A DNA stretch of 64,000 nucleotides, from positions 87,043,418-87,107,417 of the forward strand of contig NC_055987.1 of NCBI RefSeq assembly GCF_018446385.1. Direction: 5' to 3'. Shown in pieces: positions 1 through 64,000 of the stretch. Under the pieces are notes generated by a model. That model ran no database searches, had not been told where the DNA came from, and saw nothing but the letters and a program-made list of their open reading frames with translations. Source of the stretch: Zingiber officinale (taxonomy: Eukaryota; Streptophyta; Magnoliopsida; Zingiberales; Zingiberaceae). The position numbers were made by a program, and so were the translations under genes. Every line of letters begins with the position of its first letter. The first letter of the stretch is position 1.

Positions 1-468
1 CGACCGTGTGACTCACACGGCCAGGACCCTTCTGTTCTCTGGAAATGCTACACGGCCGTGTGGTGCACACGGCCACCACCTGCTTGGCCTCTGAAAACCT
101 CACACGGCCGTGTAGATCTACACGGCCATGTAAGGCATCTGCTCTAATTTCTTCAAATCAAGACACGGCCGTGTGAGATTCACACGGCCATGTCCTCTTC
201 CCTTCCTGTTAAAACTACACGGCCGTGTGTGGTACACGGCCTGATGCTCTCTCCCTTCAATTCCTTCCAAGCTTGCCCGAGGGCGCATAATCTTCACCAA
301 TTTCGACTCCTGTGTACAGAAAATGCACAAAAAGCAGATCTCCGAACCAAAAGAGTAAATATGCTAAAAGGAAAGCTGGAAGTATAAAAGTGCATAGATC
401 AAGCATGCTCAAAGTATGTAAATGTGCATAAAAACATGCATAAAAGAGTATATAATCTACGCACATCA
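1..468 (-). mobile_element. Athila-type LTR fragment, cut by the window start
   Basis: Read on the minus strand this begins TGATGTGCGTAG at 468, the same start as the LTR at 47408 (TGATATGCGTAG). It continues through the same landmarks: repeated ATGCA and TGCATA words, then a cluster of palindromes of the type CACGGCCGTG. It is a different copy of the LTR family described at 33511-49115. The rest of the LTR and any internal region lie outside the window. The TG end at 468 abuts a truncated Copia-type LTR, which suggests the Athila-type element inserted into that LTR. The small ORFs here are by-products of the GC-rich palindromes. Confidence 0.75.
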
Positions 469-1886
469 ACCGGCCCCTTGCTTGGGCACCAAGCAAGGTG
501 TCCGACCACTTATTAAAAGGGAAAGAAAGAAATTTTTTTTATAAAATTTAAAAGAAGAAAACTTCTAATAAAATTTTACAAACTCTTTTTTTTTAAAATG
601 TGGATATTAAAAGGAAAGTATTAAAATTTAAAACCAAATTTTAAAATTTAAAACATCTCTAATAATATTTCTTTTTTTTAAAAGAAAGTTTTATAAATTT
701 TACAACTCTCATTTAAAACCTTGTGGCCTAATTTAAATTAGGAAAATTTTATAAATTTTTAAAATCTCTCTCTTTACAAATTTTAAATATCTGAGAAAAT
801 TTAAAAATTCAAAAATAACTTTCCTAATTTAAATATTGCTGTCGGCCCCCTTGCCCAAGGCAAGGGCCGGCCACTTCTAGAGAATATGTGGCCGGCCATT
901 GCTTGGTCACCAAGTAATGAACCGGCCCCTTCTTGGACACCAAGATAGGCTTTTCTTTGGATGGACTCGAGGCTTTATTGAGGCTACAACAGGGACCTAG
1001 AGGAGAAATTGGTTTTGGCCTTCCGATGAGCTTGAGTATCTCGTGCTCGCCCCGAACACACAACTCAAGTTCATCGATAATAACTCATTCCACTAGAAAG
1101 TTATTACCGCACTACTGCACCAATCCCAAATTACATTATGGGCTCCTTCTTATCATGAGTGTGTTAGTCTCCCTGTGTTTAAGATTACGAATGCCCACTA
1201 ATTATGTGAGTTACTGGCAACTCATTTAATTAATATCTAGCTCCAAGAGTAGTACCACTCAACTTTATTGTCATGTTGGACTAGGTCCACCTGCAGGGTT
1301 TAACATGGCAATCCTTATGAGCTCCTCTTGGGGTCATTCTCAACCTAGATAACTAGGACATAGATTCCTTCTATAATCAACAACACATACTATAAGTAAT
1401 ATCATTTTCCAACTTATCGGACATATTGATTTATCAAGCTAAACCTCACCCTTTGATATGTCAAAGAAATAAATATTAAATATACATGCTTGTTATTATA
1501 TTAGGATTAAGAGTACACACTTCCATAATAACTAAAGTCTAGTTCTTTTACTAAGTCAGTACAAAAAGAATTTACCTAAATGATCCTACTCAATACACTT
1601 AAAGTGTATCAGTGTAATTTATTAGTCAAGATAAACCAATACTTAATTACACTACGTCTATTCTGATGGTTTGTTCCTTTCCATCTTAGTCGTGAGCAAC
1701 TGTTTATAATTTATAGAGAACCGACAACATGATCTTCTAAGTGTGACTCCACACTCCATGTTATCTACTATATAAATTAATTAAACAATTACATTTAACA
1801 AATAAATGTAAACATTTGACCAATGTGATTCTTTATTTCAAAATAAATGTGTACAAAAGCTAAACTTTTAAGTATACACTCCAACA
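469..1886 (-). mobile_element. Truncated Copia-type LTR
   Basis: The sequence matches the long minus-strand LTR at 52492-55103 over most of its length. Shared landmarks include a tract on the 3-bp stem CCGGCC near 900, the run around 1130-1240, and the terminal stretch about 1800-1886. Its minus-strand start is TGTTGGAGTGTATAC at 1886. No polypurine tract lies outside that end (1887 onward is a Tat tandem array), so this is a 5' LTR or solo LTR rather than a 3' LTR. The other end is cut by the Athila-type fragment at 468. The first 370 bases are AT-rich and hold nothing else. Confidence 0.7.
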
Positions 1887-1890
1887 GAGT

Positions 1891-2740
1891 CTTCTTGGGA
1901 GGAACCAGAGACTTTAAACTATCACAAACATGGTCGATCGGGAAATCTCTTGAAGTAACCCGGACGGGCCTTCTTGGGCGGAACCGGAGACTTTAAACTA
2001 TCACAAACATAGTCAATCGGCAAATCTCTTGAAGTAACCCGGACGGGCCTTCTTGGGAGGAACCAGAGCCTTTAAACTATCACAAACATAGTTGATCGGG
2101 AAATCTCTTAAAGTAACCCGGACGGGCTTTCTTGGGAGGAACCGGAGACTTTAAACTATCACAAACACAGTCGATCAGGAAATCTCTTGAAGTAACCTGG
2201 ACGGGTCTTCTTGGGTGCTATCGGAGACTTTAAACTATCACAAACATAGTCGATCGGGAAATCTCTTGAAGTAACCCGGATGTGCCTTCTCGGGAGAAAC
2301 CGGAGACTTTAAACTATTACAAACATAGTCGATTGGAAAATCTCTTGAAGTAACTCGGACGAGTCTTCTTGGGAGGAACTGGAGATTTTAAACTATCATG
2401 AACACAGTCGATCGGGAAATCTCTTGAAGTAACCCGGACGGGTCTTCTTGGGAGGAACCAGAGACTTTAAACTATTATAAACATAGTCGATCGGGAAATC
2501 TCTTGAAGTTTCCCGGATGTGCCTTCTTGGAAGGAACCAGAGACTTTAAACTATCACAAACATAGTCGATCGGGAAATCTCTTGAACTAACCCGGACGGG
2601 TCTTCTTGGGAGGAACCGGAGACTTTAAACTATCATGAACACAGTCAATCGGGAAATCTCTTGAAGTAACCCGGACAGGTCTTCCTGGGAGGAACCGGAG
2701 ACTATAAACTATCATTAACAAAGTCGTGCAGGATTGAGTA
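1891..2740. repeat. Tandem array, exact 79-bp period, about 10.7 copies
   Basis: The word CTTCTTGGG (or a one-base variant) starts at 1891, 1970, 2049, 2128, 2207, 2286, 2365, 2444, 2523, 2602 and 2681, always 79 bases apart. No unit has gained or lost a base, although units differ by substitutions. Each unit contains TTTAAACTATCACAAACA and a TCGATCGGGAAATCTCTTG-like core. It lies in the 3' region of Tat remnant A. Confidence 0.95.
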
Positions 2741-2759
2741 CCTAATCAAAATATGATAG

Positions 2760-3540
2760 AGCATAGGACTCTATTCGGTATTACACGCCCGACCGAAAAA
2801 TCAAAGGTTGATTCTTCATATTAAATAGGTTGGGATCATACACTTGACCAGAGGCTGATGAAATTCTTCATATTAAATCGATCGAGATTACACGCCCGAC
2901 CGAAAACTCAAAGATTGATTCTTCATATTAAATCGGTCGGGATTATACGCTCAACAGAGGGTGATGAAATTCTTCGTATTAAATCGATCGGGATTACACA
3001 CCCGACCGAAAACTCAAAAGTTGATTCTTCATATTAAATCGGTCGGGATTATACACTCGACTAGAGGGTGATGAAATTCTTCATATTAAATCGATCGGGA
3101 TTACATGCCCGACCGAAAACTCAAAGGTTGATTCTTCATATTAAATCGATCGGGATTACACGCCCGACCAAAAACTCAAAGGTTGATTCTTCATATTAAA
3201 TTAGTCGGGATCATACACTTGGCCAGAGGCTGATGAAATTCTCTATATTAAATCGATCGGGATTACACGCCCAACTGAAAACTCAAAGACTGATAAAATT
3301 CTTCACATTAAATTGTTCGAGATTATATGCCTGGTCCAGATTCAAAGTCATCTGGATTTCTTTATAAAGATCACTCGGTATTACACTCCTGACCGGGATT
3401 CAAAGTTCAGAGGGAATTCTTTATATATCATCTTTCAAAATTACATTCCCCATCATAAGTTACAATCATATGAAGTTCTCTATTTAAAATCACTCGGGAT
3501 TGTACGCCCGACCAAGAATACATAAATCCTACGGAGCTTT
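2760..3540. repeat. Tandem array of alternating 52- and 55-bp units
   Basis: The word ATTCTTCATATTAAAT starts near 2811, 2863, 2918, 2969, 3024, 3076, 3131, 3186 and 3238. Spacings alternate about 52 and 55, a higher-order dimer of about 107 bp. One unit type carries ACACGCCCGACCGAAAACTC, the other an ACTCGACCAGAGGGTGATG-like segment. Beyond 3300 the units decay. Position 3541-3843 follows with no recognisable feature. Confidence 0.85.
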
Positions 3541-3843
3541 TCAGATAAAGTTACTCGAGATTACACATCCCTCAGAAGAACTGAGGTCTTTGAAATTCCT
3601 TATATACAGTCGAGCCTGAATAGAGATCAAAGGGTTTACGGAGAAGCCTTATTGGTCGGAGCCATATAATTACTTAAGATACCACAACAGGAGAAGCTTT
3701 TAAGCAAGACAGTATGTATTCTCAAGAAGCAGCAGCTAGATAATGAAGGTCGAAAGAACATGTAAGTATGAATTTTTAAAAATATTGCAAGTACTTAATT
3801 ACAAGTCTTTTATTTATAAGTCTTTTTGAGTACATAATCATGC

Positions 3844-4372
3844 TTACTTAAAATCGTCTGTCAAGTCTTGGGGTAATTCATGATTAAGTCTGCGACGATT
3901 TATGAACTGAAGGGGAGGTTCGCGAGGTAGATAATCACCTTCCCTCAATTGTTGAATAACTCCAGTCATAGAATGATTTAAAGTCCCTATGACTCGACAG
4001 ATATATTCATTGGTAAATGCTGGGGACCTTAGATAGGTTAAGCTCCTGTCCTCCCATCGATCCTCCTCCTGCTCCTTATAACTTTGAAATTCGATTTGTA
4101 ATGTGGTAGCTTGGGCTTTGAAAGCATCTCTTTTTGATTTAAGCTGCCCTATCTCCTTCTGGAGTGAGGATATCTCGACATCCTGAGCCTTTCTTTGTTC
4201 TTGCTCTTGTAGAATAGCAAAATCTCTTGAGGCTGAATCTTGAGCCTACTCTGAAAGAAAGACCTTGTGAAGCCTCTCCACTTTCTCTAAGACAATGTTT
4301 TTATGAGAAATATCTAAGATGGCTTTGTCTTTTAAAGCAGATTCCACCTGGTGGCTAGAATTTAACCGATCC
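3844..4372 (-). pseudogene. Tat antisense ORF copy A, C-terminal part
   Basis: This is the downstream end of the antisense ORF whose upstream part is at 12914-14842; a Tekay-like element separates them. The minus-strand frame is coiled-coil-like (many E, K, Q, L) with one in-frame stop near 4245. It then runs to a conserved tail ending with stop TTA at 3844-3846. The tail contains EDRWEDRSLTYL, a stretch of about 20 residues, then LPREPPLQFINRRRLN. The B copy has the matching EDDRFKERPTTLI and LSRDPPPNFFNRRKL, so the C-terminal block is conserved between copies. Its function is unknown. Related extra ORFs are known in Tat-lineage elements. Confidence 0.65.
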
Positions 4373-7024
4373 TGTAAGGACCCATGAGCGAAATTAAGGA
4401 ATTTATTTATGAAAATGTCTAAGGTCACACAAGTGCTAATTAAAGAATTAACTTATAAAATATTATATGAAATTTTAGAAATTTTTCAGAATTTCAAATA
4501 AACTTGTATGACATCATTTAAGGGGATAGAACCCTTAAGATTAAGGGAAACAAACGAAACCCTAGTTAAGTTAGGAATTGGTTACACTAATTACACTAAG
4601 TTACGGCTCTTAACCTAAGATTAAGAATTTATCTATGTATATAACTTAGCCTCACCGATTCCTCACTCATTGCCCGACCGAAATCACCGTCCCTTTCTCC
4701 TCCTCGCCTCTTAGTCCCGACGAAAGCCTCGGCGGTGCTTTGAGATCCGACCAGGACACACCTTAGTGGGCGATTCTCCTCTAAGGACGACGCGATCGAA
4801 AGTGGAATCTGGCAACCTTCTTCCCGTCGGCGCTAACATGGAACGAGGGCTTCGGAGATAACACGCGGAAGGGAAAGGCAAGTTCATACCCTCTATGAAT
4901 GAGTGAGATCTGTGAGGTAAGGAGGTAGGAACTTGGAAGCGAGAATCGTTTTCTTAGGTAAGGATTTGTGAAATGATTTACGAAAGGTTTCAATTCTGCA
5001 GAGTCTTGTTTCGATCGTGATTTCGATGGGGTTTTCTTGGCTTGAATCATATGGTTTCAGGGTTGTGTCACTGCGTTCTAAGTTTTTGGATGGAGTCTGA
5101 GTTTCCGGTGGGTTATTTCTTTGTGGATTTTGTGGATCTAGCTTTGCCTGTGAATGAGATTGTACTCGATTTTACTCTAAGATTTTACCGATGCGAATCG
5201 AAGGTTCATTGAAATGTTTTTGTTGAAAACGTGGATTGAGTTCGTCCGTCACAATCTTGCTCGATTAAATGCCTGTATGGGTTGTTGAGGGAAGAACTGG
5301 TGGCGTTTTGATTCGGGAAAGATTGAGTATGAAGCATGGTGTGATTTCTCTGTGGTTGCTAAGGGGTCCGAGTATGAATTGGGTTTCCTCAAAGTTTTGC
5401 TAAGATTTGTGATCGAAATGGATTACGTTTGGTTCTTCATGTTCTTCTTGTTAAATTGATTCTAGGATCCTGCTTCTGGTAACCTTGGTTAAATGGGATG
5501 ATGATGGACTTGTTTCTTTGCGCATCTGGAAACTTATTTAGGATTTACTATGTTATGGCTCTGTACAAAAGCAGCTGTAGTTCTGTTCTCCTTTACAGTC
5601 TTGGTTTCTTCTGAGTGATTTCAGATTTCTTGATTAATGTTAGAGCCATTTGGAATTTGGTAGCATGTTAGATAGTTGTTCTGTGGGGTGTGGTTCCATG
5701 TACCAATGCTGGGTATTTGTTTTGATTGATTAGTATTTGTTGTTTGAGTTGTCGAACTCTTGCAATTGAGTTATTTGATACTTGAATCTATTTGCTTAGG
5801 AGATGTAGAATTATGAAACAACTAGGAATATTGCCTACAATTTTATCATGCACAAATAGATTTTTATATGCTCTAGATATCCCATGTTATATATGAATGT
5901 AGTTAATAAAAGAATTGGACAGTAGGTTGATGTTCTATTCCATATGTTAGTTGTAGATTTCTGAAGTATAGGTTGTATCTATTTGTTTTTTTTATTCTGT
6001 TATTATACCATGAGTTAACTTGGGTAGTTTTGATTCATGGAGGTAAATTCTCATGTGGATTGGAACTTAGCATAGTGCTGTAGGGTTGTAATTATTATAT
6101 CTTTTCACCACGATGCAAATTTTCATTAGATTCTCCTTGTTCAGATAACTGATTAGAAGATGATCTGTCACGGCTGGTTGTTCACTTATGAGGATGCATG
6201 ATTTCATTATTTTCTTCAATATGAAAATGGTTATAGAATGAATGGAATAGAAAGGGCATGTTCAACTAATACAGAATAATGAGGGCAGTTTATATTTTTT
6301 ATTTTTTTTTATGTAGCAAATAGGGTGAGTATGGGCATATGTGGTAGCAGTACGGGATGGGTGACCCGGGATGAGCGCCGGGGAGGGCCCATCCAAACTT
6401 GACTGATACTGGAATTTATGTTAGCTTCGGCTATATGATTGCATGTTCTCTAGGAGGTACCTCTAGGTTCATGGGACTGTTGACTGGCTCTAATTGTGGT
6501 TACCGGATATGTGACATATTCACCTTAGTAGCTACGTAGGATCACTGTTGCATGTTATATCTCTCTATTATATGTGACATATCGTACTTGAGTTGTGTTA
6601 TGGTTTCTTTAAAAGGCTTCTAGTTGCTATTTTTACTACCTTATGGATATCCTCATGTTCACATTGGTCTGTACTTGCTGGGTCGTAGACTCACCACATT
6701 TATATCACAGGTGAGGATGACTTCTAGGATATGCCGGAAGGCCCACGGGCGGAGTAGACGAGGAGGCGGGATGGACGCATGGTACTGTCCGTTATCTGGG
6801 AGTGCGGAGCATACTGGATTCACTGCAAGAGTCATTTTCATTTCTTTGTCATTCGGGTGGGGAATGTTTAAGGAGTTTTTATTCATATCGATAAACATAT
6901 GTTGATACGGTCATGTCCATGGGTTATGATAATTTCTTTGTTGGTACTGCATTACGATCATTCAAATAGTAGTTGACCAGAGAGATTGGTAAAAAAAAAA
7001 AAAAAAAAAACTAGGGATGTTTCA
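4373..7024 (+). repeat. 5' LTR of Tekay-like element
   Basis: This LTR is 2652 bp, starts TGTAAGGACCC and ends TTTCA at 7024. A poly-A run of about 20 lies just before its end, against about 14 in the 3' LTR. Short ORFs at 4781-5050 and 6624-6905 recur unchanged in the other LTR and are not treated as genes. Confidence 0.93.
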
Positions 7025-7026
7025 GT

Positions 7027-7038
7027 TGGTATCAGAGC
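7027..7038 (+). promoter_or_regulatory. Primer-binding site, initiator-Met tRNA type
   Basis: TGGTATCAGAGC lies two bases after the 5' LTR end, complementary to the 3' end of plant initiator-Met tRNA. It would prime minus-strand DNA synthesis. Confidence 0.9.
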
Positions 7039-9900
7039 ACACTCCTAGGGGACAGCATGCGCTAGCCATCTCGTCAAGAACTCGGCTACTTTGACCTTCA
7101 AGTTGGTAAAATAATCTTACCTTTAAAAAAAAAATTATGTTTCCTTAAAATAATGTTAGCTAGCTCTACTAATTTATCTTGTTGATTGTGATATGTTTCT
7201 GTGTTTAAAATCTGGTATTGGATGGAGATTTGCCAACTTAATCTTTGACACACATAGTCTTTCATATAGAGATGTGTGCCGATGAAGGGAGTTTATAGGG
7301 TTATACAACTAAACAACTATTAATTCGGGCTTTACATATTTGGTTGATAGTTGGCCGTGTCAATTAATGGGTTAGCTTCCTTATGTTGACAACTGGTATC
7401 AAGGGAACCTAAGTTTAGAATGTCTATTTGTCTGAAAGGGTGGCCTACGTGATGGTTGAGTCACCATTAGGTCAATGATGCCATTGATTAGGGATTTGGA
7501 ATATTGTGATATGTAGTTTAATTTCATAGGTAAATTGTGAGCTAATAAAAAGATTTATAAGTATAAATGAAGCCACTTAATTTTAGAAATTGTGAGGTGT
7601 TGGATTGCAATGAGGTAGTATGTAGAGCAAGGTGAAATACAACTAACTTATCCATGTAACTTGCTTTAAGAATGTAGTTCCAATAACAGATGTTTGCCAA
7701 AGTGAACAACACCTCATATTGTTGTGTACATAGTATGTTAAAAGCGTTATAATCCACTTAGATGAGTGAATTGGTACATTAAGTTTGTGATGTTTTACCA
7801 ATGGGAAAAAAAAAATTCTTATGCAAGAAATTTAGGTCAGCGGGTGTTTTGGTTGCCCCTCATGGATTATTTTTCCTTTCTTGGATTCATATAAGTAGAT
7901 GTCCTCATAGATTTGTTGTTTCTAAAGCAATTTCCTTTTTCTTGGTTTTATCAGTTGCATGTTCAAATCATTATTTGTTTCATCATATGCATCAGGTGGT
8001 TCAGTTTTCATCGTTTTAGGATTAATTCCATCACATGCATCAAGGGTTCAAAGTGATTATGCTCCTATTTTATTGAAAACATCACTTGGGTTAATTTCCC
8101 TAACGTATGATTCTTCTAAACATTTTTTGTCTAGATTGATGTTTATTGCTCATACCCTGATTTATTTTATCATGCCATGTCATGTTTTCTTTTCATTTTC
8201 AAATCAACAATCTTGTCAGGTAGGTTGACTATAGGATTATGCCATTGTTTTCGTAAAGATAAGTGTCTGTGTTCTAAGTTGAACGCAAATTAACTCTAAG
8301 AAAACTAAGCTTGAACCTGTTTATAAGCAGCTTGATACAATGAAAGCCTTGTATATCAATCTATGCCTATTGCAAATATTTTTCCTCTTTTTCTTCTCAA
8401 ATATTTTTCTTTGAATCTGCAACTTAATTTCAGAAACCATGCCAATATTGCTGATTTTAATTAGTTAAGTCAGATGTGGAAGTTTTGTTGGGATATGACT
8501 GCTCATTGAGTGCTTGTTTAAAAGTAATTTGTATCCTAAGATTTTAACCTGCTAGTCTACTGCAACAATGGGTGTAAGATGCTTTCCTTCACTAGCTTCA
8601 AAATCTGATTGTTATTCACCCAGTGCTATTTGTTATCACTTGTCTATTAAATTTTGGCCTGGCATAGACATTATCCAAGTTGACAAGTAAACAAATAATT
8701 GACAATTTATCTGTTAATGTATTGTAAGTCACTCATTCTCATGCTCAAATGTTGAAGAGATGCTCATACGAGTAGAATTGCAAATATTTGTGCCTATACA
8801 AATTTGAGATAACAATTGGCTTCTGTTTCCTAAAATATGTGCATATTAATCAATGTCCTTTCCTCGTTTCTACAAACCATTTGAAGGTACTGCTGTTTAA
8901 CTAGATAGAAATAATCACTAGCTATATATTCGGATTATTTTTTTTTTCGAGTATGGATTCATTTGTTGGACTGATCGATGAGGTTAAATTGCTCTCGGTT
9001 ATTGCTTCATATGTTCGTTTGATGACTAAGAGGGTATCTGTACAACTCATACTTCAAGTATGGATTTAAGCTAGTTGAGTGTGTTATGTAACCATGCAAC
9101 ATGACCAACTCATCTGAGCAATTGTTAGTTAAAGGTTGGTGTAGCATTTCCGTTTGATGTTTGAATGATGGATTAGAAATAAAGTGTGATATCACATAAT
9201 TAATTAATGACTGCATCTAGTGTAATTTTTTCATCTGTGATACATGGATGTTGGGCTAGAAATAAAATATGATTCCACATAATTATTTATACCAATGGCT
9301 TTGAATGAACCGAATTATGTTAGGGGATCTGTCTAAATTTGTTGAATGCTCCTTTACCTGTTTCACCTTGAGCTCCATATGCCCCATGACTAGCTAGTTT
9401 TACATTCATATGGTTTGCGTATTTGATTCAACCTTACCTGCATCGCCAATTGATTTAAATTGATACTAACCATGTTTACTTGTTGATTTGAAACGTGTCC
9501 GAACAAGTTATGTTCTTTTGTTGTTGTGTGGATACCATGCTTTTAGTAAAGCTTAGTGGGTCTATGTACACACCTGATAACCAAAACATCATGTCTAAAG
9601 CACCTAATGGGTGAGAGGTTAACTCGGTATATGCCTAGCTGTAGGAAAGAGATGATACCATGTTTAGGATAACGTTTTAGTTAATGATGCTCAAGGGTTT
9701 AATTAAAAATGAAATGAATTGTGCTTTTGTGTAATCTCCTGTACAAATTACCATGTTTGAGCTATGTTATACATAATAGTTATAAATGTTATGATGGAAA
9801 TTCTTGCTTCTATACATCCATGTATATAAGGATAGATGTGATTGAATGAAATGGTCAAAAAGAAGAAATTGAAATACCATGGTTATGTTTGGAGAAGGAA
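7039..9900 (+). other. Non-coding interior of the Tekay-like element, origin unknown
   Basis: About 2.9 kb with no gag, protease or reverse-transcriptase motif in any frame that I can see. It is AT-rich with pyrimidine-rich stretches and looks like plant intron or intergenic DNA. The open frames at 7801-8019 and 7959-8228 are short and lack recognisable motifs. It replaces the position where gag and most of pol should be. Confidence 0.55.
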
Positions 9901-9919
9901 CTGAACACGAGGTAGAGAC

Positions 9920-10252
9920 GGATGGAGTTGGTGAAGGATTATGATAGCAATATTAATTATCCTCCAAGTAAGGCTAATGTGGTGGAGGATGCGTTGAGTC
10001 GCAAGTCCGTGACACTGTCGCAGAGGATCACCCAACAACAGTGATATCGGAATTTTAATTGATGAGTTTGGAAGTCGGAAGATGTTGCCATGGATTTCAT
10101 GGTGGAACTACCAACCTTATTCGGGACATCAAAATGGTGAAGGTTTTATGGGAATCCGTTGAAGGAGTAGGCTACGTGGGAGATTGAATGGGACATGGCC
10201 AACCGCTATTCTGAATTATTTGATAAGTCAAAATTTCGAGGACGAAATTTTT
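9920..10252 (+). pseudogene. Scraps of chromovirus pol (RNase H tail, integrase piece, C-terminal tail)
   Basis: Near 9967-10010 the frame reads KANVVEDALSRKS, the hallmark end of Ty3/Gypsy RNase H. About 10078-10125 reads DVAMDFMVELP, like the integrase segment around the first catalytic residues. About 10165-10250 reads ATWEIEWDMANRY then KFRGRNF and a stop, the usual Tekay/Del polyprotein end just before the polypurine tract. The pieces are in different frames with large gaps between them, so this is a multiply deleted pol and not translatable. It identifies the parent as a chromovirus-type Gypsy element. Confidence 0.8.
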
Positions 10253-10267
10253 AGAAGGGGGGAGAAT
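10251..10267 (+). promoter_or_regulatory. Polypurine tract of Tekay-like element
   Basis: AGAAGGGGGGAGAA directly before the 3' LTR start TGTAAGG, the expected position for plus-strand priming. Confidence 0.88.
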
Positions 10268-12913
10268 TGTAAGGACCCATGAGCGAAATTAAGGAATTTA
10301 TTTATGAAAATGTCTAAGGTCACACAAGTGCTAATTAAAGAATTAACTTATAAAATATTCTATGAAATTTTAGAAATTTTTCAGAATTTCAAATAAACTT
10401 GTATGACATCATTTAAGGGGATAGAACCCTTAAGATTAAGGGAAACAAACGAAACCCTAGTTAAGTTAGGAATTGGTTACACTAATTACACTAAGTTACG
10501 GCTCTTAACCTAAGATTAAGAATTTATCTATGTATATAACTTAGCCTCACCGATTCCTCACTCATTGCCCGACCGAAATCACCGTCCCTTTCTCCTCCTC
10601 GCCTCTTAGTCCCGACGAAACCCTCGGCGGTGCTTTGAGATCCGACCAGGACACACCTTAGTGGGCAATTCTCCTCTAAGGACGACGCGATCGGAAGTGG
10701 AATCTGGCAACCTTCTTCCCGTCGGCGCTAACATGGAACGAGGGCTTCGGAGATAACACGCGGAAGGGAAAGGCAAGTTCATACCCTCTATGAATGAGTG
10801 AGATCTGTGAGGTAAGGAGGTAGGAACTTGGAAGCGAGAATCGTTTTCTTAGGTAAGGATTTGTGAAATGATTTACGAAAGGTTTCAATTCTGCAGAGTC
10901 TTGTTTCGATCGTGATTTCGAAGGGGTTTTCTTGGCTTGAATCATATGGTTTCAGGGTTGTGTCACTGCGTTCTAAGTTTTTGGATGGAGTCTGAGTTTC
11001 CGGTGGGTTATTTCTTTGTGGATTTTGTGGATCTAGCTTTGCCTGTGAATGAGATTGTACTCGATTTTACTCTAAGATTTTACCGATGCGAATCGAAGGT
11101 TCATTGAAATGTTTTTGTTGAAAACATGGATTGAGTTCGTCCGTCACAATCTTGCTCGATTAAATGCCTGTATGGGTTGTTGAGGGAAGAACTGGTGGCA
11201 TTTTGATTCGGGAAAGATTGAGTTTGAAGCATGGTGTGATTTCTCTGTGGTTGCTAAGGGGTCCGAGTATGAATTGGGTTTCCTCAAAGTTTTGCTAAGA
11301 TTTGTGATCGAAATGGATTTCGTTTGGTTCTTCATGTTCTTCTTGTTAAATTGATTCTAGGATCCTGCTTCTAGTAACCTTGGTTAAATGGGATGATGAT
11401 GGACTTGTTTCTTTGCGCATCTGGAAACGTATTTATGATTTACTATGTTATGGCTCTGTACAAAAGCAGCTGTAGTTCTGTTCTCCTTTACAGTCTTGGT
11501 TTCTTCTGAGTGATTTCAGATTTCTTGATTAATGTTAGAGCCGTTTGGAATTTGGTAGCATGTTAGATAGTTGTTCTGTTGGGTGTGGTTCCATGTACCA
11601 ATGCTGGGTTTTTGTTTTGATTGATTAGTATTTGTTGTTTGAGTTGTCGAACTCTTGCAATTGAGTTATTTGATACTTGAATCTATTTGCTTAGGAGATG
11701 TAGAATTATGAAACAACTAGGAATATTGCCTACAATTTTATCATGCACAAATAGATTTTTATATGCTCTAGATATCCCATGTTATATATGAATGTAGTTA
11801 GTAAAAGAATTGGACAGTAGGTTGATGTTCTATTCCATATGTTAGTTGTAGATTTCTGAAGTATAGGTTGTATCTATTTGTTTTTTTTATTCTGTTATTA
11901 TACCATGAGTTAACTTGGGTAGTTTTGATTCATGGAGGTAAATTCTCATGTGGATTGGAACTTAGCATAGTGCTGTAGGGTTGTAATTATTATATCTTTT
12001 CACCACGATGCAAATTTTCATTAGATTCTCCTTGTTCAGATAACTGATTAGAAGATGATTTGTCACGGCTGGTTGTTCACTTATGAGGATGCATGATTTC
12101 ATTATTTTCTTCAATATGAAAATGGTTATAGAATGAATGGAATAGAAAGGGCATGTTCAACTAATACAGAATAATGAGGGCAGTTTATATTTTTTATTTT
12201 TTTTTATGTAGCAAATAGGGTGAGTATGAGCATATGTGGTAGCAGTACGGGATGGGTGACCCGGGATGAGCTCCGGGGAGGGCCCATCCAAACTTGACTG
12301 ATACTGGAATTTATGTTAGCTTCGGCTATATGATTGCATGTTCTCTAGGAGGTACCTCTAGGTTCATGGGACTGTTGACTGGCTCTAATTGTGGTTACCG
12401 GATATGTGACATATTCACCTTAGTAGCTACGTAGGATCACTGTTGCATGTTATATCTCTCTATTATATGTGACATATCGTACTTGAGTTGTGTTATGGTT
12501 TCTTTAAAAGGCTTCTAGTTGCTATTTTTACTACCTTATGGATATCCTCATGTTCACATTGGTCTGTACTTGCTGGGTCGTAGACTCACCACATTTATAT
12601 CACAGGTGAGGATGACTTCTAGGATATGCCGGAAGGCCCACGGGCGGAGTAGACGAGGAGGCGGGATGGACGCATGGTACTGTCCGTTATCCGGGAGTGC
12701 GGAGCATACTGGATTCACTGCAAGAGTCATTTTCATTTCTTTGTCATTCGGGTGGGGAATGTTTAAGGAGTTTTTATTCATATCGATAAACATATGTTGA
12801 TACGGTCATGTCCATGGGTTATGATAATTTCTTTGTTGGTACTGCATTACGATCATTCAAATAGTAGTTGACCAGAGAGATTGGTAAAAAAAAAAAAAAC
12901 TAGGGATGTTTCA
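10268..12913 (+). repeat. 3' LTR of Tekay-like element
   Basis: This LTR is 2646 bp and near-identical to 4373-7024. Differences include scattered single bases and a shorter poly-A run (about 12885-12899). It ends TTTCA at 12913, followed by TSD GATCC. Confidence 0.93.
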
Positions 12914-14842
12914 GATCCACTCGCAACGCTAGGGTTTTTCTTTCAAGCTCTTTATTTTTCAATGATTGTCGCTCATGCTACAGTTCCTTTTTCATAGCCT
13001 CTATTTGTTGAGCCTGTAAAGCTATCTTCTCTTGTAATTGAGTAAGCTCAGTGTGGGATGGAGGAAGATTAGCTTTCAGTGCCTCTATTTAAGCTTTTAA
13101 CTTGCCATTTTCCCTTTCCAAAGCAATGAGTAGTTGGTCTAGATGAAGACTTGAGGCAAGAAATTGAAACAATAGTGCAGTTAGCAGGAAATAATGATAC
13201 AATAACAATATATAATGAAAAACACTTACGACAATAGCTTGACCACTATGACTGTCAACACGGTTGGAAATGCTAGTGCCCCTTAGCAGTTCTTGGCTAT
13301 GCTACCAAGATTCAGCCAACGGGCCTTGTAGCTGCAAAAAATGTAACTGGGAGGGTCCAAAGCTTGCCCCAATTGAGAAGGCAGACCCACAGCCTGTCTA
13401 AATAAAGGTGGGAGGACAGATGGTAAGGAAGGCCGGGTAGAAGAAGAAGGAAGAGAGAGAGGAGAAGTGGTAGAAATGGGAACAACAGAGGAAGAACTAG
13501 AGGGGATGGAAGGTGGAAAAGCAATAAAAGTTTATTTAGTTGTTGAAGCATGGATAGCAGATGGTTCTGGACTTAGAGAAGATCTCTTGCAAGGTGTTAA
13601 TCTAGCTCGGGGTCCATAAGCCAAAGGAGGTAAGGCCAGGGAAAGAGGTTGAGAGGAAGCTGAAGTGGTAGTAGCCATCTGAGGAGCAGAAATAGCTGAA
13701 ACAATAGCAGAAGAGGAGGGAATAAGCAGACCTGGTCTTATCATTCTAAGAGAAAGATTGGAAATAATGTGGGTAGGGAGCATTGGTGCCTTACCTCTCT
13801 CAAAAGAAATAGGTGAAGGAGCAATAGGGGTCTGCACAAAAGTACCAAAAGTATCACGAAAGGGAACTTCCTCAGTAAGCCTGCGTTTCTTGAGTATGGT
13901 AATAAAAGATTGTTTCTCTTCCTCTTCCATAGAAGAAATAGCTTCCGCTGTTTGTTCTTCCTCAGATAATAAACCCAAAGTAGAGGTGGTAGGGTTAGCT
14001 CGACGAGCTTGTAGTAATTGTTCTCCAAATTTATTCAAAAAAGACTTGGTCATAGTTGTATTCTTGAACATGAAAGCGGGTAGGAGAGCATCAACTGAGA
14101 CACAAGAATGGGGCGTCATTACAGAAAATAATTAGCAAATAACTGATAAACATAGCCTAGAATGTTTAGACATACCAAAAGAGACATCCAAGGGAGTGTC
14201 GATGCTACTTATTCCAAAGGGAAACATTAAACCCTCCACAATCAAGGATGGTAAGCTAAATTTAGCCCCCTTTAGCTTGGATAAGGCAAAAGAGACAGAG
14301 GGATCAGTGAGGAAGTTATCAGTGTTAGGAGCCGGGGGGAGATTGTGTATCCAGGCGATAGGAAAAGAAGCAGAAGAAGGGAGACGCATAAAGAAAAATT
14401 TGTGACGCCATTCCTCTTGAGGAGGAATCCTGCTAAACAAAAGGGCCTTAGTGCGAGACTGAAATTTAAAGACACCAATGTCTACTGGACAGGGAATGAA
14501 GAAGTAGTGAAAAAGACGAGGGGATAAGGGGAAATCTAGTAGTTTAGACACCCCAACAAAACCCACAAGGATAGAAAAAGACTGAGGAATAAACTGATTA
14601 AGAGGAATATCAAAGTAAATACTAACATCAGTGAAAAAGGGATGAAGGGGGAATCAGAAGCCTTGTAAGGCTTGAGCCCAGAAGATCAATATACTTCCTA
14701 AAGGAGAAAGATGCAGACTATCCCGAGGGATAGGGCGAACTATATAGAAAGGAAAACCATAGTTCACTTGTAACTCCACCTCCTCTGGCTCGGTAAGGCT
14801 AGAAGCGCATGAAAGAAACTACGCTGGGGAAGGAGTGACCAT
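12914..14842 (-). pseudogene. Tat antisense ORF copy A, N-terminal and middle part (Transposase_28-like)
   Basis: Minus-strand reading starts at an ATG at 14842 and is broken by at least two in-frame stops before 14566. It then runs through open segments 14566-14132 and 14119-13532. The first 250 residues resemble the plant family Pfam lists as putative gypsy-type transposon (Transposase_28, PF04195), with FPLHPFF-like and FKFQSRTKALLF motifs. The matching segment in copy B has FPIPPFL and FLFQSWTKMVLF. A Ser/Pro/Ala-rich linker follows, then coiled-coil-like sequence to 12914, where the Tekay-like element breaks it; it resumes at 4372. GTATGT and GTAAGT donor-like sites near 14172 and 13229 suggest introns. 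Degenerate and not functional as it stands. Confidence 0.65.
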
Positions 14843-15339
14843 GGCGGAATTGCAGAAGGGAAGCAAACAAAGCAAGAGGAAGGAATAGTCGGGAAGAAGA
14901 AGATAGCATTTTAAACCTTCTTCTCTCCCTCAGGACCTTATACCCAAAAACCCTTAAACAGGTGGGGAAGAAGAACTGGAAAAAGGAGAAACCCCAAAAA
15001 GCATAGGGATATATAAAATAATAAGATCAATAACAGTTCGTGTAGAACTTAAGTATAAAAGTGGGTAGGGAAAGAAAGAGTATGAATCCAATAAGGAAGA
15101 ATACCAGGAATCATAACCGCCATAAAGAGGTAATGTCATCGAAGGATGGGATCGAATTCAAAAAGAAGGATAAATCCCACGGAAAATGTATTAAGCTTGG
15201 CGATCTTCCTTGGAAAATGTGACTAGTTTTTCTCTCTCTATGCGCTTGATTCTTAAAGAATCAAAGAGGTATGAAGAAAATTGGTCGGGTATGAGGTTAA
15301 TAGGGTAGTTTAAGATTATCTAGGTGATTAAAAACAATA

Positions 15340-15960
15340 AACCCGGGCGGTCATACCGGATCGGGCGAGATTTAGTATAAAACACCGGACGATATTTATA
15401 AATATGGTGGTAAATTGACCAGTCATAATAAATTGGTCGAGATTGATGTCGGTCAGTTATATCGAATTGGATGAAAACTAGTCAAGTGTAACACGTCGGA
15501 TGATATTTTTAGACATAATAGACCGGGCGAAATTGACTATATCATATTGGACGATTATGCTAGATCGGACGTAATCCGGTTAAGTATAAACACCAGATAA
15601 TATTGGTAGACATAAGTGTAAGTCAACCGGTTATAATAGACCGGTTAAGATGAAGAATGTTATAATAGATCGATCGAGATCGATGATGCTATAGTAGATC
15701 GATCGAGATCGATGATGCTATAGTAAATCGGTCGAGATTGGCGATGCTACAGTAAATCGATCGGTCATAATAAACCGGTCGAGACTGACGCCGGTCGGTT
15801 ATACCGAATTGGATGAAAACTAGTCAAGTATAAAGCACCAGACGATATTTACAAACTTAATGGTAAATCGATCGGTTGTGATAGACCGTCCGATATTGAC
15901 GATAGGTTAGGACCTTATTCGAATATAGTCGAGTAATAGTAATAAGCCGGAGAATATTTG
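15340..15960. repeat. Tat 3'-region degenerate repeats with a 29-bp tandem block
   Basis: The stretch repeats words such as GACCGGTCATAATA, GATCGATCGAGATCGATG and GTCGGTTATACCGAATT. A clear 29-bp period lies at about 15667, 15696, 15725 and 15754. A longer segment (GAATTGGATGAAAACTAGTC) occurs near 15463 and 15807. Position 15961-16145 continues without another feature. Confidence 0.75.
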
Positions 15961-16145
15961 ATATGCTAAGACAAAGTGAACGAGAAAAAGACAAGTACAA
16001 TGGTAGGATGAATTCAAAAGGAAGGTAGTAGAGCCCTATGAATGAAAAGAGTTTAGACACATAAACACAAAAGATAAAAGTATATGAGCCGAACGATCAC
16101 AAATTCATAGTTAGTTTTACAACAACTAGAATCAAAGTAGAACGA

Positions 16146-16790
16146 TCAATCTATAGACAATTGAGGAAATAGGTCTGCAGGCCTGTTATCAATCAGCTTA
16201 CGCCGGTTAAAGAAGTTAGGAGGAGGATCACGAGACAGGAAGCCTTCTTCTAGCAATTTCTTTATTGCTCCTTCAGCTCCGGCGGTATAGGCAGCCAAAA
16301 TAGACTTTATGATCAACCTGTTGAATTCAGTAGATTTGATCAAGGTGGTGGGCCGCTCCTTGAAGCGATCGTCTTCACCAGCTTTGTAAACCACTAGAGT
16401 CGACTGGAAAGACTTCAACTCAGCATCTTTGGTGGAGGCCTTTGTCTTAGCTATATTCAATGAAGTATTTAAGGAAGTTATTTCATCATCCTTCAACTGC
16501 AGAGCTTTGAGTTTGTCAGCCAAGGTGGACTCGTAATCAGACTTTAGTTTGTTAGCCCAGCAATCTGCTTCTCTAATTTGGAAGATAACTCAGTATTAAG
16601 GTATGTGGCTGATTTAAATTGAGACTGAAGGCTCTCAAGTTAGGTTTCATATCGTTCCTTAGACTTTTCTGAAAGAGTGGTAGAGATAGCTCAGCAACTT
16701 GTCGTTTCAACTTCTCGTTCTCATGATATAGGTTATGCGCTAGGCGAGCTAAACCCATATTGGCCATCCACCGCTACGAACATAAGAATG
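16146..16790 (-). pseudogene. Tat antisense ORF copy B, C-terminal part
   Basis: Minus-strand frames 16767-16573 and 16523-16146 encode a Leu/Lys/Glu-rich coiled-coil-like stretch. The conserved C-terminal block follows (EDDRFKERP, then LSRDPPPNFFNRRKL), ending at a stop at 16146. It pairs with 30872-32150 on the far side of the CACTA transposon. A TTCGTAG acceptor-like site near 16775 and a donor-like site near 30700 suggest the CACTA landed in an intron. There is a frame break near 16560. The copy A counterpart is at 3844-4372. Confidence 0.65.
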
Positions 16791-16830
16791 GGTCATAAAA
16801 TAGTCATGGATAAATAAAAAATAAATAATA

Positions 16831-16861
16831 CACTACAACAAAAACCCTTATAAACATCGGT
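16831..16861 (+). repeat. Left terminal inverted repeat of CACTA
   Basis: Begins CACTACAACAAAAACCCT then TATAAACATCGGT. It matches the right end with two substitutions over 31 bp. Confidence 0.92.
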
Positions 16862-17254
16862 GGAACAACAATAGTTTTAAGCAAAAATCGATGTCTTTGA
16901 GTATTTTACATCGGTTTTTTCAAAAACCGGTGTCTATAAGCGTAGATTTTCGATCATAGACATCGGTTTTTTAAGCTGATGTCTATGAGCGCCTTTTTTT
17001 CGTTAATAGACACCGATTTTAACAGCGGTTTTTAAAACCCGATGTCTATGATAAAATAAAATAATTTAATTTCCCACCAATGCTTATCCGAAATTTGTAA
17101 CACTTCACTCTTATCTCCAAACCTAAACCTAATCGCGCCCCGCGCCACCACCACTTTCCTCCTCGCCGCTAGTCGTCCGACCATCTCTCTCAACCTCATC
17201 TCCCTCTTCCCCTTCCTAAATTGACGCCCATGCTTCTCCGTCCAACCACACAAC
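16862..17254. other. CACTA left subterminal region and captured 5' sequence
   Basis: Positions 16862-17050 hold repeated ATCGGTTTTT, ACATCGG and GATGTCTATGA words, the subterminal binding-site-like repeats of CACTA elements. Positions 17060-17254 are C-rich and look like the 5' leader of a captured gene. They continue at 26196 once the Copia is removed. Confidence 0.65.
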
Positions 17255-19210
17255 TGTTAGTTAGAGCCCTAGAGCCAATCATTTGATGATTGTATGGACT
17301 CATTGTATCATATTCTTGTATATTAATAAAGACATTTGTTTGGTTATTATACTTATTTGTATTAGTGCCAAATAGACAAAGTATAAAAGCGTCCTTGAGT
17401 AGAAGGTTCATACCTATATCAATCGATTAGTTGAATCGATAGTGAGATGATATAGGGAACACTACTCTAAATCATTCCTAGTCGAGTATTAACATTCAGG
17501 GACAATGTTAATACAATAAGACTAGCATGTAGGTCAGCTCGATGACTTGATCTCACAAGTCATGGATATAGAGATATCAAGCTGACACATGAGCATGCAT
17601 TAGAGAATGTATACTGAATGACCTACCATGAGAAAGTATCATGGATCGTTATATGAGTGTCATATACTTTCTCATGTAGCTATTAGTATGACTATTAGTC
17701 CTTAGACCTGAAGTCACCATGGATCCCTACATAAGGAGTTATGTACTTTGGTTTCGTCAAACGTCACCCGTAACTGGGTGGACTATAAAGGCGATTACTG
17801 GGTATGTAACGAATTATGCAGAGGGATGTGAGTGATGTAGATGAGATCTATCCCTCCTATATGACGGGAGTGACATCGATATTCTTGATAGAGTAAGACC
17901 ACGAATTGTATGGCCATACCCAAATGAGTCAATATGAGATATTGAGCTCATTTGATTGAGTGAGTCTACTTGGAGTTCAAGATTTAGATTGGTCAGAGGA
18001 TGACACGGTCTATGCCTCACATTGATCAATCTAGATGTCTAGGATAGAAGGACACTTGTCATATATTGTAAGAAGTCACAATTAATAGTCACAAGGTGAT
18101 GTTGGATCTCAACATTCTTATAACTTGGGTAGCAATGATGTATTGCTAGATGCCGCTCATTGCTTATGTTTCTAAAGGAGTTTAGAAACATTGCCAACGT
18201 TACAAGAGCCTATTGGGTCACACACAAAGAACAAGTGGATGGAGATTAGGTTCATATGATGAACCAATTGGATTAGGTTCATATGATGCACCAAAGATTG
18301 GATTCGAATTAGACTTATTGAGTTAGACTCAATTAGATTCAATTGTTGAATGAGTCTAATTTAAATTTGATTCATTGAGTCAATTTATATTAATGAATTG
18401 AGATTCATTAAATTGAAATTGACTTGAATCAAAGGTTGGATTTAACTCAACAAGGAAGAAATTGGTCAATTTTGACTTGACCAAATGGAATTTGAAACAT
18501 CAAGTTTGACTTGATGTATTGCCACATCATAAGGATGACTCATCCTTGCCACATCACCTCCACCTCATGAGGTATGCCACCTCATGGGGGTTACACTCTT
18601 CCCTTGGTTTTAATGTGGCCGGCCACATTAATGAAGGGGGTTACATTGTGTGGCCGGCCACACTAATGGTAGGGGGGTTTTGATTTTGTGGAGTTATGTG
18701 TGCATTCATTCTATCATCTTCTTCCTTGCTCCTCCCCTCTCTTGGCTAGAGGTTGCGGTGACTTCCATGGCGAGGAGAAGGTGGTTGAGTGAGTTAATCC
18801 AAGAAGTCCAAGAAGAAAGGTAATATTTTTAGAGGAGTGTATTGTATTCTCTTCTTTGCTTTCCTTTCTTCTTCCATTCCCATCCGAGAGCCCTAGAGAG
18901 AGTGCTAGCACACTTGGGGTCTTTCTTCTCCATCCTTGAGTGCTAGAGAGTACTCCTTGTTCGTGTGGATATCACTAGAGAAGTATCTATCTTGATACTT
19001 TGGAGATCCGACACGTACCTTGGACAAGCGGGATTTTGCGAGGGCACGCATCGAAGGTAAAATGTTTTCTTTGTAGATATACTGTAGATCAAAGTATTAA
19101 AACTCGTACTCGTGATTTCCGGAAATTTTCCTTGCACGGATCTACGGCTTTGGGTGATTCGGGGTTTCCGCGACGCGAAAAGCGATTTATGCGGCCCGAA
19201 AAACCCAACA
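17255..19210 (+). repeat. 5' LTR of Copia 1
   Basis: This LTR is 1956 bp and starts TGTTAGTTAGAGCC. It ends CCCAACA at 19210, one base before the primer site. It contains two GTGGCCGGCCAC palindromes near 18613 and 18650. ORFs here recur in the 3' LTR and are not genes. Confidence 0.95.
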
Positions 19211-19211
19211 G

Positions 19212-19223
19212 TGGTATCAGAGC
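19212..19223 (+). promoter_or_regulatory. Primer-binding site, initiator-Met tRNA type
   Basis: TGGTATCAGAGC, one base after the LTR, complementary to the 3' end of initiator-Met tRNA. Confidence 0.92.
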
Positions 19224-19394
19224 CACGTGCAAGGCTTGTACGAGTTTATTTTTTGGTTTTATGAAAACTAAAGTTTCTGTAATTTTCTGTAAAATTATGA
19301 TTTTTATAGTTTTTATGGGTAATTTTTCCGTAGAAGCGAAGCACAAGTGTCTCGGCACTTGTAGGCTTCGGCTACCGGAAGATTTTTCGTTTTG

Positions 19395-19745
19395 CCCCAA
19401 ATCCGTTTGGGACAGCGGGCTTGGGTGCCATTAGATCGCAAAGGAGCAACTCACGATGGTTATATCGTGGGTAGGGGTACTGCCCCTAACCCCGCAAGGG
19501 GATTTGCTCCGCGATTGCACCCGAAATCGCTAAAAATGAACCTGTCGGGAAGATTTTTCCGAAACGGCAATGTCTCGAACCAAATCATTTTGGGACAGCG
19601 AGTTTGGGTGCTGTTGGATTGCAAAGGAACCCTCGTGATGGTTAGATCGCGGGTAGGGGCGCTGCCCCTGGCCCCGGCAGGGGATCCGTTCCGCGATTGC
19701 GCCCGAAACCGCTAAACGGGACCGTCGGAAAATTTTACTCGTAAA
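19395..19745 (+). repeat. 183-bp tandem duplication in the Copia 1 leader
   Basis: The motif TTTGGGACAGCG begins the unit near 19406 and again 183 bases later near 19589. Each unit carries a GC-rich hairpin-like stretch (GTAGGGG, then CTGCCCCT, then CCCCGCAAGGGG or a variant) and ends in CGCGATTGC. The Copia 2 leader has this unit once (about 60070-60220). The rest of the leader (19224-20889) has no gene. It repeats GGGCGTATTAGCCAAAGCTA at about 20612 and 20728. Confidence 0.85.
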
Positions 19746-20889
19746 AAATTGTAAAAATTATTTTTAAAATTATAGAAAATTATGAAAATATATAATTTTG
19801 AATTATATATTAATTTTGTGATAGTCATGGCCCAAAAACCCAATATGATTGGATTGTGTTGTAATTCATTATACGGCCTGCGTGCCGTTATGTGTTTGCG
19901 CGTGTTGTATGTTTTATTTTTCCGCGACCTGCGCGTCGTGCCTTTCTCTTATATTCTTGTTGTAAATTAGATTTAGACTCGAATGTAACTCGAGTTTCAA
20001 ATTGTAATGTACAAATTGGAGCGGTGGAGGGTCCACACGAGCAGGAGTTCCGAGGTGGGCACGAGCAACACAAGGTGGTTAAAGGGAGGAGCTTGGAGAA
20101 GCTGTTGACCCTATGTTGACCATTCGATCTTCTCATTGGCTTGAGAAGATCGTAGTAGGGCCATGACTAAATCACAAATATATTAATTAGTTAATTGCTT
20201 ATGTATATGATGCATGTTTAATAAGTAATTAATTAATTAGTGCCTTACGATTAGATTAGATCTAAGTTGTGCACATGATGCACCGTTGCGATTAGATTAG
20301 ATCTAAGTCGTGCACAAGATGCATCCTTTTCGATTAGATTATATCTTGATCGAACCAACTCTAAATGCCTAACCGTGCCGTGATACCTATCACTACCTCG
20401 ATCACATGTATTGTTGAATCTGCCAAAGCAGAGCAATACATATTATCTTGGTAGGGTACGGAGGGACAATCTTTGTCCCGCCTATCAACGCATGGGTGAA
20501 TACAAACTCAATTAGATTGAGTATTCCTAGTTACTCGGTTGGATCGAGTCAACCATAGGCATTCTTCCAATAGTTGGAATGATAGGTCAAAATCACATCT
20601 ATATTAACTCTCGGGCGTATTAGCCAAAGCTAACTCGAGTTTTAATATAAATACGGATATTGATTTTATAAACAAGAGTTGCATAGAGATGTAATTGGTA
20701 ATCGTTACCTACCGATCATACTAAGCCTTGGGCGTATTAGCCAAAGCTAACTCAAGGGTTAGTATGATGTGGATCTTGTCCCACAAGAATTATAGAATTC
20801 AGTGGGAGCATCATTTAATTAAAGGCCTAATTAAATGATTTTAAAAGAATATGATATTTATTTCTGCAAATTTTCTGTTGTAGATAACC

Positions 20890-23800
20890 ATGACGTCGAA
20901 TACGAACTCTTTCTCCCTGCGTCCTGTCCTTAAGAAGGACAAGCTCAACGGAGCAAATTTCCTGGACTGTACAGGAACCCGAGAATAGTTCTCACCCAGA
21001 ACGTAAACTGACGCTGGAGCAGCCCATTCCGGAGGCTCCTCCTGCCACCGCCACGCAAGCGACCGGGATGCTTACAAGAAGCATCAAGATGACGCATTAG
21101 ATGTGTCCTGTCTTATGCGCTTGCGATATGGTTGAACATCTTTGTCACCTATATCAAGGACAAGCAAGGCACTGGAAGAGGAACTCCAAAGAATACCTGG
21201 AAGATTTTACGAAGAAGAGAAATAAGATTTCTACTTCAGGTATACATGTTATAGAAGTCAACCTCTCTATTTCTTCATCGTGGGTATTAGATACCGGATG
21301 TGCTTCGCACTAATGTACAAGCGCTGAGAAATAGCAGGGCATTGACGAAGGGTGAGATAGACCTACGAGTAGGCAATGGAGCACGAGTTGCTGCTATTGC
21401 TGTAGGAACTTATCATCTATCTCTTCCCTCTGGGCTTGTACTAGAATTAGATGATTGTTGTTATGTGCCTGCCTTGACTAAGAACATAATTTCAGTTTCT
21501 TGTTTGGACAAGAAAGGATTCTCGTTTATAATAAAGAACAAATGTTGTTCTGTCTATTTAAACGATATGTTCTATTGTAGTGCACCTCTAATAAACGGAC
21601 TCTATATTCTAGACCTTGAGAGCCCTATCTATAACATAAATACCAAGAGGTTCAAGTCAAATGACATGAACCAAACCTACCTCTGGCACTGTCGCTTAGG
21701 TCATATAAATGACAAGCGCTTATCCTAGCTCCATAAGGATGGTATGCTAGACTCATTTGATTTTGAATCATATGAGGTATGCGAGTCATGCCTACGAGGC
21801 AAGATGACCAAGACTCCCTTTAGTGGGCACAGCGAGAGAGCGACTGATTTGTTAGGACTCATACATAGTGATGTATGTGGCCCTTTCAATATCGCTGCTA
21901 GAGGCGGTTATAGGTACTTCATCACATTTACTGATGACTTCAGTAGATATGGTTATGTGTACTTAATGACACATAAGTCCGAATCCTTTGAAAAGTTTAA
22001 AGAATTCAAGAATGAAGTACAGAACCAGCTTGGCAAGAGTATTAAGATAATTCGATCCGATCGAGGTGGAGAATACCTTAGCCATGAGTTCCGTGACTAT
22101 CTAGCTGAGTGTGAGATTCTATCCCAACTCACTCCTCCTGGAACACCACAGTGGAATGGTGTATCCGAACGGAGGAATCGTACCTTATTAGATATGGTAC
22201 GATTTATGATGAATCACACAGATCTTCCGACATATCTATGGGGATATGCTCTAGACACGGCAGCTTTCATACTCAACCGAGTTCCATCAAAGGCCGTGAT
22301 AAAGACACCATATAGGATATGGACTAGGAGAGACGTGTCTTTCATGAGGATTTGGGGTTGTGAGGCTTACGTTATACGTCAAGTCTCGGACAAATTAGGA
22401 CCAAACCGATAAGTACTTTTCATTGGATATCCCAAGGAAATTAAGGATATTACTTCTACATTCCCAACAAGACAAGGTAGCAAAGACTGGGGTCTTTCTT
22501 GAAAGGGACTTTGTTTCTAGAAAGACTAGTGGGAACGTTAGATCTTGAAGAAGTTCAAGATGCGAATACTAGCATGAAGCCTCGATGGAAGTTGAACTGG
22601 AGCCACAAAGTGTTGTGGATGATGTTCCACAAGGAGTTGAGGAACAACAACCGGTTCAAGTAGACATACCTCTTCGCAGGTCTGAGAGATACTCATTTCT
22701 CTTGTCTGACCATGATGACGTTATGCTCATAGAGGATGAGCCTACCACCTATCGGAAGCTGTGATGAGACCAGATTCCAGAAATGGCTAGAGGCCATGAG
22801 ATCCGAAATGGAATCCATGTACACCAACCAAATATGGACTTTGGTTGATCCACTGAAGGGTAAAACCCATTGGGTGCAAGTGGGTCTTTAAGAGAAAGAC
22901 CGATGGATGGACTTATCTATAAGGGTCGCTAGGTAGCTTTCAAGCAGATTCATGGTATTGACTATGATGAAACCTTTCTCCAAGAGCGATGTTTAAGTCC
23001 ATTCGGATCATGCTTGCTATTGCACCTACCATGACTATGAGATATGGTAGATGGATGTCAAAACCGCGTTTCTGAAAACCTGCTCGAGGATGTGTACATG
23101 ACATAACCCGAGGGTTTTGTAGATCCACAACATACTAGTATGCAAGGTGCATAGGTCCATTTATGGACTAAAGCAAGCTTCGAGATCTTGGACTTCTCGA
23201 TGATGCAATCAAAGCGTTTGGTTTCATCAAGAACGAAGATGAGCCTTGTGTCTACAAGAAGGTTGTAGGAGATATAGTTGTCTTCCTCATATTGTATGTG
23301 GATGACATACTACTCATTGGGAAGGACATCCTATGCTTCCTGTCAAGACCCGGCTAGGGAGTTGCTTCTCAATGAAGGACTTAGGTGAGGCATCCTACAT
23401 TCTAGGGATACAGATCTATAGGGATAGATCTAAGAGATTGCTTGGCCTAAGTCGAGTACATACATTGACAAGGTACTCCTTCGGTTTGCCATGCAGAACT
23501 CCAAGAAGGGATTTGCCGATGTCACATGGCGTGAGTCTTTCGAAGACTCAAGGTCCCTCTTCTAGTGAGGAGAGAGACCGTATGGATCAGATCCCTTATG
23601 CCTCAACCATAGGATCGTCATGCTATGTACTCGACCGATGTCTCGTATGCTTTGAGCATGACGAGCAGATACCAGTCGGATCCAGTGAAAGTCATTGATA
23701 GCGGTCAAGAATATTCTTAAGTACTTAAGAAAGACTAAAGAATATTTCTTGATATATGGAGGCAATGATGAGCAAGTTGTAAAGGGTTACGGTGATGCTA

Positions 23801-24195
23801 GCGACCAGGATGACTATAGATCGCAATTGGGGTTCGTGTTTTGCTTAAATGGTGGTGTTGTGAGAAAGCAAGACACAGTAGCTGATTCTACAATAGAGGC
23901 CGAGTATATTGATGTATGAGAGGCAGAAGGAGTTTGGATCCGCAAGTTCATCATCGAACTTGGGGTGGTTCCTAGCATCGATGACTTGAGCTCTATTGTG
24001 ACAACAATGGAGCTATAGCACGCGAAGGAACCTCGCTCACACCAACGGACCAACTACGACGTTTCCATCTCATTCGAGAGATTATCGATAGAGGAGATGT
24101 GAAGATTTGCAGTACCTCAGAGGCTAACATCGCAGATCCCTTGACCAAGGCTTTGGCACGAGAAAGCATGATGGTCACACTAGGTCATTAGGCCT
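20890..24195 (+). pseudogene. Copia 1 gag-pol, broken
   Basis: The polyprotein start is ATG at 20890. The Gag N-terminus is followed by a large in-frame gap: at about 21168 the sequence jumps to HWKRN, the tail of the CCHC zinc knuckle, so its first half and the second half of Gag are missing. Protease motif DTGCASH is at 21290. The pre-integrase motif LWHCRLGH is at 21681. Integrase is at about 21780-22410, with HSDVCGPF and SERRN visible. Reverse transcriptase is at about 22780-23450 with an intact YVDD at 23295. RNase H, with STIEAEYID, runs to about 24190. A TAG at 21726 and frameshifts in gag, after 22410 and through RT disable it. Not functional. Confidence 0.92.
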
Positions 24196-24222
24196 TAGAG
24201 CCTATACTGATTGGCACTAGTG

Positions 24223-24234
24223 CTAGTGGGAGAT
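24223..24234 (+). promoter_or_regulatory. Polypurine tract of Copia 1
   Basis: AGTGGGAGAT immediately before the 3' LTR start, the usual Copia plus-strand primer. Confidence 0.88.
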
Positions 24235-26190
24235 TGTTAGTTAGAGCCCTAGAGCCAATCATTTGATGATTGTATGGACTCATTGTATCATATTCTTGTA
24301 TATTAATAAAGGCATTTGTTTGGTTATTATACTTATTTGTATTAGTGCCAAATAGACTAAGTATAAAAGCGTCCTTGAGTAGAAGGTTCATACCTATATC
24401 AATCGATTAGTTGAATCGATAGTGAGATGATATAGGGAACACTACTCTAAATCATTCCTAGTCGAGTATTAACATTCAGGGACAATGTTAATACAATAAG
24501 ACTAGCATGTAGGTCAGCTCGATGACTTGATCTCACAAGTCATGGATATAGAGATATCAAGCTGACACATGGGTATGCATTAGAGAATGTATACTGAATG
24601 ACCCGCCATGAGAAAGTATCATGGATCGTTATGTGAGTGTCATATACTTTCTCATGTGGCTATTAGTATGACTATTAGTCCTTAGACCTGAAGTCACCAT
24701 GGATCCCTACATAAGGAGTTATGTACTTTGGTTTCGTCAAACGTCACCCGTAACTGGGTGGACTATAAAGGCGATTACTGGGTATGTAACAAATTATGCA
24801 GAGGGATGTGAGTGATGTAGATGGGATCTATCCCTCCTATATGACGGGAGTGACATCGATATTCTTGATAGAGTAAGACCACGAAGTGTATGACCATATC
24901 CAAATGAGTCAATATGAGATATTGAGCTCATTTGATTGAGTGAGTCTACTTGGAGTTCAAGATTTAGATTGGTCAGAGGATGACACGGTCTATGCCTCAC
25001 ATTGATCAATCTAGATGTCTTGGATAGAAGGACACTTGTCATATATTGTGAGAAGTCACAATTAATAGTCACAAGGTGATGTTGGATCTCAACATTCTTG
25101 TAACTTGGGTAGCAATGATGTATTGCTAGATGCCGCTCATTGCTTATGTTTCTAAAGGAGTTTAGAAACATTGCCAACGTTACAAGATCCTATTGGGTCA
25201 CACACAAAGAACAAGTGGATGGAGATTAGGTTCATATGATGAACCAATTAGATTAGGTTCATATGATGCACCAAAGATTGGATTCGAATTAGACTTATTG
25301 AGTTAGACTCAATTAGATTCAATTGTTGAATGAGTCTAATTTAAATTTGATTCATTGAGTCAATTTATATTAATGAATTGAGATTCATTAAATTGAAATT
25401 GACTTGAATCAAAGGTTGGATTTAACTCAACAAGGAAGAAATTGGTCAATTTTGACTTGACCAAATGGAATTTGAAACATCAAGTTTGACTTGATGTATT
25501 GCCACATCATAAGGATGACTCATCCTTGCCACATCACCTCCACCTCATGAGGTATGCCACCTCATGGGGGTTACACTCTTCCCTTGGTTTTAATGTGGCC
25601 GGCCACATTAATGAAGGGGGTTACATTGTGTGGCCGGCCACACTAATGGTAGGGTGGTTTTGATTTTATGGAGTTATGTGTGCATTCATTCTATCATCTT
25701 CTTCCTTGCTTCTCCCCTCTCTTGGCTAGAGGTTGCCGTGACTTCCATGGTGAGGAGAAGGTGGTTGAGTGAGTTAATCCAAGAAGTCCAAGAAGAAAGG
25801 TAATATTTTTAGAGGAGTGTATTGTATTCTCTTCTTTGCTTTCCTTTCTTCTTCCATTCCCATCCGAGAGCCCTAGAGAGAGTGCTAGCACACTTGGGGT
25901 CTTTCTTCTCCATCCTTGAGTGCTAGAGAGTACTCCTTGTTCGTGTGGATATCACTAGAGAAGTATCTATCTTGATACTTTGGAGATCCGACACGTACCT
26001 TGGACAAGCGGGATTTTGCGAGGGCACGCATCGAAGGTAAAATGTTTTCTTTGTAGATCTACTGTAGATCAAAGTATTAAAACTCGTACTCGTGTTTTTC
26101 GAAAATTTTCCTTGCACGGATCTACGACTTTGGGTGATTCGGGGTTTCCGCGACGCGAAAAGCGATTTTCGCGGCCCGAAAAATCCAACA
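24235..26190 (+). repeat. 3' LTR of Copia 1
   Basis: This LTR is 1956 bp, the same length as the 5' LTR. It ends ATCCAACA at 26190, followed by TSD ACAAC. Confidence 0.95.
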
Positions 26191-26314
26191 ACAACATCTC
26201 CTCCAACGCCCTTCTTCGCATTCCCAAGACCACCGCTCGATTCCTTCTTCGCATTCCTTTATCCATTCGTCGCTACTGACATCCTTCCTCATCTTCGACA
26301 GTTTCATCGTCGCT

Positions 26315-26625
26315 ACTGATTGCCCCTCCGCCAGTGCAGCTCTGAAGACCAGGAAGAGGGCGAGGGACGACGGTGATTTCAAGAGAGTCGCGGAGATCGT
26401 TATGGTTTTGTCGGCCTTGGGACAGATGCGAGGCGGCAAGGAGCTGGCGGCGGGTGAGAAGGCGTTAGTGACCGAGGCCAAGGAGAGGCTTGTGGTGATG
26501 TGCGAGGCCTGTCAAACCGAAGGATCTCGTCTCCACGGAGGCAGTGAGGGTCGTGGCGGAGGATCTTGGGCTGAACAGGTCTAAGGATCCTGCTTTGGGA
26601 TTCCAGCTGCCCAGGATGTCCATCG
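26315..26625 (+). pseudogene. Captured N-terminal exon of a host gene, probably a plant PHD-finger protein
   Basis: An open frame reads through KTRKRARDDGDFKRVAEIVM and LSALGQMRGGKE with high GC3, unlike the surrounding transposons. A one-base shift around 26505-26520 moves the sense frame to KPKDLVSTEAVRVVAEDLGL, then [10 protein letters not shown]. The combined sequence resembles, from memory, the N-terminus of a plant PHD-finger family whose later exons may be those at 27755-29238; this link is inference. It ends just before a CDKB2-like start codon at 26632, so the two genes are fused head to tail without spacing. A stop at 26582 closes the original frame. It is not translatable as one protein. 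No promoter could be assigned. Confidence 0.6.
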
Positions 26626-26631
26626 TATGCG

Positions 26632-27582
26632 ATGGACGCATTCGAGAAGCTAGAGAAGGTCGGGGAAGGAACGTACGGCAAGGTTTACAAGGCGCGAGAG
26701 AAGGCCACCGGCAAGATCGTCGCTCTCAAGAAGACCCGCCTCCTCGAGGATGACGAGGGCGTTCCTCCCACCACGCTCCACGAGGTCTCCCTCCTCCGCA
26801 TGCTTTCCATCGATCCCCATGTCGTCAGGTGCTATTCTCTACCTGATTGAATAATTTATGGAAATTTCATTTTCTCGACACTTCTTTTCATCGATTTGCT
26901 TGCTCTTGATTTTGATTCCAGGCTTTTGGATCTGAAGCAAGACCAGAACAAGGAGGGGCAAACCATTCTCTACCTAGTCTTTGAGTACATGGACATGGAT
27001 CTGAAAAAGTACATCAGAAGTTTCCGCCAGAGCCATGAAATGATGCCACCAATGACTGTTAAGGTAAAAATTAATTTAAGAGCTGATTTTTTTTTCTACC
27101 ACCCAATATGATGCATCAAAATTTGTTGAAATCCTCATTACCAAGAGGTTGTTGAAGAGCATCATGATTTCTCTCTGTTTCTTGAAAGGTTCTTTAAAAG
27201 TTGTCAATTGTGCATCAACAACATGAATTTTAGGGCAGAAAATTTCTCTGCTTCCACTAGGGATAGGACACTAAATATTTGATAAATTATGGTACTTTTA
27301 GATTCTCACAAGGTCTCTTGTTGTAGATTTTGATGTATCAACTTTGCAAAGGAATTTCATTCTGTCATGGTCATGGAGTGTTGCACAGGTTGGAAAAAAC
27401 TCATTCACCATCTTGTTTCAGTATGTTAAAGATAAGATCTTGTTGAATAATTTTCTCCTTAATTTTGCAGGGATCTTAAGCCTCACAATATTTTAATGGA
27501 CCGCAAGACTATGATGCTAAAAGTTGCGGATCATGGACTCAGTCGTGCTTTCACCATTCCCCTCAAGAAATACACGCACGAG
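26632..27582 (+). pseudogene. CDKB2-like: Captured CDKB2-like kinase fragment, exons 1-4
   Basis: Four exons with correct phase and GT/AG borders are visible: 26632-26828, 26922-27063, 27327-27388 and 27471-27582, giving 171 codons. B-type CDKs are plant-specific kinases active at G2/M. Exon 1 has the glycine loop [10 protein letters not shown], the ATP-lysine context IVALKK and a cyclin-binding helix PPTTLHE. The expected class B2 helix is PPTTLRE, so R is H here. Exon 2 has LYLVFEYMDMDLKKYI. Exons 3-4 rebuild HGHGVLHRDLKPHN. The metal-binding DLG is DHG here. The fragment stops at KKYTHE; the exon with the activation segment and the C-lobe, nearly half of a roughly 300-residue kinase, is missing. 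Introns show that capture was at DNA level. It would not be an active kinase. CDKB1 is a less likely source because its helix is PPTALRE. Confidence 0.88.
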
Positions 27583-27754
27583 GTCACATATCTTTTAGCT
27601 TGTATTGGAAAGCACAGCATTTGAAAATAACTAGCTTTCCAGTTTTCACGACAGAATTTGTTTGAATGTAAGATATCTGATATGACATTTTCCTTAAGTG
27701 TTTAGTCACTGCAGAACTTATCTGATAACCTATGCTTGTGGTCTAATTCTACAG

Positions 27755-29238
27755 ATGGAAATGTCCAAGGAAACAAACGTGCATTTATCAGTTCATTCCT
27801 CTCAACAGCTTCCTGTAAGTGTTGGTGCAAAATCTGAATCTCGTGGTACCATTGCATCTGGTGCTTCTAGGATTTCATAGGACAAGAGTCCTATGCCAAC
27901 ATCCTCTGGAGGCTTTCATAATTCTTCAACTATATCTCATGTTCCTGTGCTAGCCTTTGCTGCCCCTAATTTGAAGTAGTCACTGATTAGTGATGCGCAA
28001 GCTGGTGTCAATACCATTAAACATTCATCTAGTTCCCGTGATAAGGCTTTGCCTTCAGCACATAATGGATTAAATGCTAGACCTAGTGGACCATCTTATC
28101 TGACACAATATCAAGGTAAAATCTTTAGACCATATCTGTCCGTATTATCTATCAATGCTGTGAAATTCTGACATCCTTTGCTTTGTTATGGCTTGAATAC
28201 TTGATTAATGCATTATCATTTTTCTTATTTCCTTTTTGCTTAATTTCTTAAATTTATCAAGTTCCTAAAAAGTATTAAAATATTTTGGCCTTCTTTACTG
28301 AAGTTTTATGTGAACTAGTATTAGTCATAGTTGCAGTTCAATAAAGAACAGATAATTATATGAGTCAGAGATAGCATTGTGGTACTAATATCAGTAATTG
28401 TGTTTATTTCCTAATTATTTTTTATTTTGGTACCAAGCAGTGTGGCCTGGTATACTGGTAAGACATGTCTGCTAAAGGCTCAATCCTTTTTTTTAGCATA
28501 AATATAAAGGCTAGTTTTTCCTTTGTGAATCCTTTTCTCTATTGTTTGGAATTTGGGGTTTCCCTACGTGTAATATTGGACATGTCCTAATATTTTCATT
28601 CATGCTTAACTTGTTTTCTATTGCATTTGAAAATCCACCTCAGAAAATCCGAACCATCTCTTCCATGCAATCACCATCTGTTGTTGTTGTGTCAAGGTTT
28701 AGCCAACCAAACAAATTGTTGGATCATATTTCAATTAGGTTAGAGGGTATTGCCGGTGCAAATGCTAGCCAATCTTCTCATCAGATGAAAAATCAGGAAA
28801 TAAAGTATTCTACAGTTCAAGCAGGACAAGGAGGCCTGCATATTACACATCAACCTACTCAAGGCTTGGCATTCTTCCACGCACCTTCTCTTTATACCAA
28901 TCACAATGAGATTGGTAAGAGTGTGCAGAGGATATTGCAATCGAAGGTTCTGGATCACCCAAACTGGATTCCTCCATCAAGTGACTATATGAATGCTTCT
29001 TTAAATTGCCAGATATGCAAAAATGTGATTTCAGATACAGAAAGTTTGCTTGTCTGTGATGCTTGTGAGAAAGGAAACCATTTGAAATGTCTTCAATCTT
29101 ATGGCAGCAAAGACATTCCTAAAGCAGAATGGCATTGCCCAAGCTGCTTGGCATCAAGTAATGGAAAGACCTTGCCACCCAAATATGGAAGGAACAGGAC
29201 CACCCGACGGGATGCCCTCAGTGAAGACCCAGATGTTG
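27755..29238 (+). pseudogene. Captured PHD-finger protein fragment
   Basis: Exon 27755-28115 (acceptor TACAG, donor GTAAAA) is Ser-rich and has in-frame stops at 27878 and near 27977. The exon from 28644 (acceptor CCTCAG) to 29238 (donor GTGAGA) is open and ends with a C4HC3 PHD finger: CQIC, then CDAC, then NHLKC, then HCPSC, at about 29008-29145. PHD fingers read histone-tail modifications in nuclear proteins. A possible further exon begins at 29456. It follows the CDKB2-like fragment with only a short intron-like gap and probably shares a source gene with 26315-26625. The stops make it a pseudogene, although the PHD exon itself remains intact. Confidence 0.8.
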
Positions 29239-29539
29239 GTGAGAGTAATCTATTCCTGTAAGAGCCCCGGGAAGGGTGAAGTGTGGTAAAAGCCTCACCA
29301 GTAGGGAGAAAAGCACAACTTTCACTACATTTCATCTCTTGAAAACTAGTTTTTCTATGAGTTTTCTACGTATCTGATCTCCCTTCTTTGTGTTCCACTA
29401 CCTTTTTTCCATATCAGAAGCATTCAAGTGTTTCCCCTTTATCTTTTCCATGCAGGTCGATCTGAGTTCCTCTGTTATTCTTGGAATTTCTTAGATCGAA
29501 TTGGAGCATTGCTCATGTTAGAACATTTTTTTTTATCAG

Positions 29540-30097
29540 ATGGCAATTCTTTGCTTTGCCAGTAACACTAGCGTGGCTGTTGCACTCTGTCTACTGCTCC
29601 TCATCCTTTGGGGCTTTTGCAATGATCATCCGATTTCAGCATTTCTTACTCTGTTCGTGCTTGTGCTTTCCCCTTCCGCTCTATTTGCTATCAAACAGCT
29701 TGGAAAAGCCCGGAGATCATCACAGAGTTTTGCAGACAAGAAGGCAGCTACTGGCTCAGAAGTTGCATCACTGGAATCTGAAGGATCGGAGTATTAGCTG
29801 ACCAGTAAGGCTCCATGCATGGGCACTGAGTTATCTGAAAAGGATGAAGAGAATTCAATATCCGACGATGAAAATCTCATTGAGATTTCACTCCCTGATG
29901 GCCATTTTCTTGCACATGATGAGACAAAGGCATTGTTGAACTTGGAGCCACTTCCTTTATTGAGTGGATTCCTGCCAAGCCCTCTACAGGATGCAGTGGT
30001 GAGCCCTTTATTTATGTGTTTTTACAGTTTACAAATCTCAAGTACTCTAGAGTTGAAATTGATGAAGTGCGGTTCGAGTGGGCTGAATGCATGCTAG
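29540..30097 (+). pseudogene. Captured intronless small membrane-protein gene with one stop
   Basis: The frame runs 186 codons from ATG 29540 to a stop at 30095-30097, broken only by TAG at 29795. The N-terminal 55 residues form two hydrophobic segments (about residues 9-26 and 31-50). A basic stretch KQLGKARRSS follows, then an acidic tail with SDDENLIEISLPDGHF. I do not recognise a named family. It looks like a small plant membrane protein with a cytosolic acidic tail. An acceptor-like TTTATCAG directly before the ATG may mean it is instead the 3' exon of the PHD gene read in another frame. The last 30 codons run into non-coding-looking sequence. Confidence 0.6.
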
Positions 30098-30682
30098 ATT
30101 ACATTTGAAGTGCGGTTCTACCTTGATATGTTGTTAAAAGAATGCTCAACCTTGATTCTGATATCTATTAGCTTTTGATGTAAAAAGAATGTTTGTGTAT
30201 TTTAAGAATACTGTTGTAAGAAGATTATTTATGTAATTTGTGAATATTTGTGTATTTTATGGATATTGTTGAATGAAGAATATTTGTGTAATTTGTGAAT
30301 ATTTGTGTATTTTTTTTTGTTATTGTATTCATTGTTTCGGAAATCAATGTGCTGTTAAAAAATACCGATATTACATCAGTTTTCCACCGCTGCAAAACCG
30401 GTGTTATTAACTAATATTACATCGGTCGTATACCGCTGCCAAAATTGGTGTTATTAACATATAATATTACATCTGTTTTACACCGTTGATGAAATGACGT
30501 CGTTAAGTCATACTACACCGGTTAATAACCGATTCGAACACCGGTGTCGTTAAGTGATACTACACCGGTTTTAACCCGATGTCTAAAATGGCAGACCTTT
30601 TACATCGACTTCATAGATATCGGTCAAAAACGTAATAGACACCGGTGGAAAACCGATGTCTATGAGGGTTTTTGTTGTAGTG
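30098..30682. other. CACTA right subterminal region and terminal inverted repeat
   Basis: Positions 30098-30350 are T-rich without a gene; TTTGTGTATTTT-like words repeat. Positions 30360-30665 hold at least eight copies of ACACCGGT, ACATCGGT, ACCGATGTC or their complements, mirroring the left end. The terminal inverted repeat is 30652-30682. Confidence 0.8.
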
Positions 30683-30699
30683 ATAGCAAACATACTTTG

Positions 30700-32150
30700 G
30701 TTTCCTCATGTGAGAATTGATCAATTGTCTCGGAAGGGGGAAGCTCTCCAAAGAGAGGATGAATTTCCTCTCGAGTAGTGGAGAAAGAGCCTCCTAGCAG
30801 TATAGGAAGAACAGGGATAGAAGAGGAAGTGGTAGAAAAGGAGGAAGTTGGGATAGAAGGGGGAGCGAAAACTAAGTAAGAAGAGAATGAAGGAGGTAAG
30901 GACCCAAATTCTGAAACAGATAAACGAAAAGTAAAAGAAGTACTACCAGGGGCAGTATTGCTAAGAGAAGAGAAGAAAAAAGAAGGGAAGGATATAAATC
31001 AGCCAAAGTAGGCTCATTAGAAGAAGGGGCAGCAAAAGAAAAACCTTCTGAGGGTGATTCCTCAGCAGGAAGAGTGAGTCTCCTTTTAGAAGGGGGGACT
31101 CTAGTTAGTTTGCGTCCCGGGCGTTTTCTCGGAGCAATTTCAGCAAGAGATTTTTCTGAGTTTACAGGGGATGTAAGCTCAGCAACGGAGGGAGAAGTGG
31201 CTGATGAAAGAGCAGTTGGCAAAGTGATAGAAGGAACTCTTGCTGGAAGAATCTCGAGAACGTCAGGAGTAACTTGAGAACTAGAAGCTTCAACTGGTAG
31301 AACCGAAGCTTCAATTGAAGGTGGTGGATTAATGGCAGCAAGAAGCTCTTGCTCTTTTGCATGAAGTTGGGCCTCTTCCAGACGTAGTTCCTCGTCAATC
31401 AAAGCAGCATAAAAACCAGCCACTACGCAACATGGTAGAAAAATATTTTAGTTAGTAAAATTTGGTAGAAAAGGAGACAAAATTTTACCTAAGGAGTCGC
31501 GTATCTTAGATCTGACTGGGCTCAAACCAAACAAATATAGAAGATCGCTCTGCATCCATTTAGTAATAGAAAGACGATGACATAGCAATTTTTCACAATA
31601 AAGGGGAAAAGACGGGTGAAGGTGAAACTCCTTAACATCAGGCAAAGGAGGTAAAGAGGATTTCCAAGCATGAGACCAAGGAATAGGTCCGGAAAACTTT
31701 ATGAAGAAGAAACGAGATTTCCAGCCTTTAAGAGAAGAAGACATATCATCAAAAAGGACCATCTTGGTCCAAGACTGGAAGAGAAAAACACCCGGCTCTG
31801 CTAACTTTGGATAGGAAAACATGAAAACATTTTGAGGAGTAGGAGGAATGTCAAGTGTACGAAACAACATGTACAGGCCACACAGATAACGAAAGGCATT
31901 GGGCACAAATTGTTGAAGGGGAATGCCAAAGTATTGGCTTACATCAATTAGAAAGGGAGGAATGGGAAACCTTAAACCCCCTATCAATTGATCCCTAAAT
32001 AAAGTCACACAGTTAGCAGGAGGATGGTGAGGATGCTCATCTGGTTCAGGGATTATGATATCATATTCCTCAGGAATTTCATATTACATACGGATAGCAA
32101 GCTAAGCATCCTTGTCGAAAGAAGATGAAATTTGAGTATACCAAGGAGCT
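30700..32150 (-). pseudogene. Tat antisense ORF copy B, N-terminal part (Transposase_28-like)
   Basis: Minus-strand open segments are 32008-31448 (186 residues) and 31423-30872 (183 residues). The first resembles the Pfam putative gypsy-type transposon family (PF04195), with FPIPPFLIDVSQYFGIPL, then FRYLCGLYML, then a WKSRFFFIKFSG-like block. The second is a Ser/Pro-rich linker with a basic patch RKRPGRKLTRVPPSKRR, possibly nuclear-localising. A donor-like GTAAAATTTTG near 31486 and an acceptor-like GCGTAG near 31424 suggest an intron between them, matching the gap in copy A near 14120-14172. Upstream, 32009-32150 has stops near 32080-32100. The C-terminal part is at 16146-16790 beyond the CACTA. 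Confidence 0.68.
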
Positions 32151-33060
32151 ATTGTTGCTTCAGCTATAGACAGAAGTAAAGGTTAACGAAGCGACAGGTT
32201 ACTTACTGAGAACTAAGAAAGAAGAGCACGGGAAAATGGCAGGCGTGAAGATGGATCAAAAGAGTGCAGTCAAAGAAAAAAAAGAAAATGCTAAGGCAAA
32301 GAAGAAGGGGCAAAGTCGACAAGAAAGTGAAGGGTTTAGGGTTGAAAGAATGTCTAACCACCGCCAGATTGGAATACCTTTTTTCAACAGACACTGTTGA
32401 TTATAGGAGTGTGGCAGCGTTGGTATTACAGAGGAAAGAAAAGACACACGTCAAATGACCATAAATGGGCATTGATGATGGACACGACAAATTGAATAAT
32501 GCAGGAGTTGGTAACACCTCGTTATGCGCCTCCAACATTCTCTTACCGTGGAAAGACCAATCATAATCAAGAAAATGCTGGAAAAGGGGCATAGTTTACT
32601 AGGGGCAATAAATAGAGATGGATTAGATCTGACAAATCCCTAGTTAGAAAAAAAGGGGAGAAAATAAGGGTCAATCATGTAGAAAATATTGACCAAGCTA
32701 GTGTCATCATAAAAAGGAAATCAGTATCGGCCGGGATAACCTTGTCCATAATGGACAGGCTAATATCGGTTGAGATACTCTTGTCTATAATGGATAGGCT
32801 AATATCGGTCGGTATAACATAGTCTACAACAGACAGGCTAATATCGATCGGGTTACCACGTTCATAATAGATGGGTTAATGCCGACCGAGTCAACACATG
32901 CATAAGAGACAGGCCAATATCAACTGAGTTAATACATCTATAAAAGATAATTCTGCATCATCCGAGGTTAAAGGGATTAGTTGAATATAACACATCGATT
33001 GCATTTGAGCATTTAGTCTTATATAGTCAAACAGGTATTACATGTACTTAGCAGGCAAAG
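32151..33060. other. Tat remnant flank with a 39-bp tandem array
   Basis: Positions 32151-32690 show no gene. The 32264-32458 and 32203-32592 open frames lack motifs. Positions 32720-32960 repeat a TATCGGTCGGGATAAC-like unit at 32725, 32764, 32803 and 32842, exactly 39 bp apart, then decay. The same unit type recurs in the 156-bp array at 50690-51250. Confidence 0.7.
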
Positions 33061-33510
33061 CCTGATCGAGCATACAACATTGCCCCAGCTATGTAACTCA
33101 ACTAAACATAGACTTATGTCCAGTCAGTCGGCTGATACTTCCTTCGGCCAGACTTAAAGGGAAGCCCGTTGGAACGTGAGCCCTTGAACTTCTCAGAAAA
33201 CTTCAACCCATCTGAAAATAAACCCGGCCAGGTTGGAGAAGTGGGAATATTTTACCTGGCAGGGGGATAGGGTGAAAAATCTGTCATCCAACGGAATTGC
33301 CCTCCCCCCTCCTCCTCGCTTAGAAAAGCTAGTATATTCTTTTACGCTTGGGAGAAAGTGGGAAAAAGAGTGGTCTCATGAACAAAGGAGGTGCAAACTT
33401 GTTCAAGTCCCTTCAGACGTGTCATGAAACGATCCACTTCCTACCTGAACACTTTGAGCTCTGCTTCCAGAGCATCCACCTTAGCTTGTGGACAATCTAG
33501 GCCTTGCTAC
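33061..33510 (-). pseudogene. Tat remnant C, antisense ORF piece
   Basis: Read on the minus strand and joined across the Athila-like insertion to 49116-49476, this gives a coiled-coil-like stretch with ALEAELKVF and a stop, then VDRFMTRLKGLEQVC. This suggests a third copy of the antisense Tat ORF. The 5-bp TSD GCTAC ends this block at 33506-33510. The conserved C-terminal block seen in copies A and B was not found, so the assignment is tentative. Confidence 0.4.
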
Positions 33511-34630
33511 TTATGTGCGTAGATCTTATGATTGTTTATGTATGTTTTAGCACACATTCACTTGCTTTATGCACACATATTCTTTGCATAATCGTCTCCT
33601 TTAGTGCATGCTCATCATAAATACTCTTTTGTTTGGAAATCTACTCTTTGCTTGTTTTCTTGTTGACAGGACGTTATTTGGAGCGGAAATGGAGAAAAAG
33701 GGCACACAGGAGCTTGGGTCGTGCAAGGCCACACGGCCGTGTGGCTATGAGCATGTTCCGGTCGTACCAAATGGCACAGTCGTGCTTGCAATCCAGAGGT
33801 GAAGAGGGCCTTGGTCATGCCGAATGGCACGACCGTGCCAATCAACCCGTGGCCAAGCAGCATTCTAGAGAGGAGGAAGGTCACGACATTGTGAATCCAC
33901 ACGACCGTGTGACCCTGGGCAGAGAAGCAGAAGGCCACGGCCGTGCAACCTTGCACGACCGTGTGGCCACTCCAGAGAGGAATCAAAGCATGGACGTGCA
34001 ATCTTGCACGGTCGTGCCTCACAACCAGCGGCCAAGGAAGACACGGCCGTGCGGACTCACATGGCCGTGCCACTCAACTAGAAGGGAGGAAAGACGTGGT
34101 CATGCCAACCTTGCACGGTCGTGCCACGACCCGTGCGGCGCCCGCTCCCTAGTGTATAAAAGGGTCAAGAACCCTATTCTTGGGTTCATCTTTGGTTCGG
34201 AACTTCGTCCCTCCCCTCGGGGAAAGTCGTCGAGCTTCATCCACCGTCGTCACTTCACGATCCGTCCATCTCAGGAGCAAGGAAGCATCCCTAAGACATC
34301 GGAATCATCAATCATCTCTTCTTCCTCTTCTTCTATGGTTGTAAGTATGCTTTTCTTTATATTCTGGGGTTATTCTTCCCTCACAATGGAGTAGACATCC
34401 TCTTCTAGGATTAGGGAGTACATGTAATGCGATGGAGATGTAGAACTATGTAGATTTATCTTATTTTTATTCGATGACTTGTTCATGCCTTGTTCATGCT
34501 TGAGTGACATATTTATATTTCATGCTTTGTTGATTGATGTGGAGGATGGTTAATCCTGCAAAGGGGGCGCCCTAGAGCATATTGAGCAAGGTACCCTAGT
34601 GACAGGGGTAATCCTTTTCAGACGTCTAAG
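33511..34630 (+). repeat. Left LTR of Athila-like element, piece 1
   Basis: Aligns with 47408-48530. Positions 33725-34140 are packed with palindromes such as ACACGGCCGTGT (33731) and GCACGACCGTGC. A TATA box (TATAAAAGG) follows at 34155. The 253-residue ORF at 33633-34394 is a product of this low-complexity region. The piece ends with CTAAG, the TSD of the solo Copia LTR. Confidence 0.92.
34155..34163 (+). promoter_or_regulatory. LTR TATA box
   Basis: TATAAAAGG directly after the palindrome cluster; the right LTR has it at 48052-48060. It is the probable U3/R promoter of the element. Confidence 0.7.
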
Positions 34631-36326
34631 TGTTAGTTAGAGCCCTAGAGCCAATCATATGATGATTATTGTATGGACTCATTGTATCATATTCCTATAT
34701 ATATAAAGGCTTTTGTTTTGGTTATTATATTTACTTGTATTAGTACCAAATAACTAAGTATAATAGCGTCCTTGAGTAGAAGGTTCTTACCTATATCAAT
34801 CGATTGGTTGAACCAATAGTGAGATGATATAGGGAACGCTACTCTTAATCAATCCTAGTCAAGTATTAACATTCAGGGACAATGTTATTGCGATGAGACT
34901 AGCATGTAGGTCAACTCGATGACTTGATCTCACAAGTCATGGATATAGAGATATCAAGTTGACACATGGGTATGCATTGGAGATTGTATACTGAATGACC
35001 CGCCATGAAAAAGTATCATAGATCGTTATATGAGTGTCATATACTTTCTCATGTGGCTATTAGTATGACTACTAGTCCTTGGACCTGAAGTTACCATGGT
35101 TCCCTATATAAGGAGTTGCATACTTTGGCTTCGTCAAACGTCACCCGTAACTGGGTGGACTATAAAGGCGATTACTGGGTATGTAACAAATTATGCGGAG
35201 GGATGTGAGTGATGTAGATGAGATCTATCCCTCTTATATGACGGGAGTGACATCATTATTCTTGATAGAGTGAGACCACTAAGTGCATGACCATGCCCAA
35301 ATGAGTCAATATGAGATATTGAGCTTATTTGCTTAGAGTGAGTCTACTTGGAGTTCAAGATTTATATTGATTAGAGGATGACACGGTCTATGCCTCACAT
35401 TGATCAATCTAGATGTCAAGGATAGAAGGACATTGTCATGTATTGTGAAGAGTCACAATTAGTAGTCACAAGGTGATGTTGGATCTCAACATTCTTGTAA
35501 CTTGGGTAGTAGTGATGTGTTGCTAGATACCGCTCATTACTTATGCTTCTAAATGAGTTTAGGAGCATTGCCAACGTTACAAGAACCTATAGGGTCACAC
35601 ACAAAGGACAATTAGATGGAGATTCGGTTCATATGATGAACCAAGAGGATTGGGTTCATGTGATGAACCGAATTGGATTAAGAGTAATCTAAATTAGATT
35701 AATTAAGACTTGATTGAGTTAGACTTGAGTTAGACTCAAGTGAGGCTTAATGATGATATTCATTAAATTTTGAATTCAATGATAAATGGAATTCAATTTG
35801 AATTTTAGATTCAAATTTCGAATGAGTTTCAAAATGGCCATTTAATGAAAAATGAATATTCATTAAATATTCATTAAGGCTCATTAATGAGGCTCATTAA
35901 TGATGTTAATGAGCATTAAGTATTTTCATTAGATGAAAATACTTAAGCCATTTTTTTTACTCTTATTTGATAATCGATCATTATTATTCCTCCTTGCTTC
36001 TTCTTCTCTCCCTCTCCTCCTCCTTGGTCGAAACCCTCAAAGAGTGCTAGCACACTCTAGGGTTTCTTCTCCACCTAACTGTTCGTTTGGATACACATAG
36101 AGGGGTGTTCACTTGACACCCTTGAGATCCGGCATCTTCTTGGACGAGCGGGATAAGAGAAGGGCTTCGCATCAAAGGTATAAACTCCTAAACATGTAGA
36201 TCTAAAGTAGATCTAGGATTAGAAAACACATACATGAAAATTTAATATTCACACGGATTGGGTGGCATGGGATTTCGGGGTTTTTGCAATGCAAAAAGCG
36301 GTTTTTGTGGCCCGAAAGACCCTACA
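34631..36326 (+). mobile_element. Solo Copia LTR, TSD CTAAG
   Basis: Starts TGTTAGTTAGAGCCC and ends CCTACA. It is 1696 bp, of the same family as the Copia 1 and Copia 2 LTRs but more diverged. The direct repeat CTAAG lies at 34626-34630 and 36327-36331. There is no internal region, so this is the product of LTR-LTR recombination. The intact right Athila LTR shows the empty site near 48530. Confidence 0.94.
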
Positions 36327-36353
36327 CTAAGACGCTCCCTTAAAAGGAAAAAC

Positions 36354-37284
36354 TGTAGGTGCAGCGGAGGCCGGCAAGAGGGGGGTGAATTGCTTCTGAA
36401 AAATAAAGTATACCCTCCTCGGAGTTTTCAACTCAAAATAAAAGCAATAGTAAATAATAACAAATTAATAGAAACAGAAAAGGAACTCAGCTATTTACTT
36501 GGTTACAACCAAGGGGGTTGTTAATCCAAGGCGATGAAAAGCGTGCACTAGAAAAATCTCCTTCTCTGAAGGCGGAGAAGCCTTTTACACTTTGGAAGCT
36601 TAGAACTATTGCTAGGAAAGACTACACAGTTGATTGCTTGAGTTGTTTTTTATTTCCTAGCTCCAGGGGCCTTTATATAGCTCCTGAAAAGTCTATCCTG
36701 AGGGTCCAAGGCGCCTCCAATAAGGTTCAAGATGCCTCCAACTCGGTGTAGCGGATAGAACTCTATCCGCTGCGAACGGTCACATTTGACCAGGCTGAAG
36801 GCACCTCAAAGCAGGTCTGAGGCGCCTCAGTTCTTGAGGCACCTCAGATTGAGGCTTGAGGCGCCTCAGCTTGAGGGGCCTTCAACATTGGTTGAAGGCG
36901 CCTCGAGCAGTCTTCACAGCTCCATTTCTTCTTTGCTTTGACTTCCGAGGCTTCGTTCTTTTGGGTGATTCCGGCCAACCGAAATAGGGCTTACCTGAAC
37001 TCAATTTCTAGCGTTCTCCTCGAGAAGCCTTCCTCCCTGGCTTAACATCCCTCGGACGTCGCGCACGTTCTTCTCGCCCACCGGTGTACTTTTCCGCAGC
37101 TCTCTAGTCCTTCGGACGCACCGAGCCCGACAACTCCCTTCCCGTGTCGTCCTTCTCGCTAGCTGTATCTTCCGCTCGACTTCCTGCGCTCCTAAGCTCC
37201 TGCACACTCAGATACAGGGATCAAACACAAAGCAGGACCTAACCAACTTGGTTAATCACATCAAAACAACCACGGGGTTCAACA
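36354..37284 (-). repeat. 3' LTR of SIRE-like element
   Basis: This LTR is 931 bp. It contains clustered GAGGCGCCTC palindromes at about 36710-36905 and, on the minus strand, a TATATAAAGG promoter-like box at about 36670-36680. Confidence 0.93.
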
Positions 37285-37300
37285 ATCTCCCCCTTTTTGA
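37285..37300 (-). promoter_or_regulatory. Polypurine tract of SIRE-like element
   Basis: The minus strand reads AAAAAGGGGGAGATTG up to the 3' LTR start. Confidence 0.88.
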
Positions 37301-38034
37301 TGTGCATCAACTCAAGTTCAAGTTAGGGTTAAAATAGACTAGTAAATAAAATTACTAAACTAACATGTTAAGCATACATTTGCAATAAATAAAATTGCAA
37401 CTACTCAATTAAGAGTTAAGCAGAATTTTTTTAAAAATATTTTTAAATTTAAAAAATTCTCACCCCCTAAACTCAAACTTGTACTTTTCTCTTCCCATTT
37501 GTTCACAGCAAAAACGGGGTTATAATAATACAAAATATTTAGTAAATTTTAAGTTAGAAAAATTTCTGAGCAAGATGAATTTTTCCAAAAAAAATTTCTA
37601 AATAAATTGAATTTTTAGAATTTTTCAAAATAATTTCTAAGTCATAATTAATTTTTAGAATTTTACAAAAAAATTTTAAAAAAACAGAATTTTTCAAAAA
37701 TAATTTCTAAGTCAAAATTAATTTTTAGAATTTTCCAAATTTTTTTTAAGTATACTGAATTTTTAAAAAAGATTTTTAAAGTAATTTCTAAGTCAAAATT
37801 AATTTTTCAGAATTTTTCAAAAATGTTTAAAAAACTTTCAAAGCATTATTTAATTCTAGTTTAATGCTTTTTCAAAAAGTTAATTAAATATTTTGTTTCA
37901 ATATTTCAGCTTCCAGATCGTGGCAAGGCACTAGGCTTTCTTGGTTATTGGAACAACAACCACTTCCTTTAGACAAAGCTTCATAAAAAAATTTTAACAT
38001 TTAATTTTGCTTCTAAAAGCCTTAATTAAATAAA
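37301..38034 (-). other. AT-rich spacer of SIRE-like element
   Basis: Low-complexity runs of TTTTTAGAATTTT and AAATTAATTTTT; no coding sequence. It includes a block near 37911-37960 (TGGCAAGGCACTAGGC) also seen in Copia LTRs at 52744 and 57030. It stands where pol should be. Confidence 0.7.
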
Positions 38035-39506
38035 TTAATTTAGCGCAGATTTCGGAACCCAATAGAGGTTCCTTCCTACAGGATTATTCAGAAATTTAGG
38101 GGGTACATAATTTCTGGGAACTTTCCTAAGTTGTCCCTGATATTTTCTAATATACCAATTTAATTTCCCATAAATTCTTAATTTTGATTTTGGAAATTTA
38201 TTTACGCATGCATCATCGTTTTTCAATTTTTCAAATTTTCAATTTCAACTTTTAATTTTTAATTTTCTAATTTTAGATTATCATACATTTCTAGTGGGCA
38301 TGCTTTTGCTAGGTTCAATTTTAATTCAGCATTTTCTTTTTCTAATTTGAATATATCTTTAGAAAGAGATTTAATGAATTGAAATGATTGAGTAGGGGTT
38401 AGATTACGTACTTGACTTACCTGACTCGGTGATGCTTCCCCTTCATCGTCGCTTTCTTCATCTGAAGTTCCTCCCCCTTCATCTATGCTCATTTTTGAGC
38501 TTGACTCTTCTTCCAGTTGATGGCTTGCCACTAGCGCTAAGCCTGAGAATTCTTCGAGGTCTGATTTGGAGGATGAGTCTGACCATGTCGCTTTCAGGTT
38601 CTTGTATTTGGAGGATTCTGACTTCTTGTACTTTACCTTTTCCTTTTCTTTCTGTTTGCTCTTCAATTTCGGGCAGTCATCTTTGATGTGCCCTTCTTCA
38701 TTGCAATTGTAGCAACAGATTATCCTTGTCTTTTGATGACGTTTACTCGACTGCGATCTAAATTTGTTAGATTTGAAAAACTTATTAAAACGTCTTACCA
38801 TTAACGCAGCTTCATTTTCGTCAATCGATGCGTCAGAGTCAGAAGCGTTTGTTTTTGCCTTTAAGGCAATGTTCTGACTAGTCTTCTCTACTCCATTGGG
38901 CTATGCAACTCAATATTCATGAAGTTCAAAAGTAGAAAACAAATTTTCTAAAGTACTTATCTCAAAGTCCTTAGAGATGTAATATGCATCTACTAAGGAC
39001 GCCCATTCTGGAGTTCTGGGGAAGGCGTTGAGCGCATACCGTATCGAGTCTCGGTTCGTTACTTCTTCTCCAAGATTGTTTAGTTGCGTGATTAGCTCTT
39101 TGATCCTTGCTTGGAGTTACGCTACCTTCTCGCCTTGGTTCATCCGGAGGTTCGTAAGTTGAGTCCAGAGGATGTCGCGTCTCGCTAGCTTTGCTTCCGA
39201 GGTACCTTCGTGGAGCTCTATGAATTTCTCCCAGAGATCTTTCGCGGAGTCGTAACCTCCGATCCGACTTACCTCTTGTGGTGGCAGCACTCTAAGCAGG
39301 TGGAATTCTGCCTTTCCGTTGGCGACAAGCTCGGCTTGTTCCTTCTTGCTCCACTGATGCACTTCTTTGTCTTTTGGAACTTCAAAATCATATTTCATAG
39401 TTAGTAAAATATCGAAGTCGGTTTTAAAAAATACCTCCATTCGGCGTTTCCATGTTACGAAGTCTCCGTCGAACTTCGAGGGATGAATGTTCGCTCCGAC
39501 CATCAT
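38035..39506 (-). pseudogene. SIRE-like gag, broken
   Basis: Minus-strand Gag runs from ATG at 39506 to a stop at 38035. The N-terminal part (39506-39117) has FDGDFVTWKRRMEVFF and LWEKFIELHEG, typical of Copia Gag (UBN2 type). A stop lies at about 39114 and two more near 38900. The middle segment (38801-38259) is basic and has the zinc knuckle CYNCNEEGHIKDDCP, followed by an acidic Ser-rich stretch. The end has RNYVPPKFLNNPVGRNLYW. Gag packages element RNA. At least three stops disable this copy. Confidence 0.88.
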
Positions 39507-39552
39507 CTTGATCGTTGTGCTTCAATCGGCGGTTAGTCCTTCTGAGGCGGTC

Positions 39553-39568
39553 TGACTTTGATACCAAT
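39553..39568 (-). promoter_or_regulatory. Primer-binding site of SIRE-like element (diverged)
   Basis: Minus strand ATTGGTATCAAAGTCA just inside the 5' LTR. It resembles the initiator-Met site TGGTATCAGAGC with substitutions. Confidence 0.72.
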
Positions 39569-40478
39569 TGTAGGTGCAGCGGAGGCCGACAAGAGGGGGG
39601 TGAATTGCTTCTGAAAAATAAAGTATACCCTCCTCGGAGTTTTCAACTCAAAATAAAATCAATAGTAAATAATAACAAATTAATAGAAACAGAAAAGGAA
39701 CTCAGCTATTTACTTGGTTACAACCCAGGGGGTTGTTAATCCAAGGCGATGAAAAGCGCGCACTAGAAAAATCTCCTTCTCTGAAGGCAGAGAAGACTTT
39801 TACACTTTGGAAGCTTAGAACTATTGCTAGGAAAGACTACACAGTTGATTGCTTGAGTTGTTTTTCATTTCCTAGCTCCAGGGGCCTTTATATAGCTCCT
39901 GGAAAGTCTATCCCGAGGGTCCAAGGTGCCTCCAACTCAGTGCAGCGAATAGAACTCTATCCGCTGCGAACGGTCACATTTGACCACGATGAAGGCGCCT
40001 CAAAGCAGGTTTAAGGCACCACAGTTCTTGAGGCGTGTCAGACTGAGGCTTGAGGCGCCTCAGCTTGAGGCGCCTTCAACATTGGTTGAAGGCGCCTCGA
40101 GCAGTCTTCACACCTCCGTTTCTTCTTTGCTTTGACTTCCGAGGCTCTGTTCTTTTGGGTGATTCCAGCCAACTGAAATAGGGCTCACCCAAACCCAATT
40201 TCCGGCCTTCTCCTCGAGCATCCTTCCTCCCCGGCTTAACGTCCCTCAAACACTGCGCACATTCTTCTCGCCCACCGGTGTACTCTTCCGCAGCTCTCTC
40301 GTCCTTCGGACGCACCGAGCCCGTCGGCTCCCTTCCCGTGCCGTCCTTCTCGCTAGCTGCGTCTTCCGCTAGACTTTCTGCGCTCCTAAGCTCCTTCACA
40401 CTCAGACACAGAGATCAAACACAAAGCAGGATCTAACTAACTTGGTTGATCACATCAAAACAACCACGGGGTTCAACA
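39569..40478 (-). repeat. 5' LTR of SIRE-like element
   Basis: This LTR is 910 bp and matches 36354-37284 with small indels in the palindrome cluster (about 39925-40095). Confidence 0.93.
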
Positions 40479-41048
40479 GAAACAATCCCTTAGGAACTGC
40501 TGCTCTCGTAGAGAGAGCGCTCTAGATCATACACCCGAGGGGTCCTAGTGACAAGGGTAACCCGTTCACGGACGTCTAGGACATTCTCTTGAAAGGAGAG
40601 GCAATTCCTCCATAAGGAAGTAGGGACCCATACCATCTATCTTTATCCTTATTGCTATTTACTAGACACGAATTCCTGTGATCTACTGAGGCGCCCTCGT
40701 GACAGGGGGTTAACCATTACAGGATTTCACAGGGATTGTCTCTATTCGATACTTAGGGATATTGACCAATCTAACTTCCTACAAGAGCATGGATATAGAG
40801 GATAGAAACTAAGCAATCCATGTAGTATCTCCTAGTATTACAATGAAACCGAAATCCTAGAATCCATCTCTCGAAGCTCATTCCCTCCAAGATCTATTCA
40901 TTCTCTCTCTCTTACTCTCCTTTCTCACCAATCTTAGGTTTGTCTAGATAACTTACTTTGCGATATCTCTAGTGCTTAATCAATAGTCCCTGTGGTTTCA
41001 ATATTTTTATTACTGACAACGAAATCGTACACTTACAGTTGCATAATA
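40479..41048 (+). repeat. Left LTR of Athila-like element, final piece
   Basis: Aligns with about 48546-49115. It ends GCATAATA, where the right LTR has CATAACA, so the terminal CA has mutated. The short middle piece is 36332-36353 (ACGCTCCCTTAAAAGG). Confidence 0.92.
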
Positions 41049-41054
41049 AGTTTT

Positions 41055-41072
41055 TGGCGCCATTGCCGGGGA
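41055..41072 (+). promoter_or_regulatory. Primer-binding site, tRNA-Asp type
   Basis: TGGCGCCATTGCCGGGGA, six bases after the LTR. It differs from the usual plant tRNA-Asp complement (TGGCGCCGTTGCCGGGGA) at one base. The site type points to the Athila branch. Positions 41073-41400 are AT-rich leader. Confidence 0.88.
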
Positions 41073-41379
41073 CTGTTCACATTAACATTTGTAGATTAGT
41101 AATTTAGTTAATCTAGACTTGTGAATAGCTTTGGGTTTTTCCATTTTCATAATTAAAAAAAAATCTGCATTTTTTTCTAGCAATTTAAATTATGCATTTT
41201 GTTTCTTGTTTTTCATGTAGCATTTTATTTTTAACTTTAATTCTTCATTTTTATTTTTACTCATTTTATTTCGATGAGCACTAACATGTCAGTAGGGCCT
41301 TAAGAGATTTCTCGGCACCTATTTCTGCAAGATTTATGTCTTCCATTGTGCAACCTCATATTGAAGCAGAAAATTTCCA

Positions 41380-44300
41380 ACTAGACCCAGAATTAATTTC
41401 CATGATACAAGGTCAAATTTGGAGGAGAAGTATCAGAAAGTCCTTATCTGCACCTTGAGAGATTTCTAGAGCTTTGTGATTTGGTGGATTATGAAGGAGT
41501 GTCAACGAGTGCAGTTAGGTTGATGACATTTTCTTTCAGTATCAAGGATAAAGCAAGGACTTGGTTATATTCTCTTCATCCTCAAAGCATCACAAGTTGG
41601 GAACAATTGGAGCAGCAATTTCTGTATCATTTTTTCCCTCCAAGCAGAACAATCTACATGAGAAGTTTCATCACAAATTTTGTTCATGCAAATGGAGAAT
41701 CTTTATTTGAAGCATGGGACATATTCAAGAGTCTACAAAGGCAGTGCCCTCACCATGGCTTGGAAAAATGGCTTACCTTGCACATATTTTATAGGGAAAT
41801 TTCTTTCTCAGATAAATGTTATTTGGATTCATCAGCTGGAGGTTCTTTTATGAATAAAAGTGTGGACGAAGCATATACATTGATTGATCAAGTGACATTG
41901 AATCTCCAAGAATGGTCAGATAAAAGTTGGATGGAATCTCCTTCAAATATTCAAGAAGTGCAAGCCATAAATACTAGAGAGCCTGTCAAACGAAATACAA
42001 TTCAACCATCCAAGAATGTCGAAATTCGGAAGTCGCAGAATGAGGAGTTCAAACATTTGGGGGCAAAGATTGAGAGCATAGTTTCGAAATGGTTCAAAGA
42101 AGATCCCCCTCCTATACAATTAAGATCTAGTGAAAAGTGTAATGATAGTAAGTTGAGGAGAGGCAAGAATCATGAAGAACTTCTGAAAAATGACTTGTAT
42201 AGAATTGAGGAGAAGAACAATAGAAGACCACATGAACTCAGTTCCATTATTCCAGGAGGTTCCCAAATACCACAAGTACCTTTCCCTCAACGATTGATCA
42301 GACCATCACTAGACAAGCAATTTGAACCTCAGCCATATGCTCAACCATTCCAAAGACTTTCACTAAGGGTTCCTTTTCCACAAAGGCTAGTGGGGGCTAA
42401 CGAAGATAAAGATCTTGGAAAATTCTGTGATACAAAAATGGTTGAGTGTAGATTTCTGGATGTATATGTAAAATACCGGAAAAATAGGCAAATATTAATA
42501 AGGGAATTTTTCGGAATTTTTAGAAATTTTTCGGGAATTTTTCGGAGTTCGTACGGATGAGTTAACGGGGATCAAGATGGGGCCCGGAAAAGCCTGTTTA
42601 GGCTACCCAGTTTTAGTAAGGAAAAGTTTTATTTTTCTTTTCCTTTTTACTTTTCTTTTTCTTTATATTTTTCTTTATTTTCCTTAATCCCTCCGTTTCT
42701 CTCCCTCGTGCAACCGAGCCCATCCCGATGCCGCATTCCTTCTTCCTCCTTGCCCTAACCGCCGGCCGGCGGTTCCTCCTCTCCGAGAGCACAAAAACGC
42801 CGGCCACTTCTTCTCCTTCTCCTCCTCTCCTCTGCCGCCCCAGCCGACGCTGAGCGTCGGCCACAAGGGCTCTCTGTGCCCTAGCGTCGGCCGCCGCCGC
42901 CGCATCTTGCCCTACTCGCCGGCGCCTCTCCTCACTGCCGCCCGACGCCTTCCTCTTCCATGCCCTAGCGCCGGTGGCGCCACCACAGTCGACGCCGAGG
43001 ACTTCTTCTCTTCTCCTCTCCCTGCTCTAATCGGCGCCGCAACATCCGCCGCCGAGGCCTTAATTCCTCTGCTGCCGAAGCCCTAGCCGCTGGCGACGCA
43101 CCGAGCTTCTTTCTTCCTCTCCTCCACTGTGTTTCTGCTGACCTTGGAGGCACCATCTTCCCGGAGAGCTGTGCCCTAGCCTTTGCACAGTGCCACTGCC
43201 GCGGCATCTTCTGCCGTAGTTTCCGGCCGATTTCCCCACTCACTGGAGTAGGCTACGGTTTCCAATCAGTGACACTCTTCACCAGAGAGTAACCTGCCAA
43301 TGTGGTTAGGAGTATTTGAGTGGAGATTTTGACCCCCACCTTGCTGCAATCACTGGATCCGGCAGTAACTTTAGCCACAAACCTTGATCCAGCAGTATTA
43401 GGGTAAGGAATTTGGTGATTTAATATTTATGTGAGTGAAGGATAAATTGACACATAATTAATTGATAATTATTTGATCATTAGGTTTGTTGGCAGCGACC
43501 CTTTGATTTACAGCAGCAATTAATCTTTGCTAGCAGTAGAGTTTTGTTTTCCGGCAGCAGCTTGGTCTAGCAGCGGTTGATTTGAGGTAAGGTTTATGGT
43601 TTCGATCTTTGTGTTAGATTATTGCTAGTTGTGTTAGCAATAATTATTGATTTAGGTTTATAAGTTGTATAACGGTGTAATTGGGGTTAATGTAACTAAC
43701 CCTAACTGGTCAGTGGATTAGGAATTAGTTTAGCTATTTGTTTAAAATTGAATTAGCTAAACTGTGCGATTTAACACAGGACTTTGACGCGAGACGAGTA
43801 TCTCGGAGTCAGATCGGACCTTTCTATTTTCGGAGGCGGGTACTTTTGACTTATGTCATTTGATATGCTTAGTAATTAAATTAACATGTTGCATTAATTG
43901 TGTTTCTTATCTGTTTCGGTTAATCACTACCCAAATCTTACATGCTTGATTGATTGATTGGTTTTGCATCTCAGGTATATTTTACCTGTTTGTACATGCT
44001 TATAGGGGTAGTGATATGCCATGCTTGACCATGTTCAGGACCTAGGTTTTTATACCTTCTGTGTACCTTTGATTCGATATGATTCGTTGACCTAGGGTGC
44101 ACTTTTCTATATATATGGATTAGGTCAGGATGTTTATATGGTTATTGCCATGCATCATTTGCATGATTGCATGCTGTGCGATAGTCCGCTCCATTATTGT
44201 TGAGCACATCGCCAGTTACATGGATCTGCACACACCACCACTCATGGGTTAGTGGTCGATTCAGGCTGAGTGTGTTGCAGCAGGGACTCTGTTAGGCACC

Positions 44301-45909
44301 GTTGGTCCGCTCATGGGTAGTGTGACACAACGTGTTATCCGGCAGGGATTCCTCCCCGTCTTTGAGTACCGGGAGTTGAGAGCATTGCGCTCCCCCATCT
44401 ATGATTTGGGGTAGGAGGATAGGTGTACTCCGACAGCATCCCGTCCACTCGGTCACTCAGTAGTGACGACAGAGTGCACGGTTGTCACAGCCCTACCCAC
44501 TCGGCCTCACTTTTGTATGAGATGATCGACTGGCGTCAGGGGTGACCAGGACGCATCATTGGCATCATATGCATGATGCATTTATTGCTTGTGTTTGTGT
44601 TTGCTGCATTTATATGTTTGTATACCTATGTTTGACATGCATACAGATCCTTATCCCTTCGGACTGTTTGACCTTATACTCGGGACTGGTTAGTACAGTA
44701 TTCTCCTGTTTATTTCAGATGCATTCTTATCTTTCTTATCAGAAGATACGCATGATTAGTGCTAGGTGTTGTTTCTTTACTTTGCATATCAACTGGCTGA
44801 GTGTTGGACTCACCCGCCTCCATTGTTGTTATTTTCAGCTGTCAGGAGGGAGTTCCAGTCGCTAGTCCCCACTGCACGTAGTGCTACTCCGCTGCTGGTT
44901 TTTGAGTTGTTTCATTTTAGCTTTTCGCTATCAGACTTTATTTTAGTTTTGTTTTGGACTTACATATGGATATTGTATGGAATCTTTCCGTTGGATGGAC
45001 TTTTCGTATGATTTGGATTTACTCTACTACATGCCTGCCTGGACGGCAGAAGAGGTAAGAAAAATCGGATTTGGGCTTTACGAGTGTAGTTGAGTAGGGT
45101 TGATTTCGAGTCAGAGTATTATTACTGCGTGGTTGTGTCAGCCAGAGGCTGAATATATATATATAAACTGCGTGGTGATTGATTTTTATTACTGTTATTA
45201 TTCCAGCCGCCTGTGGCTGAGTATTTAGTGCTTGTAGAAAATTTTGATTGTCCGCCGTACAGGGGAGATGCTGCCGAAATTTTCTCGGACAGGGACTCTT
45301 CTGGGGGCGTGACAGTATATGAAGATGAGGACTTCAGATGAGAATTGTGATGATAATGCAGCGGATAACAAGTTTTCAGATCTACCTTCTGGGTTTACAG
45401 GGTGTTATGAGGAAATTGAATTTTCAGATGATGAATGTGATGTGGTAGATCAACTAAAAACTGCAAATGAAGTTAATGATCCTCCTACAGATGATTCTCC
45501 CACTGAGGATATGGAAGTTGGTTTATTTTTTGGTGCTTGTGTTGATGATGATGTTATGGAAGGAAGTATAGGGAGCTGTGTTGTGGAAGCAACATCTCAA
45601 GAATCACCTCCTTTGTCCACACAACCTTCTGAGATTATGAGAGTTGCAAGGATTGAGCATGTTGTGGACCAATGTGTAGGGACTTGTGAAATAGAAGCAA
45701 AGCCCTAAGAATCACTACTTTTAGAGCCACTTCCACCTGAGCTAGAACCAAAACCAATTCCTAATTTTGAAGAAGTCACATCCCATTGTTTAGAACTTTC
45801 AGGTAGATCTCAACAATGCAAGGTGAGTACTCTTAGTGATCTTTTAGAAAATTTCATAGATGTACCTATAATTGATTTTATTGGATGTGATTCAATTTTT
45901 GATACATAA
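41380..45909 (+). pseudogene. Athila-like gag interrupted by a solo LTR
   Basis: The main open segment is 41481-42560. Its first 150 residues match the Gypsy retrotrans_gag core: FSFSIKDKARTWLYSL, a W near ITSWEQLEQQF, FFPPSRT, and a GESLFEAWDIFKSLQRQCP-like stretch. The frame appears to extend upstream of 41481 with a shift. At 42466 the 2848-bp solo LTR interrupts it. Beyond 45319 an acidic region continues (DECDVV, then VDDDVMEGSIGS), with a stop at 45706, then a Pro-rich segment to about 45907. A frameshift also occurs at the junction. No protease follows. Gag would form the particle; this copy is inactive. Confidence 0.85.
42467..45314 (+). mobile_element. Solo LTR, Tekay/Del-like, TSD GTATA
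   Basis: Starts TGTAAAATACCGG and ends GGGGGCGTGACA, 2848 bp. The direct repeat GTATA lies at 42462-42466 and 45315-45319. Large LTRs with these ends fit Del/Tekay chromoviruses. It has a C-rich start (42690-43250, simple CGCCGG-rich runs), a short TATATATATA run near 45150, and no internal region. The ORFs on either strand within it lack motifs. Confidence 0.88.
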
Positions 45910-47387
45910 TTAATTCATATTAATAAGGTTCTATTTCCATCTAATATACTATGCTTGGGAGAGGTATGTTTTTCTTTTGGGTGTGTAGATTTTCATGGGG
46001 GCTATAATTGGAAGCTCAATCTGAACCATCTTTGACCTCTTGAAAGAATTTCCAAGAAGACGAAGATGGAGAGAGTGATTCTTCACTTTTTGATAAAAGC
46101 TCCCTCCATAATAAGAGCCCTTGGTAAGAGGGTTCTAAAATATCTTACCCCTCCAAGAGTGAGATTTCGATGAATCTAATGAGGTGGTCGAGCTAATGAC
46201 CTTAAACAAGTGCTTCTTGGGAGCCAACCCAAGTTCATTTTCCTTGTTTTCTTTATAGTTCATTTTTACTTCATTGCTAATAAATCATACCCTCTACTTA
46301 ATTTTTCTTGTCTATCTTATTTTTGTAGATTTCAAAGTTGTGGAGGAATGTGAGCATTGGATAGAGGAGTATCTTTAAAAACATGAATGTCTCATCACTT
46401 GGTAACTTCTCTTACTTTAAATTTCCTCCACATTGTTTTTAGTTTTCATTGGGACAATGAAAAGTTTAAGTCTGGGGGGATGCATTAGATGCATTTAGTT
46501 TAGTTCAGTTTTTACTTATTTCTTTTTGCTTAGTAGTTGCATTCTATATCATATTATGATTGTTTGTTCCTTATTACAAAATACTAGCATGTTTATTCTA
46601 GATTTTATGTGGTTCATGTGCTAGTATGTTTAGTGATCTATCTTTTTCTATCTATGATAGCATGAAGTCAACAATGTTTTTACTATAAGAGTTTAAGTAT
46701 TGACCTTGTTTTAGGATCTCTATACACTATGCCTATTTTTGATGGTTGATAACTCTAAAATAGTCATGATTCATAGAATTGGACTAGTACTTGTGTTTCT
46801 ATGGTGACCTCTCAACTACATTTTGGTTACTGGATAAACTCAGATCATGTAAGCTCATTTGGAAAAATCAATCCCAAAAAATTAAAAAAAATAAAAAAAA
46901 ATGAAGGTTTGTTCAAGTTTGATACTTTGCAAACATTCAAAGAAAAAAAATGGGAAAAAAATAAGGGATAAAAAATAGTTGTCGTGAGTGGAAACTAACA
47001 ATTCACCCCTTTGAGACCGAGTTAGGTTACTGGGGAAATGAATGCTATGTTTCTCTTGATACTGAGTATTACTTTGAGACCTTGTGTAGATGATGCATAG
47101 CATTTTTGAGAGGAACGAACCTTGCGTGTGGTAGGTAAGTGTCTATCGCCGGAAGCATAAGGAACACAATTTTATGACGATTTGACTAAAATTAGGGATT
47201 GAACTTGATAAATCTAGGTCACTTTCACATTGAGCATGGAGGACTACTACTTAGGTCATACTTAAACTACTTTTGTATCTTACTCACCAATGAAATCATT
47301 TGATAGAATTAGGTTGACTTGCTAGAGATTATGATGCACTATTTAACCACATGAATCTAGATTGCGGGTTTTGCTTGAGGACAAGCA
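45910..47387 (+). other. Non-coding 3' region of the Athila-like element, with an internal polypurine tract
   Basis: No coding sequence is visible. Near 46210 is CTTCTTGGGAGCCAACCCA, a motif usual downstream of the coding region in Athila/Tat elements. At about 46462-46480 AAGTTTAAGTCTGGGGGGA duplicates the terminal polypurine tract at 47388-47405. An A-rich run lies around 46870-46980. Confidence 0.65.
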
Positions 47388-47407
47388 AAGGTTTAAGTCT
47401 GGGGGTG
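47388..47407 (+). promoter_or_regulatory. Polypurine tract of Athila-like element
   Basis: AAGGTTTAAGTCTGGGGGTG directly before the right LTR start TGATATGCG. Confidence 0.88.
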
Positions 47408-49115
47408 TGATATGCGTAGATCTTATGATTGTTTATGCATGTTTTAGCGCACATTCACTTGATTTATGCACACATATTCTTTGCATAATCGTCTCCTTTA
47501 GTGCATACTCATCATAAATACTCTTTTGTTTGGAGATATGCTCTTTGCTTATTTTCTTGTTGACAGGACGTTATTTGGAGCGGAAATGGAGAAAAAAGGC
47601 ACACAGGAGCTTGGGCCGTGCAAGGCCACACGGTCATGTGGCCATGAGCATGTTCTGGCCGTACAAAATGGCACGGTCGTGCTTGCAATCCAGAGTTGAA
47701 GAGGGCCTTGGTCGTGCCGAATGGCACGACCGTGCCAATCAACCCGTGGCCAAGCAGCATTCCAGAGAGGAGGAAGGTCACGACATTGTGAATCCACACG
47801 ACCGTGTGACCCTGGGCAGAGAAGAAGAAGGCCACGGCCGTGCAACCTTGCACGGCCGTGTGTCCACTCCATAGAGGAAGCAAAGCAAGGCCGTGCAATC
47901 TTGCACGACCGTGCCTCACAACCAGCAGTCAAGGAAGACACGGCCGTGCGGATTCACACGGTCGTGCCACTCAACCAGAAGGGAGGAAAGGCGTGGTCGT
48001 TCCAACCTTTCACGGGCATGCCACGGCCCGTGTGGCGCCCGTTCCCTAGCGTATAAAAGGGTCAAGAACCCAATTCTTGGGTTCATCTTTGGTTCGGGAC
48101 TTCGTCCCTCCCCTCGGAGAAAGCCATCGAGCTTCATCCACCGCTGTCACTTCACGATCCGTCCATCTCCGGAGCAAGGAAGCATCCCCAAGACATCGGA
48201 ATCATCAAGCATCTCTTCTTCCTCTTCTTCTAGGGTTGTAAGTATGCTTTTCTTTATGTTTTAGGGTTGTTCTTCTCTCACAATGGAGTAGACATCCTCT
48301 TCTAGGATTAGGGAGTACTTGTAATGCGATGGAGATGTAGAACTATGTAGATTTATCTTATTTTTATTCGATGACTTGTTCATGCCTTGTTCATGCTTGT
48401 GTGACATATTTATATTTCATGCTTTGTTGATTGATGTGGAGGATGGCTAATCCCGCAAAGGGGACGCCCTAGAGCGTATTGACCAAGGTACCCTAGTGAC
48501 AGGGGTAACCCTTTCCAGACGTCTAAGATGCTCCCTTAAAAGGAGAAACAATCCCTTAGGAACTGCTGCTCTCGTAGAGAGAGTGCTCTAGATCGTACAC
48601 CCGAGGGGCCCTAGTGACAAGGGTAACCCATTCACGGACGTCTAGGACATTCTCTTGAAAGGATAGGCAATTCCTCCATAAGGAAGTAGGGACCCGTACC
48701 ATCTACCTTTATCCTTATTGCTATTTACTAGACACGAATTCTTGTGATCTACCGAGGCACCCTCGTGATAGGGGGGTTAACCGTTACAGGATTTCACAGG
48801 GATCACCTCTATTCAATACTTAGGGATATTGATCAATCTAACTTCCTACAAGAGCATGGACATAGAGGGTAGAAACTAAGCAATCTATGTAGTATCTCCT
48901 AGAATTATAATGAAACCGAAATCCTAGAATCCATCTACCGAAGCTCATTCTCTCCAAGAGCTCTTCCTTCTCTCTCTCTTACTCTCCTTTCTCACCAATC
49001 TTAGGTTTGTCTAGATAACTTACTTTGCGATATCTCTAGTACTTAATCAATAGTCCCTGTGGATTTGATATTTTTATTACTGACGACGAAACCGTACACT
49101 TGCGGTTGCATAACA
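47408..49115 (+). repeat. Right LTR of Athila-like element
   Basis: An uninterrupted LTR of 1708 bp, TGATATGCGTAG to CATAACA, followed by TSD GCTAC. The palindrome cluster is at 47615-48030 and the TATA box at 48052. It shows the empty sites of the two insertions in the left LTR. Confidence 0.95.
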
Positions 49116-49700
49116 GCTACCGCCACGACACCAACAGGATAGTTATGTGAACCTCCTTGATTAGTGTAAACACCTCTGAAGCCTGCTGAATCTACAAAGC
49201 AGTCATCTCTTTGGCCTGAGGTTCTAGATCTTGATGAATTTTGTTCCTCAAGATCATTCCTGACTATACTAGAAATTGGGTGATCGACAGAAAAACCTCC
49301 AGTTCTCGTGCCAAAGAGTTAACTAGATCCAAAGCTGGAGCAGCTTCATCTATAGATTTCACCTTATCCAACAAGAATTGCCCCCAGAAAGGGGGATCTA
49401 AAACCATACTCTCGGTAAGGGGAGGCGAATAAGGAGGAAAAGAACTGAGGTGAGTGAAGAAGAAAGGAAGGATCACAACCCTATTTAAAGGGTCAAGGGA
49501 CTCACGGGATCACTATACTTGGGCTCACGGGATCACTATACTTGGGTTCACGGGATTGTTGTACCAGAAGTCACGAGGACTACTGTAAAAAAAGTCACGA
49601 GCCTACTGCAGAGACCATGGCAGATACATGACCAAAAATAGGCAAAGAAACCAAAAATAGACTTAGGTCTAGTCAGTCGGCTACGCCTCCTTCGACTAGA
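49116..49700 (-). pseudogene. Tat remnant C, antisense ORF continuation
   Basis: A minus-strand frame 49476-49264 encodes FLLDKVKSIDEAAPALDLVN and LARELEVFL, and continues with stops to 49116, where it joins 33510. It is amphipathic and helical-looking. Assigned to the same antisense ORF type as copies A and B by position next to Tat arrays, not by direct sequence match. Upstream, 49500-49600 repeats ACGGGATCACTATACTTGGG. Confidence 0.35.
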
Positions 49701-49717
49701 CTTGGAAGGAAGGCTAG

Positions 49718-50765
49718 TGATATGGGTTAGGTAGGTCCCCGGTGAAAAGGGGAAAGAAAAGAGATAGTAGAATTAAGTAATGTAAATATCGGTCGGGGCA
49801 TCAGGCTTATGAAAATATCGGCCACTGAGTCCATGTGAAAACACACTTTATAAGATGGTTGTCTTGCAATCATCCTCTATCATCTAGAGATCAGGGAGTT
49901 CTACGTCTAGTGCATCTTTTTCTGATGTACACACTGAGATATAAACTAGACTTTGACTTAGGTTACTGGGTGTTTAGGTCTATTATCTACTATTTAGGGT
50001 ACACCACCTCGAATAAAGTTCGTATGATCCAGTGTCATGTTCTCACTGCATACATTGCTTCCCTAGGGGTAGGAGTTTATCGAAGTGAGTTGATATAGTT
50101 GTCTGATTTTGATCTAGTTGGGATCAGATACTTGTCTTTGGCTAGGATCAGGACTAGCATAGAGGGACTAGTGTATAAGTGGACCCATCCATGATACATC
50201 CCACTTGTAGGAGAGGAAGCCATAGCTAAGGATGAGTCGATTGCAGTCAAGGAGCCTCACCAACCGCCTTTTGATTAGGGATTCACCATGACAACTATGT
50301 TTGATGCGGGTAAAGGGACTTCTTACGGATCTCCTCCACCGACCAGTGACTTTTTTAGTCTTCTCCGAGATGACACTTTTGGGTGGTTCGACTCCCTACA
50401 CTGACCAGTAGAACTCTCTTCAAGGACAACTTGTGGATTTTCGTCAGGAGATGACTGATTGAGTTGATGCCTTTGAGGAGGAGTAGCGTAGGATGTTCAA
50501 TTACTTTCGTGCCATAGATGATGACCCTAACGAGTGACTTTTAGATCTTGATATGGCATAATTAGATATTTTAGTTGTTTGCTTAATTTTTGCTTAATGT
50601 TATCCTTACTATCTCTCATGCAAATTAGGAATGTGTTTTTCTAGAATAGTTTTTAATATGTATGATATGGGTTAGGTAGGTCCCCGGTGAAAAGGGGAAA
50701 GAAAAGAGATAGTAGAATTAAGCAATGTAAATATTGGCCAGGGCATCAGGCTTAAGAAAATATAG
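49718..50765. repeat. Direct repeat of about 103 bp flanking an 840-bp segment
   Basis: TGATATGGGTTAGGTAGG and the following about 85 bases occur at 49718 and 50663, 945 bp apart, with a few differences. The segment between (49822-50662) has a plus-strand frame 49835-50098 (LGYWVFRSIIYYLGY) and further broken coding-like sequence to about 50540. This is faintly reminiscent of Athila ORF1 and I cannot confirm it. Confidence 0.6.
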
Positions 50766-51250
50766 GACAATATCGTCCGGGACAACATGCTTAAGGAAAT
50801 GTAGGCAAATACCGGACGGGGTAACACACTTAAGAAAATATAGGCTAATACCGGCCGAGATAATACCTTAAAGAAAAGATAGGCTAATATTGGCCAGGGT
50901 ATCAGGCTTAAGAAAATATAGGACAATATCGTCCGGGATAACATGCTTAAGGAAATGTAGGCAAATACCGGACGGGGTAACACACTTAAGAGAATATAGG
51001 CCAATACCAGCTGGGATAATATCTTAAAGAAAAGATAGGCTAATATCGGTCGAGGTATCAGGCTTAAGAAAATATAGGACAATATCGTCCGGGACAACAT
51101 GCTTAAGGAAATGTAGGCAAATATCAGACGTGGTAACACACTTAAGAATATATAGGCCAATACCGAAAAGATAGCCTAATACCAGTCGGGGTACATCTTG
51201 AGAAGGGTAGGCTAATATCGGTCGGGATATACCTTAAGAAAGAAAGGCCA
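50690..51250. repeat. Tandem array, 156-bp units built from four 39-bp subunits
   Basis: TATCGTCCGG starts at 50771, 50927 and 51083, exactly 156 apart. Each unit holds four variants of an AATACCGGCCGGGATAA-like 39-bp core followed by CTTAAGAAAATATAGG. Because 156 is a multiple of three and lacks stops on the minus strand, it creates a false 162-residue repetitive ORF. Confidence 0.9.
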
Positions 51251-52491
51251 ATATCAGTTGGGATTGTCTGAGCTAGCACATGCAAATACAGACTAATATC
51301 GGGCGGATGTATATGATCGTCCGAGAATGAGCAACTACAAGATCGTACAGGATTTATAATATATTATCGGACGATGAGGGCATGTGTTAAATAAAAATAA
51401 TAACCCGCCTGCACGAAACCTAGGGCCAATCCCGACCGATACAAAACATAGTATAATATCGAGATGTCCATAACATAGTGAAGACATGATAACCAAGCAG
51501 GGGTGATAAAATATAACTTATAGGACAGGATGAGAATAAACATTTTGAGGATATTTATGAATAGCTTATGAAAATATCTGCTTCATGTAATCGTATAACA
51601 GGTTGACTAACTTGGCGGGAAAAATGTTTCAAAACTCTTCTGCAGGTACTAGACGACAAAGAAGGTACATCTGGGGTACAAAAAAGATTCCTTAAAAGCT
51701 ATTCTCTACAAGTACGTGGCTTATGCCATCTCATAACAAATTTTAACAAACCGGGGTCCACTTCATGACTACGGAGGTAATATGAAGTGGTATAAAAGGG
51801 GGAATCCTCTCCGTTGGCCAGGTATGCTTAGGCTCATCACACTCACAACCCTAGTTTTCAGTTTCGGTTCATCTTCTTCCTTCTTCCACACTAAGAGAGA
51901 TCACTGACTTGAGCATCGGAGGGCCTAGCCAGGGATTCCCACCCCGGTCTTAGGTCACTGACAATAGTGTTGGTTGGTCTCTAGTGCGCAGGAAGCTTTG
52001 GAAGCTCCAGATCTTGGTTTTCTTCATTGAACCCTTCCTTTCGTCTTTGGATCTTCGCACAAGGAGGGCATTCTGTGACTCTTATTCTCCTAGATCCGCT
52101 TTGGGTTTCTTGGATCAGTATTCTATAGGTATTATTCTTCATCAGCAGTAGGTTTTCTCCCAGCTTTCCGTTTTGTCAAGCTCTCAGACAGGATCAATGT
52201 ACTTTTTTGAAAATTTACTACCTATTAGTTTTTAAAAACATGTTTTCAAATTCTCCTTTCAAAAGTTATTTTCAAAATTAGTTTTTAAAATATTTTATCT
52301 TTATAGAATAACCTAGAACTTATCGTAGAATTGCATGCTTCTATAGTTTTAGCAGCTAGCATCTCACAAGCATGGTAGGGTACCTTGTGTATTATGAAAC
52401 ATAGAACGGTGTGAGATGCTTATTGCTTAGACTAAGATTTTAGATACTTATGTTAGTACATTATTATAAATCTGGGCTTTAAACATATACA
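51251..52491 (+). other. Tat-type LTR-like sequence with a TATA box
   Basis: TATAAAAGGG is at 51791. It is followed at 51907-51922 by GACTTGAGCATCGGAG, a motif I know from the R region of Tat/Ogre-type LTRs. This suggests a plus-strand LTR for remnant C. LTR ends, PBS and TSD could not be fixed. Positions 52200-52491 show no recognisable feature. Confidence 0.5.
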
Positions 52492-55103
52492 TGTTGGTTG
52501 GTCCTAGGAAGATCGTACCAGTTCCACTATACAAAAATTTTGTACAAGTGTCAAACCTTTCCTAAACAACCTATTGTATTCTTTAGAAATTAAATTAGGA
52601 ATCGCAAATGAAACTTAACATTATTGATTCCAAATTTATCTTATCTGTTCTTAATGGTTTAGATTTGGATCGCAAGCGGAACTTAACACTATTGATCCAA
52701 ATCCACCTATGTTATAAAGTTGATTAAATATTTATTTCTAAAATCGGCTCCCAGGTCAAACATGGCGAGGCACTAGGCCTTTTTGGGTATGGGATCATCC
52801 ACCACTACCTCAATAAAGCCTTTAATAGAAATTCAATATTTAATTTCCTAAAATAACATTAAGTTTAACCGAAAAGAACAATCGAATCACAAATCTGAAA
52901 AACAAAAACAAAAGAAACACAACTTTGAAACAAATCTGAAACTCTAGAATCATATACCTCTTGTGTTTGGAAATCATACAAAGAAAAACTAGTATGATGC
53001 GGAAAACAATTACTAGTTGTACCTTCCTTTGTAAGCAAATAACCTCTTGATCTTCTACCGTATTCCTCTTCTAATCTCGGACGTTGTGTGGGCAATGATC
53101 TTCCGAGATGAGAACCACCAAGCTCCTTCTTCTCCAAGCTAGATTCGGCCACCACCAATTCTCCAAGAGAAGTAAAGGTCCGGCCACCACCACCAAGCTC
53201 CAAGGGATGCAAGAAACAAAACCTCCTTTCTCTCCTTCTTCTCCTAGCTTGAGCCGGCCACCAACAAGAGCTCCAAGAGAGGGATGAAACTGACCACTAA
53301 AGAAGAAGAGAAGAGAAGAGAAGGAGAAGAATCTCTAGGGCTGGCGACCACCAAGGAAGAGAGGGAGGAAAATAGAATAGAGTTGTCACCTATGAAGGCA
53401 CCTCTACCCCCTCTTTTATAATCCTTGGTCTTGGAAAATAAGGAAATTTAAATAAAAACTTCCTTAATTCCTTTTCCATGAAAAGGAAAATTTAATTAAT
53501 TAAAACCAAATTCCTTTTCTAGAATTATATGACCGACCACCTCAAGAGCTTCCAAAATAGGCAAGTTTTAAACAAAATTGAAACTTCCTTATTTGTTTCC
53601 GGAAATTTTAAAAAATAAAATTTCTCTAATAATTTATCCCTTTATGGTTGGTTATAAAAGGAAATTTCTTTAAATTAAAATCTCTCTTTTAAAACATGTG
53701 GATGATTTCCAAAAAGGAAAGTTATCAATAAAATTAAAATCTCCTTTCAATCTACAAATAAAGAAAGATATCAAATCTTTTCTTAATCTTTTGTAGAAAC
53801 TTATAAAAGAAAATATTTAATTTTAAAACTCTCTTTTTAAATCATGAACATGGTTATGAAAAAGGAAAGTTTTATCAAAATTAAAATCTTCCTATCAATC
53901 TACAAATAAGGAAAGATATCAACTCTTTTCTTAATCTTTTGTAGATAGCTATAAAAGGAAAGATTTAAATTTTAAACTTTTTTTTAAAACCATGGAATCC
54001 AGATAAGAAAATTTTTAAAATAAAAATCCTTTTATTTTGCTTAGGGTCGACCACACCATGCTTGGTCTCCAAGCATTGGCTGACCCCTCTATTTGGATCA
54101 ATCTTTGGGTCTTGGCTGGCCCTAGCTTGGGCTCCAAGCTAGCTTGGCCGGCCACCAAAGAGTGGGTAAGAAGGTGGGTATAATTCTCTATATACAAGAG
54201 GCTACGATAGGGACCGAGAGGAGGAATTGGTTTTGGTCTCCTGATGAAATTAAGCTTTCCGTGTTCGCCCCGAACACTCAACTTAATTTCATCAATAATA
54301 ATTCATACTACTAAAGAATTATTATTGAACTACCGCATCAATCCCAAATTACATTTTGAGCTCCTTCTTAGTATGAGTGTGTTAGTCTCCCTGTGTTTAA
54401 GATATCGAATGTCCACTAATTAAGTGAGTTACTGACAACTCATTTAATTAATGTCTTAGTCCAAGAGTAGTACCACTCAACTTTATCATCATGTCGGACT
54501 AAGTCCACCTGCAGGGTTTAACATGATAATCCTTATGAGCTCCTCTTGGGGACATTATCAACCTAGATAACTAGGACACAGTTTCCTTCTATAATCAACA
54601 ACACACACTATAAATAATATCATTTCCCAACTTATCGGGCCTATTGATTTATCGAGCTAAATCTCACCCTTTGATAAGTCAAAGAAATGAATACTAAATA
54701 TATGTGCTTGTTATTATATTAGGATTAAGAGCACATACTTCCATAATAACTAAGGTGTTGTTCTTTTATCAAGTCAGTACAAAAAGAACTTACCTTAAAT
54801 GGTCCTGCTCAGTACACTCAAAGTGTACTAGTGTAATTTATCAGTCAAGATAACTAACACCTAATTACACTACGACTATTCCAATGGTTTGTTCCTTTCC
54901 ATCTTAGTCGCGAGCTACTGTTTATAATTTATAAAGAACTGATAACATGATCCTCTGTGTGTGACACCACACACCATGTTATCTAGAATATAAATTAATT
55001 GAACAACTAAACTTAGCATAAATGTAGACATTTTTGACCAATGTGATTCTTTATTTCAAAATAAATATTTACAAAAGCTAGGTTTTTAGTATACACTCTG
55101 GCA
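52492..55103 (-). repeat. Long Copia-type 3' LTR
   Basis: About 2612 bp. The minus-strand start is TGCCAGAGTGTATAC (usual TGTTGGAG mutated) and the end is CCAACCAACA. It contains GA-rich and A/T-rich simple stretches and several CCGGCCAC words. The ORFs at 52865-53212 and 54015-54281 are not genes. Confidence 0.8.
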
Positions 55104-55114
55104 ATCTCCCACTT

Positions 55115-56260
55115 ATACTAAAAGACTAAGCAGCCATATCTGCTGTCATATCTGTTTCCATACATCTGATTCTCATCCCCTCCACATGCTGATCAAAAGC
55201 TTTCGCCGGAAGGGTCTTAGTGAAAGGATCTCTCAAGTTACCATCTAATGCAATCTAGGCGGCAACAATTTCTCCTCGTTATACGATATCTCGTATTGGG
55301 TGGTGCTTGCGCTCTATTGTGTTTACTTGCCTTATGGACTTATGGTTTCTTCGAGTTTGCTACTGCACCACTATTATTACAATAAATCGTAATAATCTTT
55401 GGACAAACCAGAAATCATGTCTAAGTCCATCATGAAGTTTCTGAGCTATATAACTTCTATGGCTGCCTCAGAGGCTGCCTCATACTCAACTTTTATGGTG
55501 GAGTTCGGAAAAGCATCTATGCTTAACACTCCTCCATAGTTATGGCTTCACCTCCTAAAGTAAACACAAAACCCCGAGGTTAATTTACTATTGTCCCTAT
55601 CTAATTGGAAGTCAAAATCCGTGTAACCCACAGGGATCAAATTATCTGTCTTGTAAACTAGCATATAATCTCTATTCCCTCTAAAGTACTTTAATATATG
55701 CTTTACGACAGTCCAGCGTTCCGGTCTTGGATTACTTTGATATCTGCTAACCATGCCCATGGTAAAATAGATATCCTATCTCATGTATAGCATACATTAG
55801 ACTTCCGATAGCCGAAGCATAAGGAACTGCCTTCATGTCTTCTATCCTTTGATGTCTTCGAAGACATCTCTTTAGATAAAGTTTACTCCATGTCTAAAAG
55901 GTAGAAACCTTTTTTGGAGTCTTGTATGCTAAAACGAGCTAGGATTTTATGAAACTCGGGATAAGCACAACATTCTTTTCTTGTGATCCCTTGATCCCTA
56001 GAATATGTGTGCATTCTCCCAAGTCCATCATATCGAATTGCTTGGGCAACCATACCCTTACTTCCAACAACACTTTGATATTGTTTCCAACTATAAAAAA
56101 TGTCATCTACGTATAATACAAGAAATACCACCACGTTTCCATCACCCTTCTTGTATACACAAAAACTCATCCGTACACTGAATAAATCCATAGGTCTAGA
56201 TTACTTCATTAAACTGGATGTTCCAAGATTTTAAAGCTTTTGCTTTAGTCCATAGACCGA
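55115..56260 (-). pseudogene. Copia pol 3' part: reverse transcriptase and RNase H, broken
   Basis: Minus-strand order from 56260 down is reverse transcriptase (LWTKAKALKSWN-like region, then VLYVDDIF near 56100), a connection segment, then RNase H. RNase H includes VGYTDFDFQLD near 55620 and STIKVEYEAASEAA near 55465, and the tail runs toward 55115. Many stops and frameshifts. The polymerase YVDD is intact in sequence but the frame is not. Integrase, protease and gag are gone. Confidence 0.85.
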
Positions 56261-56880
56261 TTGAGCTTACATACTAGATGCTCTTAGCCTTTTGCAAAAA
56301 TCTTTTAAAAACTATTTCAAAAATCACTTGAAAAATTCTTTAAAAGTCATTTCAAAATTATTTAAAAATCTTTTAAAAATTTATTTCAAAATCATTTGAA
56401 AATTCTTTAAAAAATCATTTCAAAAATTATTTGAAAAAATATTGAAAATCATTTGAAAAATTATTTAAAATTTATTTTGAAAAATAATTTAAAATTAATT
56501 TCAAAATGATTTATAAAATCTTTTACAAATTAATTTCAAAATCCTTTGAAAATAAATTTAAAAATTATCAAAAATCCTTTAGGGGAGAGAGCTTTCAAAG
56601 TTGAATACTAAGTCTTTTCAAATTTGAAAAAACTAAGTCTTTTCAAAACACTTTCAAAAATAGCTAAGGTTTTTTTTTTCAAAACATTTGTTATTAAAAT
56701 TTTAAACATTTTTTGGTCAAATCTTAACTACCCTTTAGGGGAAGCTTAAAACTAAACAAAGTTAATATTTTTTTAACAAACCTCTCTCTACTTGAGTTCT
56801 TTTTTATTTATGTCAAAGGGAGAGAGAAAAGTCAAAGTTAATTTAAATATATTTAAAATATATAACCTTTGATCTAGGGG
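56261..56880. repeat. AT-rich low-complexity tract
   Basis: Repeats of AAAATCATTTGAAAAATTC- and TTTCAAAATTA-like words with no fixed period, ending in sequence containing GGGGAGAGAG-like words. No coding sequence. Similar in composition to the AT-rich spacer of the SIRE-like element. Confidence 0.75.
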
Positions 56881-57568
56881 AGCTTTGGAGTAAGTGTGTG
56901 TAATTGCTTTTCAGAAGTTAAACTTGGATTGCAAACGAAACTTAACATTATTAATCCAAGTTCAACCCATGTGTTCATCAGAAGTTAAACCATATTACAG
57001 AAGTTGATAAATATCTATTTCAATGATTGGCTTCCAGGTCGTTGGCGAGGCACTCAGCCTTCTTGGGTATGAGATCATCCACCACTTCCTAGTCAAAGCC
57101 TTTCAAAGAAATTGAATATTTAAACTCGTTACAGTAAACGCTAGGTTCAACTACAGAGACCTCAATCAAAGCACAAGATCGCTAGCCTTTTGTGTTGGTA
57201 TTTCAGGATCCATACAAAGGAAAAATAAACTAGTACACAATGGAAACAATTAACTACTTATACCATTCTTTGTAGCTTAAAAACCTCCTAATCATCAGCT
57301 ATATTCCTCTCGTCCTCTTGGACATTGTGTGGGTGACGATCTACCAAGACGCAAAGACCACCCAAGTCCTTCTTTCTTCCAAGACTTTCAGCCACCAAGG
57401 GATCAAAGCTAGGAACACCACCTCTTGTTCTTCTTTCTTCCTTGCAACCCGCCGGCCACAAGATGGTTGAAGCCTCTTGATACCGCCGGCCTTAGGTGAG
57501 AAAGCAAGGGGAGAATAAGAATATGAGGGGGTCGACCACAAGGAGAATAAAAGAGGAATAGAAGAGGA
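56881..57568 (-). mobile_element. Diverged LTR fragment of the 52492 family
   Basis: Matches 52604-53380 in order: the GAAACTTAACATTATT block, GGCGAGGCACTCAGCC at 57030, ATACAAAGG, and the CATTGTGTGGGTGACGATC and GCCGGCC regions. Neither LTR terminus is present. The CCGGCC-rich end runs into an Athila LTR fragment near 57569. Confidence 0.65.
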
Positions 57569-57763
57569 TATCTACATCTCCATCATATTACAAATACTTC
57601 CTAATCCTAGAAGAGGATATCTACTTCATTGTGAGGAAAGAACAACCCCAAAATATAAAGTAAAGCATACTTACAACCCTTGATGTGAGAAGAAGGGGAA
57701 GAAGAGATGCTTGCCGAGGTTTTCGATGTCTATGGGATCCCTCCTTGCTCTGGAGATGGATGG
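57569..57763 (-). mobile_element. Athila LTR fragment
   Basis: Reverse complement of about 48163-48345 in the right Athila LTR, for example AACAACCCCAAAATATAAAG and CCTAATCCTAGAAGAGGAT. It ends exactly where an LTR with TGTTGG begins, so it is the insertion target of that LTR. At the other side the word AGAAGAGGATATCTAC is duplicated (57560 and 57617). Confidence 0.75.
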
Positions 57764-58036
57764 TGTTGGTTGCTACTCGGAAAACCTAGAGGTTCCACTG
57801 TACAAAAATTTTATACAATGGTCTGAACCTTTTCCTAGCTACCATGTGTTCTTTTAAATTAAATTTTGGATCGCCTGCGGAACTTAACACATTTGATCCA
57901 AAACTTAATCTATTTGTTCTTTTAGGTTTAGACTTTGATCTCCTGCGGAACTTAACACGTTCGATCCAAATCACCTAAGTTATTAATTCCATTAAATATT
58001 AATTTCCATAATTGGTTCCCAGTACTGACGTGGCGA
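57764..58036 (-). mobile_element. LTR end fragment of the 52492 family, interrupted by Copia 2
   Basis: TGTTGGTTGCTACTCGG at 57764 matches 52492, then ACAAAAATTTT.TACAA and paired CGGAACTTAACAC repeats as in that LTR. It stops at 58036 inside the TGGCGA word of the shared GGCGAGGCAC block, where Copia 2 begins; candidate TSD GGCGA. Confidence 0.75.
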
Positions 58037-59867
58037 TGTTAGCTAGAGCCCTAGAGCCAATCATTTGATGATTGTATTTTTGGACTCATTGTATCATATT
58101 CTATATAAATAAAGGCATTTGGATTTTGGTTATTATACTTACTTGTATTGGTGCCAAATAAACTAAGTATAATAATGTCCTTGAGTAGATGGCTCTCACC
58201 TATATCAATCGGTTAGTTGAACCGATAGTGAGATGATATAGGGAACACTACTCTTAATCATTCCTAGTCGAGTATTAACATTCAGGGACAATGTTAATGC
58301 AATAAGACTAGCATGTAGGTCAACTCGATGACTTGATCTCACAAGTCATGGATATAGAGATATCAGGTTGACACATGGGTATACATTAGAGAATGTATAC
58401 TGAATGACCCACCATGAGAAAGTATCATGGATCGTTATATGAGTGTCATATACTTTCTCATGTGACTATTAGTATGACTATTGGTCCTTAGACCTGAAGT
58501 CACCATGGTTCCCTACATAAGGAGTTATGTACTTTGGTTTCGTCAAACGTCACCCGTAATTGGGTGGACTATAAAGGCGATTACTGGGTACATAACGAAT
58601 TATGCAGAGGGATGTGAGTGATGTAGATGGGATCTATCCCTCCCATATGATGGGAGCGACATCGGTATTCTTGATAGAGTTAGACCACGAAGTGAATGGC
58701 CATGCCCAAATGAGTCAACATGAGATGTTGAGCTCATTTGATCGAGTGAGTCTACTTGGAGTTCAAGATTTAGATTGATTAGAGGATGACACGGTCTATG
58801 TCTCACATTGATCAATCTAGGTGTCTAGGATAGAAGGACAATGTCACATATTGTGAGGAGTCACAATTAGTAGTCACAAGGTGATGTTGGATCTCAACAT
58901 TCTTGTAACATTGGGTAGTAATGATGTGTTGCTAGATACCGCTCATTACTTATGCTTCTAAATGGGTTTAGGGGCATTGCCAACGTTACAAGAACCTATA
59001 GGGTCACACACTAAGGACATTTAGATGAAGATTAGGTTCATATGATGAACCAAGAGGATTAGATTCATTTGATGAATCAAATTGGATTAAGAGTAATCCT
59101 AATTGGGCTAATTGAGTTAGACTCAAGTTGATTCATGTGTTTAATGAGTCTAATTTGGATTATGACTCATTAAATCAATTTAATTAAATGAATTAGATTC
59201 ATTATATTAAATTGGCTTGAATTAAATGGTTGGATTAGATCAACCATGAGAGAGATTAAGTCAAGTTTGACTTGACTTGAGAGGAAGATGAAGAGTCAAG
59301 TTTGACTTGACTTTATGCCACCTCATTTGTGAGTGGGCAAGATGTGGACCAATGATAATGCTCCACATCATCATGGTTGCTTATGTGGAATGCCACCTCA
59401 TGGGAGTTACCAAGAGTTGTGACTCTTGGCATTCCATGGGAGTTACTCATGCTCTTAATGTGGCCGGCCACATGAATGGAAGAGATAAGTTTCATTTTGG
59501 AATTAATCTCATTCATTCCTTCATCGTCTTCCTTGCTCCAATTTTTGCTCTCCCTCTCCTCTCTTGGCCGAACCATCCAAAGGTGCTAGCACACCTTGTT
59601 TTGGTCATCTCCACCTAGTGTGTTCGTGTGGATACATATAGAGAAGTATCTATCCTTGATACTTTCGAGATCCGACGAATCTTGGACGAACGGGATACGA
59701 AAAAGGGCACGCATCGAAGGTAAAGATCTTCATCATGTAGATCTAGAAGTTTTGTAACTCGTACTCATATGTCTTCGAAGTTTTCTTCACACGAGATCCG
59801 TTGGCTAGGGTGATTCGGGGTTTCCGCGACGCAAAAAAGCGATTTTCGTGGCCCGAAAAACTGAACA
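58037..59867 (+). repeat. 5' LTR of Copia 2
   Basis: Starts TGTTAGCTAGAGCCC and ends CTGAACA. Contains GTGGCCGGCCACAT near 59460. Confidence 0.93.
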
Positions 59868-59868
59868 G

Positions 59869-59880
59869 TGGTATCAGAGC
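59869..59880 (+). promoter_or_regulatory. Primer-binding site, initiator-Met tRNA type
   Basis: TGGTATCAGAGC, one base after the LTR. Confidence 0.92.
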
Positions 59881-61424
59881 CACGTGCGAAGCTTGTACGA
59901 GTTTAATTTGATTTTTATGAAAAATTAAAGCTACTGTAAATTTCTGTAAATTTATGATTTTTATAGTTTTAAGAGTAATATTTCTCGTAGAAGCGAAGCA
60001 CAAGTGTTTATACACTTGTAGGCTTCGACTACCGAGAAGTTTTTCCCAAAACGGCATCGTTTCGACCCAAATCTTTTTGGGACAGCGGGATAAGGTGCTC
60101 TTGGATCGCTTAGGAGCAACTCGCAATGGTTAGATCGCGGGTAGGGGTACTGCCCCTAACCCTGCAAGGGGATTTGCTCCGCGATTGTGCCCGAAATCGC
60201 TAATCGGGACCGCCGGGAAAAATTTACTCATAAATTCTGTAAAATTATGAAAAATTATAGAAAAATTACAGAAATATATAATTTTGAATTATATATTAAT
60301 TTTGTGATAGTCATGGCCCAAAGACCCAATTCGATTGGACAATTGTGTTGTAATTCATAGTACGGCCTGCGTGCCGTTATGTGATGTGCGTGCTTGTATT
60401 TTATTTTTATTTTATTTTTCGCGACCTGCACGTCGTGCCTTTCTTTTATTCTGGTTGTAAATTAGATTTAGACTTGAATGTAACTCGAGTTTCAAAATTG
60501 TAATGTACAAAAAATTGGAGCTGTGGAAGGTCCACTTGAGACGGAGTTACGAGGAAGGCGCGAGCAACACAAGGTGGTCAAAAGGAAGGCGCTTGAGAAG
60601 TTGATCTTAGGTTGACCATCCGGTCTTCTCATTGGCTTGAGAAGATTGTAGTAGGGCCATGACTAATCACAAAACTTAGTTAATTACTTGTGTATATGAT
60701 GCATGTTTAATTAAGTAATTAATTAGTGCCTAGCGATTAAGATTAGATCTAAATCGTGCACAAGATGCACCCTTACGATTAGATTAGATCTACATCGTGT
60801 ACAAGATGCACTATATCGATTAGATTAGATCTATTTCGTGTATATTATACAACATCATTTAGATTAGATCTAAATCACGACAACTCAAAATGCCTACCAT
60901 GCCGTGATACCTACCACTACCTCGATCGCATGATGTTGTTGAATCTGCCAAAGCAGAGCAACACATACTATCTTGGTAGGGTACGGAGGGACAATCTTGG
61001 TCCTGCCTATCAACGCATGGGTGAGTTCAAACTCAATTAGATTGAGTATTCCTAGTTTACTCGGTTGGATCGTGTACAACTATAGACATTCTTCCAATGG
61101 TTAGAAAGGTAGGACAAAATCACGTTTATATTAATTCTCGGGCGTATTAGCCAAAGCTAACTCGAGTTTTAATATAAATGCGGATATTGATCCTATAATC
61201 AAGAGTTTCATAGAGATGTAATTGGTAATCGTTACCTACCGATCATACTAAATCTTGGGCGTATTAGCCAAAGCTAACTCAAGGGTTAGTATGATGTGGA
61301 TCTTGTCCCACAAAATTATAGAATTTAGTGGGAGCATTATTTAGTTAAAGGCCTAATTAAATGATTAAGAATATGATATTTATTTCTGCATTTATTTATG
61401 CATTTATTTCTGTTGTAGATTACC
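59881..61424 (+). other. Copia 2 leader
   Basis: A 1.5-kb untranslated leader. It has a single copy of the GC-rich hairpin unit (60070-60220) that is duplicated in Copia 1, then two GGGCGTATTAGCCAAAGCTA repeats near 61139 and 61257, as in Copia 1. No gene. Confidence 0.8.
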
Positions 61425-64000
61425 ATGACGTCGAATACGAACACCTTCTCTCTGCGATCTGTCCTTAAGAAGGACAAGCTCAACGGAGCAAATTTCCTGG
61501 ACTGGTACAGGAACCTGAGAATAGTTCTCACCCAAGAATATAAACTGTACGTTCTGGAGCAGCCCATTCCTGAGGCTCCTCCTGCCACTGCCACGCAAGC
61601 ATACCGAGATGCTTACAAGAAGCATCAAGATGACGCATTAGATGTGTCCTGTCTTATGCTCGCGACCATGAACTCTGAGCTTCAGAAGCAACATGAGTTG
61701 ATGGGCGCTTACGATATGGTTGAACATCTTTGTCACCTATTTCAAGGACAAGCAAGGAACTGGAAGAGGAACTCCAAAGAATACCTGGAAGATCTTAAGA
61801 AGAAGAGAAATAAGATTTCTACTTCAGGTATACATGTTATAGAAGTCAACCTCTCTATTTCTTCATCATTGGTATTAGATACCGGATGTTCTTCGCACAT
61901 TTGTACTAATGTACAAGCGCTGAGAAATAGCAGGGCATTGACGAAGGGTGAGATAGACCTACGAGTAGGCAATGGAGCACAGGTTGCTGTTATTGCTGTA
62001 GGAACTTACCATCTATCTCTGCCCTCTGAGCTTGTACTAGAGTTAGTCGATTGTTATTATGTGCCTGCATTAACTAAGAACATTATATCAGTTTCTTGTT
62101 TGGACAAGAAAGGTTTCTCGTTTACTATAAAGAACAAATGTTGTTCCGTCTATTTAAACGATATGTTCTATTGCAGTGCACCTCTGATAAACAGACTCTA
62201 TATTCTAGACCTTGAGAGCCCTATCTATAACATAAATACCAAGAGGTTCAAGTCAAATGACATGAACCAAACCTACCTCTGGCACTTTTGCTTAGGTCAT
62301 ATAAATGACAAGCGCTTATCCCAGCTCTATAAGGATGGTATGCTGGACTCATTTGATTTTGAATCATATGAGGTATATGAGTCATGCCTACGAGGCAAGA
62401 TGACCAAGACTCCCTTTAGTGGGCACAGCGAGAGGGCAACTGATTTGTTAGAACTCATACATAGTGATGTATGTGGCCCTTTCAATGTTGCTGCTAGAGG
62501 CGGTTATAGGTACTTCATCACATTTACTGATGATTTCGGTAGATATGGTTATGTGTACTTGATGACACATAAGTCTGAATCCTTTGAAAAGTTCAAAGAA
62601 TTCAAGAATGAAGTACAGAACCAGCTTGACAAGAGTATTAAGATACTTCGATCAGATCGAGGTGGAGAATACCTTAGCCATGAGTTTCGTGACTACCTAG
62701 CTGAGTGTGGGATTCTATCCCAACTCACTCCTCCTGGAACACCACAGTGGAATGGTGTATCCGAAAGGAGGAATCGTACCCTATTAGATATGGTACGATC
62801 CATGATGAGTCACACAGATCTTCCGACATACCTTTGGGGCTATGCTCTAGACACGGCAGCTTTTATACTCAACCGAGTTCCATCAAAGGCCGTGATAAAG
62901 ACACCATATAGGATATGGACTGGGAGAGATGCCCAGGTGTCTTTCATGAGGATTTGGGGTTGCGAGGCTTACGTTCGACGTCAAGTCTCAGACAAATTAG
63001 GACCCAAATCCGACAAGTACTATTTCATTGGATATCCCAAGGAAACTAAGGGATATTACTTCTACATTCCCAGTCAGCACAAGGTAGTTGTGGCTTTCTA
63101 GAAAGGGACTTTGTTTCTAGAAAGACTAGTGGGAGCGCGTTCGATCTTGAAGAAGTTCAAGATGCGAACAATAGCACTGATGCCTCGATGGAAATTGAAC
63201 TGGAACCACAAAGTGTTGTGGATGATGTTCCACAAGGAGTTGAGGAACAACAACCAGTTCAAGTAGACATTCCTCTTCGCAGGTCTGATAGGGTACGTCG
63301 TCACTGAGATGAGACCAGATTCCGAATGATGGCTAGAGGCATGAGACTGAGATCCAACCTCAGGAAGCTGTGATGAGACCAGATTCCGAGAAATGGCTAG
63401 AGGCCATGAGATCCGAGATGGAATCCATGTACACCAACCAAGTTTGAACTTTGGTTGATCCACCTGAAGGGGTAAAACCCATAGGGTGCAAGTGGGTCTT
63501 TAAGAGAAAGACTGACATGGATGGACTTATTTATAAGGGTCACTTGGTAGCTAAAGGTTTCAAGCAGATTCATGGTATTGACTATGATGAGACCTTTTCT
63601 CCAGTAGCGATGTTTAAGTCCATTCGGATCATGCTTGCTATTGCAGCCTACCATGACTATGAGATATAACAGATGGATGTCAAAACCGCGTTTCTGAATG
63701 GAAACCTGCTCGAGGATGTGTACATGACACAACCTGAGGGTTTTGTAGATCCACAGCATACTAGTAGAGTATGCAAGCTGCATAGGTCCATTTATGGACT
63801 AAAGCAAGCTTCTCGGAGCTGGAATCTTTGATTCGATGATGAAATCAAATAGTTTGGTTTCATCAAGAACGAAGATGAACCTTGTGTCTACAAGAAGGTT
63901 GTAGGGGATATAGTTGTCTTCCTCATATTGTATGTGAATGACATACTACTCATTGGGAAGGACATCCCTATGCTTCAGTCTGTCAAGACCTGGCTAGGAA
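61425..64000 (+). pseudogene. Copia 2 gag-pol, nearly intact through integrase then broken
   Basis: Open for 558 codons from ATG 61425 to a stop at 63099-63101. Gag N-terminus has LNGANFLDWYRNLRI. At about 61745-61770 the frame passes from Gag (FQGQAR) straight into NWKRN, the knuckle tail, so the knuckle and second half of Gag are deleted in frame, as in Copia 1. Protease DTGCSSH is at 61878, pre-integrase LWHFCLGH near 62278, integrase 62380-63000 with HSDVCGPF and SERRN. A small deletion after KVV at 63090 causes the stop. RT resumes from 63360 with WVFKRKTDMDG. A stop lies at 63667. The polymerase motif is YVND at 63931 instead of YVDD. RNase H lies beyond the window. Confidence 0.92.

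Follow-up and report, generated by a model that had tools for sequence, protein, structure and literature searches.

How DNA transposons acquire host genes is still debated, and one locus in a stretch of 64,000 nucleotides from ginger (Zingiber officinale; hereafter the window) poses the question in concrete form: what is the sequence between positions 16831 and 30682, from which genes was its content taken, and in what order and by what route did the pieces come together? The original prediction of a non-autonomous CACTA transposon with captured host gene fragments is supported by the termini, the target site duplication (TSD) and the cargo, which are laid out as follows.

16831-30682: complete CACTA element (matching termini, TSD ATA, subterminal repeats)
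16831-16861, plus strand: left terminal inverted repeat (TIR), starting CACTACAAC, 29 of 31 bases equal to the right end; TSD ATA at 16828-16830
16831-17060, plus strand: left terminal and subterminal region with ACATCGG/ACACCGG repeats (motifs at 16853, 16927, 16959 and 17039)
17255-26190, plus strand: nested LTR retrotransposon, presumably copia-type, not CACTA cargo (LTRs 17255-19210 and 24235-26190; TSD ACAAC)
26318-26624, plus strand: PHD-gene exon 1 fragment, DUF7797 (tblastn with ginger and Curcuma PHD proteins; Pfam)
26625-27600, plus strand: CDKB2 fragment with four exons, 26632-26828, 26922-27063, 27327-27388 and 27471-27582 (GT-AG introns; match to P0124)
27600-29190, plus strand: PHD-gene fragment comprising part of intron 1, exon 27755-28119, an intron and an exon at about 28629-29190 (tblastn; Pfam PHD)
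29190-30001, plus strand: membrane-protein gene fragment (92% amino acid identity to Curcuma longa P0241 over 143 columns)
30028-30105, plus strand: 3' element sequence common to ginger models with differing cargo (C-termini of six models, 91-96%)
30340-30682, minus strand: right subterminal repeats and right TIR (motifs at 30398, 30537, 30541, 30576, 30638 and 30653; TSD ATA at 30683-30685)

Ends of the element and its nested retrotransposon

That window positions 16831-30682 form a complete CACTA element is confirmed. The left terminus (16831-16861) agrees with 30652-30682, taken in reverse complement, at 29 of 31 bases, against 22 for the runner-up elsewhere in the window, and the flanks read AATAATA followed by CACTACAAC on the left and GTTGTAGTG followed by ATAGC on the right, with the 3-bp TSD, ATA, on both sides. 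CACTACAA is present once in the window, while CACTACAACAAAAACCCT stands at both termini, as membership of the CACTA (En/Spm) superfamily demands. The motif RACAYCGG, counted on either strand, has 16 sites in the window, ten of which fall in the outer 270 and 343 bp of the element (613 bp, or about 1% of the window); the 31-bp inverted termini, ATA duplication and repeats at both ends that had been predicted are borne out by these figures. A transposase, of which none had been visible from the letters, was likewise absent when every one of the 40 stop-free stretches of at least 50 amino acids outside the LTR element was compared with Pfam (E up to 0.01), so that the element is taken to be non-autonomous. 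Fragments of host coding genes (CDKB2, PHD and membrane protein) between TIRs, with no transposase found, place it among Pack-TYPE elements. The sequence at 30028-30105, into which six of the 23 related ginger models described below read (P0002, P0007, P0020, P0026, P0028 and P0031), lies inside the element and is not its terminus.

The earlier account had passed over an LTR retrotransposon of about 8.9 kb nested at 17255-26190 between ACAAC duplications, without which the CACTA element measures 4.9 kb. Two of its four open segments of at least 100 amino acids carry gag_pre-integrs, Pol_BBD and integrase core domains, a set which we take to denote the copia type. Its two LTRs are 98.4% identical (31 differences in 1956; K2P 0.016) and, with the substitution rate from rice of 1.3e-8 per site per year, insertion would date to approximately 0.6 million years ago if that rate holds. 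More pieces of the same retrotransposon family are present at 34631-35692 and at 58037-63998, the latter extending to the window end (81-92% identical in the larger pieces). Elsewhere in the window, direct repeats of 2,653 bp with 99.0% identity (4373-7025 and 10268-12914, together spanning 4373-12914) resemble the LTRs of another young retrotransposon, units of roughly 80 bp repeated in tandem, with many offset self-matches, occupy 1889-2733, and two 1.1-kb copies, 93.6% identical, lie at 33513-34630 and 47410-48527, each with a partial match, in inverted orientation, to 57571-57763.

Donor genes of the cargo

Judged from its sequence, the cargo is derived from three host genes, namely a PHD gene, CDKB2 and a membrane-protein gene, and Pfam assigned Pkinase, DUF7797 and PHD domains to it. 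A count of four donors was rejected: by tblastn, the GC-rich coding exon that had been listed as a separate piece belongs to the PHD gene (DUF7797 plus PHD) as its first exon, hence three donors. This exon 1 fragment has no start codon, carries a 1-bp frameshift near 26510 and, in the window copy, is interrupted by CDKB2 exons 1-4. Downstream, the first PHD exon (27755-28119) contains stops at 27878 and 27977, and the second, at about 28629-29190, bears the PHD finger, in which Pfam agrees with the PHD-finger gene fragment originally proposed. Protein P0030 is 95% identical over 176 amino acids and has, by eye, a normal PHD-gene C-terminus, the model lacking an N-terminus; it is nearer to the putative PHD donor than P0006 and P0004 are, and may itself be the donor gene and not an element. 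Dating the PHD capture from the divergence to P0006 and P0004 was rejected, since the tree puts both in another paralogue.

The four-exon CDKB2-like kinase fragment of the original prediction is corroborated by its GT-AG introns, by the Pfam Pkinase domain and by 95.9% amino acid identity over 171 residues to the ginger CDKB2-1-like protein P0124. Spliced, kinase exons 1-4 form an open frame that breaks off within the kinase domain, leaving the C-terminal lobe incomplete, and the fragment reads DHG where its parent P0124 has DLG. On its left, PHD exon 1 ends at 26624 and CDKB2 sequence follows within four bases (26624/26629). On its right, the boundary lies after 27582, by about 27600 as judged from P0011 (which is without a kinase match and contains intron 1), and at the latest at 27638 as judged from P0020 (which has an uninterrupted exon-1 end), giving a joint of 18 to 56 bases. 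The residues MSIA, near the left joint (26616-26632), occur both in ordinary PHD proteins (P0006 and P0004) and in the CDKB2 protein P0124. Because introns are kept in the kinase and PHD pieces, these are not retrocopies, and retrocopies were rejected as their source.

The third piece meets the PHD sequence at about 29190 and has a stop at 29795. Of the intronless membrane-protein ORF described previously, the membrane-protein identity stands, and the piece is perhaps not intronless, given that 29190-29258 weakly resembles an upstream part of the Musa homologue P0246 (13 of 21 columns, E 0.15). Among the best 120 of 158 matches, with proteins of similar length as candidates, there was no ginger parent at approximately 92% identity; identity falls to 58.5% for the ginger relative P0243 and 60% for P0244. 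Taken together, the PHD and membrane pieces are broken in frame and the kinase piece is truncated.

Related ginger models and the probable order of capture

Other ginger copies are known as predicted proteins, and such models may splice artificially or fuse neighbours. Among 120 listed of 144 matches, 23 were from ginger, of which 21 were kept after removal of the ordinary paralogues P0006 and P0013; P0121 and P0122, from the 120 listed matches of a further protein search, brought the set to 23 models on 10 contigs, which were distinguished by their lengths. The number of loci is smaller than that of models because two pairs (P0010 with P0122 and P0001 with P0036) each look like two annotations of one locus and because a published ginger assembly is described, in the available part of its paper, as haplotype-resolved (PMC8342452), while clustering of the protein database at 90% identity may hide copies. 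P0121 (212 residues, on a contig of 194,392,478 bases) is letter-for-letter equal to our conceptual splice of CDKB2 exons 1-4 (171 residues) with 41 residues of PHD exon up to the first stop; the window locus has therefore been annotated as a kinase-like gene.

Kinase joined to PHD-derived sequence was present in 9/23 models (P0003, P0005, P0007, P0010, P0012, P0015, P0021, P0121 and P0122), and an uninterrupted PHD exon-1 end (EKLMLT) with no kinase match in another six (P0001, P0002, P0018, P0020, P0024 and P0028). P0008, P0011, P0026, P0027, P0030, P0031, P0032 and P0036 likewise gave no kinase match, several models being partial. P0010 crosses the same PHD/CDKB2 joint as the window in another reading frame and, like P0005 and P0012, joins the kinase to a long PHD form (KYGR-VTRAP...); P0003, P0007, P0015 and P0021 share with the window a short PHD form followed by the membrane fragment. 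The N-terminus of P0021 is a ribosomal protein L10/P0 domain in Pfam, and P0007 starts similarly by eye, its ribosomal domain not being scored by Pfam; this start may be a captured piece or a gene-prediction fusion. Among the 120 listed of 144 matches, no kinase domain was annotated outside the ginger models of this family, and none was found in the ordinary PHD proteins of ginger, Curcuma, Canna and Musa among the matches listed. Kinase and PHD pieces contiguous at an ordinary host locus, which the original prediction had named as evidence against itself, were thus sought among the same 120 of 144 matches, with none found.

From 26300 onwards, the left PHD region of the window is also present in P0011 and P0032, neither of which has a kinase match. 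Since models without a kinase match have this region or the 3' element sequence, and six keep the uninterrupted exon-1 end, the comparison suggests that PHD was captured first and CDKB2 later. P0001 and P0020 contain the end of exon 1 and a following sequence, read as intron 1, that are absent from the window; the kinase fragment therefore appears to have taken the place of this stretch.

In a tree built with a stricter projection of rows onto the alignment, the window grouped with 21 ginger models (100/100), separately from the paralogues of ginger and Curcuma. The eight kinase-bearing rows all fell within a 10-row set (95/90) alongside P0008, which is without its 5' part, and P0028, which is without the kinase. 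A single kinase clade was not rejected (p-AU 0.27); an earlier tree that did reject it (p-AU 4.7e-73) was discarded on account of misalignment of P0012, P0015 and P0028 in the middle segment. With kinase-free P0028 inside the set, loss of the fragment, exchange among copies or poor resolution of the tree has to be reckoned with. A scan of 382 columns gave four (15, 77, 142 and 213) that separate most kinase-bearing rows from most others; they were chosen after the fact, and columns 15 and 213 each have a single exception. The tree does not order the long-PHD and membrane-fragment forms.

Proposed growth of the cargo in comparison with known elements

The element in the window very probably belongs to a non-autonomous Pack-CACTA family of Zingiber officinale, the cargo of which changed in stages. 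A CACTA transposase from elsewhere would recognise the terminal and subterminal repeats and move the element, action in trans being suggested by its ends together with the missing transposase. The founding cargo of the family would have been a PHD-gene fragment; in one lineage, about 1 kb of genomic CDKB2 DNA would later have been substituted for the last part of PHD exon 1 and the first part of intron 1 and, in a separate step, the 3' PHD exons replaced by the membrane-protein fragment. A ribosomal-protein-P0-like piece seemingly replaced the 5' part of one or two copies, unless gene prediction fused a neighbour there. Such swaps could arise by faulty repair of breaks in the element, with copying from an unrelated gene (template switching), and microhomology at the PHD/CDKB2 capture joint is possible. 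We consider break-repair copying the most likely route for the swaps, with confidence that is about evenly balanced; it is favoured because the swaps lie within the cargo, older cargo is lost and no transposon end adjoins in the window copy. The fuller account, a staged series in which each new host fragment replaced part of the older cargo through break-repair copying from unrelated loci, is put forward tentatively, at slightly under an even chance. The stages it would comprise (PHD; PHD with CDKB2; PHD, CDKB2 and membrane; ribosomal-P0, CDKB2, PHD and membrane) are proposed with similar reserve. The copia element would have broken up the window copy after its cargo changes.

A less likely route is that two nearby CACTA copies lost their inner ends and moved as one with the DNA between them, as proposed for Arabidopsis Pack-CACTA and supported by Pack-TYPE clusters in rice and maize in the available text of those reports (PMC8903248, PMC13317346). 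Fusion of neighbours could explain other steps of the series, the founding capture most of all, but the host fragments of the window copy adjoin each other at 26624/26629, between 27582 and 27600-27638 and at about 29190, none of these three joints contains CACTA terminal sequence, and PHD sequence has been lost, not flanked. It is improbable that a chimeric PHD-CDKB2 gene arose in the host and was then captured whole: the joint that P0010 has in common with the window would fit this, yet is also expected from a single capture, a kinase-PHD fusion outside ginger was absent among 120 listed of 144 matches, and models without a kinase match share the left PHD region (P0011 and P0032) or the 3' element sequence (P0002, P0020 and P0028).

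We find it equally hard to credit that the chimera is active, being transcribed to yield a truncated CDKB2 protein that would interfere with the parent kinase, or siRNAs that would silence the CDKB2 or PHD parents. Ginger models do join kinase and PHD exons at the window locus (P0121) and at a second locus (P0122), and fragments in soybean Tgm-Express1 are spliced as exons according to the text available (PMC1947982); against this, a predicted protein is no proof of a transcript, the kinase piece stops short of a complete C-terminal lobe and reads DHG against the DLG of P0124, and the reading frame stops after 41 residues of the PHD part, without reaching the PHD finger. With a frame ending there and partway through the kinase domain, and with DHG for DLG, an active kinase is not expected, and the window copy is most likely an inert, decaying passenger, the retained splice sites of which could still give chimeric RNA. 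That the two ends belong to different insertions flanking a resident pseudogene cluster is scarcely credible and was rejected: the other ginger copies are known from protein models without their ends, but the matching ATA duplication, the 29/31 TIR and the 3' sequence common to 6/23 models tie the ends together.

The staged Pack-CACTA family can be set beside elements already known. Pack-MULEs and gene-carrying Helitrons capture and shuffle host gene fragments, and the ginger element differs from both in its termini and 3-bp TSD, which are of the CACTA type. Both are named as gene-fragment carriers in the available text of PMC1947982, which describes soybean Tgm-Express1 as a 5.7-kb CACTA element with exon-intron pieces of five host genes, including CDC2, that are spliced into chimeric transcripts whose expression was shown. 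The ginger element is similarly a CACTA element with intron-containing host pieces, a cell-cycle kinase fragment included, but it has three donors and not five, a PHD gene is not named among the soybean five in that part of the paper, relatives at different stages are apparently present in the ginger genome, and the ginger element is known from sequence whereas expression was shown in soybean. Pack-CACTA and other Pack-TYPE elements of Arabidopsis, rice and maize have, in the available text of PMC8903248, TIRs and TSDs, no transposase and fragments of coding genes, and those of maize often combine fragments from more than one locus, Pack-CACTA having the most. The ginger element resembles them in its TIRs, TSD and host gene fragments and in that no transposase was found; it departs from the growth by neighbour joining described there in that host fragments abut, one replacing part of another.

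A gene-fragment-carrying CACTA element is thus of a kind already known in plants, of which this is a further example. The original prediction had thought the combination perhaps undescribed; soybean Tgm-Express1, likewise a CACTA element, is already published with a fragment of a cell-cycle kinase (PMC1947982). Among the papers listed, no report of this ginger element was found by title or start of abstract, and those on CACTA with cyclin-dependent kinase and on ginger with gene capture included nothing relevant by title; 'CACTA', 'DNA transposon' and 'gene capture' do not occur in the available main text of the ginger genome paper (PMC8342452). What gives the case its interest is the series of staged intermediates, together with the replacement of PHD sequence by CDKB2. 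With copies that lack the kinase, bear it or have changed further all in one genome, both the order of capture and the joints could be read directly and, if the staged series is true, CACTA elements would recruit genes by break-repair copying from unrelated loci, beyond neighbour fusion. The family further points to transposon cargo behind some of the database entries for ginger 'cyclin-dependent kinase' and 'PHD finger' proteins, and this bears on gene-family counts in this crop. Entries that are apparently of this nature, corresponding to 26625-27880 of the window, include those named 'cyclin-dependent kinase' (P0003, P0005 and P0010) and 'cell division control protein 2 homolog D-like' (P0121 and P0122).
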